This document shows positions 1 to 64,000 of a stretch of DNA of 64,000 nucleotides, piece after piece. Origin of the DNA: Embleya scabrispora (GTDB taxonomy: Bacteria > Actinomycetota > Actinomycetes > Streptomycetales > Streptomycetaceae); contig NZ_MWQN01000003.1 in assembly GCF_002024165.1 (NCBI RefSeq), positions 992,001-1,056,000 of the forward strand, given 5' to 3'. The notes beneath the pieces are model-generated. The model was not told the origin of the DNA and did no database searches. It was given only the letters and a program-made list of their open reading frames with translations. Each line of letters begins with the position of its first letter. Within the stretch, counting starts at the first letter, position 1. A program made the position numbers and the translations under genes.

Positions 1-53
1 TGCACATCGCACAAAGGCCGGTCCGTATCCGGTCCCGAGGAAGGACACACCAG

Positions 54-797
54 ATGAGCGCGGACGCCGAAGTATCGAGCGGGCACGTCCTCGGGAACGG
101 CGCCGGGGACACCCCGGGCTCGCTGAACCTGCCGTCCGTGCGGGAGCACCGCAGTCTGCGCGATCAGGTCACCCACGCGCTGCGTGCCGCCCTGATCGCC
201 GGCGAGCTGCGCCCCGACGTCGTCTACTCGGCACCGAGCCTGGCCGCCCAGTTCCGCGTCTCGGCCACCCCCGTGCGCGAGGCGATGCTCGACCTCGTCA
301 AGGAGGGTCTGGTCGAGGTGGTCCGCAACAAGGGCTTCCGGGTGACCGCGCTGTCCGGCCGCGACCTCGACGAATACACCGAGATCCGGGCGCTGATCGA
401 GATCCCGGTGATCGAACGCCTCGCCGAGACCGCCGATCACGCGGCCCTGGAGGCGCTGCGCCCGGTGGCCGCCGCCATCGTGGCCGCCGCCGAACGCCGC
501 GACCTGATCGGATACCTCGAATCCGACCGCCAGTTCCACCTCGGCCTGCTCGAACTCGGCGGCAACCGCCGCCTGGTCGAGGTGGTCGGCGACCTGCGCA
601 AGCGCTCGCGCCTGTACGGCCTCACCCGACTCGCCGAACGCGGCGCGCTGGTCGCCTCGGCCCGCGAACACGAGGAGATCCTCGACCTGTTGCTCGCCGG
701 CGACGCCGCCGGCGTACGTCGCGCGATGAGCGAACACCTGGGCCACATCCGCTCGCTCTGGTCCGACCGGGCGCGCGAGTCCACACCGGAAGACTAG
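54..797 (+). CDS. GntR-family (FCD) transcriptional regulator
   Basis: A 247-residue DNA-binding repressor or activator of the FadR/FCD type. Residues about 35-100 form the winged helix-turn-helix, including the typical stretch SATPVREAMLDL. Residues about 105-235 form the helical FCD effector domain, with the usual metal-binding pattern visible as D-x-x-x-H in DRQFHLGLLE and later His residues in REHEEILD and EHLGH. An AAGGA ribosome site precedes the ATG. It ends 12 bases before a proline iminopeptidase gene on the same strand, so the two are probably co-transcribed and the regulator may respond to a product of that enzyme. The effector cannot be read from sequence. Confidence 0.9.
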   Translation: MSADAEVSSGHVLGNGAGDTPGSLNLPSVREHRSLRDQVTHALRAALIAGELRPDVVYSAPSLAAQFRVSATPVREAMLDLVKEGLVEVVRNKGFRVTALSGRDLDEYTEIRALIEIPVIERLAETADHAALEALRPVAAAIVAAAERRDLIGYLESDRQFHLGLLELGGNRRLVEVVGDLRKRSRLYGLTRLAERGALVASAREHEEILDLLLAGDAAGVRRAMSEHLGHIRSLWSDRARESTPED

Positions 798-809
798 GGC
801 GAACTCCCC

Positions 810-2078
810 ATGAACCACCGATACACGATCACCGACCACGTGTTCCCGCTGCCGCTGGACCACCACGATCCGACCGGTCCGCGGATCGACGTCTTCGCCC
901 GTGAGGTCGTCGATCCCGCCCGCGCCCACGAAAGGCTGCCCTGGCTGCTCTACCTCCAGGGCGGCCCGGGCGGCAAGTCGCCGCGCCCGATCTCCGGCTC
1001 CCCCGGCTGGTTGCGGCACGCCACCCGGACCCACCGCGTGTTGCTTCTGGACCAGCGCGGGACCGGACGCAGCACCCCGGTGACCGCCCGAGCCGCCGCC
1101 CGGTTCCGCTCCGCCGACGAACTGGCCGCCCACCTCGCGCACTTCCGCGCCGACTCGATCGTCGCCGACGCCGAGGCGATCCGCCGCGCGTTGTGCGACG
1201 ACGAGCCCTGGGACACGCTGGGCCAGAGCTACGGCGGCTTCATCACGCTCAGCTACCTGTCGCTGGCCCCCGAGGGACTGCGCCGCTGCCACATCACCGG
1301 CGGCCTGCCCGGCCTGTCCGCCACGGCCGACGACGTGTACGCGCTGACCTACCCGCGCATCCGGGACAAGAACGCCGAGTTCCGCGAGCGCTACCCGGAC
1401 GACGTGGCGCGCCTGCGCCGGATCGCCGACACGATCGCCGACGGCGGCGTACGACTGCCGGACGGCGATGTGCTGACGGTGCGTCGACTGCGCACGCTGG
1501 GCCAGGTGTTCGGCATGGGCGACGGCTTCGAGCGGGTGCACTGGCTGCTCGACGAGGCCGTGGACCCCACGACCGGCGAGCTCTCCGACACCTTCCTGCG
1601 CCAGGTGGCCACGCTGACCGGGTTCGTCGACAACCCGCTGTACGCGGTGCTCCACGAGTCCGTCTACGCCCAGGGCGCGGGCCCCACCGGGTGGGCCGCC
1701 GAGCGGACCCACACCGCGCTTGCGGACTTCGCCGACGACGCGGACCCGCTGCTGCTCACCGGCGAGACCATCCACCCCTGGATGTTCGACGAGATCGCCG
1801 GCCTGCGCCCGTTCGCCGAGGCCGCCCACCTGCTCGCCGAACGCGCCGACTGGGCGCCGCTGTACGACCCGGCGCGGCTGGCCGCCAACCGGGTTCCGGT
1901 CGCGGCGATCGTCTACCACGACGACATGTACGTCGACGCCGGCCTGTCCCTGCGCACCGCCCGCGAGGTCGGCGCGGTGCGGACCTGGGTCACCAACGAG
2001 TGGGAGCACGACGGCGTCGGCGCCTCCGGCGACACCGTCCTGTCCCGCCTGATGGACATGACGGCCGGCGTGCTCTGA
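810..2078 (+). CDS. Proline iminopeptidase / S33 alpha-beta hydrolase
   Basis: A 422-residue cytoplasmic alpha/beta-hydrolase of peptidase family S33, which removes N-terminal proline from peptides. The oxyanion motif GGPGG lies near residue 50. The nucleophile elbow GQSYGG puts the catalytic serine at residue 140. The C-terminal DDMYVDAG and WEHDGVG segments carry the likely acid and histidine. No signal peptide is seen. The length fits the longer actinobacterial form with a helical cap domain. It follows the GntR gene by 12 bases. Amide hydrolases of this fold also act on antibiotics and other substrates, so the natural substrate is uncertain. Confidence 0.88.
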   Translation: MNHRYTITDHVFPLPLDHHDPTGPRIDVFAREVVDPARAHERLPWLLYLQGGPGGKSPRPISGSPGWLRHATRTHRVLLLDQRGTGRSTPVTARAAARFRSADELAAHLAHFRADSIVADAEAIRRALCDDEPWDTLGQSYGGFITLSYLSLAPEGLRRCHITGGLPGLSATADDVYALTYPRIRDKNAEFRERYPDDVARLRRIADTIADGGVRLPDGDVLTVRRLRTLGQVFGMGDGFERVHWLLDEAVDPTTGELSDTFLRQVATLTGFVDNPLYAVLHESVYAQGAGPTGWAAERTHTALADFADDADPLLLTGETIHPWMFDEIAGLRPFAEAAHLLAERADWAPLYDPARLAANRVPVAAIVYHDDMYVDAGLSLRTAREVGAVRTWVTNEWEHDGVGASGDTVLSRLMDMTAGVL

Positions 2079-2095
2079 GCCCGCCCGCGCCACCG

Positions 2096-2139
2096 CCGAC
2101 CCGAGTCGTGCCGCGCGGACGCGGCACGACTCGGGTCGG
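2096..2139. terminator. Strong bidirectional terminator hairpin
   Basis: A perfect 19-bp inverted repeat (2096-2114 with 2121-2139) around a 6-base loop lies just after the iminopeptidase stop codon. It sits between two convergent genes and can terminate both. Confidence 0.85.
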
Positions 2140-2293
2140 CTCCGGAGGGCGGTTACCCGGACCGGAGGACGGCCGTACCGGCCGCCGAGACGGTCGGGAA
2201 CACTCGCCACCGATCCCCCGGGCCCGGGCGCGGTCGCCCCGGCCGCCCGCCGACCGGGCGGCCGGGGCGACGGCGCCGCCCGGGCCGTTCGGG

Positions 2294-2773
2294 TCAGTGC
2301 TGCGTCAGCACGCACACCGTGTCGAGGCCGAGCACGTGGTTGAGGCGGCCGAAGGCCAGCCAGGAGCCGATGGCCATGCTCAGCTCCACGATCTCGGCCT
2401 GGCTGTACAGCGCGGACATCCGGGCCCAGAACTCGTCGTCCAGGTTGTGGTGGTCCTGCGCGTAGCGCTCGGCGTACTCCGCGGCCAGCCGGGTGCGGTC
2501 GTCGAAGACCTCGGTGGTACGCCACCGCGCGACCGCCTCGTCGAAGCCGTCCTCGACCTTCTCCCCGTCCCGTTCGGTGCGCCAGTCCAGGCAGAACACG
2601 CAGCCGTTGATCTGCGCGATCCGCAACCGCGCGGCCTCGAACTCGCGCAGGCCGAGCGTGGAGTGGTCGTAGACCTTCATCGAGAAGGTCGAGGCGGCGA
2701 TGCCGATCTCCGGCACCATCTCGCCCCAGACGTAGGCGATCGGGTCCTTGTCCTCGGGGATGTCGATCCTCAT
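2294..2773 (-). CDS. Carboxymuconolactone decarboxylase-family (AhpD-like) protein
   Basis: A 159-residue helical protein. The AhpD-fold signature is the redox CxxC pair in NGCVFCLDWR at residues 58 and 61, followed by helices typical of the CMD domain. AhpD-like proteins act as alkyl-hydroperoxidases or CxxC-dependent oxidoreductases, but many members have no known substrate. The ATG overlaps the stop of the upstream reductase by four bases (ATGA), so the two are translationally coupled and likely act in one pathway. A longer reading frame on this strand is a shadow of the reductase gene. Confidence 0.85.
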   Translation of the reverse strand: MRIDIPEDKDPIAYVWGEMVPEIGIAASTFSMKVYDHSTLGLREFEAARLRIAQINGCVFCLDWRTERDGEKVEDGFDEAVARWRTTEVFDDRTRLAAEYAERYAQDHHNLDDEFWARMSALYSQAEIVELSMAIGSWLAFGRLNHVLGLDTVCVLTQH

Positions 2774-3849
2774 GCGTGTTTCCTTCCGAGTTTGCCCACG
2801 GCCGGCCGCAGGGGGATGTCGAGTGCGTCGTAGAGCCCGGGTTCGGCGGCCACGAGCCAGTCGATGGCGCCCACCAGGCGCCCGACGGCGGTGGCGTTGC
2901 CGCCGGCGGACCGGTTCTCGCCCTCGTCCGTGGCCTCCACCGTCACCTCGATTCGCGGCCGGCCCTCGATCACCACGCGGTGCGCCCCGGCCCCGTCCGG
3001 CGGCGTCGGCCAGTCGGGGGCGCAGGACGGGTGGATCCGGGTCACGTGTTCGATCACGATGCGCGGTTCGCCCTCGACGATGCCCTGCACCTCGAACCGC
3101 ACGGCGCCCTGCGTGCCCGCCGCGAACTCGCCCATCGTCGAGGTCCGCACCGTGCTCTCCAGCGCCCGACGGTCCATCGTCTCGCGGATCTCGTCCAGTT
3201 CCACGCCGAGCGCCCGGGCCATCAGCCGGATCTGTCCGCCCCACACCATGGTCGGCATGTCCGGCCACAACATCGGCGCGCCGTAGTCCATGGGTTGGCC
3301 CATGCCGACCAGGTTGCGGACCGAATCCTCCTGGTCGTAGGTGGAGTAGTCGAAGATCTCCTGGCAGCGGATCGTATCCACCGTGGTGCCCAATCCGCTG
3401 ATCAGCAGCGGCAGTACGTCGTTGCCCCACCCCGGGTCGACACCGGAGACGAACAACGAACCGCCGCCCGCCGCGATCGCGGCCAGCACCGGATCGCGCA
3501 GCTCCGCCGGGGCGTTGGTCGGATCGTAGAGCGCGTACAGGGCGGGCGTGACCACCACCGCGCCGGCCTCGATCGCGCGCACGATGTCCGCCAACGCCTC
3601 GTCGGGGCGAATGTCGCCCGACGCCGCGTACACCACGGCCCCCGGCCCGGCGGCCAACACCGTGCCGATGTCGTCGGTCGCCGCGACCCCGAGCGTCCCG
3701 TCGAGTCCGGCGAGTTCGCCCGCGTCGCGGCCGACCTTGTCCGGGTTGTGCACGAGCACCGCCGCGAGGTCGAGCGCCGGGTGGGCCTCGACGGCTCGAA
3801 TGGCCGCGCGACCGACGTTGCCGGTACCCCAGACAACCGTGGAAATCAT
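2770..3849 (-). CDS. NAD(P)-binding dihydrodipicolinate reductase-like oxidoreductase
   Basis: A 359-residue protein with an N-terminal Rossmann motif GTGNVG at residues 8-13, followed by the DapB-like pattern of a GDIRPDEALADI region and a GGGSLFVSGVDPGWGND stretch. It resembles the mycobacterial DapB-N proteins and 2,4-diaminopentanoate dehydrogenase rather than the lysine-pathway enzyme, which is shorter. It probably oxidises or reduces an amine or imine in catabolism. It is the first gene of a two-gene operon with the CMD-like protein and is divergent from a response regulator. Substrate unknown. Confidence 0.75.
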   Translation of the reverse strand: MISTVVWGTGNVGRAAIRAVEAHPALDLAAVLVHNPDKVGRDAGELAGLDGTLGVAATDDIGTVLAAGPGAVVYAASGDIRPDEALADIVRAIEAGAVVVTPALYALYDPTNAPAELRDPVLAAIAAGGGSLFVSGVDPGWGNDVLPLLISGLGTTVDTIRCQEIFDYSTYDQEDSVRNLVGMGQPMDYGAPMLWPDMPTMVWGGQIRLMARALGVELDEIRETMDRRALESTVRTSTMGEFAAGTQGAVRFEVQGIVEGEPRIVIEHVTRIHPSCAPDWPTPPDGAGAHRVVIEGRPRIEVTVEATDEGENRSAGGNATAVGRLVGAIDWLVAAEPGLYDALDIPLRPAVGKLGRKHA

Positions 3850-4067
3850 GCGCTGGAGGGTAGCGACGGGCGCCGGCGGTTCCTAGGGCCATGCCCGGAA
3901 AACCTGACCGGTTGGGGCAGTTGCGCCACAACCGCGCCGATCGACCGGCGCCGCGCGCGCTCCGGGCGACCGGACCGCGACGCCGGCGTCGCCACATGCG
4001 GGAACCTACGAGATGTAACGACCCGTTCACGCGTAGTATGTACCGCGTGGTTGGTGAATGCGGGTCC

Positions 4068-4727
4068 GTGCCGTTGCGAATCGTGATCGTCGACGATCAT
4101 CCGCTGTTCCGCGCCGGCCTGCGGGCGGCCCTGGAGAGCGCCGGTGACATCCTCGTGGTCGCCGAGGTGGAGACCGCCGCCGCGGTGACCCCGGCGGTCG
4201 CCGAACATCGCCCCGACCTGGTCGTGATGGACCTCAACCTGCCCGACGGATCGGGCATCGAGGCCACCCGCGCCCTGGTCGCCGAGACGCCGGTGCCGAT
4301 CCTGGTGCTGACCATGTCCGACGACGACGGCAGCCTGCTCGCCGCGATACGCGCGGGCGCCGGCGGCTATCTGGTCAAGGGCGCCGCCCGGGACGAGGTT
4401 CTGCACGCCGTGCGCACCGTCGCCGGCGGCGGCGCGGTCTTCGGCGCGCAGACCGTGCCCCGGCTGACCGCGCTGCTCGCGGGCACCGCCGGGCGCGGCG
4501 GCGAGCGGGTCTTCCCCGAACTGACCGAGCGCGAGTGCGAGGTGCTCGACCTGCTCGCCCGCGGCCTGGACAACCGGCGCATCGCCCGCCGGCTCTTCCT
4601 CGCCGAGAAGACCGTACGCAACCACATCACCCACATCTTCGAAAAGCTGCACGTGAGCACCCGCGCCGAGGCGGTGGCCCGGGCCCGCGACGTCGGTCTG
4701 GGAGCCGACCGCCCCACCGACCCCTGA
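4068..4727 (+). CDS. NarL/LuxR-family response regulator
   Basis: A receiver domain (about residues 1-120) opens with RIVIVDDHPLF and carries the phosphorylatable Asp at residue 55 in VVMDLNLPDG. A C-terminal LuxR helix-turn-helix (about 150-215) contains LTERECEVLDLLARG and KTVRNHITHIFEKL. I chose the GTG at 4068, which gives 219 residues and places the start two codons before the receiver strand; an in-frame ATG at 4038 would add ten residues. The kinase at 4943 follows on the same strand and is the likely partner. The sequence TAGTAT at 4034-4039 could serve as a -10 element if the GTG is the start. Confidence 0.88.
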   Translation: MPLRIVIVDDHPLFRAGLRAALESAGDILVVAEVETAAAVTPAVAEHRPDLVVMDLNLPDGSGIEATRALVAETPVPILVLTMSDDDGSLLAAIRAGAGGYLVKGAARDEVLHAVRTVAGGGAVFGAQTVPRLTALLAGTAGRGGERVFPELTERECEVLDLLARGLDNRRIARRLFLAEKTVRNHITHIFEKLHVSTRAEAVARARDVGLGADRPTDP

Positions 4728-4942
4728 ACCGGCGCCCGTCCGAGCCGCGCCCCGCCGACCCCTTCCCGGTGTCCCGATCGGATCGGGACCGGCTCGGGAC
4801 CGGTGCCTCCCGCACCCGGGACCACGGGAGCCGCATGCTGGAACCGGCGAACGCAGATGGCACCCACGCGTCGGATCCGCCGCGGGCGGCCCGGCTCCAC
4901 TCGTCCGCGACGTCCCCCGCCGACGTCCCGTGAGGAGGCCAC

Positions 4943-7033
4943 ATGCCCATCACCGCGCTGGAGCAACGTGCGGGACCCGCCCGGATCTACGGAGCGGGCG
5001 CCGTCAGTCTGCTGAGCTGCCTCGTCGCCCTGGTCCTGCTGATCACCCACCTCGACGACCCGCGGCTGGCCCCTAACCCCGGACTGACCGGTGTGTTCGT
5101 CCTGCTCGGCTGCGGCTTCGCGCTGTCCGGGCTGTTCGTGCTCGCCCGTCGTTCCGCGCCCGGTCTGGGCCGGCTCCTGCTCTATACCGGGGTCGCGGTC
5201 ACCGTCGGCTACGCGGTCCTGCTCGGCGCGGTGTTCGCCGACGCCGGGCCGGGCTGGTCCGCGTTCGCCATCGTGCTGTGGCTGATCGCCGACACCGTGT
5301 ACCTGTTCACGATGTACGCGCTGCCCCTGTGGCTCCCCGACGGGCGGCTGCCGCGCTCCCGCGTCGTCCGGATCTGGGCCGCGCTGGTCGCGGTGTGGAG
5401 CGCGGTGCACGCCTACCGCGACTACGCCGGCTTCGACTGGTACGGCCTGCCCGGCTTCCTGGACCAGGGCGTCTGGGCCGACGCGGAGCAGTGGCTGAAC
5501 GAGTGGATCACCCCGCGCCAGGAGGTGATCCCGCCCCTGGTCATCGCCACCAGCCTGCTCGTGATGGCGGTGCGCTGGGTGCGCTCCCCCGGCCCGCACG
5601 CGGTGCGCTTCCTGCCGCTGCTGCCCTACGTGTTCTGGCTCGCCGTGGAATTCCTCGGCTACCACCTCGAACTCTCCGACTCGATCTACAACTTCCTGAT
5701 CTACGGGGGCATCGTCGTGTGGCAGCTCTCCTTCGCGTACGCCTTCGCCCGAGACCGACGCCGGCATCTGGACCGCTCCGTCTCCCGGGTGCTGGCCGCG
5801 TTCGCGCTGGCCGCGGTGCTGATGGGCGGCTACCTCGCGATCGCCGTGCAACTGTCCGACTACCTGCCCGGCGCCCGCAGCTCCGGCGCCATCGCCGTGG
5901 CCGGCGGCGCGCTCGTCATCGGCGCGCTGCTGCGCCCGACCGTCGGCTGGGCCGCCCGGGTGGTGGACCGCTTCTACTACGGCGAACGTGCCAAGCCCTA
6001 CCAGGTGGTTCGCGACCTGGCCGAACAACTCAGCCGCGCGGTCGCCCCCGGCGCCGCCCCCGAACTGCTGTGCGGCACCGTCGTGCGCACCCTCGGCCTG
6101 CCCGGCGCGAGCGTGGTCGTCGAGACCCGCCGCGGCGAACGCGAACTGGCCCGGCTGGGCGACCTGCCCGACGACTGCGCGGTCTTCCCGCTCGGCTACG
6201 AGGGCGCCGTGATCGGTCGACTGTCCGTACCGCCGCGCCCCGGACAGACCACCCTCGACCGGCAGGACGTGGACCTGCTGCGTTTCCTCGCCGACCAGGT
6301 CGCGCCGGCCATCGCCTCGCTGCGCCTGTACGAGGAGTTGCAGGAGAGCCGGGAGCGCATCGTGCTCGCGCGCGAGGAGGCCCGCCGTCGGCTGCGTCAC
6401 GACCTGCACGACGGCCTCGGCCCCGCGCTGTCCGGCACCCGCCTCCAGGTCGACACCGCCCGGGCCTGCGTACCTCCCGACACCCCCGCCGCCGGCACCC
6501 TCGTGATCGCCTCGCAGGGCATCGGCGAGGCGATCACCGAACTGCGCCGGATCACCGACGGGCTCGCCCCCGCCGCGCTGTTGCGCCTCGGCCTCGCCGG
6601 CGCGCTCCGCGAGGCCGCGCACCGCCTGGACACCGGCCGCGACGGGCATCCCCGGATCGAGATCGTCTTCGACCCCGACCCGCCGCCGGAATTGGCCCCC
6701 GCCGTCGAGGTCGCGGTGTACCGGATCTGCGGAGAGGCGCTGAACAACGTGGTGCGGCACGCCCGCGCCCGACGCGCCGCGCTCGCGGTCCGGATCAGCG
6801 AGACCCGGGTCACCGTCGAGATCACCGACGACGGGGTGGGCCTCGCCCCCGACCCGGCCGGCCCCGACGCGGCGGGCGGCGGAGTGGGGTTGCGCTCGAT
6901 GGCCGATCGCGCCGAGGAACTGGGCGGCACGTTCACCGCGACCCGGAACGAATACGGCACCACCGTGCGTGCGGTGATCCCCCGCCCGGGCCCGCACACC
7001 CGGGACGTGCCCCGGACCGGACCAGGACCGTGA
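4943..7033 (+). CDS. Membrane sensor histidine kinase (HisKA_3 type)
   Basis: A 696-residue two-component kinase. The first ~310 residues hold several hydrophobic membrane segments, a GAF-like region follows (about 340-450), then the dimerisation/phosphoacceptor helix. The likely phosphorylated His is residue 489 in DLHDGLGP. The ATPase domain carries the N-box NNVVRHARA and the G-box DDGVGLAPD. A GAGGAGG-like site precedes the ATG. It probably phosphorylates the NarL regulator encoded 215 bases upstream. The signal is not evident. Confidence 0.9.
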   Translation: MPITALEQRAGPARIYGAGAVSLLSCLVALVLLITHLDDPRLAPNPGLTGVFVLLGCGFALSGLFVLARRSAPGLGRLLLYTGVAVTVGYAVLLGAVFADAGPGWSAFAIVLWLIADTVYLFTMYALPLWLPDGRLPRSRVVRIWAALVAVWSAVHAYRDYAGFDWYGLPGFLDQGVWADAEQWLNEWITPRQEVIPPLVIATSLLVMAVRWVRSPGPHAVRFLPLLPYVFWLAVEFLGYHLELSDSIYNFLIYGGIVVWQLSFAYAFARDRRRHLDRSVSRVLAAFALAAVLMGGYLAIAVQLSDYLPGARSSGAIAVAGGALVIGALLRPTVGWAARVVDRFYYGERAKPYQVVRDLAEQLSRAVAPGAAPELLCGTVVRTLGLPGASVVVETRRGERELARLGDLPDDCAVFPLGYEGAVIGRLSVPPRPGQTTLDRQDVDLLRFLADQVAPAIASLRLYEELQESRERIVLAREEARRRLRHDLHDGLGPALSGTRLQVDTARACVPPDTPAAGTLVIASQGIGEAITELRRITDGLAPAALLRLGLAGALREAAHRLDTGRDGHPRIEIVFDPDPPPELAPAVEVAVYRICGEALNNVVRHARARRAALAVRISETRVTVEITDDGVGLAPDPAGPDAAGGGVGLRSMADRAEELGGTFTATRNEYGTTVRAVIPRPGPHTRDVPRTGPGP

Positions 7034-7124
7034 CCACATGCGCCCGGGACCACGCTGCGTGAGAGTGGAGGGGCGGTCGCACACCACGAGCACCGCGTCC
7101 CCACCCGTACGACGGAGGTCGACG

Positions 7125-7391
7125 ATGTCACACCACCCCCACCCCAAGGGCGAACCGCCACCCGCGACGGAGGTACCCGACGAGATCGCCCAGTGCACTC
7201 CGCCGAACCCGAAGTGCCCGGTACTGCCCGAACCGACGGAACCGGGTGAACCGAGCAGCGTACATCCGCCGAAGCCGGGAAAGCCCGGGAAGCCGGGGAA
7301 ACCGCACCGGCCGGCGGTACCGGGCAGGCCCCATCGGCCCGATCCCACCCAGTCGCACCCGTCGGACCCGGGCCATCGGTACCCGCCGTAG
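7125..7391 (+). CDS. Small proline/lysine-rich protein with PGK repeats
   Basis: An 88-residue protein chosen to start at the ATG at 7125 because GGAGG lies at 7114-7118. It is very rich in Pro, His, Lys and Gly, with a central collagen-like PKPGKPGKPGKPHRP run and one CTPPNPKC pair. No signal peptide or membrane segment is visible. It lies 91 bases after the histidine-kinase gene. I do not recognise it; it is likely disordered. Whether it is expressed is uncertain, but the ribosome site is good. Confidence 0.5.
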   Translation: MSHHPHPKGEPPPATEVPDEIAQCTPPNPKCPVLPEPTEPGEPSSVHPPKPGKPGKPGKPHRPAVPGRPHRPDPTQSHPSDPGHRYPP

Positions 7392-7520
7392 CCCCACCGC
7401 CCGACCCCGCCCCGAGGAGCCGAATCGGGCTCCGACCGGCGGCAAACACCGCACATGACACACAAATCCTCGCCCCCCGTCGCATCCAACGACGGGGGGC
7501 GAGACCATGCACGAACCCAA

Positions 7521-8065
7521 CACCCGGCACCCGGCACCCGGCACCCGGCACCCGGCACCCGGCACGCACCACTTACCACCCAGCACCCGGCACCCGGCAC
7601 CCGGCACCCGGCACGCACCACTTACCACCCAGCACACGGCACACGGCACACGGCACACGGCACACGGCATCCAGCACGCACCACTTACCACTCAGCACCA
7701 GCACCCCGCACCACTCGACATGCGCCACGCGCCCACTCGACATCCGGCGCGCGCCACGCACCCCGCACCCCGCACCACTCGGGCATCCGGCACGCACCCC
7801 CGCACCACTCGACACTCGCCATGCGCCATGCGCCATGCGCCACCCGGCACCCGGCACGCACCACTTACCACCCAGCATCAGCACACGGCATCCGGCACGT
7901 GCCACGCACCCCGCACCCTTCGACACTCGACATGCGCCACGCGCCCACTCGGCATCGGGCACGCGCCACGCACCCGCACCCCGCACCCCGCACCACTCGA
8001 CCCTCGGCATGCGCCACGCGCCACGCGCCACTCGGCATCCGGCACGCGCCACGCGCCACACGCAC
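7521..8065. repeat. Degenerate heptanucleotide tandem array (consensus CACNCGG)
   Basis: About 75 units of seven bases in a head-to-tail array. It begins with six exact copies of CACCCGG, then the three-unit phrase CACGCAC-CACTTAC-CAC(C/T)CAG. That phrase recurs at 7563, 7612, 7675 and 7855, with CACACGG, CATGCGC or similar variants between. A few indels shift the phase. Because seven is not a multiple of three, all frames stay open, which creates long spurious reading frames on both strands. There are no unique spacers, so it is not a CRISPR array. It lies between convergent genes (7125-7391 and accC). Confidence 0.9.
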
Positions 8066-8075
8066 CGGAAAAGCG

Positions 8076-8105
8076 GCCGCCCGACCCGTTGCGGGGTCGG
8101 GCGGC
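8076..8105 (-). terminator. Terminator of the rppA-acc operon
   Basis: A perfect 12-bp stem (8076-8087 with 8094-8105) around a 6-base loop lies about 50 bases past the biotin carboxylase stop. It abuts the heptamer array. Confidence 0.8.
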
Positions 8106-8154
8106 GCGCGGGTCGGGCGACGGATGGGGCGACACCCCCCGATCGGCCTCGGCG

Positions 8155-9501
8155 TCAGGACGCCGCGCGCCGGTCCAGCAGGGTCGTGTCGTGACGGCCC
8201 GCACAAAAGTCCGGGTCGTCGAGCACGTCGGCAAGCAGCCCGGCCGTGGTGTGCACGCCCGGCCCCTCCACCCGCAGTTCGCCCAGCGCCCGGCGCATCC
8301 GGGCCAGCGCCTGATCCCGGTCCTGCCCCCACGTGACCACCTTGGCCAACAGCGAGTCGTACTCAGGACGGGCCTGCGCCCCCGGGAACGCGTGCGTGTC
8401 GACCCGAACGAACGGCCCGCCCGGCGCCCGGAATCCGGTCAGCGTGCCGGGGCACGGCGCGAAGTCGCGCGCCGGATCCTCCGCGTTGATCCGACATTCC
8501 ACCGAGGCCCCGCGCCGCTCCACCCGATCCTGGTCGAAGCCCAGCGGTTCCCCGGCGGCGATGCGCAGTTGCTCGCGGACGATGTCGATCCCGGTGACCA
8601 TCTCGGTCACCGGATGCTCCACCTGGATCCGCGAGTTCACCTCGATGAACGCCGCCTCCGCACCGCGCACCAAGAACTCGAAGGTGCCGGCGCCGCGATA
8701 TCCCGCGGCCCGGCACCCGGCCACCGCGTAGCCGGCCAGTCGATCGGCCAGGCCGGGGGGCAACTCCGGGGCCGGCGACTCCTCGACCAGTTTTTGATGT
8801 CGGCGCTGCACCGAACAGTCGCGCTCGCCGAGGTGCACCACGTTGCCGTGCCCGTCGGCCAGGACCTGGATCTCGATGTGCCGGGCGCCGTACAGGTATT
8901 GCTCCATATACACGCGGTTGTCGCCGAACGCCGCCTGGGCCGAGGCGCGGGTGGCCCGAAACGTGGGCAGCAGCGCACCGGCGTCGCGCACCACCGCCAT
9001 CCCGCGACCGCCCCCGCCCGCGACCGCCTTGACGATCAGCGGGTAGCCGATCCGCCGCGCCACCTCGGCCGCCTCGTCGGCGGTGCCCACCGGTTCGCGC
9101 GAACCCGGCACCACCGGCAGCCCGGCGTCGGCCATCATCCGCCGGGCGGTGGACTTGTCGCCGAGGCGGGCCATCACCTCGGCGGCCGGGCCGACGAAGA
9201 CCAGCCCGTTCTCCGCGCAGATCGTGGCGAAGTCCGGGTCCTCGGACAGGAACCCGTATCCGGGATGCACGGCCTGCGCCCCGGTCAGCCGGGCCGCCTC
9301 GATCACCGCCGGGGCGTAGAGGTAGCTGCGGCGCGGATCGGCGGGGCCGATGTTGATCCGCCGGTCGGCGGCCTGCGCCGCGGCCGAGTCCGCGTCCACG
9401 CCCGAGTGCACCACCACGCTGGTGATGCCCATGTCCCGGCAGGTGCGCACCACACGCAGCGCGATCTCGCCCCGGTTGGCGATCAGTACGGTGTCGAACA
9501 C
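8155..9501 (-). CDS. accC: Acetyl-CoA carboxylase, biotin carboxylase subunit
   Basis: 448 residues. It ATP-dependently carboxylates the biotin on BCCP, the first half-reaction of malonyl-CoA synthesis. The N-terminus TVLIANRGEIALRV is the family hallmark. The ATP-grasp glycine loop AVAGGGGRGM, the biotin/bicarbonate-site RDCSVQRRHQK and the EVNSRIQVEHPVTE catalytic segment are all present. Its length is that of a free-standing AccC, unlike the AccC-BCCP fusions of actinobacterial AccA3. It is the last gene of rppA-accDA-accB-accC and starts 6 bases after accB ends. A second copy lies at 61330-62718. Confidence 0.95.
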   Translation of the reverse strand: MFDTVLIANRGEIALRVVRTCRDMGITSVVVHSGVDADSAAAQAADRRINIGPADPRRSYLYAPAVIEAARLTGAQAVHPGYGFLSEDPDFATICAENGLVFVGPAAEVMARLGDKSTARRMMADAGLPVVPGSREPVGTADEAAEVARRIGYPLIVKAVAGGGGRGMAVVRDAGALLPTFRATRASAQAAFGDNRVYMEQYLYGARHIEIQVLADGHGNVVHLGERDCSVQRRHQKLVEESPAPELPPGLADRLAGYAVAGCRAAGYRGAGTFEFLVRGAEAAFIEVNSRIQVEHPVTEMVTGIDIVREQLRIAAGEPLGFDQDRVERRGASVECRINAEDPARDFAPCPGTLTGFRAPGGPFVRVDTHAFPGAQARPEYDSLLAKVVTWGQDRDQALARMRRALGELRVEGPGVHTTAGLLADVLDDPDFCAGRHDTTLLDRRAAS

Positions 9502-9507
9502 GGTGGT

Positions 9508-9981
9508 TCACCCCTGCCCGTCGCAGTCGAGTTCGAAGAGCGGCTCGTCGTAACCGACCCCCTCGCCGTTCTTGATCAGTACGGCGGTGACCCGACCTGC
9601 GCGGTCCGCCTCGATCGGGTTCATCAGCTTCATCGCCTCGATGATGGCCACCTGTTGGCCCGCCTCCACGAGGTCGCCGACCGCGACGAACGGCGGCGCG
9701 CCGGGTTCGGGCGCGGCGTAGAAGGTGCCGACCAGCGGGGCGCGGACGAGGTGTCCGTCGCTCGCCGCCGGCTGCCGCTCCGCCTCGACCGGCGCGGGTG
9801 GGGCCGCCTCGGGTACGGGCGGCGGGGCGACCGCGGCCGACCAGGTCAGCTCGATGCTCTCCCCTCCGGACCGCACCACGACGTGCGTGGGCGGTCGCGG
9901 GGCATCGTGCAGCACCCGGTCGAGCGCGGCGTGCAGGGCGGCCAGGGTGGCCGCCGGGCCCTGCTGGTCGGCGCCGGTCAT
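9508..9981 (-). CDS. accB: Biotin carboxyl carrier protein
   Basis: 157 residues. The start at 9981 overlaps the accDA stop by four bases. The N-terminal ~75 residues are a Pro/Ala-rich linker region. The C-terminal biotinyl domain contains [10 protein letters not shown] and EAMKLMN, where Lys118 is the biotinylated residue. It shuttles CO2 from AccC to the carboxyltransferase AccDA encoded upstream. Confidence 0.93.
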
Positions 9982-11759
9982 GCCGATTCCTCCTCGTCGG
10001 TGTCCTCCAAGCGCGCCCGGTCCGTGCCGGTCGCGGGCGGCCCGGGCAGTCCGAAGCCGCGCAGTCGCCGCCGCCGTCGGCGCACCCGTTCGGCCGGGTC
10101 GAGCACGGCCAGTTCGTCCAGCGTGCCCAGCACCGCGTCCCGCAGGGTCAGGCTCGCGGCGGCCGGATCGGCCTGCGCGCCGCCCTCGGGCTCGGGCACC
10201 ACCCCGTCCACCACGCCCAGTTCGAGCAGCGACCGGGCGTCGAGACCCAGCGCGCGGGCCGCCGCCGGGCTCTCCTCCCGGGTCTTCCACAGGATCGCCG
10301 CGCAGCCCTCGGGGCTGATCACGGAGTAGAGCGCGTTCGCGCCGATCAGCACCCGATCGGCGACGCCGAGCGCCAGCGCCCCGCCGCTGCCGCCCTCCCC
10401 GGTGACCACCGCCACCACGGGCACCCGCAGCCCGGTGAACACCCGAAGGCAGTCCGCGATCGCCCCGGCCTGGCCCTGCTGTTCCGCCTCGATACCGGGA
10501 TGTGCGCCGGGGGTGTCGATCAGCGTCACCAGCGGCACGCCGATCTTCTCGGCGAGCCGGGCCAGCCGGATCGCCTTGCGGTAGCCGGCGGGCGAGGCCA
10601 TCGCGAAGTTCGCCCGTACCAGTTCGGCGGTGGTGTGCCCCTTCTGGTGGCCGAGCACCACCACGGAGCGGCCCTCCACCATGCCCAGGCCGCCGACGAT
10701 CGCCGGGCAGTCCGCGCCCGCCCGATCGCCGCGCAGTTCGACGAAGGCGTCCATCCAGTACGCGAGGTGGTCGCGCGTGGTCGGCCGCCGCAGGTCCCGG
10801 GCCGCCGCGACCACCTCCGGCGCGGACCGTTGGGTGAGCCGCGCCGGATCGCGCACCACCGTCGCCGGTACGGGACGCGGCAGTTCCGCGACCCGCTCGT
10901 CCCGGCCGGCGCGCGTCGGGCCGGTGCGGTCGGGGTGTCCGCCGGCCGAGGCCAGCAGGACCGCGAGCGTTCGGCGCAGTTCGCCGCGCGGGTGCACCGC
11001 GTCCACCAGGCCGTGCCGCAGCAGGAACTCGGCCGTCTGGAAGCCCTCCGGAAGCCGCTGCCCGATGGTCTGTTCGATCACCCGCGGACCGGCGAAGCCC
11101 ATCCGCGCCCCCGGCTCGCACACCACCACGTCGGCGAGGGTGGCGAACGAGGCGGCCACCCCGCCGTAGGTCGGATCGGCGATGACCGTGACGGTGAGGA
11201 CGCCGGCCTCGTCGAGCGCGGCCATCGCCGCCGCGGTCTTGGCCATCTGCATCAGCGCCAACGCGCCCTCCTGCATCCGCGCCCCGCCCGACGAGGTGAC
11301 CAGGACCAGCGGCGCCCGCCGCGCGAGCGCGGCCTCGGCGGCCATCGCCACCGCCTCCCCGGCGGCGACGCCCAGGCTGCCGCCCATGAAGGCGAAGTCC
11401 ATCGCGGCCACCACCACCGGATACCCGAACAGCGTGCCGGCCGCCACTCGCACCGCGTCCGCGTGCCCCGTGGTCGCGCGGGCGGCGGACAACCGGTCCG
11501 GATACGGCTTCAGATCGGCGAACGACAGCGGGTCGTGCACCGTCTCGGCGGCGGTCAGCGGCCGGGCACTGCCCGGGTCGAGCAGCGCGTCCAGCCGCCG
11601 CGCCGCACTCAGCGGCGCGTGCGCCCCGCAACTCGGACACACCCCGTCGGCCCGCTCGAACCGTTTGCGGTACACGAGCGCCCGACAGCGCGGGCAGGCC
11701 AGCCAGTCCGTGACCGGTGCCCCGGCAGGGGCGGCGGGGTCGGAGGTTTTCGCGTTCAT
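9978..11759 (-). CDS. accDA: Fused acetyl-CoA carboxylase carboxyltransferase (beta-alpha)
   Basis: A 593-residue fusion of AccD (about 15-285) and AccA (about 300-575). Together they transfer CO2 from biotin to acetyl-CoA to give malonyl-CoA. The N-terminus has a four-cysteine zinc finger (C22, C25, C41, C44). The AccD half contains [10 protein letters not shown], and the AccA half contains IDTPGAHPG and [13 protein letters not shown]. It lies 46 bases downstream of the type III polyketide synthase and overlaps accB. A linked, free-standing enzyme of this design suggests a dedicated malonyl-CoA supply for secondary metabolism in addition to any housekeeping enzyme. Confidence 0.93.
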
Positions 11760-11805
11760 CGAGATCTCCCGGTGCTGGGATCGGCGGACGGTCGGCTCGG
11801 CGTCC

Positions 11806-12978
11806 TCACCCCGGCCGCACGGGCGAGGCCGCCGGGTGCGCCGGCGACGCCGCCGAATGCCCGGGCGCGGACCGCTGTCCGGTGACCCGCCCCCGGGTCC
11901 GCCCGCGCCGGCGGTGCTCGACGGGCGGCGCGCCGCGGGTCCAGGTGCCGAGCGCCATCTCGGCGGTGATCCCCGGGCCGAATCCGGCCACGATGCCGCG
12001 CCCGCCGACGCTCGGCTCGCCCTCGGCGAACAGCCGGTCGAGCGCGTCGAACACCACGGCGCTGGCGATGTTCCCGTACTCGGTGAGCGTGGCCCGGCTG
12101 TGCCGGAACGCGTGTTTGTCGACGCCGAGGAATCGGCTCAGGTCGTCCAGGATGCGCGGGCCGCCGGCGTGCACGACGTAGAAGTCCAACGCCGAGGCGT
12201 CCCACGTGTGTCGGCTCACCAGATCGGCCATCACCGGTGCCAGCGGCTCCATCGTGCCCGGCACCCGCTTGTCCAACCGGAAGTGGAAACCGGTCTCCTT
12301 GACGGCGTATGAGATCCAGTCCTGGGTGTGCGGGATCAGGTAGGAGGCGTTGCGTTCCAGGCGGATCCCCGTACCGCCCGAACCGCGCACCACCGCCGCC
12401 GCGACCGCGTCGCCGAACAACCCGTCGGACAGCAGCGAGCCGATGTCGTCGTCACCGGGCTGGTAGCACAACGAGCAGAACTCACAGGCCACGATCAGCA
12501 CGTTGGCGTCGGGGTAGGCGGTGGAGAAGTCGTGCGCCCGGTTGATCGCCGCGCCACCGGCCGCACACCCGAGCTGGGCGATCGGCAGCTGACGCGTGTC
12601 CGAGCGCATGCCCAGTGCCTCGACCAGCCAGGCGGTCATCGAGGGCATGGTGAAGCCGGTGCACGAGACGTAGATCAGCAGATCGATGTCCCGCACGCCC
12701 AACTCCGCGTTGGCCAGCGCCTGATAGATCACGGGCGGCACCCGACGCTTGGCCTCCCGCTCGTAGACGAGGTTGCGCGCCTCGAAACCCGGGTGCCGCA
12801 GGGTCTGTTCGAGCGGTTGCACGAGGTGTCGTTTGCGGACGCCGGTGTTGCCGATCAGCCGCAGCGCCAGCGGCAGCCGCGGATTGTCGGCATGCAGCCG
12901 ACGGGCGATGTCGATCGACTCGTCCAGCGTGACGGTGTTCTCGGGGACGGCCACGGCGGGCCGGCACAGAGTACTCAC
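11806..12978 (-). CDS. rppA: 1,3,6,8-tetrahydroxynaphthalene synthase (type III PKS, RppA)
   Basis: A 390-residue chalcone-synthase-superfamily enzyme that condenses five malonyl-CoA into tetrahydroxynaphthalene, precursor of flaviolin and melanin-like pigments. With the GTG start at 12978 (GAGAGG site upstream) the triad falls at Cys138 (AQLGCAAGG), His270 (VVHAGGP) and Asn303 (YGNIASA), the same numbering as the Streptomyces RppA enzymes. The GFGPGITAE motif is near the end, followed by a Pro/Arg-rich tail of about 40 residues. The P450 (CYP158) gene often found next to rppA is absent; acetyl-CoA carboxylase genes follow instead. Confidence 0.93.
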
Positions 12979-13154
12979 GGGGTGCCTCTCTCTACCGTTC
13001 GGTACTGCGGGGCGATGTGTCCACAACCCTCGGCGCACCCGGGTCCCGACCACGTGAGGCCGAAGTCCCGTCCCGAGTCCCGATTCACCTCGGGACCGAA
13101 CGAGGCGCTCGCACTCCCGAGGGACGCCCTCCTCGTGTCCTCGGGCACATACGA

Positions 13155-13187
13155 AGAGGACCGCACGCGCGGGGCGTGCGGTCCTCT
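13155..13187 (-). terminator. Terminator between DUF5999 gene and rppA
   Basis: A perfect 14-bp stem (13155-13168 with 13174-13187) and a 5-base loop follow the DUF5999 stop codon. It separates that transcript from the rppA operon, so rppA needs its own promoter in 12979-13154. Confidence 0.8.
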
Positions 13188-13212
13188 GGGGGTATCGGTG
13201 CGGTCGGTCCGC

Positions 13213-13458
13213 CTACCCGGCGGTTTCCAGTCGGCGCTGCGCCGGGACCCGGGCGGGCCCGTCGACGGGCGATCCCTCCGGGTTCGGCCGGTGCGGCGCC
13301 TCGACTTCACCGTCGGGCAGCAGCGCGCCGGTGTCCTCGAAGATCACCACTCCGTTGCACAGCAGGCTCCATCCCTGCTCGGGGTGGCTGGTGACGACGT
13401 GGGCCGCGAGGTGGTCGGGGGCCGATGCGGTGGGACAGGTGGGAATGTGCCGGCACAT
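13213..13458 (-). CDS. DUF5999 family small protein
   Basis: 81 residues matching a small protein family common in Streptomyces: MCRHIPTCP at the N-terminus, then HPEQGWSLLCNGVVIFEDTG and LLPDG. Cysteines at positions 2, 8 and 34 and several histidines could bind a metal, but no function is established. It has its own terminator downstream. Confidence 0.8.
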   Translation of the reverse strand: MCRHIPTCPTASAPDHLAAHVVTSHPEQGWSLLCNGVVIFEDTGALLPDGEVEAPHRPNPEGSPVDGPARVPAQRRLETAG

Positions 13459-13673
13459 GGTCCTGGTCCTTCCGAGGGATGCTACGGGTGCCGAGAGCGG
13501 GAGCGGGTCGTCGAGTTCCCGCGTGATGGTGTCGCCCTGGTAAGTCATGCACCTACCGTGCGCCCGCCGGTGTCCCGAGCGAATGAGCCTGCGGCCCCCC
13601 GCCGGCCCGGCCGTGTCCCGCCCGGACCGGGGCCACCCCTCGCGGAACGGGGTGGGGTGGGCCGGGCCGGCGG

Positions 13674-14105
13674 TCAGTGCTCGCCCAGCACCATCCACGT
13701 GTCCGTCGAGGCCAACCGCCGGAAGCCGACCTTGGCGTACACCCCGTGCGCGTCGGCGGTGGCCAGCATGATCCGGCGCAGCCCGTCCGGCGCCAACTCG
13801 TCGCGAACGGCGATCGCGAGCGCGGTGCCCAGACCCTTGCCGCGCACCGTCGGATCGATGTAGACGTCGCAGAGCCAGCCGAATGTGGCCCAGTCGGTGA
13901 CCACCCGGGCGTAGCCGACCTGGGCACCGGAAACGACGTCGTACACACCGAAGTTGAGCGAGCCGGCGATCGCCCGCTCCAGCTTCTCGCGCGGCCGGCC
14001 GAGCGCCCAGTAGGCGTCCTCGGACAACCATCGGTGGATCGTCGCCACATCGAGCCGCGTCGGATCGGTGGACACCTCGTAGCCCTCGGGGAAGTCACTG
14101 TTCAT
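13674..14105 (-). CDS. GNAT-family N-acetyltransferase
   Basis: 143 residues. The acetyl-CoA-binding motif A is visible as VYIDPTVRGKGLGTAL near residue 85, followed by the HGVYAKVGFRRL segment typical of the GNAT C-terminal strand. The ATG at 14105 was preferred over one 12 codons upstream because the domain starts there. The substrate is unknown; sequences like this are often annotated as general acyl-CoA N-acyltransferases. It sits alone between DUF5999 and a protein of unknown function. Confidence 0.85.
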   Translation of the reverse strand: MNSDFPEGYEVSTDPTRLDVATIHRWLSEDAYWALGRPREKLERAIAGSLNFGVYDVVSGAQVGYARVVTDWATFGWLCDVYIDPTVRGKGLGTALAIAVRDELAPDGLRRIMLATADAHGVYAKVGFRRLASTDTWMVLGEH

Positions 14106-14257
14106 CCCCGGATCCAACCAGCCCCGCCGCCGTGGAACCACCGGATATCCGAACCCGGGGCGGCAGTTCGGCCGTGCCGGGCATCGCGCCCGCGGTACCG
14201 GCGTCCCGGGGTGCGGCCCGGCGTCCGCGACTTCGGCGGCCGGCTCAGGGCGCAGGA

Positions 14258-14716
14258 TCAGGGCGCGGGGATCAGGGCTTGCGCGTGGGCCCGAAGAGTG
14301 GGCCTGCCGTCGGGCCCGGGCCCCGTCAGGCGTAGCCGGAGCAGGTGGCCTCGGCCGGGTCCGGGGGTGTCGCTGCGCAGGGTGCCGGTGACGCAGTCGA
14401 AGGTCGCGGCGTCGGTGTGGTGCACGAAGAAGGCCGGACCGGCGACACCGGCCAGCAACTCGATGGCGTCGGCGAGGAGGCGGGGGCTGCGCGGGCGGGC
14501 GTGCTCGACGTCGACGGCGAGGATGCCGCCCGGCAGGAGCGTGGTCCCGCGCAACCGCCAGGGCGAACCGGGCAGGTCACAGGCCACCCGCAGGCGCGGC
14601 ACCAGGTCCGCCGCCGGATCCGGCTCGACCCAGTCCGGGCGGGTGGTCTGCTCGGCCAACTCGCGCACCGCGTCCCCGGGCGCCTCATCGCCCGACACAC
14701 CGAAGAAATCGTCCAT
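14258..14716 (-). CDS. Hypothetical protein
   Basis: A 152-residue cytoplasmic protein beginning MDDFFGVSGDEAPGDAVREL. No motif I recognise; no signal peptide or membrane segment. Codon use is normal for this genome, which supports a real gene. It is 82 bases downstream of a methylguanine methyltransferase gene on the same strand and could belong to its transcript. Confidence 0.6.
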   Translation of the reverse strand: MDDFFGVSGDEAPGDAVRELAEQTTRPDWVEPDPAADLVPRLRVACDLPGSPWRLRGTTLLPGGILAVDVEHARPRSPRLLADAIELLAGVAGPAFFVHHTDAATFDCVTGTLRSDTPGPGRGHLLRLRLTGPGPDGRPTLRAHAQALIPAP

Positions 14717-14798
14717 GAAAGTCACTGTATGTCCACATGTCGTAACCGGCTCGCCCGAAACCTCCCCCTGGCCCCGATCGGGCGGTCGGGATCGCCGG

Positions 14799-15452
14799 CT
14801 AGCCCGGGTCGCCGGACGGGGCCCGGGTCCGGCCGCGGGCCTCCAGGGCGAGCAGAGCGGACTTTCGGGCCGGGCCGCCGGCGTAGCCGCCGAGGGTGCC
14901 GTCGGCCCGCAACACCCGATGGCAGGGCAGCACGATCGGCAGCGGGTTGGTCGCACACGCCGTACCGACCGCGCGGACCGCGCCGGGGCTGCCGACCAGG
15001 CGCGCCACCCGGGCGTAGCTCCAGGTGTCCCCGTACTCGATGTCGGCGAGCCGGCGCTGCACCAGTTGCCGGAAGCCCCGGGACAGCGCGAGGTCGAGCG
15101 GCAGGTCGAAGCGCGTCCGGGTGCCGGCGAAGTACTCGTCGAGTTCGCGGGCCGCGTGGTCCAGGCGGGCCGGCGCGCGCAGCACGCGCGGACCGAACCG
15201 GCCGGCCAGCGTGTCCAGAACCAGTTCGTGGTCCTCGCTCTCGAAGGCCACCCGGACCAGGCCGCTCCCGGTGGCGGCCAGCAGGAGCGATCCCACGGGG
15301 GTGTCCACGTTGGTGTAGGCCACGTCCAGGAGCCCGTCCCGACTCGCGGCCGCCACCAGCCGCTCGTGCAGCCGATCGAGGGTGCCCGGGCCCGAAACGG
15401 CCCGGGCGCGAAGGCCGGAGGTGTCCGGGCCGTCGGTGTGGGTGTCGATCAC
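14799..15452 (-). CDS. ogt: Methylated-DNA-protein-cysteine methyltransferase
   Basis: 217 residues. It removes alkyl groups from O6-alkylguanine by irreversible transfer to its own cysteine. The C-terminal domain carries the diagnostic LPCHRV with acceptor Cys177, preceded by the DNA-binding helix region SYARVARLVGSPGAVRAVG. The N-terminal ~45 residues precede the usual fold. It is translated four bases after the sigma-factor stop codon, so the two are co-expressed. Last gene of the alkyltransferase-sigma-alkyltransferase operon. Confidence 0.92.
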   Translation of the reverse strand: MIDTHTDGPDTSGLRARAVSGPGTLDRLHERLVAAASRDGLLDVAYTNVDTPVGSLLLAATGSGLVRVAFESEDHELVLDTLAGRFGPRVLRAPARLDHAARELDEYFAGTRTRFDLPLDLALSRGFRQLVQRRLADIEYGDTWSYARVARLVGSPGAVRAVGTACATNPLPIVLPCHRVLRADGTLGGYAGGPARKSALLALEARGRTRAPSGDPG

Positions 15453-15456
15453 GGTG

Positions 15457-15939
15457 CTACTCCTTCGAAGTGGGTGCGGACAGGGCGGCGCGGAGCGCCC
15501 GGATCCCGTCGGACGCGGCGCGGCGGATCGCCGCCGGGGTGCCGCCGACGATCTCGGCGATGGCCGCGTAGGGCAGGCCCGCGAAGTGGTGGTAGGCGAC
15601 CGCTCGGCGCTGCTTGGGCGGCAGGGCCTTGACCGCGTCCCACAACTCGTGGTCGATCGAGCCGGGCACGCCGATGGTCGACGGCCGCTCGGGCAGGTCG
15701 TCCGTGACCACCGCGTGTCGCCGCCGGGCGCGGGTGATGTCGATGGCCTTGCGGTGCGCGATGGTCACCAGCCACGCCTGCACGTTGGCGTCCTCGGGCA
15801 GGTCGGGGTAGGCGCGCAGGGCGGCGAGGAAGGTCTCCGACCAGGCGTCCTCGGCGTCGTGCACCCCCACGATCGCCCGGCAGACCCGCAGGACGGTGTC
15901 CCCGTGTTCGTCGACGACCCGTTCGAAAGGTTGCTTCAT
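15457..15939 (-). CDS. ECF-type RNA polymerase sigma factor
   Basis: 160 residues with sigma region 2 at about residues 5-72 (DAEDAWSETFLAAL and AWLVTIAHRKAIDITRARRR) and region 4 at about 95-150 (LPPKQRRAVAYHHFAGLPYAAIAEI, split here into its usual helices). No anti-sigma gene is adjacent. It lies between two O6-alkylguanine alkyltransferase genes with gaps of 4 and 43 bases, which suggests it drives an alkylation-damage response. That role is an inference from context. Confidence 0.88.
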   Translation of the reverse strand: MKQPFERVVDEHGDTVLRVCRAIVGVHDAEDAWSETFLAALRAYPDLPEDANVQAWLVTIAHRKAIDITRARRRHAVVTDDLPERPSTIGVPGSIDHELWDAVKALPPKQRRAVAYHHFAGLPYAAIAEIVGGTPAAIRRAASDGIRALRAALSAPTSKE

Positions 15940-15982
15940 CTCCCCGATCCCGTACGGCGTCGCTCCCGTGCCCGGCCGACGC

Positions 15983-16495
15983 TCAGAACAGCCGGGCCGC
16001 CTTCGACGCTTCGGACTCCTCCAGGTCGAGCAGCGTACGTTTGCGGACGAGGCCGCCCGCGAAACCCGTGAGCCTGCCGTCGCTGCCGACCACCCGGTGA
16101 CAGGCGACGATGATGGAGATCGGATTGTGCCCGACGGCCTGGCCGACCGACTGGGCCAGCGCCTTGTTGCCCAGCCGCTCGGCGAGCGCCCCGTAGGTCG
16201 TGGTCTCGCCGAACGGGATCTCCCGCAACATCGCCCACACCTGCTCCTGGAACGGGTCGCCGTGGGTGGCCGTCGGCACGTCGAACGAGGTGCGCTCGCC
16301 GGCCAGATATTCGACCAGTTGCGCCGCGGTCCGGGCCAGGAGCGGGTCGTCGTGGTGGTCGACCCGGCGCCCCAGGCTCTCCTCGGGCGGCAGGTACCAG
16401 TGCCCCGGAAAGTAGAGCCCGACGACGGCGTCGTCCGCGGCCACCACGGTCAGTGCGCCCAGGGAGGTGTCCACGAGCGCGTGGCGGGTGTCCAT
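15983..16495 (-). CDS. ogt: Methylated-DNA-protein-cysteine methyltransferase (second copy)
   Basis: 170 residues. Acceptor Cys132 lies in IVACHRVVG, and the helix-turn-helix region is TTYGALAERLGNKALAQSVG. The start ATG at 16495 is preceded by GGAGA. It is distinct from the copy at 14799-15452: shorter, with a typical Ogt-length N-terminal domain. It is the promoter-proximal gene of the three-gene operon. Confidence 0.92.
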   Translation of the reverse strand: MDTRHALVDTSLGALTVVAADDAVVGLYFPGHWYLPPEESLGRRVDHHDDPLLARTAAQLVEYLAGERTSFDVPTATHGDPFQEQVWAMLREIPFGETTTYGALAERLGNKALAQSVGQAVGHNPISIIVACHRVVGSDGRLTGFAGGLVRKRTLLDLEESEASKAARLF

Positions 16496-16540
16496 GATGC
16501 CGGTCTCCTCTGCGATGTACGGCTGCCGCGTGCGGCCGTG

Positions 16541-16645
16541 TGTCGGCGTGCGTCGGTATGCATCGGGATGTATCGATGTGTCGGCGTGTCGTTGTGTATC
16601 GGTCTGTGTCGACCGGGTGTCGACGCTGTATCGGGTAGACGCGCG
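16541..16645. repeat. Decamer-phased TCGG repeats in a divergent promoter region
   Basis: Four consecutive ten-base units (16541-16580) fit the pattern NNTCGGNNTG: TGTCGGCGTG, CGTCGGTATG, CATCGGGATG and TATCGATGTG. Looser copies follow to about 16645. The region lies between the divergent alkyltransferase operon and the universal stress protein gene. A ten-base period matches one helical turn, so repeated protein sites on one face are possible. Confidence 0.6.
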
Positions 16646-16741
16646 GGCGCGGCCGAATGTGAGGTCCGGATCGATCCTGTCGAACTCGGCACCCGTCGAA
16701 GCGGGTATGAACCCGGTGGATGCCCTCTCGAGGTGAGTGCC

Positions 16742-17608
16742 ATGTCGTCCCCACACAGCGAAGTCGGTCTCGGGGTTCTGGTCGGTCACGACGGTTCGGC
16801 CGCGGCCGACCACGCGTTGCGCTGGGCGGCACAAGACGCCGCCGCGCGCCGGGTGCCGCTGTACATCGTCACCGCGGTGCCCGTCGGCGGGCTCGGCCGG
16901 CGGCACCGCGTCGAGGTCCACCAGCGCGCCCACACGCTGATCGACGCCGCCGCTGCCCGGATCCGCGCGGACTTTCCCGATCTCGCCGTGGAGACCTCGG
17001 TCCGCGAGGGCGACAGCGCCGAAGCGTTGCTCGCCGCGAGTGCCCGGTGCGACACGGTCGTGGTGGGCAGTCGCGGGCACGGCGGCTTCACCGGGCTGCT
17101 GCTCGGCTCGGTGTCGTTGCGGGTGTGCGCGCACAGCAGTTGTCCGGTGGTCGTCGTACACACCGCCGCGGCGAAGGACGCGCGTGGCGTCGTGGTCGGC
17201 GTCGGCGGCCCCGAGGACGGCCCCGCCGCGGACTTCGCGGCCGACCACGCGCGACGCCTCGGCGGCGGACTGCGCGCCGTGCACTCGTGGGTGCTCCCGG
17301 TCACCGGCCTGGCGCCGAGCCTGGTATTGCCGAACATGATCGACGTGGAGGCGGTCCGGGCCGAACGCACCGCGATGGTGGACAAGGTGCTCGACACGAT
17401 CCGTATCGCGGATCCCGAACTGCCCGTGGACGCCGCGGTGATGAACGGCACGGCCGGCCGCGACCTGGTCGACGCCTCGATCGACGGCGCGCTCGTGGTG
17501 GTCGGCGCACACCGCAGGCGCGGCCCCCTGCCGATGCGGCTCGGCCCGACCACGCACGCCGTCCTGCACCACGCCCGGTGTCCGGTGGGCGTGGTGCCCA
17601 TCCACTGA
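16742..17608 (+). CDS. Universal stress protein, tandem UspA domains
   Basis: 288 residues with two UspA domains (about 8-145 and 150-288). Nucleotide-binding loops are visible as VVGSRGHGGFTGLLLGSVS in the first and a looser VVVGAHRRRGPLPMRLGPT in the second. A GAGGTGAG site precedes the ATG. Such proteins bind ATP or related nucleotides and are induced in stress and stationary phase. It is divergent from the alkyltransferase-sigma operon, sharing the repeat-rich intergenic region, and convergent with a CBS protein. Confidence 0.9.
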   Translation: MSSPHSEVGLGVLVGHDGSAAADHALRWAAQDAAARRVPLYIVTAVPVGGLGRRHRVEVHQRAHTLIDAAAARIRADFPDLAVETSVREGDSAEALLAASARCDTVVVGSRGHGGFTGLLLGSVSLRVCAHSSCPVVVVHTAAAKDARGVVVGVGGPEDGPAADFAADHARRLGGGLRAVHSWVLPVTGLAPSLVLPNMIDVEAVRAERTAMVDKVLDTIRIADPELPVDAAVMNGTAGRDLVDASIDGALVVVGAHRRRGPLPMRLGPTTHAVLHHARCPVGVVPIH

Positions 17609-17646
17609 CCGACGTCCCTCCACCGACCGACGCCCGCGCCCACGCG

Positions 17647-17702
17647 CAACGGCCGCCCCCGAGCCCTGGAGATCCGAACCGGGCTGCGGGGAACGGCCGT
17701 TG
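17647..17702. terminator. Bidirectional terminator
   Basis: Outer arms of 9 bp (17647-17655 with 17694-17702) enclose a second GC-rich stem. It lies between the convergent stress-protein and CBS genes. Confidence 0.65.
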
Positions 17703-17733
17703 ACACGGGCGAGCAGCGAGCAGCGAGCGGCGA

Positions 17734-18156
17734 CTAGCGCGACGCCGCGTACACGCTTTCCGCGAAGGCGGCTATCTGCTCGTCCGACAGGTGCCGGGCC
17801 AGATCCGCCTCGCTGATCATGCCGACCAGGCGCTTGTGATCGATCACCGGCAGTCGCCGGATCCGGTGTTCCCGCATCTCGTGCAACACCTCGCCGATGT
17901 CCGCCTCGGCATCGATCCAGCGCGGTGTGCCCTCGCACAGGTCGCCCGCCGTCACCTTGGCCGGATCGTGGCCGAGGGCAACACACTTGGTGACGATGTC
18001 GCGGTCGGTGATGATGCCGCACAGCCGTTCGTTCGTATCGGCGACCGGCAGCGAGCCCACGTCGAGCCGAAGCATCAACTGGGCCGCGCGGTCCAGCGTC
18101 TCCGTCCGCGGGATCCACCGCGCGCCCTCGTGCATGATGTCCCTGGCCATGGTCAT
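17734..18156 (-). CDS. Tandem CBS-domain protein
   Basis: 140 residues forming one Bateman module: CBS1 at about 8-62 (VGSLPVADTNERLCGIITDRDI) and CBS2 at about 72-125 (RIRRLPVIDHKRLVGMISEADL, split at the usual strand). These domains bind adenine nucleotides. The ATG at 18156 follows GGGAGAGG. Co-location with a universal stress protein suggests a stress or energy-state role, as commonly seen in Streptomyces and mycobacteria. Confidence 0.9.
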   Translation of the reverse strand: MTMARDIMHEGARWIPRTETLDRAAQLMLRLDVGSLPVADTNERLCGIITDRDIVTKCVALGHDPAKVTAGDLCEGTPRWIDAEADIGEVLHEMREHRIRRLPVIDHKRLVGMISEADLARHLSDEQIAAFAESVYAASR

Positions 18157-18268
18157 GGTGTGTACCTCTCCCGAAATCCGCCGCCGACGGCGGCGGCCGA
18201 AAACGCGCGGCGAAGCCCGCACACGCTCCTTTCCATCGTCTCCGCCGCACCCCTCGTCGGCCACTCGG

Positions 18269-19033
18269 CTACTGGGTCGCGACGACGATGCAGCGGTGCA
18301 GTTCCTCGACCGCCTCCGGGGCACCCACGACCGTCACCGGGCTCGTGGCGTCGGCCTCCTCGCGGTTCCAGAGCCGGCGCAACACCGCCGCCGAGGGGCC
18401 GCTCACGGTCACGTCCGCCGGACCGGTGCCCGCGCCGTCCTCGACGCGGAACAGGCCCGGTCCGGTCGATACCCGCCAGGCCGCGTCGTCGGCGCGCACG
18501 AGGTAGGTCCGGCCCGGGGATTCGGCCAGGACGCCGGTGAAGTAGTCGCCCCACTCGGCGACGCCGTACGCCACGAATACCTTCAGCAACTCGTCGACGC
18601 CGTCCACCGCGAGGTCGGGAGGAATCTCGGCGATCGGCTCCCCGGCGGCGAGTTCGGCGTCGATCCGGTGGATCACCGTCTCCTGCGCCATCCGCCGGAT
18701 CCAAAAGCCGACGGTCGGGTCCGGGGCGTACCAGGATCCGGCCGGATCCGTCGGGCCGTGGGTGGCGAACTCGGAAAGCAGGTCTGCGTACGCGCGGTCG
18801 AGCAGCGCGATCGGATCCTCCTTCGCCGGCTCCCGCGCCGGCCACGGGTCGGGTTCGGCGCCCTCGCGGATGGCCCGCGTCTTGTGCAGGTACACCTCGC
18901 CGACGTGGCGGGTCAGGTCGGCCACGGTCCAGCCCGGGCAGGTCGGCACACCGGCCGTGGGGTCCGTCGCCGACACGGCCCGGAGGCGGGCGAAGTCGGC
19001 CGCGAGACAGTCGAGCAGTCGGGAGAATTCCAT
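18269..19033 (-). CDS. Maleylpyruvate isomerase N-domain / TIGR03083 family protein
   Basis: 254 residues. The N-terminal helical bundle has the family signature VPTCPGWTVADLTRHVGEVY, and a metal-ligand His lies in ETVIHRIDAEL near residue 135. This DinB-like fold binds a divalent metal; many actinobacterial members are predicted mycothiol-dependent enzymes. A C-terminal SCP2-like domain (about 165-250) completes the standard architecture. An in-frame GTG two codons upstream (19039) is an alternative start. Substrate unknown. Confidence 0.85.
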   Translation of the reverse strand: MEFSRLLDCLAADFARLRAVSATDPTAGVPTCPGWTVADLTRHVGEVYLHKTRAIREGAEPDPWPAREPAKEDPIALLDRAYADLLSEFATHGPTDPAGSWYAPDPTVGFWIRRMAQETVIHRIDAELAAGEPIAEIPPDLAVDGVDELLKVFVAYGVAEWGDYFTGVLAESPGRTYLVRADDAAWRVSTGPGLFRVEDGAGTGPADVTVSGPSAAVLRRLWNREEADATSPVTVVGAPEAVEELHRCIVVATQ

Positions 19034-19206
19034 GCCCACAGTTCAGCACAACCCCCCGCTCCGACGCGCCTGTTCGAGGTCGGCGCACCGAGCGCGCCCG
19101 AACGTTCGCCGGTGCCGGACGGCGTGCGCGCACCCGGTCCCGGACGTCCCTTCCTCGATCGTCCACCGTCCGGACGAGCGCTGACACATCTCTGGCGGCG
19201 GGACGG

Positions 19207-20055
19207 TCAGGCCGGTGCCGTCGCCGTTTCCGGGCGGCGGTCCAGGAGCCGGCCGAGCGCGCCGTGTCGCGGGGATACCAGCAGCGAGACCACGAAGCCG
19301 GCCGCCGCCACGAGGGCGATGGTCGCGCCGGCGGCCACGTCGTAGTGCCGGGACAGTTCCAGTCCGGTGACCGCGCTGCCGACGCCGAGGAGGCCGGCCA
19401 GTACTCCGGTGCGGCGCAGCGAATCCGTCCACAACCGGGCGGTCGCCGCCGGTGCCACGAGCAGCGCCAGGGTGAGCATGACGCCCACCGCCGGGGTGAG
19501 CACCACGACGACCGCCTGCACGATCAGCAGGAGCAGCAGGTCGAGGCCCAGGGCCGGGTGTCCGGCGGCCCGCATCCCGTCGTGGTCGAAGGCGGCGAAG
19601 CCGAGTTCGCGGCCGAACACCGCGAGCAGCGCCAGGATCACCGTCCCGACGGCGGCGGTGACGACCAGGTCGTGGCTGTCGATGGTGACGATGGAACCGA
19701 CCAGGAAGGCGGACAGTTTGCGATCGCTCGCGGGTCCGGCCGCGACCAGGACGGCGCCCAGCGCGAAGCCGGCCGCGAGGACGACGCCGATCGCACCCGA
19801 CGCGGTCCGCCCCGGGCGCCGGGTCAGGGCGAGGACCGCGACGGAGAGCAGTACGCCGAACGCGGTGCCGCCGAGGTAGATGTCGATGCCGAGGATCGAG
19901 GCGAGGACCACGCCGGGGAAGGTGGCGTGGGTGGTCGCCATGGCGTGGAACGCGAGTCTGCGCAGCACGACCTGGACACCGACGACGCCGGCCAGGAGAC
20001 CGACCATGACGGCCTCGGCGTAGGCGCGGTGGGTGTAGGTGTCGAACCAGGTCAT
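19207..20055 (-). CDS. Zinc/manganese-type ABC transporter permease (second)
   Basis: 282 residues with about eight hydrophobic segments of the ABC-3 (ZnuB/TroC/TroD) permease family. Its start overlaps the end of the first permease by four bases, so the pair probably forms a heterodimeric channel as in TroCD or SitCD. Last gene of the SBP-ATPase-permease-permease operon. Confidence 0.9.
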   Translation of the reverse strand: MTWFDTYTHRAYAEAVMVGLLAGVVGVQVVLRRLAFHAMATTHATFPGVVLASILGIDIYLGGTAFGVLLSVAVLALTRRPGRTASGAIGVVLAAGFALGAVLVAAGPASDRKLSAFLVGSIVTIDSHDLVVTAAVGTVILALLAVFGRELGFAAFDHDGMRAAGHPALGLDLLLLLIVQAVVVVLTPAVGVMLTLALLVAPAATARLWTDSLRRTGVLAGLLGVGSAVTGLELSRHYDVAAGATIALVAAAGFVVSLLVSPRHGALGRLLDRRPETATAPA

Positions 20056-20924
20056 CGGGGGCTCCGGAAGCGGGCGGGGCGCAGTCGGGCCGCGCCGCAC
20101 GCGCCGAGGGCGAGCAGGTGCGCGGCGACGAGGGTGAGGACGACGGTGGGGGCGGCGGGCAGGGCGATGTCGGAGTCGACGGAGGCGGTGTAGCTGATGA
20201 CCAGGCCCAGGTAGCCGCACACCACGGCGGCGACCGAGCCGATCAGCGCCAGGTGGGCCGGGCGGCGGCCCAGGGTGCGGCCGATGGCCGCCGGGATCAC
20301 CAGCAGGGCCAGGATCAGCGCGGTGCCGACGGTGCGGACGGCGGCGACCACGGTCAGCGCGACGATCAGGTTCAGCGCCAGGTCCAGCGCGCCGACGCGG
20401 TGCCCGGCGGCTCGGGCCGCGTCGGGGTCGAAGGCGCGCAGCACGAGTTCGCGGCCCAGTACGGCGAGTGCGACCAGGCAGAGCAGGGCCACCACGGCGG
20501 TTTCGGTGATCTGGGCGCGGGAGGTGTACAGGACCTGGCCGAACAGGAAGGTCTGGAGGTCGGCGGTGTAGGAGTGGCTGCGGGAGACGACCAGGACGCC
20601 GATGGAGAACATCGCGGTCAGCACGATGGCGAGCGCGGTGTCGTCGCCGGTGCGGCGGTGGCGGGTGAGCAGGGTCAGGGCGCAGGCGGTGACACCGGCC
20701 GCGATCAGCGCGCCGGCGAGGATGCCGCTCGCGCCCCGGAGGGCGAAGCCGATCACCACGCCGGGGAAGACGGTGTGGGTGAGCGCGTCGGCGACGAACT
20801 CGAGGCGGCGCAGCGCGACGAATGTGCCGACGGTGCCGCAGAGTACGCCCAGGATGGTCAGTTCGATCAGGGCCCGGGTGAGGTAGGGGACGCGGAAGGG
20901 CTCCAGGAGCAGTGTGGTGTCCAC
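20052..20924 (-). CDS. Zinc/manganese-type ABC transporter permease (first)
   Basis: 290 residues, ABC-3 family, with about eight membrane segments. The family stretch ALTHTVFPGVVIG appears near residue 55. It begins six bases after the ATPase gene ends. It forms the membrane channel with the product of the overlapping downstream gene. Confidence 0.9.
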   Translation of the reverse strand: MDTTLLLEPFRVPYLTRALIELTILGVLCGTVGTFVALRRLEFVADALTHTVFPGVVIGFALRGASGILAGALIAAGVTACALTLLTRHRRTGDDTALAIVLTAMFSIGVLVVSRSHSYTADLQTFLFGQVLYTSRAQITETAVVALLCLVALAVLGRELVLRAFDPDAARAAGHRVGALDLALNLIVALTVVAAVRTVGTALILALLVIPAAIGRTLGRRPAHLALIGSVAAVVCGYLGLVISYTASVDSDIALPAAPTVVLTLVAAHLLALGACGAARLRPARFRSPR

Positions 20925-20930
20925 GGCCGG

Positions 20931-21695
20931 TCAGCCTCGGGTGACGACGAGTCGGCCGGCGTCCAGGTCGACCACGTTTCCGCCGTAGCAGGCGCGCAAC
21001 AGGTCGGGCGTGAGCGCCAGTTCGGTCCGGTCGAAGGCGATCTGCCGACGGTTGACCAGGCAGGTCTGTTCGCACAGGCACTGGACCGGGCCGAGGTCGT
21101 GGGTGCTCACCAGCACGGCCGTGCCGGTGCTCTTGGCCCGGGTGAGGGCGGTGATCAGCGCGTCCTGGCTGACCGCGTCGACGCCGTTGAAGGGTTCGTC
21201 CAGGAGCAGGATCGGCGGGTCCGGGGACAACGCGCGGGCCAGCAGCACCCGCTGGCGCTGCCCGCCGGACAGGGTGCCGAAGCGGGCGCCGGCACGGTCG
21301 GCGAGGCCGACCCGGGCCAGCGCGTCGTCGACGGCCGCCCGGTCCTGCCGGCCGGGTCGGCGCCATCGGCCGATCAGCCGCAGCCGGCCCATCATCACCA
21401 CCTGGCGGGCGGTGACCGGGAATTCGGGGTCCAGACTCGCCGCCTGCGGTACGTAGCCGACCCGGGCGCGCGCCTCGGCCGGACGGCGGCCGGCCACGGT
21501 CACCGTGCCCGCGATCACCGGGACCAGGCCGAGCACGGCCTTGATCAGGGTGCTCTTGCCGCCGCCGTTGGGGCCGATCAGGGCCACCGCCTCGCCGGCG
21601 CGGACCCGGCCGTCGACGCCTTCCAGGACGGGAGCGCGGTGGTAGGCCATGGTCGCGTCGGTGAAGCGGATCGGGTCGGGAGCGGGGTCGGTCAT
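20931..21695 (-). CDS. Metal ABC transporter ATP-binding protein
   Basis: 254 residues. Walker A GPNGGGKST at about 43-51, signature LSGGQRQRV, Walker B ILLLDEPF and the H-loop STHDLG are all intact. I chose the ATG at 21695, four codons inside the longest frame. It powers the two-permease importer downstream and ends six bases before it. Confidence 0.92.
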   Translation of the reverse strand: MTDPAPDPIRFTDATMAYHRAPVLEGVDGRVRAGEAVALIGPNGGGKSTLIKAVLGLVPVIAGTVTVAGRRPAEARARVGYVPQAASLDPEFPVTARQVVMMGRLRLIGRWRRPGRQDRAAVDDALARVGLADRAGARFGTLSGGQRQRVLLARALSPDPPILLLDEPFNGVDAVSQDALITALTRAKSTGTAVLVSTHDLGPVQCLCEQTCLVNRRQIAFDRTELALTPDLLRACYGGNVVDLDAGRLVVTRG

Positions 21696-21738
21696 GGCCG
21701 GGCCCACGGCGCGGCGGCGGCGATGTGGTCGGTCATCG

Positions 21739-22737
21739 TCACCCTCGCAGCGCGGCGACGATGGTGTCGGTGTTGTGCTTCTCCGCGCCGAGGTAGGTGT
21801 CGCCGGCCGAGCCGGGGGCGCCGAGCGAGTCGGCGTAGAGCGAGTCGTCGCCGTCGACGACCTTGACGCCGGCCTCCCGCGCGATGGTCGCGGCGGTCTT
21901 GGGCGGCAGCGCGCTCTCGGCGAACACGGCCTTGGCGCCGGTGGCCTTGATCCTGCCGACGATCTCGTCGATTCGGCTGCCGGACAGTTCGGCCTGGTCG
22001 TCGAAGCCGGGGATGATCGAGCCGACGAACTCCAGCCGGTAGCGGTCGACGTAGTAGCCCAGCGCGTCGTGGTTGGTGACCAGCTTGCGATCGGCCGCGG
22101 GGATGGCGTCGATCCTGGCCCGGGTGTCCGCGTCGAGGGCGTCGAGCTTGGCGGTGTAGGCCGCGAGGTTGTTCTCGTACACCTTGGCGTTCGTCGCGTC
22201 GGCGCCGCTCAGGGCGCGGCCGATGTTGGCCACCATCACCTTGGCGTTGGTCGGGTCGTGCCAGATGTGCGGGTCGAACTCCTCGCCGTCGGTGCCGGGC
22301 TCGCCCTTGCGCAGCCGTACGCCGGTGGAGGAGTCGACCACCTGTCCGGTGAAGCCGGCGGCCTGGACCGCCTTGGGCAGCCACGCCTTCTCCATGTCCA
22401 CGCCGTTCTCGACGACGAGCTTGGCGCCGCGGATGGCGTTCAGGTCGGCGGGGGTGGCCTCGTACTCGTGTGCGCTCGCGTTGGCCTTGATCAACTGGGT
22501 CACCTCGACCCGGTCGCCCCCGACGTTGCGTACGAAGTCCGCGACCTGCGTGGTGGTCGCCACGACCTTGACCTTCGGCCCCGAACCGGCGGCGGGCGCG
22601 CCGGCGTTGGCCACCGGGGCGGCCTCGGTCCGCTTGCCGTCCCGGGCGTCCTTGTCGTCGGAACCGCAGGCGGCGAGGGCGCCGGTACTCAGGACGCCGG
22701 CGGCGAGGGCGGCGCCGGCGCGGACGGATATACGCAT
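21739..22737 (-). CDS. Zinc-type metal-binding lipoprotein of an ABC importer
   Basis: A 332-residue cluster A-I substrate-binding protein. The lipobox LAAC ends at Cys24, so it is anchored outside the membrane. Metal ligands typical of this family are visible: His90 (SAHEYE), His157 or His160 (DPHIWHD), His223 (NHDALGY) and an Asp in DSLYADSLG near 304. A histidine at the third position is usual for zinc binders; manganese binders such as PsaA have glutamate there. There is no His-rich loop. First gene of the operon, with a Zur-like box 64 bases upstream. Confidence 0.9.
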   Translation of the reverse strand: MRISVRAGAALAAGVLSTGALAACGSDDKDARDGKRTEAAPVANAGAPAAGSGPKVKVVATTTQVADFVRNVGGDRVEVTQLIKANASAHEYEATPADLNAIRGAKLVVENGVDMEKAWLPKAVQAAGFTGQVVDSSTGVRLRKGEPGTDGEEFDPHIWHDPTNAKVMVANIGRALSGADATNAKVYENNLAAYTAKLDALDADTRARIDAIPAADRKLVTNHDALGYYVDRYRLEFVGSIIPGFDDQAELSGSRIDEIVGRIKATGAKAVFAESALPPKTAATIAREAGVKVVDGDDSLYADSLGAPGSAGDTYLGAEKHNTDTIVAALRG

Positions 22738-22800
22738 GGGAAGTCTCCGAGCAGGGGTGGGTGTACGTCGATCGGCGGGTGCCGTCTCGACGTTTCGATA

Positions 22801-22817
22801 ATGAAAACCATAATCAT
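22801..22817 (-). promoter_or_regulatory. Zur-type operator of the metal importer
   Basis: The 17-base imperfect palindrome ATGAAAACCATAATCAT closely resembles the actinobacterial Zur box (ATGAAAAT-C/G-ATTTTCAT). It lies about 64 bases upstream of the lipoprotein start codon. The first 11 bases recur exactly upstream of the operon that starts at 54423. It stands out as A/T-rich in a very GC-rich region. Confidence 0.72.
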
Positions 22818-22917
22818 CTGATCGGAAGGTGTCCAGGCCGGGGGCATGAGGGCGCGGTCGGTCGAGGCGGGGCGCCCCGTGGCCCCCGGTGCGCGTGTCG
22901 GAGGCCACGGGCGGGGA

Positions 22918-23172
22918 TCAGCGCCTGCGGATCACACCGGTCGGGTCGTGGTCGGTACTTGAAGCGCCCGGGACTCCCGGGACACCCGGGATCCCCTCGG
23001 GTTCGGCACGGGCGCCGGGTGGGTCGCCGGCGACGGGGTCGGCGACCGGGGGCGGGGTCTTGGCGGTCGGGGGCTTGGCAGGCGGCGTCTCGGAAGGCGG
23101 GGCACCGGCCGCCGCGCGGGCGGCCTCGGCCCGGACCAGGGCGCTCATCAGCAGGTAGACGTCGAAGGGCAT
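22918..23172 (-). CDS. Small hypothetical protein
   Basis: 84 residues. The N-terminal ~22 residues (MPFDVYLLMSALVRAEAAR) form a probable amphipathic helix; the rest is Pro/Gly/Ala-rich and probably disordered. A GGGAGA ribosome site supports the ATG at 23172. It lies 95 bases downstream of a small exported protein on the same strand. Not recognised. Confidence 0.5.
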   Translation of the reverse strand: MPFDVYLLMSALVRAEAARAAAGAPPSETPPAKPPTAKTPPPVADPVAGDPPGARAEPEGIPGVPGVPGASSTDHDPTGVIRRR

Positions 23173-23267
23173 GGCGGAATCTCCCGTGTTCGCGGGCTGC
23201 GGAATCGGATCGGTACGCCGGCCCGGCCGATCGCCCACTGCGGCGACGGCGGGGCGGCGGTGCCCGC

Positions 23268-23681
23268 TCAGCAGCGCAGGACCACGGTCCGCGCGGGTGT
23301 TCCCACCCCCACCATCGGATTCGACGCGGTACGGGCGCCCGGCGCGTCCGGGTCGGCCGGCCGAAGTCCGCGCCCGCCCACCGACGTTGCGCTCGACGCG
23401 GAGACGGACGGGTATCGCGGCCGGAGGCCGGGCGGGGTACAGCCGGTCGGATCCGCCGGACCGGGCCGACCGCCCGAGTCCTCCGCCGGAGCGTCCTCGG
23501 CGTCGACGGGGACCGTGTACCGGGTGGTACCGGTGGCGCACCGATCCGAGTCCCACCCACCGACGCGCGCTCCGGCACCGGCGCCGTGCGCCGCGTGCAA
23601 CAGGGCCAGCAGCGCGACGAGTACGACCACCAGGCGCACGCCGTGCCGCGGCACAGCACCACCGGCCGTGACGCGCGCCAT
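23268..23681 (-). CDS. Small exported hypothetical protein
   Basis: 137 residues. An excellent AAGGAGGT ribosome site sits before the ATG at 23681. Residues about 14-33 form a hydrophobic signal segment (VRLVVVLVALLALLHAAHG), so the protein is probably secreted or anchored. The mature part is Gly/Pro/Asp-rich with cysteines near residues 48, 80 and 137 (the last residue). It is divergent from a TetR regulator that may control it. No family recognised. Confidence 0.6.
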   Translation of the reverse strand: MARVTAGGAVPRHGVRLVVVLVALLALLHAAHGAGAGARVGGWDSDRCATGTTRYTVPVDAEDAPAEDSGGRPGPADPTGCTPPGLRPRYPSVSASSATSVGGRGLRPADPDAPGARTASNPMVGVGTPARTVVLRC

Positions 23682-23900
23682 CGTGACCTCCTTCGCAACC
23701 GCCCTCCGAGAGAACCCCCGATTCCGGCCGCGGGCACGCCGGCAAGGCCGAAAACGCCGCAATTTCACCCGATCCGGCGAACCCGTTCGGCCGTGCCGAA
23801 GCGGCGAGCACGGTCCGGCCCTTCGGGTCACCGGCGCTCCGGTAAACGGATGAATCCTCCTAATGGACTACTCATCCGCTTTGCCGATAACGTCGCGCGC

Positions 23901-24512
23901 ATGGACGACACGGCCTCTCCCCACAGACCCACGCGGCGCAAGGACGCGACCCGCAACCGGCGGCGCATCATGGACGCCGCGCGGGTGCTCGTACGCGGGG
24001 GCAGGCCGCCGCAACTGAACGCGGTCGCCCTGGCCGCCGATGTCGGCGTGGGCACCGTCTACCGGCATTTCCCCACCCCCGAGGCGCTGCTCGAAGCACT
24101 GGCCGCCGATCGTTTCGCCACGCTCGTCCGGCAGGCCCGCGAGGCAGCCGGACTGCCCGACCCACAGCAGGCGTTGCGCGCCTTCCTCGGGGACACACTG
24201 GACGCCTACGTACAGGACGAGGCATTCGCCGCCGCGGCCTCCGACTCCGGCGCGGCCACCCCGGAGACGCTGGAGCTGCGAGGCCAACTGCTGCGCGCCA
24301 CCGGTGACTTGCTCGCCCGTACCGCCGACGCCGAGGTGCTGCGCCCGCCGCTGGGGCCCGCCGACCTGCTGCTCCTGCTCCACGGTCTCGGCTTCGCCGT
24401 CCGCCACTCCCCCGACCGCGACGATCCGGAGCTGGCCGCCCGCTACCTCGACGCCCTGCTGACCGGGGTACTGGTCCGGCCGGCGGCGGACGCTCCCGTA
24501 CCGGCGTCGTAG
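23901..24512 (+). CDS. TetR-family transcriptional regulator
   Basis: 203 residues. The helix-turn-helix is at about 20-65: TRNRRRIMDAARVLV, then VALAADVGVGTVYRHFPTPEALLEAL (split at the turn). The C-terminal helical ligand domain is of the SACE_7040/TetR_C33 type. Start ATG at 23901 follows short spacing typical of this genome. It is divergent from the small exported proteins at 22918-23681, its likely targets. Ligand unknown. Confidence 0.88.
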   Translation: MDDTASPHRPTRRKDATRNRRRIMDAARVLVRGGRPPQLNAVALAADVGVGTVYRHFPTPEALLEALAADRFATLVRQAREAAGLPDPQQALRAFLGDTLDAYVQDEAFAAAASDSGAATPETLELRGQLLRATGDLLARTADAEVLRPPLGPADLLLLLHGLGFAVRHSPDRDDPELAARYLDALLTGVLVRPAADAPVPAS

Positions 24513-24607
24513 CCGACACCCGCGCGCTCGGCGCCCTGCGATCGACCCGCCCCCGACACGACACCGGATCGCCCGAATCGGGCAGGCGCGCGGCCTATCG
24601 TGGCCGC

Positions 24608-25597
24608 GTGGACAAAACGCCTGTTCCGGGACGGCGCGCGGTGGTACTCGGCATCGTGGCGGCGGCAGCGGGCTGCTCGTCGTCCGATAGTCGGCACACC
24701 CGGCCGACCCCGTCGAGCACCACGCCAGGCGGGAGCCCGACCGCGAGCGCGAGTCCGCCGGCCACCCCTCCCGCACTGCCCGTGGTCACCGCCTGGGCAG
24801 CCAACCCCGGCGACGTGCGACCGCACGTCAAACAGCGGGCCGTCACGCTGGTGTCCGCGCTCGGCGCCTGGCCGCCGGGCGAACAGGGAATCGCCGCCGC
24901 CCGGGCCCGGATCGCCGCGCTGGGCTACTCCCCGGCCCTCGCCGACCAGGCCGGGCCACTGCTCGCGGACACGCCGGAGGCCGTCATCGAGGTGGTCGAC
25001 GCCCAGTACGGCGGCATCCTCGACACCACCGCCAGTGTCCTGGTCGTCTGCCGCTCGTGGATCCGCGGCGCGGAAGGAACCCCGGTGGCCGGCGGCGTGA
25101 CCGTCGACGTACGACTGAGCCGGACCGAGCCCGACTGGACGGTCACCGCCCTGCACCCCTCCACGCCGGGAGCGGCCGCCGCCACCCCCTCCGCCCAGGA
25201 GGCCCGCGTCCTGGCCGACCCGCGCATCACGCTGCCACCCGCAGCCGCCGCCGATCTGCGCGCCGGCACCGTCCACACATCCGTACTGACCGCGCTGGAA
25301 GCGCTCGCCGCACAGCACACCGTCGACGTGAGCATCCTGCGCTCGGGACACCCGATCGACGTCTTCGGCACCACCCGCCCCAGCGACCACCCGGTCGGCC
25401 GCGCGGTGGACGTGTGGCGCGTCGACGGCCGACCGATCGTGGATCCGGCCACCCCGCGCTCCCTGGTCGAGAGCTTCATGCGCGCGGGCGAGGCGGCCGG
25501 CTCGTACAACGTCGGCGGCCCGTACCGACTCTCCGGCGCGGCCTTCTTCACCGACGACACCCACCACGACCACGTCCACCTCGGATTTCGCGCCTGA
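24608..25597 (+). CDS. Lipoprotein with M15-like (D-Ala-D-Ala carboxypeptidase-type) domain
   Basis: 329 residues from a GTG. A lipobox (AAAAGC) ends near Cys23 and is followed by a Ser/Thr/Pro-rich tether to about residue 60. The C-terminal domain has the zinc-peptidase arrangement His261-x6-Asp268 (SDHPVGRAVD) and a distal HHDHVH at 319-324, matching peptidase M15-type folds that cut peptidoglycan cross-bridges or peptides. The middle part (about 70-200) is of unknown fold. Probably acts on the cell wall outside the membrane. Confidence 0.75.
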   Translation: MDKTPVPGRRAVVLGIVAAAAGCSSSDSRHTRPTPSSTTPGGSPTASASPPATPPALPVVTAWAANPGDVRPHVKQRAVTLVSALGAWPPGEQGIAAARARIAALGYSPALADQAGPLLADTPEAVIEVVDAQYGGILDTTASVLVVCRSWIRGAEGTPVAGGVTVDVRLSRTEPDWTVTALHPSTPGAAAATPSAQEARVLADPRITLPPAAAADLRAGTVHTSVLTALEALAAQHTVDVSILRSGHPIDVFGTTRPSDHPVGRAVDVWRVDGRPIVDPATPRSLVESFMRAGEAAGSYNVGGPYRLSGAAFFTDDTHHDHVHLGFRA

Positions 25598-25695
25598 ACC
25601 CCTCGGCGGCGATTCCCCGGGCCCCGGCGGCCGGATCGGGTCCGTACCGTGTGCATCCGACCGGTTCGTGATCCCCCATCGGCGCGCGGGCGGCG

Positions 25696-25701
25696 TATTA
25701 T
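25696..25701 (+). promoter_or_regulatory. Possible -10 element (TATTAT)
   Basis: An isolated A/T-rich TATTATAG in the 297-base gap before the small gene at 25895. No good -35 box lies 16-19 bases upstream, so an alternative sigma factor or an activator would be needed. Confidence 0.3.
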
Positions 25702-25894
25702 AGCTCTGAAGCCACAAGCTGCCGCCACCCCGGGCTCCCGAGTCGCGATCACCACCCGTGCTCGTCCGACCGGCGGCTCTTCGTGTCGACGCGCGACCCC
25801 GAGGGCGACACGGAGACCGGCCCTCGGCGTGCGCAGCGACACCGGCCGCAGGTCGTCGCACACCCACGGTCGGGTAGACGCGTGTGGAGGAGCC

Positions 25895-26128
25895 ATGAGG
25901 AGTATCGGCGAATCGACGACCGTGGATCCCGAGGCGCTGCACTGCGCGATGTTCGGCGTGCGGTTCCCCGCCCGCCCGGCGGCGCTGAGCGCCGCGGCCA
26001 CGATCAACGGAGCTGCGGTCTGGGTGGCTCGGGCTCTGGCAGCCCTGCCGGAGCGCGCGTACGAGGGGCCCAATCAGGTCTGCATGGCCCTGTGCGGTCG
26101 GCACGCGGGCCTGGATCCGGGGTTGTGA
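25895..26128 (+). CDS. Small hypothetical protein
   Basis: 77 residues with a strong GGAGG site six bases before the ATG. It is Ala-rich with two short hydrophobic stretches and cysteines in LHCAMFG and VCMALCG. No recognised family. It is convergent with the gene at 26157 and has a possible promoter at about 25696. Confidence 0.55.
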   Translation: MRSIGESTTVDPEALHCAMFGVRFPARPAALSAAATINGAAVWVARALAALPERAYEGPNQVCMALCGRHAGLDPGL

Positions 26129-26156
26129 CGGCGGACGGGCCTCACCGCCGATCGTT

Positions 26157-26645
26157 TCACCGCCGGATCGTCGACGGGGCCTCCACCTCCAGATACCGCC
26201 GACCACCCTTGCCCCGGTACTCCAACACCACCCAGCCCAACTCGCCCAGCACCCGCGCGCACCCGTGCAGCGCCCGCTCCGCCTCGTGGCCGGCGCCGCT
26301 GCCGCGCGGGCCCGGCCACTCGACCCGGACCACTTGGGGGTGGTCGCCGGCGGTGACGCAGTATCCGGTGGCGGTGCGCTGTCCGCGCTCGTCCAGGGCC
26401 GACGGCGCTATCCCGGCGGCCTCCAAGGCCAGCGCGACGGCACGCACCATCCGGACCCGCTCCCACTCGGCCGGCGTCGCGCGCGGGTCGCCGGCGCCGC
26501 TGTTCACCACGTCGCGAATCCGCAGCAGCGCCTCGAACGCGTCCCGCACCGCCGCCGCGCGCTCCGGCGTGCCCGCGACCGGTACGGCTTCCGCGCCGGT
26601 GGCCGGCTCGAAGCCCGCCGCCTCGGGCGATTCCCGACCGGTCAC
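26157..26645 (-). CDS. Hypothetical protein downstream of a response regulator
   Basis: 162 residues from a GTG start. The N-terminal ~70 residues look helical; the C-terminal half (HPQVVRVEWPG, LGELGWVVLEYRGKGGRRYLE) suggests a small alpha/beta domain. It starts 22 bases after the response-regulator stop and so probably belongs to the kinase-regulator operon. Not recognised. Confidence 0.6.
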   Translation of the reverse strand: MTGRESPEAAGFEPATGAEAVPVAGTPERAAAVRDAFEALLRIRDVVNSGAGDPRATPAEWERVRMVRAVALALEAAGIAPSALDERGQRTATGYCVTAGDHPQVVRVEWPGPRGSGAGHEAERALHGCARVLGELGWVVLEYRGKGGRRYLEVEAPSTIRR

Positions 26646-26667
26646 CGTCGATCCCCCGCCACGGCCG

Positions 26668-27273
26668 TCACAACCATCCGCGTTCGACCGCGTAACGGGC
26701 CGCGGCGTGCCGGCTCGGGGCGCCCACCTTGGTCATCGCCGAGGACAGGTAGTTCCGTACCGTCCCGGCGGCCAGGTGCACCCGGCCGGCGATGTCGCGC
26801 ACGCTCAGCCCCTCCCGGGTCAACCGCAGCACGTCCAACTCGCGCTCGGACAACGGGCAGTCCAGTACCAGGGCCGCCGCCGCGATCTCCGGATCCACGT
26901 GCCGGTGTCCCGCGTGCACGTCGCGAATCACCTGGGCCAGATGCGCGGCCGGCCGCGACTTGGGCACGAATCCGCGTACGCCCGCCCGCAGCGCGCGGGT
27001 GAGCACGCCGGGGCGGGCATGCCGGGTGACCAGCACGATCCGGGTGTCGGGGCGCCCGGCCAGGATGCGGCCGGCCGCCTCCAGACCGTCGGGCCCACCC
27101 GGCATCTCCAGGTCCATCACCACCACGTCGGGCACGTGCCGGGCGGCCTCGGCGATCGCGGCCGTCCCGTCGGCGGCCTGGGCGACCACGGTCAGGTCCG
27201 GCTCCAGGTCCAGGAGTTGGCCCAGCGCGCCGCGCAACATCGCCTCGTCCTCGACCAGCACCAGGCGGATCAC
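26668..27273 (-). CDS. NarL/DesR-family response regulator
   Basis: 201 residues from GTG. The receiver domain opens RLVLVEDEAMLRGAL with the phosphorylated Asp in VVMDLEMPGG; the LuxR helix-turn-helix contains LSERELDVLRL and AGTVRNYLSSAMTKVG. The start overlaps the stop of the kinase gene (GTGA). Together they form a DesK/DesR-type pair divergent from an ABC exporter, its likely target. Confidence 0.92.
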   Translation of the reverse strand: MIRLVLVEDEAMLRGALGQLLDLEPDLTVVAQAADGTAAIAEAARHVPDVVVMDLEMPGGPDGLEAAGRILAGRPDTRIVLVTRHARPGVLTRALRAGVRGFVPKSRPAAHLAQVIRDVHAGHRHVDPEIAAAALVLDCPLSERELDVLRLTREGLSVRDIAGRVHLAAGTVRNYLSSAMTKVGAPSRHAAARYAVERGWL

Positions 27274-28394
27274 GCGGGGGCCTCCGTACGGTCGGCGACA
27301 TCGAGGCGCGCCACCACCTCGAAGACGCCCAGGCCGGCCGAGGCGCGCAACTCGCCGCCGTGGCCGCGCAGCCGGGCGTCCAAGCCGGCCAGGCCGGTGC
27401 CTCCGGGGCGTCTTCCGTGCGTCGCGCCGTCGTTGCGAATCGTGAGCCGGCGGCCGTCTGCGGACACGTCGATCGAGGCGGTGGTGGCCGCCGCATGCCG
27501 CAGGATGTTGGTCGTGGCCTCCCGCACCACCAGGCCGAACAGCGTGCCGGCCCGGTCCGGCAGCGGGGGTGGGCTCGCGTAGCGGCACTCGATCCCGGCC
27601 GCGGTCAACACCGCCGCCGCGTTGGCCAGTTCGGCGGGGAAGGACACCTCGCGGTAGCCGTGTACCAGGCCCCGGGTGTCGGTCGCCGCCTCGCGGGCCA
27701 GTGCCTCCACCTCGCCGATCTGCGCGGCGGCGGCCGAGGGGTCTCTCTCGACCAGCCGCCGGGCGAGTTCGCTCTTGACCGCGATCACGGTCAGCGTGTG
27801 GCCCTGGATGTCGTGCAGGTCCGCGGCGAACCGCAGCCGTTCGTTGGCCACGGCCAACTCGCCCGCGATCCGGCGCGCGTCGTCGAGTTCGACGAACTGG
27901 CGCCAGACCCAGTCGTTGACCACGCAGGTCAGCGCCACACCGGTGGTGATGATCAGCGCGCCGACCGTCTGATCCGGATTCTCCCCCGGCGACGGCCCGA
28001 GGAGTATCGGCAGCGCCGCTGTCACCAGCAGGCCCGCGGTCAGGACCCGCCACCGACGACCGCGGGCGTACATCGTCAGCAGCCCCACGGCGGTGGCGAG
28101 CGGCATGGGCCACGGGAATATCGCGTCGTGGGCCAGCGCCGCCGCGGAGACCCCGAGGGCCACCGCGCAGGTCACCGTCAGGAGACCGCGCGGCGGCGTG
28201 CCGGCCCAGTGCCGGGCGGTGGCGAACAACAGTCCGCAGCAGCCGATCGCGGCCACGGCGAACGGCCACCCGTTGTCGCCGTGGACCGCCTCGACCACCG
28301 CGAGCACCGCTGGGATGCCCGGGACCAGCACCACGGCCGACAGCAGCGACCACGCGGTGAAGCGGCGTGCCCGTCGCATCGTGGAGGAGACCAT
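27270..28394 (-). CDS. DesK-type sensor histidine kinase
   Basis: 374 residues. About five to six membrane segments occupy residues 10-150. The phosphoacceptor His lies in DLHDIQGHTL, and the compact HATPase domain ends with GTGLAGLDARLRGHGGEL. It overlaps the regulator gene by four bases. Its short loops suggest sensing within the membrane, as for DesK. Divergent from the ABC exporter at 28524-30142. Confidence 0.9.
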   Translation of the reverse strand: MVSSTMRRARRFTAWSLLSAVVLVPGIPAVLAVVEAVHGDNGWPFAVAAIGCCGLLFATARHWAGTPPRGLLTVTCAVALGVSAAALAHDAIFPWPMPLATAVGLLTMYARGRRWRVLTAGLLVTAALPILLGPSPGENPDQTVGALIITTGVALTCVVNDWVWRQFVELDDARRIAGELAVANERLRFAADLHDIQGHTLTVIAVKSELARRLVERDPSAAAAQIGEVEALAREAATDTRGLVHGYREVSFPAELANAAAVLTAAGIECRYASPPPLPDRAGTLFGLVVREATTNILRHAAATTASIDVSADGRRLTIRNDGATHGRRPGGTGLAGLDARLRGHGGELRASAGLGVFEVVARLDVADRTEAPA

Positions 28395-28523
28395 GTGCCC
28401 AGCGTAGGTGCGCGGCCGGGGCTCGCTCCCGGTGATCGGTCATCGGCGGGCATGACATTTGTCAGCCGGGGAGCGGACACCGGGCCACTACCGGGCGCGG
28501 GCGGCCGGCCACACGCTGGCGTC

Positions 28524-29435
28524 ATGGATGCGACGATGATCGAAGTACGCGGACTGCGTTGCTCGTACGGCGCCTTCGAGGCCGTCTCCGGGGTCGACCT
28601 CGACGTGCGCCGGGGCGAGGTGTACGCCCTGTTGGGCACCAACGGCGCGGGGAAGACCACCACGCTGGAGACCCTGGAAGGCCACCGCCGGCCGACCTCG
28701 GGGTCGGTGCGGGTGCTCGGCGGCGATCCGCGCTCGACCGCGGTGCGGTTGCGGACGGGAATGATGCTCCAGGAGTCGGGGTTCGCGGCCGAGTTGACGC
28801 CGATCGAGACGCTGCGGTTGTGGAGCCGGGTCGCGCGGCGCGAGGACGACGACGAGGCGTTGATCGACCGGCTCGGGCTGACCCGGCGGCGCGACGTCCG
28901 GGTCAACCGGTTGTCGGGCGGCGAGCGGCGGCGGCTCGACCTGGCGATGGCGGTGTACGGGCGGCCCGAACTGCTGTTCCTCGACGAGCCGACCGCCGGA
29001 CTGGATCCGCAGACGCGTGATCTCCTGTGGGACCTGCTGCGCGAGTTGTCGGCGGATGGCACCACGGTGGTGCTGACCACGCACTACCTGGAGGAGGCGA
29101 GCACGCTGGCCGACCGGATCGCGATCATGCGCGAGGGGCGGATCGCGGTCGAGGGCACCCTGGCCGAACTGCTCGCCCCGTACCCCGCCCGGATCTCCTT
29201 CGATCTCCCCGACGGACCGGCCGCGACCGACCTGCCGCTCGCGGTGGACGTGGCCGCCAGCCGGGGCAACCGGGTCACCGTGACCACCGACGAGCCGGAG
29301 CGCGCCATGGTGATGCTGCTCGCCTGGGCGGACGGGCGCGGCGTGCGCCTGCGCGGCTTGGTGACCCGGCCGGCGACGCTGGACGACGTCTTCCGGGCCG
29401 TCGCGAACCCCGCGCCGACGGGGGTGGCCGCGTGA
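28524..29435 (+). CDS. ABC-2 exporter ATP-binding protein
   Basis: 303 residues. Walker A GTNGAGKTTT, signature LSGGERRRLDLAMA, Walker B LLFLDEPTAGLDP and H-loop TTHYLEEA are intact, followed by an ~80-residue C-terminal domain typical of DrrA/CcmA-type exporters. The permease gene begins inside its stop codon. Probably exports a drug, lipid or peptide under control of the divergent DesKR-like pair. Confidence 0.92.
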   Translation: MDATMIEVRGLRCSYGAFEAVSGVDLDVRRGEVYALLGTNGAGKTTTLETLEGHRRPTSGSVRVLGGDPRSTAVRLRTGMMLQESGFAAELTPIETLRLWSRVARREDDDEALIDRLGLTRRRDVRVNRLSGGERRRLDLAMAVYGRPELLFLDEPTAGLDPQTRDLLWDLLRELSADGTTVVLTTHYLEEASTLADRIAIMREGRIAVEGTLAELLAPYPARISFDLPDGPAATDLPLAVDVAASRGNRVTVTTDEPERAMVMLLAWADGRGVRLRGLVTRPATLDDVFRAVANPAPTGVAA

Positions 29436-30142
29436 AGGGCACCGCCTGGCGGGCCGTGGCCGCCGCCGAACTGCGCATCATGCTGCGCGACAAGACGGTC
29501 GCGGCCACGGTGGTACTGCTGCCGCTGTTCGTCGCGTCCACCGCGTTGGCCTCGCCGACGCCGGACACGGTCGCGCATTCCGTGTTGTTCATGCTGCTGA
29601 TCGGGGTGCACGCGACACTCGCCGCCACGCTCGCGGCCCGGCGCAAGGACCTGTTTCTCAAACGTCTGCGCAGCGGCGCGGACCCCGACGCGTCGATCAT
29701 CGTCGGGCTGGTGCTGCCGGCGGTCCTGGTCACGTGCGGCCAACTCGTGCTGCTGGTCGTCGTGTTGTCGTATACCAGTCTCTCCGCCCCCGACAACGCG
29801 GGGCTGCTCGTCCTGGCGATCGTGAGCGGGGCGCTGATGTGTACGGGGGTCGCGATGGCCACCTCGGCGTTCACCGCGTCGGCGGAGCAGGCGCAGGTCA
29901 CCACGATGCCGTTCCTGGTCGTGGCCATCGGCGGCAACCTGCTCGTGCAGGAGCGGGCCCCGGAGCACCTGCGATGGCTCGGCTACCTGGTCCCCGGCGA
30001 CGGCGTGGTGGACCTCGCCATCGGGGCCTGGGAAGGGATGGGCGTGGGCAGCGCGTTCCTGGCGCTGGCGTCGGTGACCGCCTGGACGCTGATCGGCGCC
30101 GCGCTCGGCATCCGGCTGTTCCGCTGGGAGCCCCGACACTGA
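29432..30142 (+). CDS. ABC-2 type exporter permease
   Basis: 236 residues from a GTG that overlaps the ATPase stop by four bases. About six membrane segments, the usual number for ABC-2 permeases such as DrrB; the loop RRKDLFLKRLRSG resembles the coupling helix region that contacts the ATPase. Substrate unknown. Confidence 0.88.
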   Translation: MKGTAWRAVAAAELRIMLRDKTVAATVVLLPLFVASTALASPTPDTVAHSVLFMLLIGVHATLAATLAARRKDLFLKRLRSGADPDASIIVGLVLPAVLVTCGQLVLLVVVLSYTSLSAPDNAGLLVLAIVSGALMCTGVAMATSAFTASAEQAQVTTMPFLVVAIGGNLLVQERAPEHLRWLGYLVPGDGVVDLAIGAWEGMGVGSAFLALASVTAWTLIGAALGIRLFRWEPRH

Positions 30143-30301
30143 GCCCGCTCGGGCCCACAACTAGCCAAGATGTGCCGATTGTTCGAGATTCGTTGCCGCA
30201 GAACCGTTCCGCTGTGAGGGTGTTCCTCGCTCGGGCGACGAACCCGGCGCGCCGGCGATCGGTTTCGTCGTCGCGGCCCGTCTTCCACCCGAGGAGCCTC
30301 G

Positions 30302-31849
30302 ATGCATCGCAGAACGCTGACGGTCGGATCGGTCCTGGCCCTGCTGGCCGGCCTGGGAATCGGCACCACCACACCCTCGAACGCGGCCCCGCCATCGAAC
30401 TCCCCAGCCGCCGCCCGCGGCGCCGCGATCGAGGCGGCCGACCGCGCCGTCTCCGGCGACTCGGGCAACCTCGCCAAGGCACCCGGCGAGCGGTACCGGC
30501 GGGGCATGGTGACGCCCTGGCTCGACAACCTCTACTCGATCGCCTACACCCGCACCTATCGCGGCCTGCCCGTGGTGGGCGGCGACGCCGCCGTGCTGGC
30601 CGACGGCACCGGCCGGGTCCGGGCCGTGGAGACCGCCGACGGCCCGCGCATCGACGTGCCGACCGCGCCGACCGTACCCGCCGCGAGCGCCGAGGCGAGC
30701 GCGCGCACCCGACTCGCCGCCGTGGACCGGGTCGAGACACCCCGCCTGGTGGTGCAACTCGACCCCGCGAATGCCCACTTGGCCTGGGAAACGGTAGTGA
30801 CCGGCCGGGTCGGGAACGCGCCGAGCAGGCTGCACGTGTTCGTCGACGCCCGTTCCGGCGCGGTGCTCGACACCGCGACCTACGACGACGTCCACGCCGG
30901 CACCGGGCACAGCAAGTGGAACGGCCCCGACCCGATCACCATCACCACCGCCTCCAGCGGTTCCACCTCCTTCATGAACGACCTGACCCGCCCCGGCCTG
31001 ACCTGTTCCAAGTACAACGGCGCGGTGTTGGCCAAGACCGTCGACGACTGGGGCAACGCGAACCCGACCACGATCGAGACCGGCTGCGTCGACTCGATGT
31101 GGGCGGCGCAGAAGGAATGGGACATGCTCCGCGACTGGCTCGGTCGCAACGGCCACAACGGCGCCGGCGGTACCGTACCGGTGGTCGTCGGTCTCCCCAC
31201 CGTGAACGCCTACTTCGACGGCAACAAGGTGCTCATCGGCCACGACACCAAAAGTCAATGGCTCGGCGCGATGGACATCGTGGGCCACGAGTACGGACAT
31301 GTGGTCGACAAGACCTCCCCGGGCTCGTTCATGCAAGCCGGCCTCAGCGAGGGCACCGGCGACATCTTCGGCGCGCTCACCGAGTTCTACGCCAACGAAC
31401 CCGCACCGTTCGACACCCCCGATTACACCGTCGGCGAGATGGTCTTTCTCGACGGTGGCGGACCGCTGCGCCACATGTACAACCCCTCGCTGACCGGCGA
31501 CCCGAACTGCTACAGCTCGACACTGCCGCCGGACGAGCACAAGGCGTCCGGTCCGTTGAACCACTGGTTCTATCTGCTCGCCGAAGGCTCCAATCCGGGC
31601 GGCGGCAAGCCTGCCAGCCCGACCTGCAACCACTCCACGGTCACCGGAGTGGGCATCAAGACCGCCGGTCGCGTCTTCTACGGCGGCCTGTTGTCGCGGC
31701 CGTCCGGCATCGACTACAAGAAGCTGCGCACGCTCACCGTACAAGCGGCCAAGACCCTCGACCCGACCTGCGTCGTCTGGAAGGCGACCCGGGACGCCTG
31801 GAGCGCGGTCGGCGTCCCGGTGCAGTCCGGCGAACCCCTCTGCGTCTGA
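30302..31849 (+). CDS. Secreted M4 (thermolysin-like) neutral metalloprotease
   Basis: 515 residues. Sec signal peptide to about residue 29 (LALLAGLGIGTTTPSNAA), an FTP/PepSY propeptide to about 200, then the catalytic domain. The zinc site HEYGH is at 329-333, with the third ligand Glu350 in LSEGTGD, and the C-terminal helical domain contains [11 protein letters not shown] with the probable transition-state His. It is a paralogue of the first half of the next gene. The 5' leader from about 30213 is also similar to that of the next gene. Confidence 0.93.
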   Translation: MHRRTLTVGSVLALLAGLGIGTTTPSNAAPPSNSPAAARGAAIEAADRAVSGDSGNLAKAPGERYRRGMVTPWLDNLYSIAYTRTYRGLPVVGGDAAVLADGTGRVRAVETADGPRIDVPTAPTVPAASAEASARTRLAAVDRVETPRLVVQLDPANAHLAWETVVTGRVGNAPSRLHVFVDARSGAVLDTATYDDVHAGTGHSKWNGPDPITITTASSGSTSFMNDLTRPGLTCSKYNGAVLAKTVDDWGNANPTTIETGCVDSMWAAQKEWDMLRDWLGRNGHNGAGGTVPVVVGLPTVNAYFDGNKVLIGHDTKSQWLGAMDIVGHEYGHVVDKTSPGSFMQAGLSEGTGDIFGALTEFYANEPAPFDTPDYTVGEMVFLDGGGPLRHMYNPSLTGDPNCYSSTLPPDEHKASGPLNHWFYLLAEGSNPGGGKPASPTCNHSTVTGVGIKTAGRVFYGGLLSRPSGIDYKKLRTLTVQAAKTLDPTCVVWKATRDAWSAVGVPVQSGEPLCV

Positions 31850-32097
31850 TCCCTCGGCATCCGGGCCCGCACCGCCGAGGGCCCGGACGCCGAACCCGCA
31901 ACAGGCCCGAGGCAGCACTGATTTCGCCACTATTTGCCGGCCTCGCCGCAGCCCTTCGCGCGGCCCTCGTGTCCGTGTGAGTGTTTCGCTCGCTCGGGCA
32001 CGAACCCCGGCCTGCACGGTCGACCGCGGCGCTCACGAGGCGTGCGGTCCAAGCCGGATTCGTGGTCGAGGTCTGCCTTCCCACTCGAGGAGCCTCG

Positions 32098-35000
32098 ATG
32101 AATCGAAGAATGACCACGGCCGGAACCGTTCTGGCCATGCTCACCGGCCTCACCGTGGGCGTGGTGGCCCAGCCGGCGTCAGCCGACCCGCCACAGCCCG
32201 ACTCGCAGGCACTGGCGGTCTCCGCCGCCGACCGTGCCGTCTCCAGCGGCCTCGACACCCTCGCCAAGGGTCCCGACGAGCAGTACCAGCGCCAAACCGT
32301 CACGCCGTGGATCAACGACCTGTACTCGGTCGCCTACCAGCGCACCTACCGCGGCCTGCCGGTCGTCGGCGCGGACGCCGTGGTGATGGCCGACGGCAAG
32401 GGCCGGGTACGGGCGACCCAGTCGTCCACCGACGCCCGAATCTCCGTACCGACCCAGCCCACCATCGCGGCGGGCGCGGCCGAGGCCACCTCCAGGACCA
32501 AGCTGGCGAGCGTGGACCGGGTCGACTCGCACCGCCTGGTCGTCCGGGTCAAGGACGGCAAGAGCGCGCTGGCCTGGGAAACCGTGTTGATCGGCCGGAC
32601 CGCGACCGCGCCCAGCCGGCTGCACGTGTTCGTGGACGCGAGCACGGGCACGGTGCTCGACACCGTCGACGACGTCAAGGCCGGCACCGGCAACAGCCAG
32701 TGGAACGGCCCCAATCCGCTCGCGATCGACACCACGAACTCCGGTGGTACGTACTCCCTGCGCGACCCCAACCGGCCGGGTCTGACCTGCGCCGACTACT
32801 CGAGCGGCCAGGTCTTCTCGAAGTCCTCGGACTCGTGGGGCAACGGTCAGGCGTCGAGCAAGGAGACCGGCTGCGTCGACGTCATGTGGGCGGCGCAGAA
32901 GGAATGGAACATGCTCCGCGACTGGCTCGGTCGCAACGGGCACAACGGCAACGGCGGTAGTTGGCCGGTCAAGGTCGGTCTGAACGACGTCAACGCCTAC
33001 TGGGACGGCTCGTCGATCTCCATCGGGCACAACCAGAGCAACCAGTGGATCGGCTCGATGGACGTCGTCGGCCACGAATTCGGCCACGGCATCGACCAGT
33101 TCACCCCGGGCAGCACCAGCGGCGAGGCCGGACTCGGCGAGGCCACCGGCGACATCATGGGCGCGCTGACCGAGGCGTACACCAACGAGCCCTCGCCGTA
33201 CGACGCTCCCGACTACACCGTCGGCGAGACCGTGAACCTGGTGGGCCAGGGCCCGATCCGCTACATGTACAAGCCGTCCACCAACGGCGACCCCGACTGC
33301 TACAGCTCCTCGATTCCCAGCACGGAGGAGCACGCGGCGGCCGGACCGCTCAACCACTGGTTCTACCTGCTCGCCGAGGGCACCAACCCCGGCGGCGGCA
33401 AGCCGACCAGCCCGACCTGCAACAGCAGCACCCTGACCGGGGTCGGCATCCAACAGGCCGGCAAGGTCTTCTACGGCGGCATGCTCCTGAAGACCAGCGG
33501 CATGACCTACAAGCGCTACCGCACCGCGACGCTCAGCGCGGCCAAGACGCTCGACCCGACCTGCGCGCTGTTCACCAAGACCAAGGCCGCCTGGGACGCG
33601 ATCAGCGTGCCCGCGCAGACCGGTGACCCGACCTGCACCCCCGGCCCGGGTCAGAACGACTTCTCGATCACCCTCAACCCGACCGCCGGCACGGTGGCCC
33701 CGGGCGCGTCCGTCACGTCCACGGTGGCCACGACCATCACCGCCGGCCAGGCGCAGACGGTCACCCTGACCGCCTCCAACCTGCCGACCGGTGTGACCGC
33801 CCAGTTCAACCCGGGCAGTGTGCAGTCCGGCGCCAATTCCACGCTGACCCTGTCGGCGAGTTCGACCGCCACGCCGGGCACGTCCACGATCACGGTGACC
33901 GGCACCGGTACCGGCGTGACGCACACCGCGCAGTACACCCTGACGGTCAGCGGCACGTCCTCCCCGATTCCCGACGTCAGCGTCGCGAACGTGCAGGCGC
34001 ACCTGTCCCAGCTGAACACCATCGCGACCCAGAACGGCGGCAACCGCCGTGCGGGCAGCGCCGGTTACACCGCGTCGCTGGCCTATGTGAAGGGTAAGCT
34101 CCAGGCGGCCGGCTACCAGGTCACCGAGCAGACCTGCACCTCCTGCACCTACCGCTCCAACAACCTGATCGCCGACTGGCCCGGCGGCCCCGCCGACTCC
34201 ACCGTCATGTTCGGCGCCCACCTGGACAGCGTCCAGGCCGGCCCCGGCATCAACGACAACGGCTCCGGCTCCGCCACCCTCCTGGAGAACGCGCTCGTCC
34301 TCGCGCAGGCCAACCCGAACCTGACCAAGCACGTGCGGTTCGGCTGGTGGGCCGGCGAGGAACAGGGTCTCCAGGGCTCGCAGTTCTACGTCAGCCAATT
34401 GAGCTCGACCCAGCGCACCGCGATCAAGGGCTACTACAACTTCGACATGGTCGGCTCGCCCAACGGCGGCTACTTCATCAACAACATCAACTCCGCCACC
34501 GCCGCCCCGATGAAGGCCTACTGGGACTCGCTGAACCTGCGCCCGGAGGAGAACGTCGAGGGCCAGGGACGCTCCGACGACGCCTCCTTCCAGCAGGGCG
34601 GCATCCCCACCTCCGGCTACGCGGCCGGTGCCGACGCGCGCAAGACCTCGGCACAGGCGCAGAAGTGGGGCGGACAGGCCAACCAGTCCTACGACTCCTG
34701 CTACCACTCCGCGTGTGACACCACCTCCAACATCAACGCGACGGTTCTGGACCGCAGCGCGGACGGTGTCGCCTACACCATCTGGAAGACCGCGGTCGGC
34801 GGCGGCAACCCCGGCAACGACTTCTCGGTCGGCGTCAGCCCGAACTCGGGCAACACCCAGCCGGGCGGCAACACCACCGCGACCGTCAACACCCAGACCA
34901 CCAGCGGCAACCCGCAGACGGTGAACCTGACCTCCTCCGGCGCGCCGAGCGGCGTGGACGTGACCTTCAACCCGACGTCGGTCCAGTCCGGTGCGTCCTC

Positions 35001-35553
35001 GACGGTGACCTTCCAGGTGGGGGCCAACGTCGCGGCGGGTACGTACCCGATCACCATCACCGGTACCGGCAACGTGCAGCACGCGACGACGTACACGCTG
35101 ACCGTCGGAACCGTCAACCCGGGCAACTCGCTGCAGAACGGCGGCTTCGAGCAGGGCACCGCCAACTGGACGCAGAGCGCCAACGACATCACCAACAGCA
35201 CGCAGGCCACCCCGCACAGCGGTGGCTGGTACGCCTGGATGATGGGTTACGGCAGCACCGCCACCGAGACCCTGAGCCAGTCGAACATCACCGTCCCGGC
35301 CAACGCCAAGCTGCGCGTGTGGGTCAAGATCACCACCGAGGAGGTCGGGAGCACCGTCTACGACACCCTCGATGTCCAGATCAACGGCACCACGCTGGCC
35401 ACCTACTCCAACGCCAACGCGACCGGCACCTATGCGCAGAAGACCGTGGACCTGAGCGCCTACGCGGGCCAGACGGTCAGCCTCCAGTTCTCCGGTTCCG
35501 AGGACGAGTCCGCGACGACCACGTTCTTCGTGGACGACGTCTCGATCTCCTGA
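32098..35553 (+). CDS. Secreted M4 metalloprotease fused to M28 aminopeptidase
   Basis: 1151 residues. Signal peptide to about 29; propeptide to about 200; M4 catalytic domain with HEFGH at 326-330 and GLGEATGD; an Ig-like domain at about 520-620 ([12 protein letters not shown]); an M28 aminopeptidase at about 640-895; a second similar Ig-like domain ([12 protein letters not shown]); and a C-terminal jelly-roll carbohydrate- or protein-binding domain from about 1015. The M28 zinc residues are His708, Asp720, Glu755 (with catalytic Glu754), Asp783 and His870. It thus joins an endopeptidase and an aminopeptidase in one exported chain. Confidence 0.93.
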
Positions 35554-35586
35554 CCGCGTCCCGAAGAACACCGCATCACGAGTGAT

Positions 35587-35621
35587 CGCCCCGCCCCCGG
35601 CAGCGCGCCGGGGGCGGGGCG
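35587..35621. terminator. Bidirectional terminator after the protease
   Basis: A perfect 14-bp GC stem (35587-35600 with 35608-35621) and 7-base loop lie between the convergent protease and marR genes. Confidence 0.8.
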
Positions 35622-35657
35622 CACCCGTGTCCGGGCCCGCGCGGCGCCGGCCGTGTC

Positions 35658-36125
35658 TCAGGCTCGGTCGTGTGCCCGCAGTCGGCGGCCGACCACGCCC
35701 AACGCCTCGGCCAGTACCGCCAGTTGGTCACGATCCAACACGTCGATCAGGACCTCGCGCACCCGCGCCACGTGCGCGGGCGCGGCGCCGCGCAGCCGCG
35801 CGGATCCCTCGTCGGTCAGCACCGCGTAGACCCCGCGCGCCTGTTCCGGGCACGCGCGCCGGCGGACCAGGCCCAGCTTCTCCAACTGGGCGACCTGGTA
35901 GGTGATCCCGCTCTTCGAGGTGATCAACCGGTCGGCCAGTTCGGCCATCCGCAGTTCGCCGTCGGGCGCGTCCGCCAGGTGCACCAGGATCTCGTACTGC
36001 GGGTGGGACAACCCCGCCTCGTCCTTGAGCTGGCGCTCCAAAGCCCGGTCCACCCGGTGGCCGGCCTCGACGAAGCTCGTCCACGCGGCCATCTCCAGGT
36101 CGTCCAGCCAACGCGGTTCGCTCAT
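35658..36125 (-). CDS. MarR-family transcriptional regulator
   Basis: 155 residues with a winged helix at about 50-115 (MAELADRLITSKSGITYQVAQLEKLG, split at the wing) and flanking dimerisation helices. It is divergent from a DoxX gene; the shared gap holds a perfect 16-base palindrome, the probable operator for both. Confidence 0.9.
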   Translation of the reverse strand: MSEPRWLDDLEMAAWTSFVEAGHRVDRALERQLKDEAGLSHPQYEILVHLADAPDGELRMAELADRLITSKSGITYQVAQLEKLGLVRRRACPEQARGVYAVLTDEGSARLRGAAPAHVARVREVLIDVLDRDQLAVLAEALGVVGRRLRAHDRA

Positions 36126-36179
36126 GCGGCAAACCCTACCCAGCTTGTCGAAGCCGGGGTCGGCCTGTAGCGTCGAAGT

Positions 36180-36195
36180 AGTTCAAATTTGAACT
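36180..36195. promoter_or_regulatory. Perfect palindrome, probable MarR operator
   Basis: AGTTCAAATTTGAACT is a 16-base perfect palindrome in an otherwise GC-rich divergent region, of the TTCAAA-type bound by MarR/MhqR relatives. It lies 55 bases upstream of the MarR start and 119 before DoxX. Confidence 0.75.
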
Positions 36196-36313
36196 GGACC
36201 GCCCGCATCTCGTGGCCCGCATCGCCACACGCGGTGACACCGCGTGCGGCGGTGCGGCATGCCGCACGCCGCAAGATCGCCCCAGCGACCTCGCCATCGA
36301 CAGGAGCACCCGC

Positions 36314-36880
36314 ATGTACTCCCCCGCCGAGACGACCCACCGCGACCCCGATCAGGCGACCCGCACCGCGCCCGCCGGCGCGCCCGGCGCGTCGCTGCAC
36401 GGCTACGACCTCGGCCTGGCCCTGCTGCGCGTCGTGGTCGGCCTGACCATGGCCGCACACGGCTCGCAGAAGCTCTTCGGCTGGTTCGACGGCTCCGGCC
36501 TGGACGGCACCGGCCAGTTCTTCACCATGAGCGGCTACCCGTCCGGCAAGGCGATGGCCACCGTGGCCGGCCTCACCGAGACCTTCGGCGGGCTCGCCCT
36601 CGTCATCGGCCTGTGCACCCCTCTGGCCGCCGCCGGGATCGTGGGCACGATGATCAACGCCATCGCGGTCAAGTGGGACGGCGGCTTCTTCGCACCGAAG
36701 GGCGTGGAGTACGAACTGCTGCTCACCGCGGCCGCCGCCGCACTCGCGCTGACCGGCCCGGGCCGACTGGCCGTGGACCGCTTCCTGCCGATCCTGCGCA
36801 GCCATCGCGTCGCGTACGGCATAGCCGCCGTCGCGGTCGGCGCGCTCACCGCGGGCGTCATCCTGATGTTGCGCGACTGA
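36314..36880 (+). CDS. DoxX-family membrane protein
   Basis: 188 residues with four hydrophobic helices from about residue 40 (LALLRVVVGLTMAAHGSQKL, then TVAGLTETFGGLALVIGL and others). DoxX-like proteins are associated with thiol/redox stress and quinone metabolism. The ATG follows AGGAGC. Control by the divergent MarR protein through the palindrome at 36180 is likely. Confidence 0.87.
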   Translation: MYSPAETTHRDPDQATRTAPAGAPGASLHGYDLGLALLRVVVGLTMAAHGSQKLFGWFDGSGLDGTGQFFTMSGYPSGKAMATVAGLTETFGGLALVIGLCTPLAAAGIVGTMINAIAVKWDGGFFAPKGVEYELLLTAAAAALALTGPGRLAVDRFLPILRSHRVAYGIAAVAVGALTAGVILMLRD

Positions 36881-36908
36881 GCGCGAGGCACGAGCACACC
36901 CCGAAGCA

Positions 36909-36954
36909 CATGCGGCCGCCCCCGGGATCCACGGATCCCGGGGGCGGCCGCATG
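36909..36954 (+). terminator. Terminator of the DoxX gene
   Basis: Two 22-base perfectly complementary arms (36909-36930 and 36933-36954) lie 28 bases after the stop codon. Confidence 0.85.
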
Positions 36955-37034
36955 TCGTGCCTTCGACGTGGGCGCCCGGCACCCGGCATTCCGAATATTT
37001 TCATAGGCCCCGGGGGTATACGACCGACCGAAAC

Positions 37035-37053
37035 GATACCCTGCGGGGGTACC
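37035..37053 (+). promoter_or_regulatory. CsoR operator upstream of csoR
   Basis: GATACCCTGCGGGGGTACC is a GC-centred inverted repeat of the ATACCC...GGGTAT type bound by CsoR. It lies 45 bases before the csoR start, so the repressor is probably autoregulated. A partial copy (GGGGGTATA) lies about 25 bases upstream. Confidence 0.75.
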
Positions 37054-37097
37054 TTGCGGTCGAGCCGAGACCGCATGCGCGACCAGGGAGGCCCGCG

Positions 37098-37379
37098 ATG
37101 ACCGGATACGACGACGGCAAGGACGCCTACCTCGCCCGCCTGAAGCGGGTGGAGGGCCAGGTCAGAGGTCTGCATCGGATGGTGGAGTCGGATGCCTACT
37201 GCATCGACGTGCTGACCCAGGTGTCCGCCGTGACCAAGGCGCTCCAGGCGGTCGCCCTGGGGCTACTGACCGATCACCTGGGCCACTGCGTGGTCCAGGC
37301 CGCCGGGCAGGGCGGCGACGCGGCCGACGCCAAGGTCCGCGAGGCCGCCGACGCGGTGGCCCGATTGGTGCGCTCCTGA
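37098..37379 (+). CDS. csoR: Copper-sensing repressor CsoR
   Basis: 93 residues, all-helical. The copper(I) ligands are in place: Cys35 (AYCIDVL), His60 and Cys64 (DHLGHC), with the N-terminal KRVEGQVRG motif. It binds DNA when copper-free and releases it on Cu(I) binding. First gene of the copper block; three matching operators lie at 37035, 37443 and 39029. Confidence 0.93.
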   Translation: MTGYDDGKDAYLARLKRVEGQVRGLHRMVESDAYCIDVLTQVSAVTKALQAVALGLLTDHLGHCVVQAAGQGGDAADAKVREAADAVARLVRS

Positions 37380-37434
37380 CGGGAGTTCCCCCACCCACAC
37401 CCCCCGCTTCGCAACGGGAATCCATCCCCTCGGG

Positions 37435-37466
37435 TTGACAATATACCCAGGGGGGTATGTTGTAGT
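37435..37466 (+). promoter_or_regulatory. copZ promoter with CsoR operator
   Basis: A TTGACA -35 box (37435-37440) is followed by the operator ATACCCAGGGGGGTAT (37443-37458) and a TATGTT or TGTAGT -10 region. The operator fills the promoter spacer, so CsoR would block polymerase. Confidence 0.8.
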
Positions 37467-37520
37467 CGAAGCCGCCGCCCGGAACCGGTGCGGCGGACCC
37501 GAGAACCAGGAGGCTTCGCC

Positions 37521-37793
37521 ATGAGCACGACCACTTCCGTCACCTCGACCTACACCGTCACCGGCATGACCTGCGGCCACTGCGTCTCCTCGGTCAAAGC
37601 CGAGGTCGGCAGGATCGACGGCGTCACGGAGGTCGCGGTCGACCTCGCGAGCGGCAAGGTGACGGTCACCTCCGACGCGGCCCTGGCCGACCCGGCCGTC
37701 GCGGCGGCGATCGACGAGGCCGGCTACGAACTGGTCGCCCCGGCAGCCGAGGCCCCCGAGGCCGGCGCGAGCTGCTGCGGCAGCTGCCACTGA
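37521..37793 (+). CDS. copZ: Copper chaperone CopZ (HMA domain)
   Basis: 90 residues. The metal-binding GMTCGHC motif is near residue 15-21 within a ferredoxin-like HMA fold. The C-terminus adds a Cys-rich CCGSCH tail not found in the classical 70-residue chaperone, which could bind further copper. AGGAGG precedes the ATG. Delivers Cu(I) to the CopA ATPase encoded downstream. Confidence 0.92.
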   Translation: MSTTTSVTSTYTVTGMTCGHCVSSVKAEVGRIDGVTEVAVDLASGKVTVTSDAALADPAVAAAIDEAGYELVAPAAEAPEAGASCCGSCH

Positions 37794-37794
37794 T

Positions 37795-37836
37795 CCGTCG
37801 AGGGGGCGCCGCCCGACACCGGCGCCCCCTCGACGG
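37795..37836 (+). terminator. Terminator after copZ
   Basis: A perfect 16-bp stem (37795-37810 with 37821-37836) and a 10-base loop follow directly on the copZ stop codon. It would limit read-through to the next gene and raise the relative level of chaperone. Confidence 0.8.
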
Positions 37837-37980
37837 AGGACCTACGGCCCCGGTCGGCGACACCACCGGGCCCGCCGCGGTCCGGCGACCACCCGCCCCA
37901 CCGCCTCGAACGCGGCATCCGAATCCGACGCGGTGTCGAACGCGCCATCGAGCGAACGCGCCATCGAACAGGGAGAGCCC

Positions 37981-38982
37981 ATGAACACCGCAGTCAAGGT
38001 CGGCGCGTTCGGCGCCGGCGTCGTGCTGGCCTTCGGGGCCGCATTCGGCGTCGGCCACGCGGTCGGCCCGGTCGGCTCCGATCCCGCCCCCGCACACGGC
38101 GGCCACGGCGGCGCCCAGGCGGGCCCGTCGGGCGGCGCCCGCTCCCCCGGCGCCACACCGGCCGCCGCCGAGCTGCCCGGCGGCCTGCAGGTCTCCGACC
38201 GGGGCTACACCCTGGTCGCCCCCGCCGAGCCGCTGCCGGCCGGCACCACCACCGACTTCCGCTTCCGCGTACTCGGCCCGGACGGGCAACCGTGGACGCG
38301 CTACGACCGGGCCCACGACAAGGACCTGCACCTGATCGTGACCCGCCGCGACCTGTCCGGGTTCCAGCACGTACACCCCGTGCTCGGCGCCGACGGCACC
38401 TGGAGCGTGCCGCTCACCTTCGCGACCGCCGGCACGTACCGGATGTTCGCCGACTTCACGCCCACCGGCGACCCCGGCGGCACGCTCACCCTGGGCGCCG
38501 ACGTCGTGGTGGCCGGCGACTACGCACCGGCCGCGCTGCCCGCGCCGAGCCGCACGGCCGTCGTCGACGGCTACACCGTCACCCTGACCGGCGACCTGGC
38601 CACCGGGGCATCCGCACCGCTGACCCTGAACGTGAGCAGGGACGGCCGCCCCGTCACCGACCTCCAGCCCTACCTCGGCGCCTACGGCCACCTGGTCGCG
38701 CTGCGCCAGGGCGATCTGGCCTATCTCCACGTGCACCCGCAGGGCGCGCCCGGCGACGGCAGGACCCCCGCGGGTCCCGGCATCGGCTTCCAGGCCCAGG
38801 CCCCCAGCGCGGGCAACTACCGCCTGTACCTGGACTTCCAACACGAGGGCAGGGTCCGCACCGCCGAGTTCACCGTCACGGTGGGCGCCACGACCGCACC
38901 GGCCCCGCCGCCCGCCCGGTCCGCACAGTCCACGCAGCCCAACCAGCCCAACCAGCCCGAGCACGGCGAGCACGCGCACTAG
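37981..38982 (+). CDS. His-rich membrane-anchored copper-associated protein
   Basis: 333 residues. An N-terminal hydrophobic anchor (about 5-28) is followed by a His/Gly segment (HGGHGG) and two beta-rich domains. The motifs FQHVHP near residue 125 and LHVHPQG near 252 are repeated in both domains, and the chain ends HGEHAH. I recognise this as a protein commonly found in actinobacterial copper loci, but the function is not established; it may bind copper outside the membrane. It lies between copZ and copA. Confidence 0.75.
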   Translation: MNTAVKVGAFGAGVVLAFGAAFGVGHAVGPVGSDPAPAHGGHGGAQAGPSGGARSPGATPAAAELPGGLQVSDRGYTLVAPAEPLPAGTTTDFRFRVLGPDGQPWTRYDRAHDKDLHLIVTRRDLSGFQHVHPVLGADGTWSVPLTFATAGTYRMFADFTPTGDPGGTLTLGADVVVAGDYAPAALPAPSRTAVVDGYTVTLTGDLATGASAPLTLNVSRDGRPVTDLQPYLGAYGHLVALRQGDLAYLHVHPQGAPGDGRTPAGPGIGFQAQAPSAGNYRLYLDFQHEGRVRTAEFTVTVGATTAPAPPPARSAQSTQPNQPNQPEHGEHAH

Positions 38983-39017
38983 GGATGCCCGACACGTCCC
39001 CCGGTCGTGGCCGACGT

Positions 39018-39048
39018 TTGACGTTTTGATACCCCCCTAGGGTATAGT
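39018..39048 (+). promoter_or_regulatory. copA promoter with CsoR operator
   Basis: TTGACG (39018-39023) and TATAGT (39043-39048) flank ATACCCCCCTAGGGTAT (39029-39045), which overlaps the -10 box. Spacing of 19 bases is long, as in other copper-controlled promoters. Confidence 0.8.
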
Positions 39049-39135
39049 TGAGGCATGATCGCGGGACGGCACCGGCCGCCACCGCCCCCGGCCCCGCGAC
39101 GGCCGCGCAACCACCGATCCGAACAGGAGCAGGCG

Positions 39136-41439
<2,304 letters not shown>

Positions 41440-41455
41440 TCCCGACTCGACAGTG

Positions 41456-41496
41456 CGCACGGTCCGCCCCTCACACTCCGAGGGGCGGACCGTGCG
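41456..41496 (+). terminator. Terminator after copA
   Basis: A perfect 16-bp stem (41456-41471 with 41481-41496) and 9-base loop follow the copA stop by 17 bases. Confidence 0.82.
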
Positions 41497-41542
41497 TATG
41501 CGCGACCGGCCGACTCGGGCGGGGTGCCGTAGGACAACATGG

Positions 41543-41686
41543 TCAGCCGGGCCGAGGCGACGTCGTCGTGAGTGTGCGGCCGCTGGGATAGGCGGCGGGC
41601 CGGGAGAACACGAACAGGTCGGTGAGGTCGAGCCGGGCGTCGTCCTTGGGAGACCGCGGGTTGGGCCCGCCGAGGTGGTGAGACAT
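41543..41686 (-). pseudogene. Remnant of a DUF4331-family gene
   Basis: 47 codons beginning MSHHLGGPNPRSPKDDARLD and continuing with LTDLFVFSRP match the N-terminus of DUF4331 proteins, which are normally several hundred residues long. The frame then leaves the family pattern and stops; nothing downstream in any frame continues the domain. I read it as the 5' remnant of a deleted gene. The 416-base gap it sits in otherwise holds only the copA terminator. Confidence 0.5.
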
Positions 41687-41855
41687 GCGCCCACCGTCGG
41701 GTACGTACGCCTCGCGGGACCGGCGGCGGCGACGCGCACCGGTGGTCACCCGTTCGGCCGCCGGATCACGCCGGCCCGCTCCACGGCACCGCCCGGCGGC
41801 GCCAACGCACGGCACCGCCCGGCGCCCGCGTAGGCCGCCGGGCGATGCCGTCGGG

Positions 41856-42644
41856 TCAGTACGGTGCCGGAGCGGTCGCGTTGATCACCGCGAACGCGCC
41901 GCCCTGCGGGTCCGTGACCACGGCCATCCGGCCGGCCATCATGTCGAACGGCGGCTTGAGCACATTGCCGCCGGCCCGGATCAGCGCGTCGACGACGCTG
42001 TCGGTGTCGTCGACGGAGAAATAGGTCAGCCAGTGCGACGCCGTGCCCGGCGGCAGCTGGTCGAGCCCCTGCATCCCGCCGACCACCCGCCCACCCGCGC
42101 TCAGCGAGAAGTAGCCCTCGGCCCCCTCCATCGGCGCGGCCTCCAGACCGAGCACGGCCTTGGCGAACTTCGCCGCGGCGCCCGTATCGCTGGTGTTCAG
42201 CTCGCTCCAGATTACCGAGCCGGGCTCGTTGACCACCTGCGCCCCGCCGAAGTCCCGCGCCTGCCACAGACCGAACACCGCGCCGGTGGGACCGGCGGCG
42301 ACGCACATCCGGCCCAGGGTCATCACGTCCGTCGCCGGCATCATCACCTTGCCGCCGGCCCTGGTGATCTTCTCCTGCGAGGCGTCCACATCGGCGGTGG
42401 CCAGGTAGGTGGTCCACGCGGTCGGCGGGGTCGGGCCGCCGTCGGGGGACATCGCCTTCATGATGCCCGCGACGGCCTTGCCGCGGAGCGTGCACACCGC
42501 ATAGCCACCGGTCTCCGGCGGGCCCACCTCGCCCTGCCAGCCGAACAGGTCGCGGTAGAAGTCCAGGGCGGCCTGCTGGTCGGGCACCATCAGGTCGACC
42601 CAACAGGGTGTGCCGGGTGTATAGGGACTGGTTACCTCGGGCAT
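41856..42644 (-). CDS. VOC (glyoxalase-fold) family protein, two domains
   Basis: 262 residues forming two vicinal-oxygen-chelate domains (about 8-125 and 138-258). Each opens with the expected strand (PCWVDLMVPDQQAALDFY; VIWSELNTSDTGAAAKF) and ends DPxGAxFA-like. The family includes dioxygenases, glyoxalases and antibiotic-binding proteins; the closest known pattern is the CFP30B/27 kDa antigen type. It lies downstream of the ten-gene operon but 178 bases away, so it may be separate. Confidence 0.85.
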   Translation of the reverse strand: MPEVTSPYTPGTPCWVDLMVPDQQAALDFYRDLFGWQGEVGPPETGGYAVCTLRGKAVAGIMKAMSPDGGPTPPTAWTTYLATADVDASQEKITRAGGKVMMPATDVMTLGRMCVAAGPTGAVFGLWQARDFGGAQVVNEPGSVIWSELNTSDTGAAAKFAKAVLGLEAAPMEGAEGYFSLSAGGRVVGGMQGLDQLPPGTASHWLTYFSVDDTDSVVDALIRAGGNVLKPPFDMMAGRMAVVTDPQGGAFAVINATAPAPY

Positions 42645-42822
42645 GACGGAACCTCCAGAGCCAAACGACGCCCCCGAATCCGTCGTCACTCGCCATCGTG
42701 GGCCACCCACATCGGGCCACCACCGACGCGCCGGTACCCCCCGGAGCGCGTCCGTCAACCTCCGATCGGGCCGCGTTGCCCGCTCGCCCGGCTCCGGTCG
42801 GATTCGACGCGATCGCCGGCGT

Positions 42823-44418
42823 TCACTCCCGGCCGCTCCGCGGGGGACCGGGAAGGTCCGTACCGGCCGGGTCGCCGTGGTCGTCTCCCCGGCGCCGTGA
42901 CCCGGCACCGCCGGCCGCGCGTACCAGCCTGCGGGTGAACGTCTGTCGAGGGTCGGTCAGGATCCGCCCGGCCGGGCCCTGTTCGATCAGCCGGCCCGCG
43001 TCCAGGACCGCGATCCGGTCCGCGAGCCGTGCGGCCGCCGCCAGGTCGTGGGTGATGAACACCAGAGACAGGCCGCTGCGTTCCCGGGAACGGGCGAGCA
43101 GGTCCAGCAGCTCGACCCGGGCCGCGCCGTCCAGGCCCGAGGTGATCTCGTCGCAGACCAGCACGCCGGGTCGGGCAAGCAGTGCTCGGGCCAACGCGGC
43201 ACGCTGCACCTCGCCTCCGGACAGAGCGCCCGGTCGCCGCTGCGCCACGGGCGCGGCCAGACCGAGTTCGGCCAACGTGTCCAGCGCCTGCGTCCGAGCC
43301 GCGTCCGGATGCGCCCCGCGCAGCCGCACGGCGGTTCGGGCCACCTGGTCCACGACCGGCCGTCCCTCGTCGAACGAGGCCCGTGCGTCCTGGAACACGT
43401 ATTGCACGGACGCCAGTTGACCGGCGGTACGACCACGCAGCGAGCGGGGCAACGTGGTCCCCTCGAACCGGACCCGTCCTCGGTATCCGCTGTGCAGGCC
43501 CGCGAGGCAGCGTCCCAGCGTCGTTTTGCCGCTGCCCGAACGGCCCACCAGGGCCAGGCATTCGCCGGGCGCGACGGACAGGCTCACCCGATCCAGTACG
43601 CTCACCCGGCGTCGCATGCCCGCCGGGTATCCGGCCGTGAGGTCTCGAACCTCCAGCCGAACGGCGGTGTCGGGGTCCGTGTCGGTGTCGGGGTCGGTGT
43701 CGGCCCCCGGCGCCGGCGGCCGAACCTCCACCCGCTCCGGCGCCGGCAGCACCCGTGTCGGCGGCCCGAACCCGACCGGCCGCCCATCGGCCAACATCAC
43801 CGCCTCGTCCGCGATTCGGCGCACCACGTCGAGGTCGTGGCTGAGCAACAACACCGCGATCCCCTCCCCGGCCAGGGCCGCCAGCCGCTCCACGACACCC
43901 TGCTTGGTCAGCGCGTCCTGTCCCGTGGTCGGCTCGTCGGCGACCACGACCCGCGCTCCGAGCAGCAACGCCTGGGCCACCACGACACGTTGCTGCTGCC
44001 CGCCGGAGAGCTGATGCGGGAAGCGCCGTACGACCTCTTCCGGGTGCTCGATCCGCGCCGCCCGCAACGCCGCGTCCACCGCTGCCCGGCGCGAACCCCG
44101 GCCCCGCGCGCGTGTCCGCGCGATGTCCCGCAACAACACGCCGACCCGACGCACCGGGTTGAGCACCGTGCCGGGATGTTGCGGGACGTACCCGACCGCT
44201 CCCCCGCCCACGACCCGTACCTCGCCCGTCACCCGGGCGCCGGGCGGGAATTCGCCGAGCAGCGCCAGCGCGGTGGTGGTCTTGCCGCTGCCCGACGACC
44301 CCACCAGCGCGGTGATCCGCCCGGCCCGCAGGGTCAGATCCACCCCGTCCACGATCGTCCGACCACCCGCCTCCACCCGCAACGCGCGGACGACCGCCAC
44401 GGGTTCAGCGTCGTTCAT
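42823..44418 (-). CDS. Fused ABC ATPase (two nucleotide-binding domains) of Nik/Opp-type importer
   Basis: 531 residues carrying two complete ATPase domains, equivalent to NikD-NikE or DppD-DppF joined in one chain. Domain 1 (about 5-235) has Walker A GSSGSGKTT and signature LSGGQQQR; domain 2 (about 270-505) has GRSGSGKTT and LSGGEVQR. The linker is an Asp/Thr/Pro repeat (about 245-258). It overlaps the end of the permease gene. Last gene of the ten-gene operon; powers uptake of the ligand bound by the 46203 lipoprotein. Confidence 0.92.
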   Translation of the reverse strand: MNDAEPVAVVRALRVEAGGRTIVDGVDLTLRAGRITALVGSSGSGKTTTALALLGEFPPGARVTGEVRVVGGGAVGYVPQHPGTVLNPVRRVGVLLRDIARTRARGRGSRRAAVDAALRAARIEHPEEVVRRFPHQLSGGQQQRVVVAQALLLGARVVVADEPTTGQDALTKQGVVERLAALAGEGIAVLLLSHDLDVVRRIADEAVMLADGRPVGFGPPTRVLPAPERVEVRPPAPGADTDPDTDTDPDTAVRLEVRDLTAGYPAGMRRRVSVLDRVSLSVAPGECLALVGRSGSGKTTLGRCLAGLHSGYRGRVRFEGTTLPRSLRGRTAGQLASVQYVFQDARASFDEGRPVVDQVARTAVRLRGAHPDAARTQALDTLAELGLAAPVAQRRPGALSGGEVQRAALARALLARPGVLVCDEITSGLDGAARVELLDLLARSRERSGLSLVFITHDLAAAARLADRIAVLDAGRLIEQGPAGRILTDPRQTFTRRLVRAAGGAGSRRRGDDHGDPAGTDLPGPPRSGRE

Positions 44419-45253
44419 CGTTCCTCCCCCGCCCGCCCGGCGGCGTCCGCAGAGCCGTGTCGAACGCCAGATTCGTGCCCATCGACAGCGCCACGATCAG
44501 CGCCGCCGGTACTCCCACGGCCCACGGCTGAAGGAACAGACCGGGCCGGTTGCGGTCCACCATCACCGCCCAGTCGGCGGCGTCCGGGGCCACGCCCACG
44601 CCCAGGAACGCGGCGGTCGCCACCAGGTACAGCGCACTCGCGAGCCGGGTCCCCGCGTCGGCGGCCAGCGTGCGCCGGATCGCCCGCAGCGGGTAGCCGA
44701 CGGTGATCCGCCACCAGGACTCGCCCTGCATCCGCAGCGCCTCGACGGCGGGTCGCGCCGCCACCTCGGTGCCCGCCGCGGCCACCACCCGTGCGGCGTC
44801 CGGCATCGCCACCAGGGCGATCACCGGGACCAGTTCGGCCGGTCCCGGCCGAAACAGCGCGGCCACGAGCAGCACGACGAGCAGTGACGGCACCGCGATC
44901 AGCACGTCCAGCGGCCGCATCAGCGCCTCGGCCACCCATCCGCGCCGCGTCGCCGCGGCGGCCAGCCCGAGCGGCACCGCCACCACGTAGGCCAGGACCG
45001 TCGCGGCCACCGCCACCAACACCACCGATCGCCCGCCGAGCAACACCTGCCGCCACACGTCGCGTCCGGCGAAGTCGGTGCCCAGCCAATGCCCTTCGCC
45101 GGCGCTGAACGACACCGCCCGCGGCTGCACCGGTCCCGCGAACTCCGGCCCGATCAACGCGATGAGCAGCGGCAGCCCGATCAACCCGAGCGCCACCGCA
45201 TACCGCCGGCCGGCCCGCTCGCCCCGCCTAGGCCTTTCGGGAGTCGAGTTCAC
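44405..45253 (-). CDS. ABC importer permease, DppC/NikC type
   Basis: 282 residues from a GTG that shares one base with the preceding stop. About six membrane helices; the N-terminal HWLGTDFAGRDVW motif is the hallmark of the C-type permease of peptide/nickel/opine importers, and the coupling loop is near EALRMQGESWW. Confidence 0.9.
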   Translation of the reverse strand: MNSTPERPRRGERAGRRYAVALGLIGLPLLIALIGPEFAGPVQPRAVSFSAGEGHWLGTDFAGRDVWRQVLLGGRSVVLVAVAATVLAYVVAVPLGLAAAATRRGWVAEALMRPLDVLIAVPSLLVVLLVAALFRPGPAELVPVIALVAMPDAARVVAAAGTEVAARPAVEALRMQGESWWRITVGYPLRAIRRTLAADAGTRLASALYLVATAAFLGVGVAPDAADWAVMVDRNRPGLFLQPWAVGVPAALIVALSMGTNLAFDTALRTPPGGRGRNDERR

Positions 45254-46206
45254 TACGCCGCCACCTCCACGCGTGGCGCCAGCCGCAACGTCACAAGGTC
45301 GGCGACGAGGTTGACCGAAACGGTCACCACACCGAACACCAGCGCCAGCCCCTGGATCACCGGGATGTCGCGGGCGGCGACCGCGTCCACCAGCACGGTG
45401 CCGAGTCCGGGGATCACGAACAGCGCCTCGACCACGATCACGCCGCCCAGCAACCAGTCGCAGGTACGGGCGAGTTGCTGGCTCGCGGGGGCAAGGGCGT
45501 TCGGCAGCGCATGCGTCCAGCACACCCGGGCACCGGACAGGCCCTGCCGTCGCGCGTGTGCCACGTACGGCGACGCCATCGCCTCGATCATGCCCGCCCG
45601 CACCAGCCGGGCGATCGTACACACCGGCCGGGACAGCAGCACCACCACCGGCAGCACCAGCACTGCCGGACGGCCGAGCAGATCACCGTCGGTGCCCACC
45701 GCCGTCGGCGGCAACCACCGCAGTTCCAGCGCGAACAGCGTGACCAGCAACACTCCGAGCGCGAACTCCGGAACCGCGTGCACCGCCGCCGTCAGCGCGC
45801 TGATCAGGCGATCCACCGGACCACCCTCGCGCCGCGCGGCGAGCACCCCCAGACCCACCGACAGCGGCACGAGCAGCACGACCGTGACCCCGGCCAGTAC
45901 CAGCGTCGGGCCGAACCCGTCGGCGAGCAGGTCGGCGACCGGCCGGCCCGAGACCAGCGAGGTGCCCAGGTCACCGTGCGCCAGACGCTCGATCCAGGCG
46001 CCGAGCCGCCCACCGACCGAACGATCCAGACCCATCGACTCCCGGATCCGCGCGATCCGTTCCGGGTCGGGCTGGTCGCCCGCCAGGGCCACCGCCGCGT
46101 CCCCGGGCAGCGCCTCGGTCAACGCGAAGATCAGCACCACCACGGCCGCGATCTGGACCGGACCGAGCAGCAGTCGGCGTGCCGGGCGGCCACGATCCGC
46201 GCTCAC
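45253..46206 (-). CDS. ABC importer permease, DppB/NikB type
   Basis: 317 residues from a GTG overlapping the substrate-binding-protein stop. About six membrane helices, the large extracytoplasmic loop after helix 1 (RIARIRESMGLDRS) and the EAMASPYVAHARRQGL coupling loop identify the B-type permease. It pairs with the overlapping downstream permease. Confidence 0.9.
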   Translation of the reverse strand: MSADRGRPARRLLLGPVQIAAVVVLIFALTEALPGDAAVALAGDQPDPERIARIRESMGLDRSVGGRLGAWIERLAHGDLGTSLVSGRPVADLLADGFGPTLVLAGVTVVLLVPLSVGLGVLAARREGGPVDRLISALTAAVHAVPEFALGVLLVTLFALELRWLPPTAVGTDGDLLGRPAVLVLPVVVLLSRPVCTIARLVRAGMIEAMASPYVAHARRQGLSGARVCWTHALPNALAPASQQLARTCDWLLGGVIVVEALFVIPGLGTVLVDAVAARDIPVIQGLALVFGVVTVSVNLVADLVTLRLAPRVEVAA

Positions 46207-47801
46207 CCGAGCCAGACCTTGTCGAATCGGGCCCAGTCCAGCGTATTGGCGGGCGCGTTCGTCGCCACCCCGCGCACCCGGTTCGCGGTGGCCACGATCC
46301 AGTCCGCGAAGCCCCAGATCAAGAACCCGCCCTCATCGTGGAGGCGGCGCTGCATGCGCTCGTACAGCGCGGTGCGCGACGCCTCGTCGGGGGTGGACTG
46401 GATCTGCCGGTACAACTCGTCGAAGTCCCGGTCCCGCCAGTGTGTGGCGTTGGTGGTGGATCCGGTCAACAGCCGCTGGGAGACGTGCGATTCGATCGGC
46501 ATCGCGCCCGAGCGGTAGGACGCGAGGGTGCCGGAGGTGAGGATGTCCTTCCAGTAGGTGTCCTTGTTGCCGATCCGCACCTGCACGGTGACCCCGGCCT
46601 TTGCCGCCTGTTCCTTGAAGATCCCCGCGGCCTCGACGAATCCGGTGGCGGCGGGCGCGGTGTCCAGGGTGACCGTCAATCCCTCGGCACCGGCCTCGCG
46701 CAGCAGCGCCCGGGCCCGGGCCAGGTCCTGGGTGCGCTGCGGCAGGCTCGCCGCGTAGTAGCGATATCCCTTGCCGAACAGGTCGTTGCCCACCTCTCCG
46801 GCTCCCGACAGCGCCCCGTCCACCAGTTCTCGACGGTCGGCGATCAGGCAGAACGCCTGCCGGACGCGCCGGTCGTCGAACGGCGGCCGATCGGTCTTCA
46901 TCACGAAGCCCTGCATCGCGCTGTTCCGCAGCCGCAGCACGGTGATCCGCCCCCGGCCCTCGTGCACCCGCGCGGTGGCCGGGTTCAACTCGTGCGCGTA
47001 CTCGACCTGACCGCCGAGCAGCGCGTTGGTCCGCGCCGACTCCTCGCCCGCGATCACGAACTCCAGTTCGTCCAGGTGCGGACCGCCGTCCCAGTAGCCG
47101 TCGTTGCGCCGCAGCAGCAGCGAACTCCCGGGTTTGAACGACCCGAACACGAACGGCCCCGATCCCACGGGCCGCTCGAAGGAGTCCGCACCGGCGGGCA
47201 CGATATAGGCGCCGAAAGCCGCGAGCACGTTGGGGAACTCGGCATAGGGCAGCTTGAGCCGGAATTCCACCGTGGCCGGGTCGACCACCCGGCTCGCGGC
47301 ATGGTCGATCGACTCCAGCGCGGCCTTGGCCCGAAACGCCCGCGCGGGGTCGGCGATCCGGCGGAAGCTGTACAGCACGTCCTCGGCGGTCACCGGCCGG
47401 CCGTCGTGGAAGGTCGCCGGGCGCAGCCGCACCCGCCAGGTGTCCAGCGTCGCGTTCGGCTCCCACCCGGCGGCGAGTCGGGGTACCGGGGCCAGGTCCG
47501 CGCCGTAGTCGGCGAGCTTGTCGAACAGCGCCTTGGCCCGGGCCACGTCGACGAACAGATTGGCCAGGTGCGGATCCAGCGTCTCGTTGGCGCCGCCGCC
47601 CGGGAAGGCCGCCCGCAACCGCCCGCCGCGCCTCGGGGTTCCCTCGCCCGGCGTACCGGCGCGCGCCCCGGGCTCGGCCGTGCCGCCGGTGCAGCCCACC
47701 GCCAGGGTGAGCGCGGCGACGCCCCCGGCGGTCAGGAAGGCCCGGCGTGAGGTGCCGGCGCGGGATGCGCCGAGGGGTATGCGGGGGTGGATCCGGCTCA
47801 T
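46203..47801 (-). CDS. Family 5 substrate-binding lipoprotein (Nik/Opp/Cnt type)
   Basis: 532 residues. A Tat-like SRRAFL motif and lipobox (AVGC) precede a SBP_bac_5 domain (FHDGRPVTAEDVLYSFRRI; RRNDGYWDGG). Such proteins bind peptides, nickel complexes or opine-type metal chelates such as staphylopine (CntA). Here the neighbours argue for capture of the metal-loaded product of this operon. It starts 49 bases after the methyltransferase. Confidence 0.9.
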   Translation of the reverse strand: MSRIHPRIPLGASRAGTSRRAFLTAGGVAALTLAVGCTGGTAEPGARAGTPGEGTPRRGGRLRAAFPGGGANETLDPHLANLFVDVARAKALFDKLADYGADLAPVPRLAAGWEPNATLDTWRVRLRPATFHDGRPVTAEDVLYSFRRIADPARAFRAKAALESIDHAASRVVDPATVEFRLKLPYAEFPNVLAAFGAYIVPAGADSFERPVGSGPFVFGSFKPGSSLLLRRNDGYWDGGPHLDELEFVIAGEESARTNALLGGQVEYAHELNPATARVHEGRGRITVLRLRNSAMQGFVMKTDRPPFDDRRVRQAFCLIADRRELVDGALSGAGEVGNDLFGKGYRYYAASLPQRTQDLARARALLREAGAEGLTVTLDTAPAATGFVEAAGIFKEQAAKAGVTVQVRIGNKDTYWKDILTSGTLASYRSGAMPIESHVSQRLLTGSTTNATHWRDRDFDELYRQIQSTPDEASRTALYERMQRRLHDEGGFLIWGFADWIVATANRVRGVATNAPANTLDWARFDKVWLG

Positions 47802-47850
47802 GGGTCGTTCTCTCCGTGTCGGCGGTGGGAATGGGCGAGGTGGTGCCGGG

Positions 47851-48642
47851 TCAGCGGCGGCGGGCGACCACGTGCATGCGGTCGCCGTGCCCGGTCGTGG
47901 CGGACGGGGCGCCCTCGGTCCAGGGCGGGTCGGTACGCGGTCCCGGGCGGTCGTGGAGGTCGAGCACGTCGAAGCCGGCGACGTCGAGGAAGTAGCCCAG
48001 CTCGCGGGGGAACAGCAGCCGCCACGCGGAGAGTTGCACCCGGGCCGGCACTCCGTCGTTCGACGTCCATTCCCGTCGCCGGCGCAGCAGTTGGGCTCTG
48101 TGGTCGATCCACAGGGTGGTGCGCGAGGTGTAGGTGACCCCGGCGCGCACGACGGTGTCGGTACGGGGTTCGGTTTCGGGGCGGGCACCCTCGGCGCCCT
48201 GCAGAAAATAGGCGCCGTTGCGCAGCTCGGCGACGAACAGGCCGCCGGGCACGAGGTGTTGCCGACACCGGTCGAGGAACGCCGCGAGGTCGGTGTTCTC
48301 GTGGCAGTACAGGAGCGCGCTGTCCAGGCAGACCACGGCGTCGAAGACGCGGCCGAGGTCGAAGTCGCGCATGTCGGCGAGGCGGTAGTCCGGGCCGGGG
48401 TGGTGGGTGCGGGCGTGGCGCACCATCGCCGCCGAGGTGTCGATGCCGATCACCTCGCGGCCGGCGTGCGCCTGCAACCAGGCCGCGTCGCGTCCGGTGC
48501 CGCACCCCACGTCCAGCACGCGCGGCCCGGCGCCGTGGCGCCGCAGGGTCGCGTCGGTCCACCGGGCGGCGAGCCGGCCGGGGTCGGGGAAGCGGCGTTC
48601 GTAGAGTTCGGGGGTATCGGTCAGGAGGTTGCGGGTATTCAC
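47851..48642 (-). CDS. Class I SAM-dependent methyltransferase
   Basis: 263 residues. The SAM-binding motif VLDVGCGTGRDAAW is near residue 41, with the acidic loop GIDTSAAMV and VCLDSALLY following. The C-terminal ~100 residues form a substrate cap. It lies between the exporter (37 bases) and importer (49 bases) genes, so it may tailor the small molecule. The target atom is unknown. Confidence 0.85.
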   Translation of the reverse strand: MNTRNLLTDTPELYERRFPDPGRLAARWTDATLRRHGAGPRVLDVGCGTGRDAAWLQAHAGREVIGIDTSAAMVRHARTHHPGPDYRLADMRDFDLGRVFDAVVCLDSALLYCHENTDLAAFLDRCRQHLVPGGLFVAELRNGAYFLQGAEGARPETEPRTDTVVRAGVTYTSRTTLWIDHRAQLLRRRREWTSNDGVPARVQLSAWRLLFPRELGYFLDVAGFDVLDLHDRPGPRTDPPWTEGAPSATTGHGDRMHVVARRR

Positions 48643-48679
48643 GTCGGTTCGCTCTCGGCTTCGTACTGGTCGCGGATGC

Positions 48680-50005
48680 TCATCGGGGCGGGTTCTCGGC
48701 CGCGCGGCGGTCGGCCCCGGGGTGGTCGGGGGTACGCGGCGCCGCGGCCGGCTCGGCGGCGGCGGTTCCGGGCGGGATCGGCGGCAGCGTCCCGCCCCGG
48801 CGCAGCCATCCCATCGCCGAGGCCGACACCAGGCCGAGGAGCGCGCAGCAGGCCCACGGCAACCACGCCCGGCCGCTGTCCGAACCGGTGTCCATCGCCC
48901 AGCCGATCCCGGCGTTCCCGGCCGCCGCGGCGATGCCGGACGCCGCGTAGAACAACCCGAAGCAGGTGCCGGTCAAGCGGTCCGGGCCGAAGGCGGGAAC
49001 CAGTTCGAGCACGAACGGCTGGGCGATCATCACGCCCAGATGCAGCAGCAGGGCGGCGACGATCAGCGGCACCATCCGCACCACCGCGTCCAAGGTCCCG
49101 TCCGGGCCGGCGCCGCCGGCGACCACCATCGGCGGCAGAAAGGCCAGGCCCGTCACGACCGTTCCGATCGTGATCCACCGCGTCCGGTCGCCGCGGGTCT
49201 GGAGGAGGCGGGTGATCCGCAGTTGCAGCAGCAGGTTGGCGACCGTCCCGGTGAGGAACAGCAGCCCGACCGCGGCCTCCTGGCCGGTCGCGTGCCGAAC
49301 CCCGTCCGGGAGCAGCAGATACAGCTGCGTTTCCAGGCCGTACAGCCCGGCCATCGCGATCGAGAACGCCACGAAGGCGCGGTTGCCCACGACTTCGCGC
49401 CAGTCGGCGATCACCGACCGCTCCGGCGCGGGCACCGGACGCGCCGGCAGGACGAGCGCCTGGGCGATCGTCAGCGCCGCGAACAGCACGGCCGCGGTCA
49501 GTGCGGCGGCGGTGAAGTCGACCAGGAGCAGCAGGCTGCCGAGCAGCGGGCCGAGCAGGGCGCCGGTGGTGGCGAAGACGTTGAACAGGGCGAACGCCTC
49601 GGCCCGGCGCGGTCCCGCCTCACGGGCGAGGTAGGTGCGCACCGCCGGGTTGAACAGCGCGCCGGCCAGTCCGCTGAGCAGCGCGGCGGCCAGCAGTACC
49701 GGCAGTCCGTCGCCCAGCGCGAAGAGCCCGAACCCCACGGTGCGCAGCGCACATCCGGCGATGATCACGCCGCGCGCGCCGAGCCGGTCGGCGGCGGATC
49801 CGCCGAGGATGAACAGGCCCTGCTGCGCGAGGTTGCGCACGCCCAGGACGATTCCGACGACGGCGGCGGACATTCCCAGGTCGTCGGTGAGGTGCGTGGC
49901 CAGATACGGGATCAGCAGGTAGAAGCCGGTGTTCACGCCGAGCTGGTTGACCAGCAACAGCCGCACCGCGAGCGGGAATTCGCGCACCGCGCGAAGTGTC
50001 CTCAT
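48680..50005 (-). CDS. MFS efflux transporter
   Basis: 441 residues, 12 predicted helices, with the motif-A-like GGSAADRLGARGVIIAG loop between helices 2 and 3. It overlaps the epimerase stop by four bases. Position inside a biosynthetic operon indicates export of the product, as CntE does for staphylopine. The last ~35 residues are a Pro/Ala-rich cytoplasmic tail. Confidence 0.9.
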   Translation of the reverse strand: MRTLRAVREFPLAVRLLLVNQLGVNTGFYLLIPYLATHLTDDLGMSAAVVGIVLGVRNLAQQGLFILGGSAADRLGARGVIIAGCALRTVGFGLFALGDGLPVLLAAALLSGLAGALFNPAVRTYLAREAGPRRAEAFALFNVFATTGALLGPLLGSLLLLVDFTAAALTAAVLFAALTIAQALVLPARPVPAPERSVIADWREVVGNRAFVAFSIAMAGLYGLETQLYLLLPDGVRHATGQEAAVGLLFLTGTVANLLLQLRITRLLQTRGDRTRWITIGTVVTGLAFLPPMVVAGGAGPDGTLDAVVRMVPLIVAALLLHLGVMIAQPFVLELVPAFGPDRLTGTCFGLFYAASGIAAAAGNAGIGWAMDTGSDSGRAWLPWACCALLGLVSASAMGWLRRGGTLPPIPPGTAAAEPAAAPRTPDHPGADRRAAENPPR

Positions 50006-51054
50006 CGGTCGGCCCCGATCGTGCGCCGCACGCCGAGCCCGGGCGTGTGTGCGGCGGCGCGCACCGTGCCGTCGGTGCCGCCCACGCCGGTCCACGGATC
50101 GTGCGCGAGCAGCAGATGCCCGTCCAGGTCGACCCAGCGGGCCCGGTCGACGAGGTGTACGGCGGGCGCGATGCCGAGCGAACTGCCGGTCAGGCAGCCG
50201 AACATGATCTCGGTACCGCTGCCGCGCAGTTCCTCGACGAGCCGCGACGCCGCGCGCGGACCGCCGCATTCGGCGAGTTTGAGGTTGACCCCGGGAATCC
50301 GTCCCGCCAGTCGCAGTACGTCCTCACGGGTGACCGCGTCCTCGTCGGCGATCACCGGAATCGGCGCGTGCCGGGCGATCCGCGCCAGCACATCGGGCCG
50401 CCCGGCGGCGATCGGCTGCTCCACCGCCTCGACTCCGAGAAGGGCGAATCGCGGCAGCAGTTCCAGTGTCCGTGCCTCGCTCCACGCGCCGTTGGGATCG
50501 AGCAGCAGCCGCGCGTCCGGCACCGCGTCGCGCACGGCCGCGACCCGGGCCAGATCGTGCGCCGGATCGGGCGCACCGGCCTTCACCTTGAGCACGGTGA
50601 ACCCGAGTCCGGCCCACCGTGTCGCCGCGTGGGCCGCGTGCTCGATCCCGCCGAGCCCGATGGTCCTGGCGGTCACCGCGACGGGCGCCCGTTCGGCGCC
50701 CAGCAGCCGATGTACGGGCCGCCCGGCACGCTTGCCCACCAGGTCGAGCAACGCCGCGTCGAGCGCGGCCCGCACCCCGAGCGGCAGCCCGCTCGGTCCG
50801 GTTCCGGCCAACTCCCTCGAAGCACTCTCCGGTTCGCCGAACCGCCCCAGCCACGGCCGAGCCACCCGCGCCAGCGCCGCCCCGATGTCATCGGCCGCCA
50901 GCCCCAGTCGAGTGCTGCCCAGCGCCTCACCCCACCCGTGCGTGCCCTCGTGCTCGACACGCACCCAGACGGCATCGCGCCCGGCCATCACCGACCGCGA
51001 AATGCGCAACGGCTCGGCCAGTTCGAGCCGGGTGGTCTGCCATGTGAGCCTCAT
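50002..51054 (-). CDS. Enolase-superfamily (dipeptide epimerase / MLE-like) enzyme
   Basis: 350 residues. Catalytic KxK lies in VLKVKAG, metal ligands in LLLDPNG, EQPI and ADEDAV, and the second-strand lysine in VNLKLAECGG, so a full muconate-lactonising-subgroup active site is present. This subgroup includes L-Ala-D/L-Glu epimerases and N-acylamino-acid racemases. It probably epimerises an amino acid or dipeptide-like intermediate. Overlaps neighbours by four bases on both sides. Confidence 0.85.
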   Translation of the reverse strand: MRLTWQTTRLELAEPLRISRSVMAGRDAVWVRVEHEGTHGWGEALGSTRLGLAADDIGAALARVARPWLGRFGEPESASRELAGTGPSGLPLGVRAALDAALLDLVGKRAGRPVHRLLGAERAPVAVTARTIGLGGIEHAAHAATRWAGLGFTVLKVKAGAPDPAHDLARVAAVRDAVPDARLLLDPNGAWSEARTLELLPRFALLGVEAVEQPIAAGRPDVLARIARHAPIPVIADEDAVTREDVLRLAGRIPGVNLKLAECGGPRAASRLVEELRGSGTEIMFGCLTGSSLGIAPAVHLVDRARWVDLDGHLLLAHDPWTGVGGTDGTVRAAAHTPGLGVRRTIGADR

Positions 51055-52226
51055 GCGGACCCCGATATGGAGGTCTCGGGCGTGCTCGCCACGCGGGGCA
51101 CGGGCACGGCGGCCGACGCGGGCGCGTGTTCCCGCGCCGACGGCCCCGGGCCGCCCGGCGTGCGCGCGACTGTCCGACAGCGCGCCCAGCCGCCGACCTC
51201 GACGATCCCCGGGTCCAGGATCTCCACCGGGTGTGTGGGCACGCGCACGCCGTCGAGGCCGTGCGCGGCGCAGAACGCGTCGTCGTAGACGGTGCCCAGG
51301 TACCGGTGCGGGCCGTCCGGGAAGATGGTGGCCACGGTCGTGCCGGGGTGGACCCGGGCCGCCCACGCGGCGACCAGGGCGACCGCGCCGGTGCTCCAGC
51401 CGCCGCTGACGAAGCTGCCCCGGGCCAGCCGACGGCATGCGTCGACGGCGGCGGCCGGGCCGACCCAGTGCACCTCGTCGAACGCGTGGTGGGCGACGTT
51501 GCGCGGCCGGATGCTGCTGCCGAGGCCGCGCATCAGGCGTGGTCGGGCGGGCTGGCCGAAGATGGTCGAGCCGACCGAGTCGACGCCGATCACGGTCAGC
51601 GCCGGCCAGCGCCGGCGCAGCGGCCCGATCAGTCCGGCGCTGTGCCCGCCGGTGCCCACGCTGCACACCAGGATGTCCACGTGGTCGAGCTGATCGACGA
51701 GTTCGGCCGCCATCGACGCGTAGCCCGCCGGGTTGTCGGGGTTGTTGTACTGGTCCGGCCAATAGGCGCCGGGGATGCCGCGCAGGATCTCGCGCAACCG
51801 GGCGAGTCGGGCGGCCTGCCAGCCGCCGACCGCCGCCGGTTGTTCCACCAGGTCCAATTCGGCGCCGTGCGCGCGCAACAACTGCCGCATGGACGGTTCG
51901 AGTTCGCGGTCGCCGACGAGCCGGACCGGATGGCCGAGGGCCTGGCCGGCGAAGGCCAGGCCGATGCCCAGCGTGCCCGAGGTGGACTCGACCACGAGCG
52001 CGCCCGGGCGCAGTTCGCCGCGTCGGCGGGCGCCGCGCAGCATCGACACGGCGGCCCGCGCCTTCATGCCGCCCGCGCCCAGGTATTCGAGCTTGGCCCA
52101 AAACCCCGGGTGCGGGCAGGGCAGTTCGATGCCCACGCGGACCACGGGGGTGTGGCCGAGCAGCGCCAGCAGGTCGGGGTTGGCACCGGTCGAACCGGCG
52201 GCGCGCGGAAACGGGACGGTGTTCAC
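51051..52226 (-). CDS. PLP-dependent cysteine synthase/SbnA-like enzyme
   Basis: 391 residues from a GTG. The PLP lysine is in GAGGMKARAAV, the substrate loop in ESTSGTLGIG and the phosphate loop in VGTGGHSAG; the core fits fold-type II beta-replacement enzymes. SbnA, a relative, joins phosphoserine and glutamate in siderophore assembly. A comparable C-N or C-S bond-forming beta-replacement is likely here. The usual SbnB dehydrogenase partner is missing. The last ~60 residues are an extra tail. Confidence 0.85.
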   Translation of the reverse strand: MNTVPFPRAAGSTGANPDLLALLGHTPVVRVGIELPCPHPGFWAKLEYLGAGGMKARAAVSMLRGARRRGELRPGALVVESTSGTLGIGLAFAGQALGHPVRLVGDRELEPSMRQLLRAHGAELDLVEQPAAVGGWQAARLARLREILRGIPGAYWPDQYNNPDNPAGYASMAAELVDQLDHVDILVCSVGTGGHSAGLIGPLRRRWPALTVIGVDSVGSTIFGQPARPRLMRGLGSSIRPRNVAHHAFDEVHWVGPAAAVDACRRLARGSFVSGGWSTGAVALVAAWAARVHPGTTVATIFPDGPHRYLGTVYDDAFCAAHGLDGVRVPTHPVEILDPGIVEVGGWARCRTVARTPGGPGPSAREHAPASAAVPVPRVASTPETSISGSA

Positions 52227-53137
52227 GCGGCACCTCCGGATCGACGCGCCGCACTCGCACCCTCGGCCCGGCGCACCGCGCCCGGATCTCCGGACCGGCG
52301 CCCGGCACTCGGCCCGCCGTAGCGGTGGACCACACCGGGGCCGCCGTCCAGCCAGAAGAACGGATAGGGCTCGGCGCACACCGCGCTCACCCCCGCGCCG
52401 ACGAAGTGCGGCAGGATCGCGCTGCCGGTCTGGGCGAACATCACCAGCGGCTTGCCGGTGCTCGCGGCGTGGACGCGCAGCGGCTCGAAGGTGTCGTTGC
52501 CCAGCGTCATGCCGGAGGCCAGGATCGCGTCGCAGCGGTCCAGTTCGGCTTCGGCGTCGCGGCGGATCTCCTCGCCCCATTCGGTGCGCCCACCCGCGAA
52601 ATCGCACGGCACGCAGCCGATTCCGAGCGTGCGCAGCCGCTCCAGCAGCGAATTGACCACGCCCACGACCAGTACGGTGCGCACCCGCTCCGGCGGCAGC
52701 AGGTCGACCACGGCGCGGGCGCGGGCCCGGGACTTGGTCAGCGAGCTCCCGGCCGGCAGCGGGTACGCCCTGGCGCCGTGCTCGGGGCCGTGCGGGCGGG
52801 CCCGCATCAGGTGGGCGTCCAGGGCGGCGATCCGGACCGGCGCGAGCGGATGCGCCAGCAGGTCGGCGACGCGGGCCCCGACGCAGTCGTCGATGGTGTC
52901 GGCGGGCAGCGTGCCCGGTTCGGCGCCACACGAGCCGACCACCGCGCCCAATCGCACACTCAGCACCTCGTTGCGGTAGCCGGTGGCGCGTTCCGCGTGC
53001 CGGACGGCCTGCACGGTGCGAAAGGCGGTGCTCACCCGCTCCTGGTTCGGGTCGGCCCCGAACTCCCCGGCGCGGACCCGGACGAGCAGTTCGTCGAGGG
53101 TGCCCGGGGGCTTGGGCACGGATCGCGGCCGGCTCAC
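52223..53137 (-). CDS. DUF4213/DUF364 (putative heavy-metal chelation) protein
   Basis: 304 residues from a GTG. The N-terminal DUF4213-like part (about 10-110) precedes a Rossmann-like DUF364 domain with the characteristic ASGMTLGNDTFEPL and a later GKPLVMFAQTGSAILPHFVGAGV-type stretch (split here between strands). Pfam describes both as putative heavy-metal chelation domains. Contains several cysteines (CGAEP, IDDCVG, IGCVPCDF). Coupled to its neighbours by four-base overlaps. Its role could be metal handling or an unknown step. Confidence 0.75.
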   Translation of the reverse strand: MSRPRSVPKPPGTLDELLVRVRAGEFGADPNQERVSTAFRTVQAVRHAERATGYRNEVLSVRLGAVVGSCGAEPGTLPADTIDDCVGARVADLLAHPLAPVRIAALDAHLMRARPHGPEHGARAYPLPAGSSLTKSRARARAVVDLLPPERVRTVLVVGVVNSLLERLRTLGIGCVPCDFAGGRTEWGEEIRRDAEAELDRCDAILASGMTLGNDTFEPLRVHAASTGKPLVMFAQTGSAILPHFVGAGVSAVCAEPYPFFWLDGGPGVVHRYGGPSAGRRSGDPGAVRRAEGASAARRSGGAA

Positions 53138-54423
53138 CCGGACACCGCCGACACGGCCGCGTAGCGGGGGCGCAGCCGACCCAGCATGCGCTCGGCCGAC
53201 TCGCGCGCCCCGGCGCCCCGGGAGGCGGTCAGCACGTGGCCCAGGTATTCGTTGTTGCTGGTCGCGGCCCGTACCGCCCGCCCCGGTTCGGCCAGGGTCA
53301 GCTCGACCACGCCCGGCTCGCCGCGTACCGCGTCGGCGCCGTCGATGCCGGCGAGCGTACCCGTCCCGTCGGCCGACAGGTCGCGTTCGTCCGGCAGCAG
53401 CAGACCGATGGCCGCACTGCCGACGCCGGTCTCGCGCACCGTGAGGTCGGGACGCCGGCCGAGCGCGACGTCGACACAGGCCACGACCAGGTCGACGCCG
53501 GTGACGTGCCGGATCAGTTCGGTGATGCGATTGCCCGCCGGCCTGGGGTTGACCTCGATCGTTCGCGGCCCGCCGGGGGTGAGGCGGATCTCGGTGTGCG
53601 CCACGACGTGGTCCAGGCCCAGCGCCTCCACCGCGCGTACGGCGGTGTCCGCGGCGGCCCGCATCCCGTCCGGGTCCAGGGCGGCCGGGAACATGTGTCC
53701 GGTCTCCACGAACGTCGGCTCGGCGCCCAGGCTCTTGTCGGTGACGCCGACGACGTGGGTGTGCCCTGCCCGGGTGACCGTCTCGACGCTGACTTCGGGG
53801 CCGGTCAGGTATTCCTCGATCAGCACCACCGGCGCCCGGCGCTGTCCGCGCGCGTTCACCGTGAGGTCCGTGATCGCCCGCTGTGCGCGGGCCAGTTCGA
53901 CCTCGTCGTGGACGACGCGGACCAACATCCCGGCGCACAGGTCCACCGGCTTGACCACGACGGGGTAGCCGATCTCGCGCGCCGCGGCACGTGCCCGCGC
54001 CCGGTCCGCGCACAGCGCGAAGCGCGGGCCGGGGACGCCGGCGTCGGCCAGGCGCAGTCGGGTCAGATCCTTGCGGCAGGCCGCCTCCACCGCCTCCGGC
54101 GCGGGAGCGGGCAGCCCGAGCCGGGCGGCGATCCGCGCGGTGGCCGGCAGGTAGTAGTCGCACGCGGACAACACCCCGTCGAACGCGAACACCTCGTGCA
54201 GTCGTTCGACCGCGGCCGGCAGTTCCGCCGCGTCGTTGGTCTCCGTCGTGACGATGTTGCGCGCGGACAACAGCGGATGCGGCGCCGCGCCGGACGTTGC
54301 GCGCAGGTAGTGGTGCAGATCCCGGGTGAGGAACGTGAACTCGTGTCCGGCCTCGTGGATCGCCCGGGGCAACAACCCGCTCATCGCCCCGACCCAGCTT
54401 TCGACAACCAACAGATGACCCAC
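53134..54423 (-). CDS. ATP-grasp ligase
   Basis: 429 residues. The ATP-grasp core is clear: YPVVVKPVDLCAG lysine strand, EEYLTGPEVSVE hinge, and the Mg-binding RTIEVNPRPAGNRITE. Such enzymes join a carboxylate to an amine through an acyl phosphate. First gene of the operon, so translation starts here after a Zur-like promoter. Relatives make dipeptides and pseudopeptides; the substrates here are unknown. Confidence 0.88.
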   Translation of the reverse strand: MGHLLVVESWVGAMSGLLPRAIHEAGHEFTFLTRDLHHYLRATSGAAPHPLLSARNIVTTETNDAAELPAAVERLHEVFAFDGVLSACDYYLPATARIAARLGLPAPAPEAVEAACRKDLTRLRLADAGVPGPRFALCADRARARAAAREIGYPVVVKPVDLCAGMLVRVVHDEVELARAQRAITDLTVNARGQRRAPVVLIEEYLTGPEVSVETVTRAGHTHVVGVTDKSLGAEPTFVETGHMFPAALDPDGMRAAADTAVRAVEALGLDHVVAHTEIRLTPGGPRTIEVNPRPAGNRITELIRHVTGVDLVVACVDVALGRRPDLTVRETGVGSAAIGLLLPDERDLSADGTGTLAGIDGADAVRGEPGVVELTLAEPGRAVRAATSNNEYLGHVLTASRGAGARESAERMLGRLRPRYAAVSAVSG

Positions 54424-54491
54424 CGAACTCCCTCTCCGACCGCGGCGACGGCTCTCTCGCAGAGCATCGATCCGTCGCGACGGTATCGGGA

Positions 54492-54508
54492 ATGGTTTTC
54501 ATTTTCAA
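54492..54508 (-). promoter_or_regulatory. Zur-like operator/promoter of the ten-gene operon
   Basis: On the minus strand the site reads TTGAAAATGAAAACCAT. It contains the perfect half site TGAAAATGA of the actinobacterial Zur box and the 11-mer ATGAAAACCAT also found upstream of the zinc importer (22801). TTGAAA could double as the -35 box. It lies about 70 bases before the ATP-grasp start, the same distance as at the importer. Confidence 0.6.
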
Positions 54509-54939
54509 TACAACATCAACGGAAGCCGTCGCCACCGGGCAGCGCTTCCGGCCCGGATCCGGCACCCGCCGACGCACACCGCACCCACCGCACCCACCGG
54601 CACCCGTCCCTCACTCCCGCGCCGAAACCACACCCGAACCGCGCTCGACATCACATCGGCACTGCCGAATCCGGGCCTCGACACCGCCGCGAAACCCCCG
54701 AACCCGGTTTCCCATGTCACAACCCGTCCGCAACACCGCACACAGAGCGGCCGATCCAAGCTTTCTTCGGGCAATTCCGCACGCGGAAACGTGTTTTGGT
54801 GCATGTCACGCGCGGAACGGGCGATCATGGACCCAGCGCGGGTGGGATGCCCCCGCCCGCCGAGGGGGAACAACGTGCTCCGGTCCGCCGGAACACGACT
54901 GCCCCGACCCGATGCCGAACCACGAAAAGGAGTCGCCGG
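54509..54939. other. Divergent intergenic region
   Basis: The 516-base gap from 54424 to 54939 holds the Zur-like operator at its left end and presumably the promoter of the gene at 54940 at its right end. I see no further gene, hairpin or repeat in it. Confidence 0.6.
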
Positions 54940-55785
54940 ATGGTCGCATCGTCGGTTGACGAACTGAGAGTTGCATTGGAAAAGGAGGCCACGGAACTCG
55001 CCGGGCGACGGGACCGGCTGCAAGAGGAACTGGCCTTGGTCGAGGCCCAGTTGAGCGCTCGACTGAGCGCGGTGGAGCAACTGGCGCTGATTCGCCCGCT
55101 GACCGCGCCCGCGCCGGCGCCGGCCGAGGAGGCCGCGGCGGAGCCGGTCGCCGAGGTCGCCCCGGTGCCCGAGGCCGAGCCCGCCGTGGCGGCCGCGCCC
55201 GAGGTCGAGGCCACCGCCTCGCCCGAGCCGGTCGTCGAGGCAACGCCCGAACCGGCCGCTCCGGAGACCCCGGCGGCGACCGTTCCGGCCCCGCGCCGCA
55301 AGAAGCAGGCGGTCGCGGCGGTGGCGGAGCAGACGCGGATACAGTCCGCCTCCGCCCGCAAGGCTCCGGCCGGCAAGCCGGCGGCCAGGAAGTCCACCCG
55401 CGCCAAGGCCGGCGCCGCGGCGAAGGCGACCAACGCCAAGCCGAGCACCGCCAAGCCGAGCGCCACCAAGCGGGCCGGCGCCAAGGCGGGCACCGCGACC
55501 AAGGCCGCCAAGGCGACCCCGGTCGCCAAGGCCAAGGCTCCGGAGGCGCCCGCGCCCGAGGCCGCGCCGGCGACCCGTCCGGTCCGCTCCCACCTGCGCG
55601 ACGAGATCGCCGCGCTGTTGGCGGGCACCGGCGAGCCGATGAACGTACGTCAGCTCACCGAGGCCCTGGGGGAGGTCGCCACCAAGAGCCGCATGGAGAG
55701 CGTGCGCACCTCGACCGAGGGTCTGGTCAAGGCCGGACGAGCGGTCAAGACCGGTCGCGGCCTGTTCACCGGCCCCGCGGCCTGA
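54940..55785 (+). CDS. Coiled-coil / Lys-Ala-rich / winged-helix nucleoid-like protein
   Basis: 281 residues after an AAAAGGAG site. Three parts: a coiled coil (about 8-50, ELAGRRDRLQEELALVEAQL), a long disordered region rich first in Glu/Pro/Ala, then in Lys/Ala/Pro (about 120-205, AKP and KAPA repeats like histone H1 tails), and a C-terminal winged helix (about 218-278, NVRQLTEALGEVATKSRMESV). The layout suggests DNA binding and compaction with specificity from the winged helix. No experimentally named family recognised. Confidence 0.75.
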   Translation: MVASSVDELRVALEKEATELAGRRDRLQEELALVEAQLSARLSAVEQLALIRPLTAPAPAPAEEAAAEPVAEVAPVPEAEPAVAAAPEVEATASPEPVVEATPEPAAPETPAATVPAPRRKKQAVAAVAEQTRIQSASARKAPAGKPAARKSTRAKAGAAAKATNAKPSTAKPSATKRAGAKAGTATKAAKATPVAKAKAPEAPAPEAAPATRPVRSHLRDEIAALLAGTGEPMNVRQLTEALGEVATKSRMESVRTSTEGLVKAGRAVKTGRGLFTGPAA

Positions 55786-55917
55786 ACCAGCCCGGGTCCG
55801 CCCGGTTCCGCGGACGATCGCCGGCTCGACGACCCGCCTCGGCACCACCGGGGCCACGTCGAGCCGGCGGTCTCCGTCCCGGCCGGGCGCCGACCCGCCG
55901 GCGGTCCCGCCCCGCGC

Positions 55918-56406
55918 CTACCCCACCCGACGCCGCCGCCAGGGCCGCCACCCCGACGACCCGCGCCGGCGCCCGTCCGTACCCACCGGATCAGCCGGCG
56001 CCGCCGGCTCCGGCCGCGCCGCCCGCCACCGGGTGACGGCCTCCTCCTCGTCGAACGGCCGAAGGCCCAACACCGGTCCGGGCGGCGGCATCCGCAACGC
56101 GGCGACGATCTTGGTATTGATCTCCGTGACCATGCGCCGGACCTCACGCTCCGAGCGAGCCCGCTCGATCGCCGCCATCGTGTCCTCGGCCTCCTTGCGG
56201 AGCGCCAGGGTCGGCGGCAGTACGGAGATGCCCTCGCTCTGCATCTTGCGGCGCACCCACCACAGCTCGTCATAGGGCGCATCGATCGCGGCCAAGGGTT
56301 TGCCGGCCCCGGGAAGGTCGTCGAACTCGCCCCGTGCGGCGGCGGCGTCGATCTGCCGGTCCACCCACGAATCGAACGGAACCTCGGGCGGTTTGCGCTC
56401 GGTCAC
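55918..56406 (-). CDS. DUF1992 (DnaJ-C28-like conserved domain) protein
   Basis: 162 residues from a GTG with GGAGGAGG upstream. The family signature FDSWVDRQIDAAAARGEFDDLPGAGKPL (split between helices) opens the protein, followed by ERARSEREVRRMVTEIN. Function of this widespread domain is unknown; in eukaryotes it is DNAJC28. The last ~40 residues are Arg/Gly-rich. Confidence 0.85.
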   Translation of the reverse strand: MTERKPPEVPFDSWVDRQIDAAAARGEFDDLPGAGKPLAAIDAPYDELWWVRRKMQSEGISVLPPTLALRKEAEDTMAAIERARSEREVRRMVTEINTKIVAALRMPPPGPVLGLRPFDEEEAVTRWRAARPEPAAPADPVGTDGRRRGSSGWRPWRRRRVG

Positions 56407-56522
56407 GGAACTCCTCCTCCGCACGACGACTTCGGTTCCCTTCCAGGATGCCGCACCGCCCCACCGACCGGGCGGCGGCGGAGTCGACGGCGGGTCACAT
56501 CCCCGCCCCCGCCGCCGACCCC

Positions 56523-56666
56523 GAAATCACCGATCGCAGCAACACACCTGCGGCTTGTCGGCCCGGTGCCCCCGGCCGGCACGGCGCTCGCTGCCGCCAC
56601 GTAGGTCGCGCGCACCCCGGCACGCACATCTTCCATGGTTTCGTCTGCCACGATTTCCTCGCTCAT
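56523..56666 (-). pseudogene. Possible fragment of an ArsM-like methyltransferase N-terminus
   Basis: About 35 codons from ATG 56666 (MSEEIVADETMEDVRAGVRA then TYVAAASAVPAGG) resemble the N-terminus of arsenite methyltransferase-type proteins. A shift of one frame yields CCCDR and a stop, reminiscent of the ArsM Cys pair. The family's SAM-binding domain is absent. The open frame runs on to 56403 with no domain sense. Weak evidence; could be chance. The remaining 613-base gap (56407-57019) shows nothing else. Confidence 0.25.
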
Positions 56667-57019
56667 CCACGATCCCGCCCCCGACCCCGACCGGCCGGCG
56701 GTGGCAGTCCGGGGGCATCCGATGAGCACAATCGCCCCATGTCGGCCAATGGACGGCTATCGTTCGCCCAACGGTCATCAACACCCATCGACCACCCGAA
56801 CAAGCCATGTCCACGAACCCGGGGACGATGTCCACGAGTTCCGGCTGAACGCCACGTCCGATGGTGGCCGAACAGGCCCACCGAAACGGGGCGTTCCGCC
56901 GCCGCCCGGAAAACTTTGCCGACCGCGACGGAAGATTCACCGCCACGCCTGCCGTCTCGGGGCGACGGGCCCCTAGATTGGCCTGGACCACCCCACACGG
57001 CATCCGGAGTTGAGAGTTC

Positions 57020-57841
57020 GTGGCCGAGTTCATACCCGACGCCGAATCGGCTTTACCAGAGCGGAAGATCGACACCGAGGTGGCGCATACCGCCCGGGTG
57101 TGGAACTACTGGCTCGGCGGCAAGGACAACTACCCCGTGGACCGGGAGACCGGCGACCAGATCGCCGCGATCCACCCCGGCACCCGCGATTACGCCCTCG
57201 CCGACCGGCAGTTCCTCGGTCGGGCGATCCGCTATCTGGCCCACGATCTGGGCATCCGGCAGTTCCTGGACATCGGCACCGGACTGCCGACGGCCGGGAA
57301 CACCCACGAGATCGCACAGAGTGTGGCGCCGGAATCCCGCATCGTCTACGTCGACAACGATCCCCTGGTGCTGGTGCACGCCCGGGCGCTGCTGACCAGC
57401 AGTCCGGAGGGGGCCACCCGCTACATCGACGCCGATCTGCGCGACGTCGACGAGATCCTGGCCCGGGCGTCGAAGACCCTCGACTTCGACCGCCCCATCG
57501 CCCTGGTCCTGCTCGGCGTGATCATCTTCGTGAACGACGACGACGAGGCCTACGGCACGGTACGCCGCCTCCTGGACGCGCTTCCGTCCGGCAGCCATCT
57601 CGCGCTGTCCCACACGGTGACCAGTCCGCCCGCGCCGCCGGATGTGGACGACGCGGTGGCCTTCTGGAACGCGCACGGCACGCCCAAGCTCAAGCAGCGC
57701 TCACCAGAGGGCATCGCCCGCTTCTTCGACGGCCTGGAACTGCTCGAACCGGGCGTCGTCACCTGTTCCCACTGGCGGCCGGACACCGCGGTCCGCGCCC
57801 CCGAGGTGGCCATGTGGGGCGCGGTGGGCCGCAAACCGTAG
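57020..57841 (+). CDS. SAM-dependent methyltransferase, DUF574/PF04672 family
   Basis: 273 residues from a GTG. The family start ARVWNYWLGGKDNYPVDRETG and the SAM site FLDIGTGLPTAGN are present, with VYVDNDPLVLVHARALL following. This family is highly expanded in Streptomyces; targets are unknown. Stands alone; 155 bases before the convergent chaplin gene. Confidence 0.9.
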   Translation: MAEFIPDAESALPERKIDTEVAHTARVWNYWLGGKDNYPVDRETGDQIAAIHPGTRDYALADRQFLGRAIRYLAHDLGIRQFLDIGTGLPTAGNTHEIAQSVAPESRIVYVDNDPLVLVHARALLTSSPEGATRYIDADLRDVDEILARASKTLDFDRPIALVLLGVIIFVNDDDEAYGTVRRLLDALPSGSHLALSHTVTSPPAPPDVDDAVAFWNAHGTPKLKQRSPEGIARFFDGLELLEPGVVTCSHWRPDTAVRAPEVAMWGAVGRKP

Positions 57842-57995
57842 CCCGTCGCGCACACGACGAAGCCGGGGCCGCGCCGCAGGGGGAGCGCCGCCACCGGCCG
57901 CGTGTGGCGGCCCCTCGGATCCGTCCGCATCGGGGGGCCGCCGGTACATCGGTGTCACGCGCCGTCAGCGGAGGACGGACGGCACGAACCTCGGA

Positions 57996-58322
57996 TCAGC
58001 CGTGCTGACCGTGGTGCGGGGCCTCGTGGTGGTCACCGTGGTGCGGGGCCTCGTGCTTGCCGTGCTCGTCGCCGTAGCCGCCGTCGACGTTCGCGCAGAC
58101 GTTGCCGATCGTCGGGTTGAACAGCCCGATGATGTTGATGCTGTTGCCGCAGAGGTTGATCGGCACGTGGATCGGAACCTGGATGTTGTTGCCGGACAAC
58201 ACGCCGGGCGAGCCGACCGCCGCGCCATTCGCCTCGGACCCGGCACTGGCGACGCCGGCACCCGCCATGACGAGAGCTGCGACACCGGCGGCCACGGAGG
58301 CCGACTTCTTGAACGTGTACAT
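57996..58322 (-). CDS. Short chaplin with a His-rich C-terminal tail
   Basis: 108 residues. Signal peptide to about 27 (AGAGVASA), then one chaplin domain (about 40-80) with GVLSGNNIQVP, paired cysteines 58 and 76 and the GNSINIIGLFNPTIGN core. Chaplins self-assemble into amyloid-like films that let aerial hyphae break the surface. After the domain come about 28 extra residues, of which positions 87-108 hold nine histidines in EAPHHGDHHEAPHHGQH, absent from normal short chaplins. Divergent from a multicopper oxidase. Confidence 0.88.
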   Translation of the reverse strand: MYTFKKSASVAAGVAALVMAGAGVASAGSEANGAAVGSPGVLSGNNIQVPIHVPINLCGNSINIIGLFNPTIGNVCANVDGGYGDEHGKHEAPHHGDHHEAPHHGQHG

Positions 58323-58568
58323 GTGATCTCCGTTTCGGATGGCGCCGCGGGTGGCGCGATCGACCGGTGCAACGAGGGGAATTCCGGGAGGCAACTGGCG
58401 TTCGCGCTCGTTCACCCGACCGGCGGCACGGATCGCGGCCGACGGAGTGGCCCGGCGCCAGGGCGTGTTCGCGGGACCGGGGCGGGGTACTCGCGCCGGA
58501 TCCCGCCGGCACCTCCGGCGGGCGACGCCCCCATCGCGAGCCGACCTCAAGGAAGCAGGGCCGCACCG

Positions 58569-60062
58569 TTGCCTGTCCCCTCCCACCCCACCCGCCGCTC
58601 GCTGCTGTTCGGTACGGCCGGCACCGCCGCGCTGCTCGCCGCCGGCACCGGCACCCGGTTCGGCACCGGCGCCCCCGCGACCCTCGCGCCGGTTTCCCGC
58701 GCCGGCTCGGCCGCCGATGTCGCGGTCCTGCTCACCGCCGCGCCGACCACGGTCGACCTGGGCGCGCGCGACGTGGCCACCTGGGGATTCGGCGACCGCA
58801 TCCCCGGCCCGGAGATCCGCGTCGCGGCCGGCGGCACCGTGGCCGCTCGGCTGCGCAACGACCTGCCGCAGGACACCACGGTGCACTGGCACGGAGTACG
58901 GATCGACCAGCGGATGGACGGCGCCCCCGGGTTCAGCCAGGCCCCGGTTCCGGCGGGCGGCGACTTCGACTACCGCTTCGTCGTGCCCGACCCGGGCACG
59001 TACTTCTACCACTCGCACGTGGGTACCCAACTCGACCGCGCGCTCTACGGCGCGCTGGTGGTCGAGGACCCGGCCGAGCCGCTGTCCTACGACGCGGAGT
59101 GGACCGTCGTGCTCGACGACTGGATCGACGGCACGGGCACCGACCCGGACGCGGTCCTGACGGAACTGCGCGGCAACCCCAAATCACCGCAGGACATGCG
59201 AAGCACCCTCCTCGGCGGCAGCGCCGGACACGTCGCCTACCCCCACTACCTGGTCAACGGCCGCGCCCCGGAGGCCCCGGAGGTGTTCGAGGAGGCACCG
59301 GGTCGGCGGGTGCGCCTGCGCCTGATCAACGCCGGCGCGGACACGGCGTTCCGGGTCGCGCTGGGCGGCCACCGGCTGACCGTCACCCACACCGACGGCT
59401 TCCCGGTGCTGCCGGTGCGGGTGGACACGCTGCTGATCGGGATGGGCGAGCGCTACGACGTGCTGGTCACCCTCGAGGACGGGGTGTTCCCGCTGGTCGC
59501 CGCCGCGGAGGGCAAGAACGCCCGGGCCTTCGCGGTGGTCCGCACCTCGACCGGCGACGCCCCGCCGGCCTCGGCCGACGTCCCGGAACTGGATCGCCGG
59601 GTGCTCGACCTCGCCGACCTGACCGCCGACCCGTCGGTCGACCCGGGCGACGAACCGGCCCGCGAGGTGGACCTGGTACTGCGCACGGGTGGTGCGCGCG
59701 GCACGTCGTGGACGATCGGCACGGCGGACGCGCCCGACGACACATCGGTGCGGGTGGCGGTCGCCGACGGCGAACGGGTCCGCCTGTCCTTCACCAACAA
59801 CTCCCGCATCTGGCACCCCGTCCACCTGCACGGACACACCTTCCGGGTGCGCCGGTCCGGCGGCGGCGGGCCGCTCAAGGACACCGTGGTGGTCCGCCCC
59901 CGGGAGACCGTCACCGTGGACCTGCTCGCCGACAACCCCGGCGAGTGGATGCTGCACTGCCACAACGTCTACCACAGCGAGTTGGGAATGATGGCCACCC
60001 TCGGCTACGGCGACGCCCCGCCCGACACGATCATGCCCGGCATGGCCCCCGAACGGCACTGA
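58569..60062 (+). CDS. Tat-exported multicopper oxidase
   Basis: 497 residues. The start is a TTG at 58569, preceded by AAGGAAG; no ATG or GTG fits. The Tat signal TRRSLLFG lies at 8-15. The four copper-binding motifs are intact: HWHG, HSH, HPVHLHGH and HCHNVYHSELGM. It oxidises a phenolic or metal substrate with O2 outside the membrane. Divergent from the His-rich chaplin with 246 bases between. Confidence 0.9.
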   Translation: MPVPSHPTRRSLLFGTAGTAALLAAGTGTRFGTGAPATLAPVSRAGSAADVAVLLTAAPTTVDLGARDVATWGFGDRIPGPEIRVAAGGTVAARLRNDLPQDTTVHWHGVRIDQRMDGAPGFSQAPVPAGGDFDYRFVVPDPGTYFYHSHVGTQLDRALYGALVVEDPAEPLSYDAEWTVVLDDWIDGTGTDPDAVLTELRGNPKSPQDMRSTLLGGSAGHVAYPHYLVNGRAPEAPEVFEEAPGRRVRLRLINAGADTAFRVALGGHRLTVTHTDGFPVLPVRVDTLLIGMGERYDVLVTLEDGVFPLVAAAEGKNARAFAVVRTSTGDAPPASADVPELDRRVLDLADLTADPSVDPGDEPAREVDLVLRTGGARGTSWTIGTADAPDDTSVRVAVADGERVRLSFTNNSRIWHPVHLHGHTFRVRRSGGGGPLKDTVVVRPRETVTVDLLADNPGEWMLHCHNVYHSELGMMATLGYGDAPPDTIMPGMAPERH

Positions 60063-60099
60063 CCCGGGCCGGAGACGCCGACGCGCCTCCGGCCCGGGT
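60062..60099. terminator. Bidirectional terminator
   Basis: A perfect 13-bp stem (60062-60074 with 60087-60099) and 12-base loop lie immediately after the oxidase stop and before the convergent beta-helix gene. Confidence 0.75.
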
Positions 60100-60124
60100 G
60101 GGTCGGCCCCTTCCCGACGGCCCG

Positions 60125-61189
60125 TCAGCAGTGCCCGGTGGGCTCGGACCGCTCACATACGTTCGCCTCGAACGTGTTGATCTCGGTGTCGACCCGATTC
60201 GCCAGGTCCGAAGGCGCGTTGCCCGTCACGACGTTGCCCCGGATCAGGTTGCCCACGGTCGGCCGCCCGGCCTGACTGGGCATCACCACGATGCCGCCCG
60301 ACATCGGCGACTCCCCCTGGTTGTCCCGCACCTGATTGTCCGTCACCTGCGTCTCCCGGGCGCCGGTGAGCACGATGCCGGAACCCTGGATGAAGGCCAG
60401 TCGCGGATTCGGCGGGCAATACTTGTTGTTCTCGTCGATGCGATTGCCCCGGATCGCCAGCGACCCGGCGGCGGGCTCCTTGTCGTCGCCCACGACGAAG
60501 ACCCCGGCGCAGTTCCCGGTCAGCTCGTTCCGCTCGATCGCCAACTCCCGTCCGCGCCGGATCAGTACGCCGAGCCGGTTGCCGGTCGAGTGGTTGCGGG
60601 CGATACTCGCGCCCATCGCATCGGCGGTGTCCGCCAGGAACAATCCGGCCTGGCCGTTGTCCTCGGCGGTGTTGTCGGTGAGTTCGCCCCGGACCGAATC
60701 CTCCTGGCCGATTCCGTGTTCACCGTTGTGATGCGCGAACACCCGGCGTACCCGCATACGTTCGGTGCCGCTGCCCATCACACCCGTCTTCGTGAAGCCG
60801 GTGACGGTCAACGACTGGATCCGCACGTCCGCGACCCGATGCTCGGCCGTGCCGACCACGCACAGACCGTTCCCGGCCGCCGCGCACTCGTTCGTGGCGT
60901 CCTCCTCACCCGGAGTGAGCACCGTACGCTCACCCGCCCCGCGAATCGTCAGCCGATCGGTGCGGACCAGGACGCTGCCGGCGTACGTACCGGGCGCCAC
61001 CTCGATGATGTCCCCGGGCGCGGCGGCATCCACCGCCGCCTGGATCGACTCGCCCGGATGGACGACGTGCCGGGTGTCCGCCCGCGCGGTCGGCGCCAAC
61101 ACCGAGCCGAGGATCGCGAGCGCGGTGACGCAGCCGAGGGGAAGCAGCCGTTGTACGGGCAGAGCGTGCAAGGGGTGCATGGAGTGCAT
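60125..61189 (-). CDS. Secreted right-handed beta-helix protein (NosD/pectate-lyase-like)
   Basis: 354 residues. Signal peptide to about 37 (ALAILGSVLAPTARA). The HVVHPGESIQAAVDAAAPGDIIEVAPGTYAG opening (split at the first turn) and repeated NxxxGN-type turns are typical of parallel beta-helices; Cys pairs (ECAAAGNGLC, NCAG, NKYC, NVCE, GHC) suggest disulfides. Related proteins bind or cleave polysaccharides, or act as NosD-like copper assembly factors. ATG at 61189 follows GGCGGA. Confidence 0.75.
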   Translation of the reverse strand: MHSMHPLHALPVQRLLPLGCVTALAILGSVLAPTARADTRHVVHPGESIQAAVDAAAPGDIIEVAPGTYAGSVLVRTDRLTIRGAGERTVLTPGEEDATNECAAAGNGLCVVGTAEHRVADVRIQSLTVTGFTKTGVMGSGTERMRVRRVFAHHNGEHGIGQEDSVRGELTDNTAEDNGQAGLFLADTADAMGASIARNHSTGNRLGVLIRRGRELAIERNELTGNCAGVFVVGDDKEPAAGSLAIRGNRIDENNKYCPPNPRLAFIQGSGIVLTGARETQVTDNQVRDNQGESPMSGGIVVMPSQAGRPTVGNLIRGNVVTGNAPSDLANRVDTEINTFEANVCERSEPTGHC

Positions 61190-61260
61190 GGGGAATGATC
61201 CGCCTTCGCAGAAAACCGGGGATGGACAGCCGGGAAACCGGGAAAAGCCGTAACGGGTGA

Positions 61261-61314
61261 GGGAACAGGAGCGGGTACGGGTCCGGGAACGGGAGCAGGT
61301 CCGGGCACCGGATC
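61261..61314. repeat. Hexanucleotide tandem repeats
   Basis: Nine six-base units of the form GGGNNC (GGGAAC, AGGAGC, GGGTAC, GGGTCC, GGGAAC, GGGAGC, AGGTCC, GGGCAC, CGGATC) between the beta-helix start and the accC stop. Confidence 0.65.
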
Positions 61315-61329
61315 GGACCGGGCCGGGCC

Positions 61330-62718
61330 TCACGGCACCGATGCGGGCTCGGCCGGTGCGGGCTCGGTGACGTCCGAGGTCATCGTGTCCACCAGGTCCG
61401 TGGTGTGCTCGCCGGCCCGGAACCTCGGGTGTGCCAGCAGTCGCCGCAGGAAGCCCAGCGTGGTGTGCACCCCGCCACCGGCCACCCGGAATTCGCCCAG
61501 CGCCCGTTCGGCGCGCGCGATGGCCCGCTCCCGGTCGGGTGCCCAGACGATCGCCTTGGCGAGCAGCGAGTCGTAGTCCGGACCGACCGTCCAGCCCGCA
61601 TAGGCGTGCGTATCGATCCGCACACACGGGCCGCCCGGCGGCACGAACTCCGCCAATCGGCCCGGCGTGGGCGCGAAGGCCCGGGCCGGATCCTCGGCGT
61701 TGACGCGACATTCGATCGCCACCCCGCGTGGGACCACGTCGTCCTGACCGAACGTCAGCGGCGCGCCGGCGGCGATGGTGAGCTGTTCGCGCACGATGTC
61801 CACGCCGGTGACCATCTCGGTGACCGGATGCTCCACCTGGATCCGGCAGTTGATCTCCAGGAGGTGGAACCGGTTCGCGGGCGTGACCACGAACTCGAAG
61901 GTGCCCGCACCCACGTAGCCGACCGCCGTCGCCCCGCGCAGCGCCGCCGCGCACATCGCCTCGCGCGTCTCGGCCGGCAGGTTCGGGGCAGGCGACTCCT
62001 CGACCAGTTTTTGGTGCCTGCGCTGCGCGGAGCAGTCCCGCTCGCCCAGGTGCACGGCGCCGCCGCGGCCGTCGCACAACACCTGCACCTCGACATGCCG
62101 GGCGCCGTCGATGTAGCGCTCCAGGTAGAGCCGTTCGTCACCGAAGACGGCTCGGGCACGGGCGCGGGTGTCCTGGTAGGCCCAGGCCAGCTCGTCCGGG
62201 TCGCGGACCACGCTCATCCCGCGACCGCCGCCGCCGGCCACCGCCTTGAGGATCACCGGATAGCCGACTCGCGCGGCGATCTCGGCGGCCTCCGTCGGCG
62301 AGCCCAACGCGCCGTCGCTGCCCGGGAGTACCGGCAGTCCGGCCGCCGCCATCACCGCACGCGCATCGCTCTTGTCGCCGAGCCGCTGCATCACGTGCGG
62401 CGGCGGACCGATGAAGGTGATCCCGTTCGCCTCGCAGATCTCGGCGAAGTCGGGGTCCTCGGACAGGAATCCATAGCCGGGATGGATCGCCTCCGCCCCC
62501 GTGGTCCGGGCCGCCTCGATGATCGCGGGCATGTTGAGATAGCTGGACCTGGCCGGCGGCGGACCGATGTGCACGGCCTCGTCCGCGAAGCGCACCACTG
62601 CGGATTCCCGGTCCGCGGTGGAGTACACGGCCACGCTGCGGATGCCCATTTCGCGGCAGGTGCGGGCGACCCGCAGGGCGATTTCGCCGCGGTTGGCGAT
62701 GAGCACGGTCGAGAACAC
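61330..62718 (-). CDS. accC: Acetyl-CoA carboxylase, biotin carboxylase subunit (second copy)
   Basis: 462 residues from the GTG at 62718 (GAGGTGG site; aligns with the first copy's start). TVLIANRGEIALRV, VAGGGGRGM, RDCSAQRRHQK and LEINCRIQVEHPVTE are present. It is clearly paralogous to the gene at 8155 but diverged in the C-terminus. The gene order accDA-accB-accC matches the first set. Confidence 0.94.
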   Translation of the reverse strand: MFSTVLIANRGEIALRVARTCREMGIRSVAVYSTADRESAVVRFADEAVHIGPPPARSSYLNMPAIIEAARTTGAEAIHPGYGFLSEDPDFAEICEANGITFIGPPPHVMQRLGDKSDARAVMAAAGLPVLPGSDGALGSPTEAAEIAARVGYPVILKAVAGGGGRGMSVVRDPDELAWAYQDTRARARAVFGDERLYLERYIDGARHVEVQVLCDGRGGAVHLGERDCSAQRRHQKLVEESPAPNLPAETREAMCAAALRGATAVGYVGAGTFEFVVTPANRFHLLEINCRIQVEHPVTEMVTGVDIVREQLTIAAGAPLTFGQDDVVPRGVAIECRVNAEDPARAFAPTPGRLAEFVPPGGPCVRIDTHAYAGWTVGPDYDSLLAKAIVWAPDRERAIARAERALGEFRVAGGGVHTTLGFLRRLLAHPRFRAGEHTTDLVDTMTSDVTEPAPAEPASVP

Positions 62719-62739
62719 GGGGACCACCTCGGGTCGTCG

Positions 62740-63369
62740 TCAGTGCCGGGTGTGGGAGCCGCCGGGGCGGTCGTCGGCGGCCGTGTCCGGATCGGCGCCG
62801 CCGGTTTCGATCACGAACAACGGCTGCTGGTACTCGACCGGTTGCGCGTCGGCCACCAGCACCTCCACCACCAGCCCGGACACCTCGGCGGTGATGGTGT
62901 TCATCATCTTCATGACCTCGAGGATGCCCACCGTCTGACCGGGACGGACGGTGTCGCCGACGCTGACGAACGGCTTCGCGCCCACCTCGGGAGCGTGGTA
63001 GAAGGTGCCGACCATCGGAGCCGGTACGTAGCGGCGTCCGCCGTCCGGCTCGGCCGGCCGCTCGCCGGGGATGGCGGCCACGGGCGTGGCACCGGGGGCG
63101 GCGGGCGCGGCGCCGGAGGGCGCGGCGGCCTCGGGCCACTCGATCTCGATGCTGGTGTCGCCGCAGCGCAGCCGGATCCACCGCGGCGGCACGGAAGCAG
63201 GCTGCACCGGGCCCGGCGCCTCGGGGGCGGCCGGCCGAGGGTGCCCCGACGCGTGCGCGGGATCGAAGGGTCTGACCCAGCGCTCGTCGGCGTAACCGGC
63301 GGGGTGACGGTCGGGTCGATCGTCGGCGTGCGCGTCGCGCGCCTGGGACGGTCCATGGGGCGAACTCAT
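62740..63369 (-). CDS. accB: Biotin carboxyl carrier protein (second copy)
   Basis: 209 residues; the start overlaps the accDA stop by four bases. A ~115-residue Pro/Ala/His-rich N-terminal extension precedes the biotinyl domain ([17 protein letters not shown] with Lys154). It is 52 residues longer than the first BCCP, with most of the extra length in the linker. Confidence 0.92.
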
Positions 63370-64000
63370 CGGGCACTTCCTTCGACAGGGGCGACTTCGA
63401 CGGGGACGGCCTCAGCACGGACCGGCTCGACCCGCGCGGCCTCACCCGGAGCGACGTCGACCCGGGCGGGACGAGCACGAGCAACGTCGCCTCGGACAGA
63501 GCCGGCACGAACGGAGTCGGCCCGAACATCCTCGGCGCGAACGGTCTCGGCGTGGCCGGATTCGACACGAGCGGCCTCGGTGCGGTCCGCCTCGGCGCGC
63601 GCGGCCTCGGGGGCGCCGAACCGCCGGAAGCGCTCGCCGCGTTCGCGGAGCAGGCGGGTGCGGTTCAGGGCGAGGAGTTCGTCCAGGACCGGGATCAGGG
63701 CCGTGCGCAGCAGTGTGGCGGCGCGGCCGGGGTCGGTGTGGGCGCCGCCCGGCGGTTCGGGGACGATCCGATCGACCACGCCGAGGCGCAGCAGGTCGCG
63801 CGGCCCCATACGGAGCGCCGCCGCGGCGGCGGGGGCCGCCGACGGGTCCTTCCACAGGATGGCGGCGCAGCCCTCGGGGCTGATCACCGAGTAGACGCCG
63901 TGCTCGCCGATCAGCACCCGGTCGGCGACGGCCAGTGCGAGTGCGCCGCCGCTGCCGCCCTCACCGGTGATCACCGTGACGATGGGGGTGGCCAACCGGG
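63366..64000 (-). CDS. accDA: Fused carboxyltransferase AccDA, C-terminal part (second copy, partial)
   Basis: The gene enters from beyond the right edge; 211 codons are visible. The AccA end ([30 protein letters not shown]) is normal. It is followed by an 80-residue tail (63369-63608) built from sixteen pentapeptides of the form E-x-x-R-x ([25 protein letters not shown] and so on), absent from the first copy. Overlaps accB by four bases. Confidence 0.9.

Follow-up and report, generated by a model that had tools for sequence, protein, structure and literature searches.

A stretch of 64 kb of Embleya scabrispora DNA (the window) contains ten minus-strand genes that fill positions 42823-54423. 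These had been predicted to form a ten-gene operon for making, exporting, and reimporting a zincophore, and the ten open reading frames have the predicted layout: there is a 4-base overlap at each of the first four junctions, a gap of 37 bases before the methyltransferase gene, and one of 49 bases before the importer genes, which overlap each other by 4, 1, and 14 bases. The first gene encodes an ATP-grasp amino-acid ligase (53134-54423, 429 aa, GTG start; Pfam), whose nearest solved relatives are the L-amino acid ligase BL00235 and BacD. It is followed by genes for a DUF364 protein (52223-53137, 304 aa, GTG; profile and predicted structure), an SbnA-like PLP enzyme with a C-terminal extension that is probably a beta-replacement enzyme (51051-52226, 391 aa, GTG; Pfam and NCBIfam), an enolase-superfamily epimerase of the dipeptide epimerase/DgcA type (50002-51054, 350 aa; Pfam, NCBIfam, and conserved motifs), an MFS transporter that is likely an exporter (48680-50005, 441 aa; Pfam and NCBIfam), and a class I methyltransferase with N-methyltransferases as its nearest solved relatives (47851-48642, 263 aa, GTG; Pfam). 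The remaining genes encode the complete Nik/Opp importer that had been anticipated: an SBP_bac_5 substrate-binding protein (46203-47801, 532 aa; Pfam), in which a twin-arginine lipoprotein signal, SRRAFLTAG...AVGC, was recognized by eye; two ABC permeases of the NikB/OppB type (45253-46206, 317 aa, GTG) and the NikC/OppC type (44405-45253, 282 aa, GTG); and a fused double ATPase of the NikD plus NikE type (42823-44418, 531 aa), the last three assigned by Pfam and NCBIfam.

The family assignments of the original prediction agree with Pfam and NCBIfam, except that no DUF4213 match was reported and that the DUF364 and SbnA-like matches fall below the cut-offs. The DUF364 protein scores 22.7 bits against the family profile (PF04016), just under the Pfam cut-off of 23, and has a profile match to the solved structure 3npg (E 7e-4). 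Its predicted structure (pLDDT 90, pTM 0.87) finds the solved DUF364 proteins 3l5o and 3npg as its top fold matches, with TM-scores of 0.57-0.61 by target length and 0.46-0.51 by query length, and an rmsd of 6.5-7.2. Score and modeled fold together place the protein in the DUF364 family. We also considered a resemblance to nicotianamine synthase and rejected it, as no such entry appears among the 50 fold matches listed, from which opine dehydrogenase is likewise absent. The available text of the 2010 structure paper goes no further than suggesting a role in metal chelation (PMC2954201), and no reaction is assigned to DUF364 among the literature matches listed. The SbnA-like enzyme scores 243.7 bits against the SbnA equivalog TIGR03945, whose cut-off of 349.95 it misses. 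An alignment of orthologues, restricted to proteins that score at least 150 bits and have no stop in the matched region, shows that EVNPRPAGNRITE of the ATP-grasp ligase is conserved, as are the KxK motif, second lysine, D/E/D metal ligands, and DxD motif of the epimerase, which we take to be the motifs of the dipeptide epimerase/DgcA branch. The epimerase aligns to 3iji and 4gfi, and its score against the DgcA model, 217.7 bits, is below the cut-off of 400.

Searches with Pfam and NCBIfam bear out the expectation that the operon lacks the enzymes of the known systems: among the matches listed for the ten proteins there is no nicotianamine-synthase-like protein and no opine dehydrogenase, and none of the ten matches NRPS or SbnB (ornithine cyclodeaminase family), so no SbnB gene adjoins the SbnA-like one. 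TIGR03944 has four matches in the genome, all on other contigs. As for the importer, nickel-type models give the highest NCBIfam scores for the binding protein and the ATPase, with the NikA model below its cut-off. The Cnt models also remain below theirs (CntA 51.7 of 800 bits, CntC 70 of 440, CntD 250.2 of 380, CntF 254.2 of 385), and the importer is of the same transporter class as CntABCDF without being of that type.

We found a candidate promoter upstream of the ligase gene (54480-54508, minus strand), with TTGAAA at 54508-54503, a 17-base spacer at 54502-54486, and TACCGT at 54485-54480. In line with the Zur-like site of the original prediction, a putative Zur-type site fills this spacer; its 23-base match (54505-54483) is the best place in the window for a matrix built from 76 promoters, none from Embleya, and scores 29.8 bits. 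The matrix includes the inner bases of both promoter boxes, which makes the -35/-10 count partly circular. An internal control outside the operon is the second-best place, a plus-strand site of 23.8 bits (22798-22820) upstream of znuA in a znu operon 32 kb away. In 200 single-base shuffles of the window the best score was 14.0 bits, and none reached 23.8. Two other Embleya genomes carry a similar box (29.8 and 26.3 bits). The Embleya site is weaker than those of Streptomyces, at 29.8 bits versus a median of 44.2. Scores of the 77 promoters are circular for the 76 training members, and the znuA, sister-locus, importer-only, and Embleya sites are independent of the training. ZnuA loci have an upstream site of at least 18.5 bits in 11 of 13 full-length cases (eight genomes), and in 1.48 Mb a score of 20 bits or more occurs at only 8 sites other than the operon promoters.

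Measured against the published S. coelicolor motif by itself, the operon site is not exceptional: one register gives 9 matches among the 11 positions, and the register that suits the matrix best gives 8 when counted by eye; a count of 9 is reached at 12 places in the window and one of 10 at two. With one mismatch to the published motif allowed, a scan of the genome of this organism gave 136 places and was too unspecific for use. Across orthologous operons, the 15-base 7-1-7 Zur motif is matched at 9 or more of its 11 specified positions in 61 of 77 upstream regions (10 positions in 33 regions, 11 in none; L092, with no ATP-grasp match, and L075 and L099, with short upstream sequence, are excluded), at a density of 4.5 sites per kb upstream of operons versus 0.095 elsewhere. 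At the level of 11 of 15 motif matches, 77 of 79 upstream regions qualify (L075 left out), compared to 0.56% of shuffles. Judged by motif, these promoters would belong to the Zur regulon, and the operon is apparently switched on by zinc shortage. We rejected the alternative that the site is an iron box, the best match to the iron box sequence being 8-11 of 19 in the 77 upstream regions of 250 bases. Zur control is by itself no proof that the ligand serves zinc.

We then considered how well the gene set holds together. All ten genes occur in order in 68 of 80 loci from Streptomycetaceae, the top 80 among 286 that a search with the DUF364 protein brought up; one locus (L040) was counted as complete despite fragmentary matches, and in two loci the methyltransferase gene is the only one missing. 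Because this order is kept in those 68 loci at median protein identities of 60-78%, the arrangement is not due to chance. Orthologues of the DUF364 protein and the binding protein are both present in 65 of 295 Streptomyces genomes, DUF364 alone in 3, the binding protein alone in 2, and neither in 225, so the co-occurrence that the original prediction had proposed to look for is indeed conserved; the Fisher test of these counts treats the genomes as unrelated. The two genes lie within 9 kb in 60 of the 65 genomes and on separate contigs in four of the other five; in one DUF364-only genome (G598) the genes sit on a short contig whose end follows the methyltransferase gene. Orthologous operons lacking the importer or the Zur-like site, which had been named as evidence against the prediction, do exist as a minority of exceptions. 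No complete importer lies beside the biosynthetic genes in L035, L234, L235, and the decayed L030, L092, and L096, and 16 of the 77 upstream regions have no site matching at least 9 of 11 positions. Genome G466 has its importer plus methyltransferase genes 660 kb away, with no site of at least 10 bits in 19 kb. Two genomes (G576 and G603) have the importer without any DUF364 match; Zur-type sites of 44.6 and 49.1 bits precede it at a distance of 0.2-0.5 kb, and in G603 an MFS remnant lies between site and importer. As far as sequence can tell, this is the pattern expected of strains that use a metallophore made by others.

A distant DUF364 relative marks a set of sister loci. An SbnA-like gene and a Zur-type site are present in all 22 that we inspected, and a Fec-type importer in 18; the sample, which is non-random, consists of L137 together with L136 and 20 more, the latter 21 taken from the first 27 of 55 sister entries with six skipped. 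In a tree of SbnA-like proteins, the operon enzyme is on the SbnA-MFS mini-cluster side of a supported branch, the sister-locus enzymes form a separate long branch, and we therefore rejected the idea that both SbnA-like groups were inherited with DUF364 as one pair. The DUF364/SbnA-like pair may nonetheless mark a new NRPS-free zincophore class. It is an evenly balanced proposition that such a class exists as Zur-controlled loci with a Nik/Opp or, mostly, a Fec-type importer in up to 121 of the 295 Streptomyces genomes, and that DUF364 builds the metal-binding core.

Taken together, the predicted site and the coupling of biosynthesis, exporter, and importer support the make-export-reimport zincophore on the genetic side, and the operon is probably a Zur-repressed zinc-metallophore system. 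In the scheme that we infer, zinc-loaded Zur would occupy the spacer of the promoter and prevent transcription when zinc is plentiful, and zinc starvation would lead to production of all ten gene products. The SbnA-like enzyme would take an activated serine, for which O-phosphoserine is the probable form, and link it to a second amino acid through the amine of the latter, yielding an aminopolycarboxylate that contains a secondary amine. Since the operon encodes no SbnB, this intermediate would stay intact instead of being cleaved to 2,3-diaminopropionate. Its coupling to an amino acid would fall to the ATP-grasp ligase, inversion of one center to the dipeptide-epimerase-like enzyme, and N-methylation, in most strains, to the methyltransferase; DUF364 would perform one more step. 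The chelator would leave the cell through the MFS protein, and its metal complex would return by way of the lipoprotein receptor, the two permeases, and the double ATPase.

Zinc control would also fit a metallophore for nickel, cobalt, copper, iron, or several metals, a reading that overlaps with the zinc metallophore and has a precedent in the broad-spectrum opine metallophores, which are made under zinc control. The Nik/Opp class of the importer and its nickel-type scores point that way, but the conserved regulatory feature that we found is a Zur-type site, and the iron box matches in the 77 regions stay below the 15 and 14 of 19 in a putative EDHA locus (described below); we consider another metal unlikely. 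That the operon specifies a member of the EDDS/EDHA aminopolycarboxylate family with extra tailoring enzymes, which could still be a zinc metallophore, is suggested by its SbnA-like core enzyme, its related importer, and the fact that EDDS is a Zur-controlled zincophore. We regard this as decidedly doubtful, given that the operon has no SbnB-like match, that its SbnA-like enzyme falls outside the branch of EDHA and SbnB-paired SbnA enzymes (the EDHA sequence is itself long-branched and unsure in placement), and that nothing in the putative EDHA locus, over its 19.9 kb, matches the ATP-grasp, DUF364, or epimerase proteins. Finally, ATP-grasp ligases of the BL00235 and BacD kind make dipeptides, and the product might be a bacilysin- or dapdiamide-like antimetabolite or signaling peptide with its exporter, the importer serving peptides and the Zur site being incidental. 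This is highly improbable in light of the upstream Zur-type site at nearly all tested loci, its retention in importer-only genomes, and the tight coupling of importer and biosynthetic genes.

If the zinc-metallophore reading is true, it adds a further zincophore route, widespread in a much-studied genus. DUF364 then gains a testable pathway, in which four biosynthetic enzymes and one tailoring enzyme are encoded together with an exporter and an importer in a single transcription unit that also has a regulatory site, and the importer-only genomes make chelator sharing between strains testable as well. We found no description of the operon among the matches listed from the open-licence literature. 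To our knowledge, known zincophores rely on nicotianamine/opine chemistry, NRPS assembly, or EDDS-type chemistry. In the staphylopine system, a small amino-acid chelator is served by an exporter and by an importer of the Nik/Opp class, and pseudopaline likewise has an exporter, but these Cnt systems use nicotianamine/opine enzymes, neither of which is matched in the operon. The [S,S]-EDDS of Amycolatopsis japonicum is a Zur-controlled, NRPS-free aminopolycarboxylate zincophore made with an SbnA-like enzyme and an SbnB-like partner, the pair that forms the core of the EDDS/EDHA metallophores; we know of no ATP-grasp, DUF364, or epimerase protein in its biosynthesis. Compared with this general description of EDDS, the operon shares the SbnA-like enzyme and, as predicted from its promoter, Zur control, and differs in lacking a match to the SbnB-like partner. 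Coelibactin of S. coelicolor is, according to the text available to us, a zincophore from a cluster under Zur repression (PMC5472717) that is made by non-ribosomal peptide synthesis (PMC3430247); it is thus a Zur-repressed Streptomyces zincophore like the predicted product, but one dependent on NRPS, to which no operon protein is matched.

The remaining comparison is with EDHA (ethylenediaminesuccinic acid hydroxyarginine). From its gene content and the accessible account of the S. scabiei EDHA locus (11 kb, scab_5231-5311; PMC8914351), a locus of S. stelliscabiei (L135) appears to be an EDHA locus. The operon is not this cluster itself, since the two differ in location and genes and S. stelliscabiei carries both. 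In the putative EDHA locus we found iron boxes but no site of the Zur type. Its exporter gene is of the MATE rather than the MFS type, and an SbnB-like enzyme, a LysA-like decarboxylase, and an arginine/enduracididine-hydroxylase-like protein also set it apart from the operon. Its SbnA-like enzyme is 35% identical to that of the operon, and its importer is built in the same way, with a binding protein, a pair of permeases, and a fused double ATPase that share 36-42% identity with their operon counterparts. Orthologues aside, this importer is the nearest relative of the operon importer in three genomes (37%, 264 bits; next match 122 bits), which makes the putative EDHA locus a closer comparison than staphylopine.

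The ten-gene operon in the window most likely represents a conserved system that makes a small chelator, probably of zinc, exports it and re-imports it. The layout claimed in the original prediction was borne out, with the genes running along the minus strand from 54423 to 42823. By Pfam and NCBIfam, the ATP-grasp protein carries an L-amino acid ligase C-terminal domain and the enolase-superfamily protein is of the dipeptide epimerase/DgcA type; the other families are an MFS transporter, a class I methyltransferase, an SBP_bac_5 binding protein, two permeases and a fused double ATPase. The DUF364 protein scored slightly below the Pfam cut-off, and SbnA was the top NCBIfam model for the PLP enzyme, with a score under the cut-off.

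To compare loci, we scanned named genomes with the DUF364 protein, which gave 286 places, and retained the best 80. All ten genes, with order and strand kept, were found in 68 of these best 80 of 286. Six of the 80 are truncated by a contig end, the methyltransferase is the sole missing gene in L024 and L029, and L030, L035, L092 and L096 depart further from the layout. Median protein identities across loci were 60-78%, and the median junction is a 4-base overlap at eight of nine positions, with a median gap of 46.5 bases ahead of the binding protein. Three of four genomes of the window's genus encode the DUF364 gene, and the operon proteins of Embleya hyalina are 87-98% identical to those of the window; in that species' locus (L022), about 940 bases (14458-15398) separate the MFS and methyltransferase matches, where the window has a gap of 37. 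In a phylum draw of 396 genomes, matches over the E limit came from Streptomycetaceae, apart from two distant genomes that matched partially or weakly.

The operon is very probably under Zur control. TGAAAATGATTTTCA was matched at 11 or more of 15 places in 77 of 79 regions upstream of the ATP-grasp gene (L075 was left out of this count), versus 0.56% of shuffles. With the S. coelicolor Zur motif as quoted from PMC5472717 (tGaNNatSatNNtCa), 61 of 77 upstream regions held a site agreeing at 9 or more of the 11 specified bases; the window's operon site agrees at 9 of 11, a level that 12 places in the 64 kb reach, this one included. More telling is a matrix trained on 76 operon promoters outside Embleya, which ranks the operon promoter top in the window (29.8 bits). 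The runner-up of the matrix, a Zur-type site at 22798-22820 (23.8 bits), directly precedes a znuA gene (match at 21751-22566), behind which ATPase and permease genes were recognised by eye (ZnuA locus 20052-22737). Another ZnuA gene of the Embleya genome, located elsewhere, likewise has a Zur-type site. Across eight genomes, the matrix finds a site upstream of 11 of 13 full-length ZnuA loci, the exceptions being L197 and L200. Two further Embleya genomes retain the box at the operon. The promoter reads TTGAAA-17-TACCGT, and a similar pair at this spacing occurred in 58 of 78 promoters versus 2 of 16,000 random places, a comparison that is partly circular since the matrix covers the inner bases. 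Because the putative site fills the 17-base spacer, Zur would likely repress by blocking RNA polymerase. The ZnuA locus lies 32 kb from the operon, and copper-type genes were seen by eye at 36957-41439 and 57642-60062 (CsoR-like, CopZ-like, P-type ATPase; multicopper oxidase).

Synthesis and import genes also travel together, a check that the original prediction had proposed. Among 295 Streptomyces genomes, a DUF364 orthologue (at least 62% identity) was present in 68 and a binding-protein orthologue in 67; 65 had both, five had one (DUF364 only in three, binding protein only in two) and 225 had neither. The two lie no more than 9 kb apart in 60 of the 65, and on separate contigs in four of the other five. 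As for the exceptions, the contig of G598 stops after the methyltransferase, and G612 and G513 retain the ATP-grasp to epimerase genes behind a Zur-type site, next to which neither an importer match nor a complete exporter is present. In G466, 660 kb separates synthesis genes from the importer, and the 19 kb surrounding the importer yielded no site reaching 10 bits. Conversely, G576 and G603 have the importer alone within the 19 kb opened (L232 and L233), in each case directly downstream of a Zur-type site (44.6 and 49.1 bits, respectively), and an MFS gene fragment is left between site and importer in G603. A strain living on a chelator made by others would be expected to lose synthesis and keep a regulated receptor, which makes these two strains candidate users.

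The chemistry that we propose, comprising SbnA-like beta-replacement, ATP-grasp ligation, epimerisation, N-methylation and a DUF364 step, is decidedly tentative. In alignments, the SbnA-like orthologues keep GGMKAR and GTGG, the ligases keep EVNPRPAGNRITE, and the epimerases keep KxK, the D/E/D ligands, the second lysine and DxD. The closest solved relatives are SbnA, the L-amino acid ligase BL00235 and BacD, and dipeptide epimerase-like proteins, respectively, and N-methyltransferases for the methyltransferase. The DUF364 protein has a confident predicted model (pLDDT 90), the top fold matches of which are two uncharacterised DUF364 structures at a modest TM of 0.46-0.51 by query length; the remaining matches are partial. 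A set of its residues is kept across orthologues plus three distant relatives.

Three mini-clusters pair an SbnA-like gene with an MFS gene (L140, 4210-8684; L141, 9885-14075; L142, 8912 on), with proteins 55-57% and 43-44% identical, respectively, to those of the window. A SerA-like gene follows in two of the three, L140 and L141, the pair that the scan covered. This points to O-phosphoserine as the donor there, and hence perhaps for the operon's SbnA-like enzyme. GGTGGCGCATATAGGAG lies upstream of both L140 and L142; no Zur-type site above 2 bits and no iron box above 12/19 was found in the three. In a tree of SbnA-like enzymes, a branch with 98/100 support separated the operon and mini-cluster enzymes from the SbnB-paired SbnA, the EDHA siderophore enzyme and the cysteine-synthase-like rest, with the details unsure because some branches are long.

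Loci of a second type encode a distant DUF364 relative (35-40% identity). Of the 295 Streptomyces genomes, 55 encode this relative, 121 encode either kind and two encode both. All 22 sister loci opened (L136, L137 and L205-L224, not a random choice) contained an SbnA-like match and one or more Zur-type sites of at least 18 bits by the operon-trained matrix (best scores 24.7-42.3), against a background of 8-12 sites of that strength in 1.48 Mb. In 19 of the 22, the distance from such a site to a matched gene of the unit is at most about 0.5 kb; in L205, L216 and L217, the closest site is some 3.5 kb off. FecB/FecCD-type importer matches were found in 18, a close relative of a GHMP-kinase-like gene (by eye) in 13, and a small methyltransferase relative in eight.

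Finally, in three genomes, the nearest non-orthologous binding protein to that of the window (37%, 264 bits; next, 122 bits) belongs to a nine-gene Streptomyces stelliscabiei locus, L135, encoding a MATE exporter, SbnA-like, LysA-like decarboxylase, SbnB-like and arginine/enduracididine-hydroxylase-like proteins and an importer. We infer that this is the EDHA locus of S. stelliscabiei, because its gene content and nine genes fit the 11-kb S. scabiei cluster, described in PMC8914351 as scab_5231-5311 (nine locus tags, counted from the tag numbers). The best matrix score at L135 is -2.5 and it has two iron boxes. The operon pathway is different from the known pathways with which we compared it.
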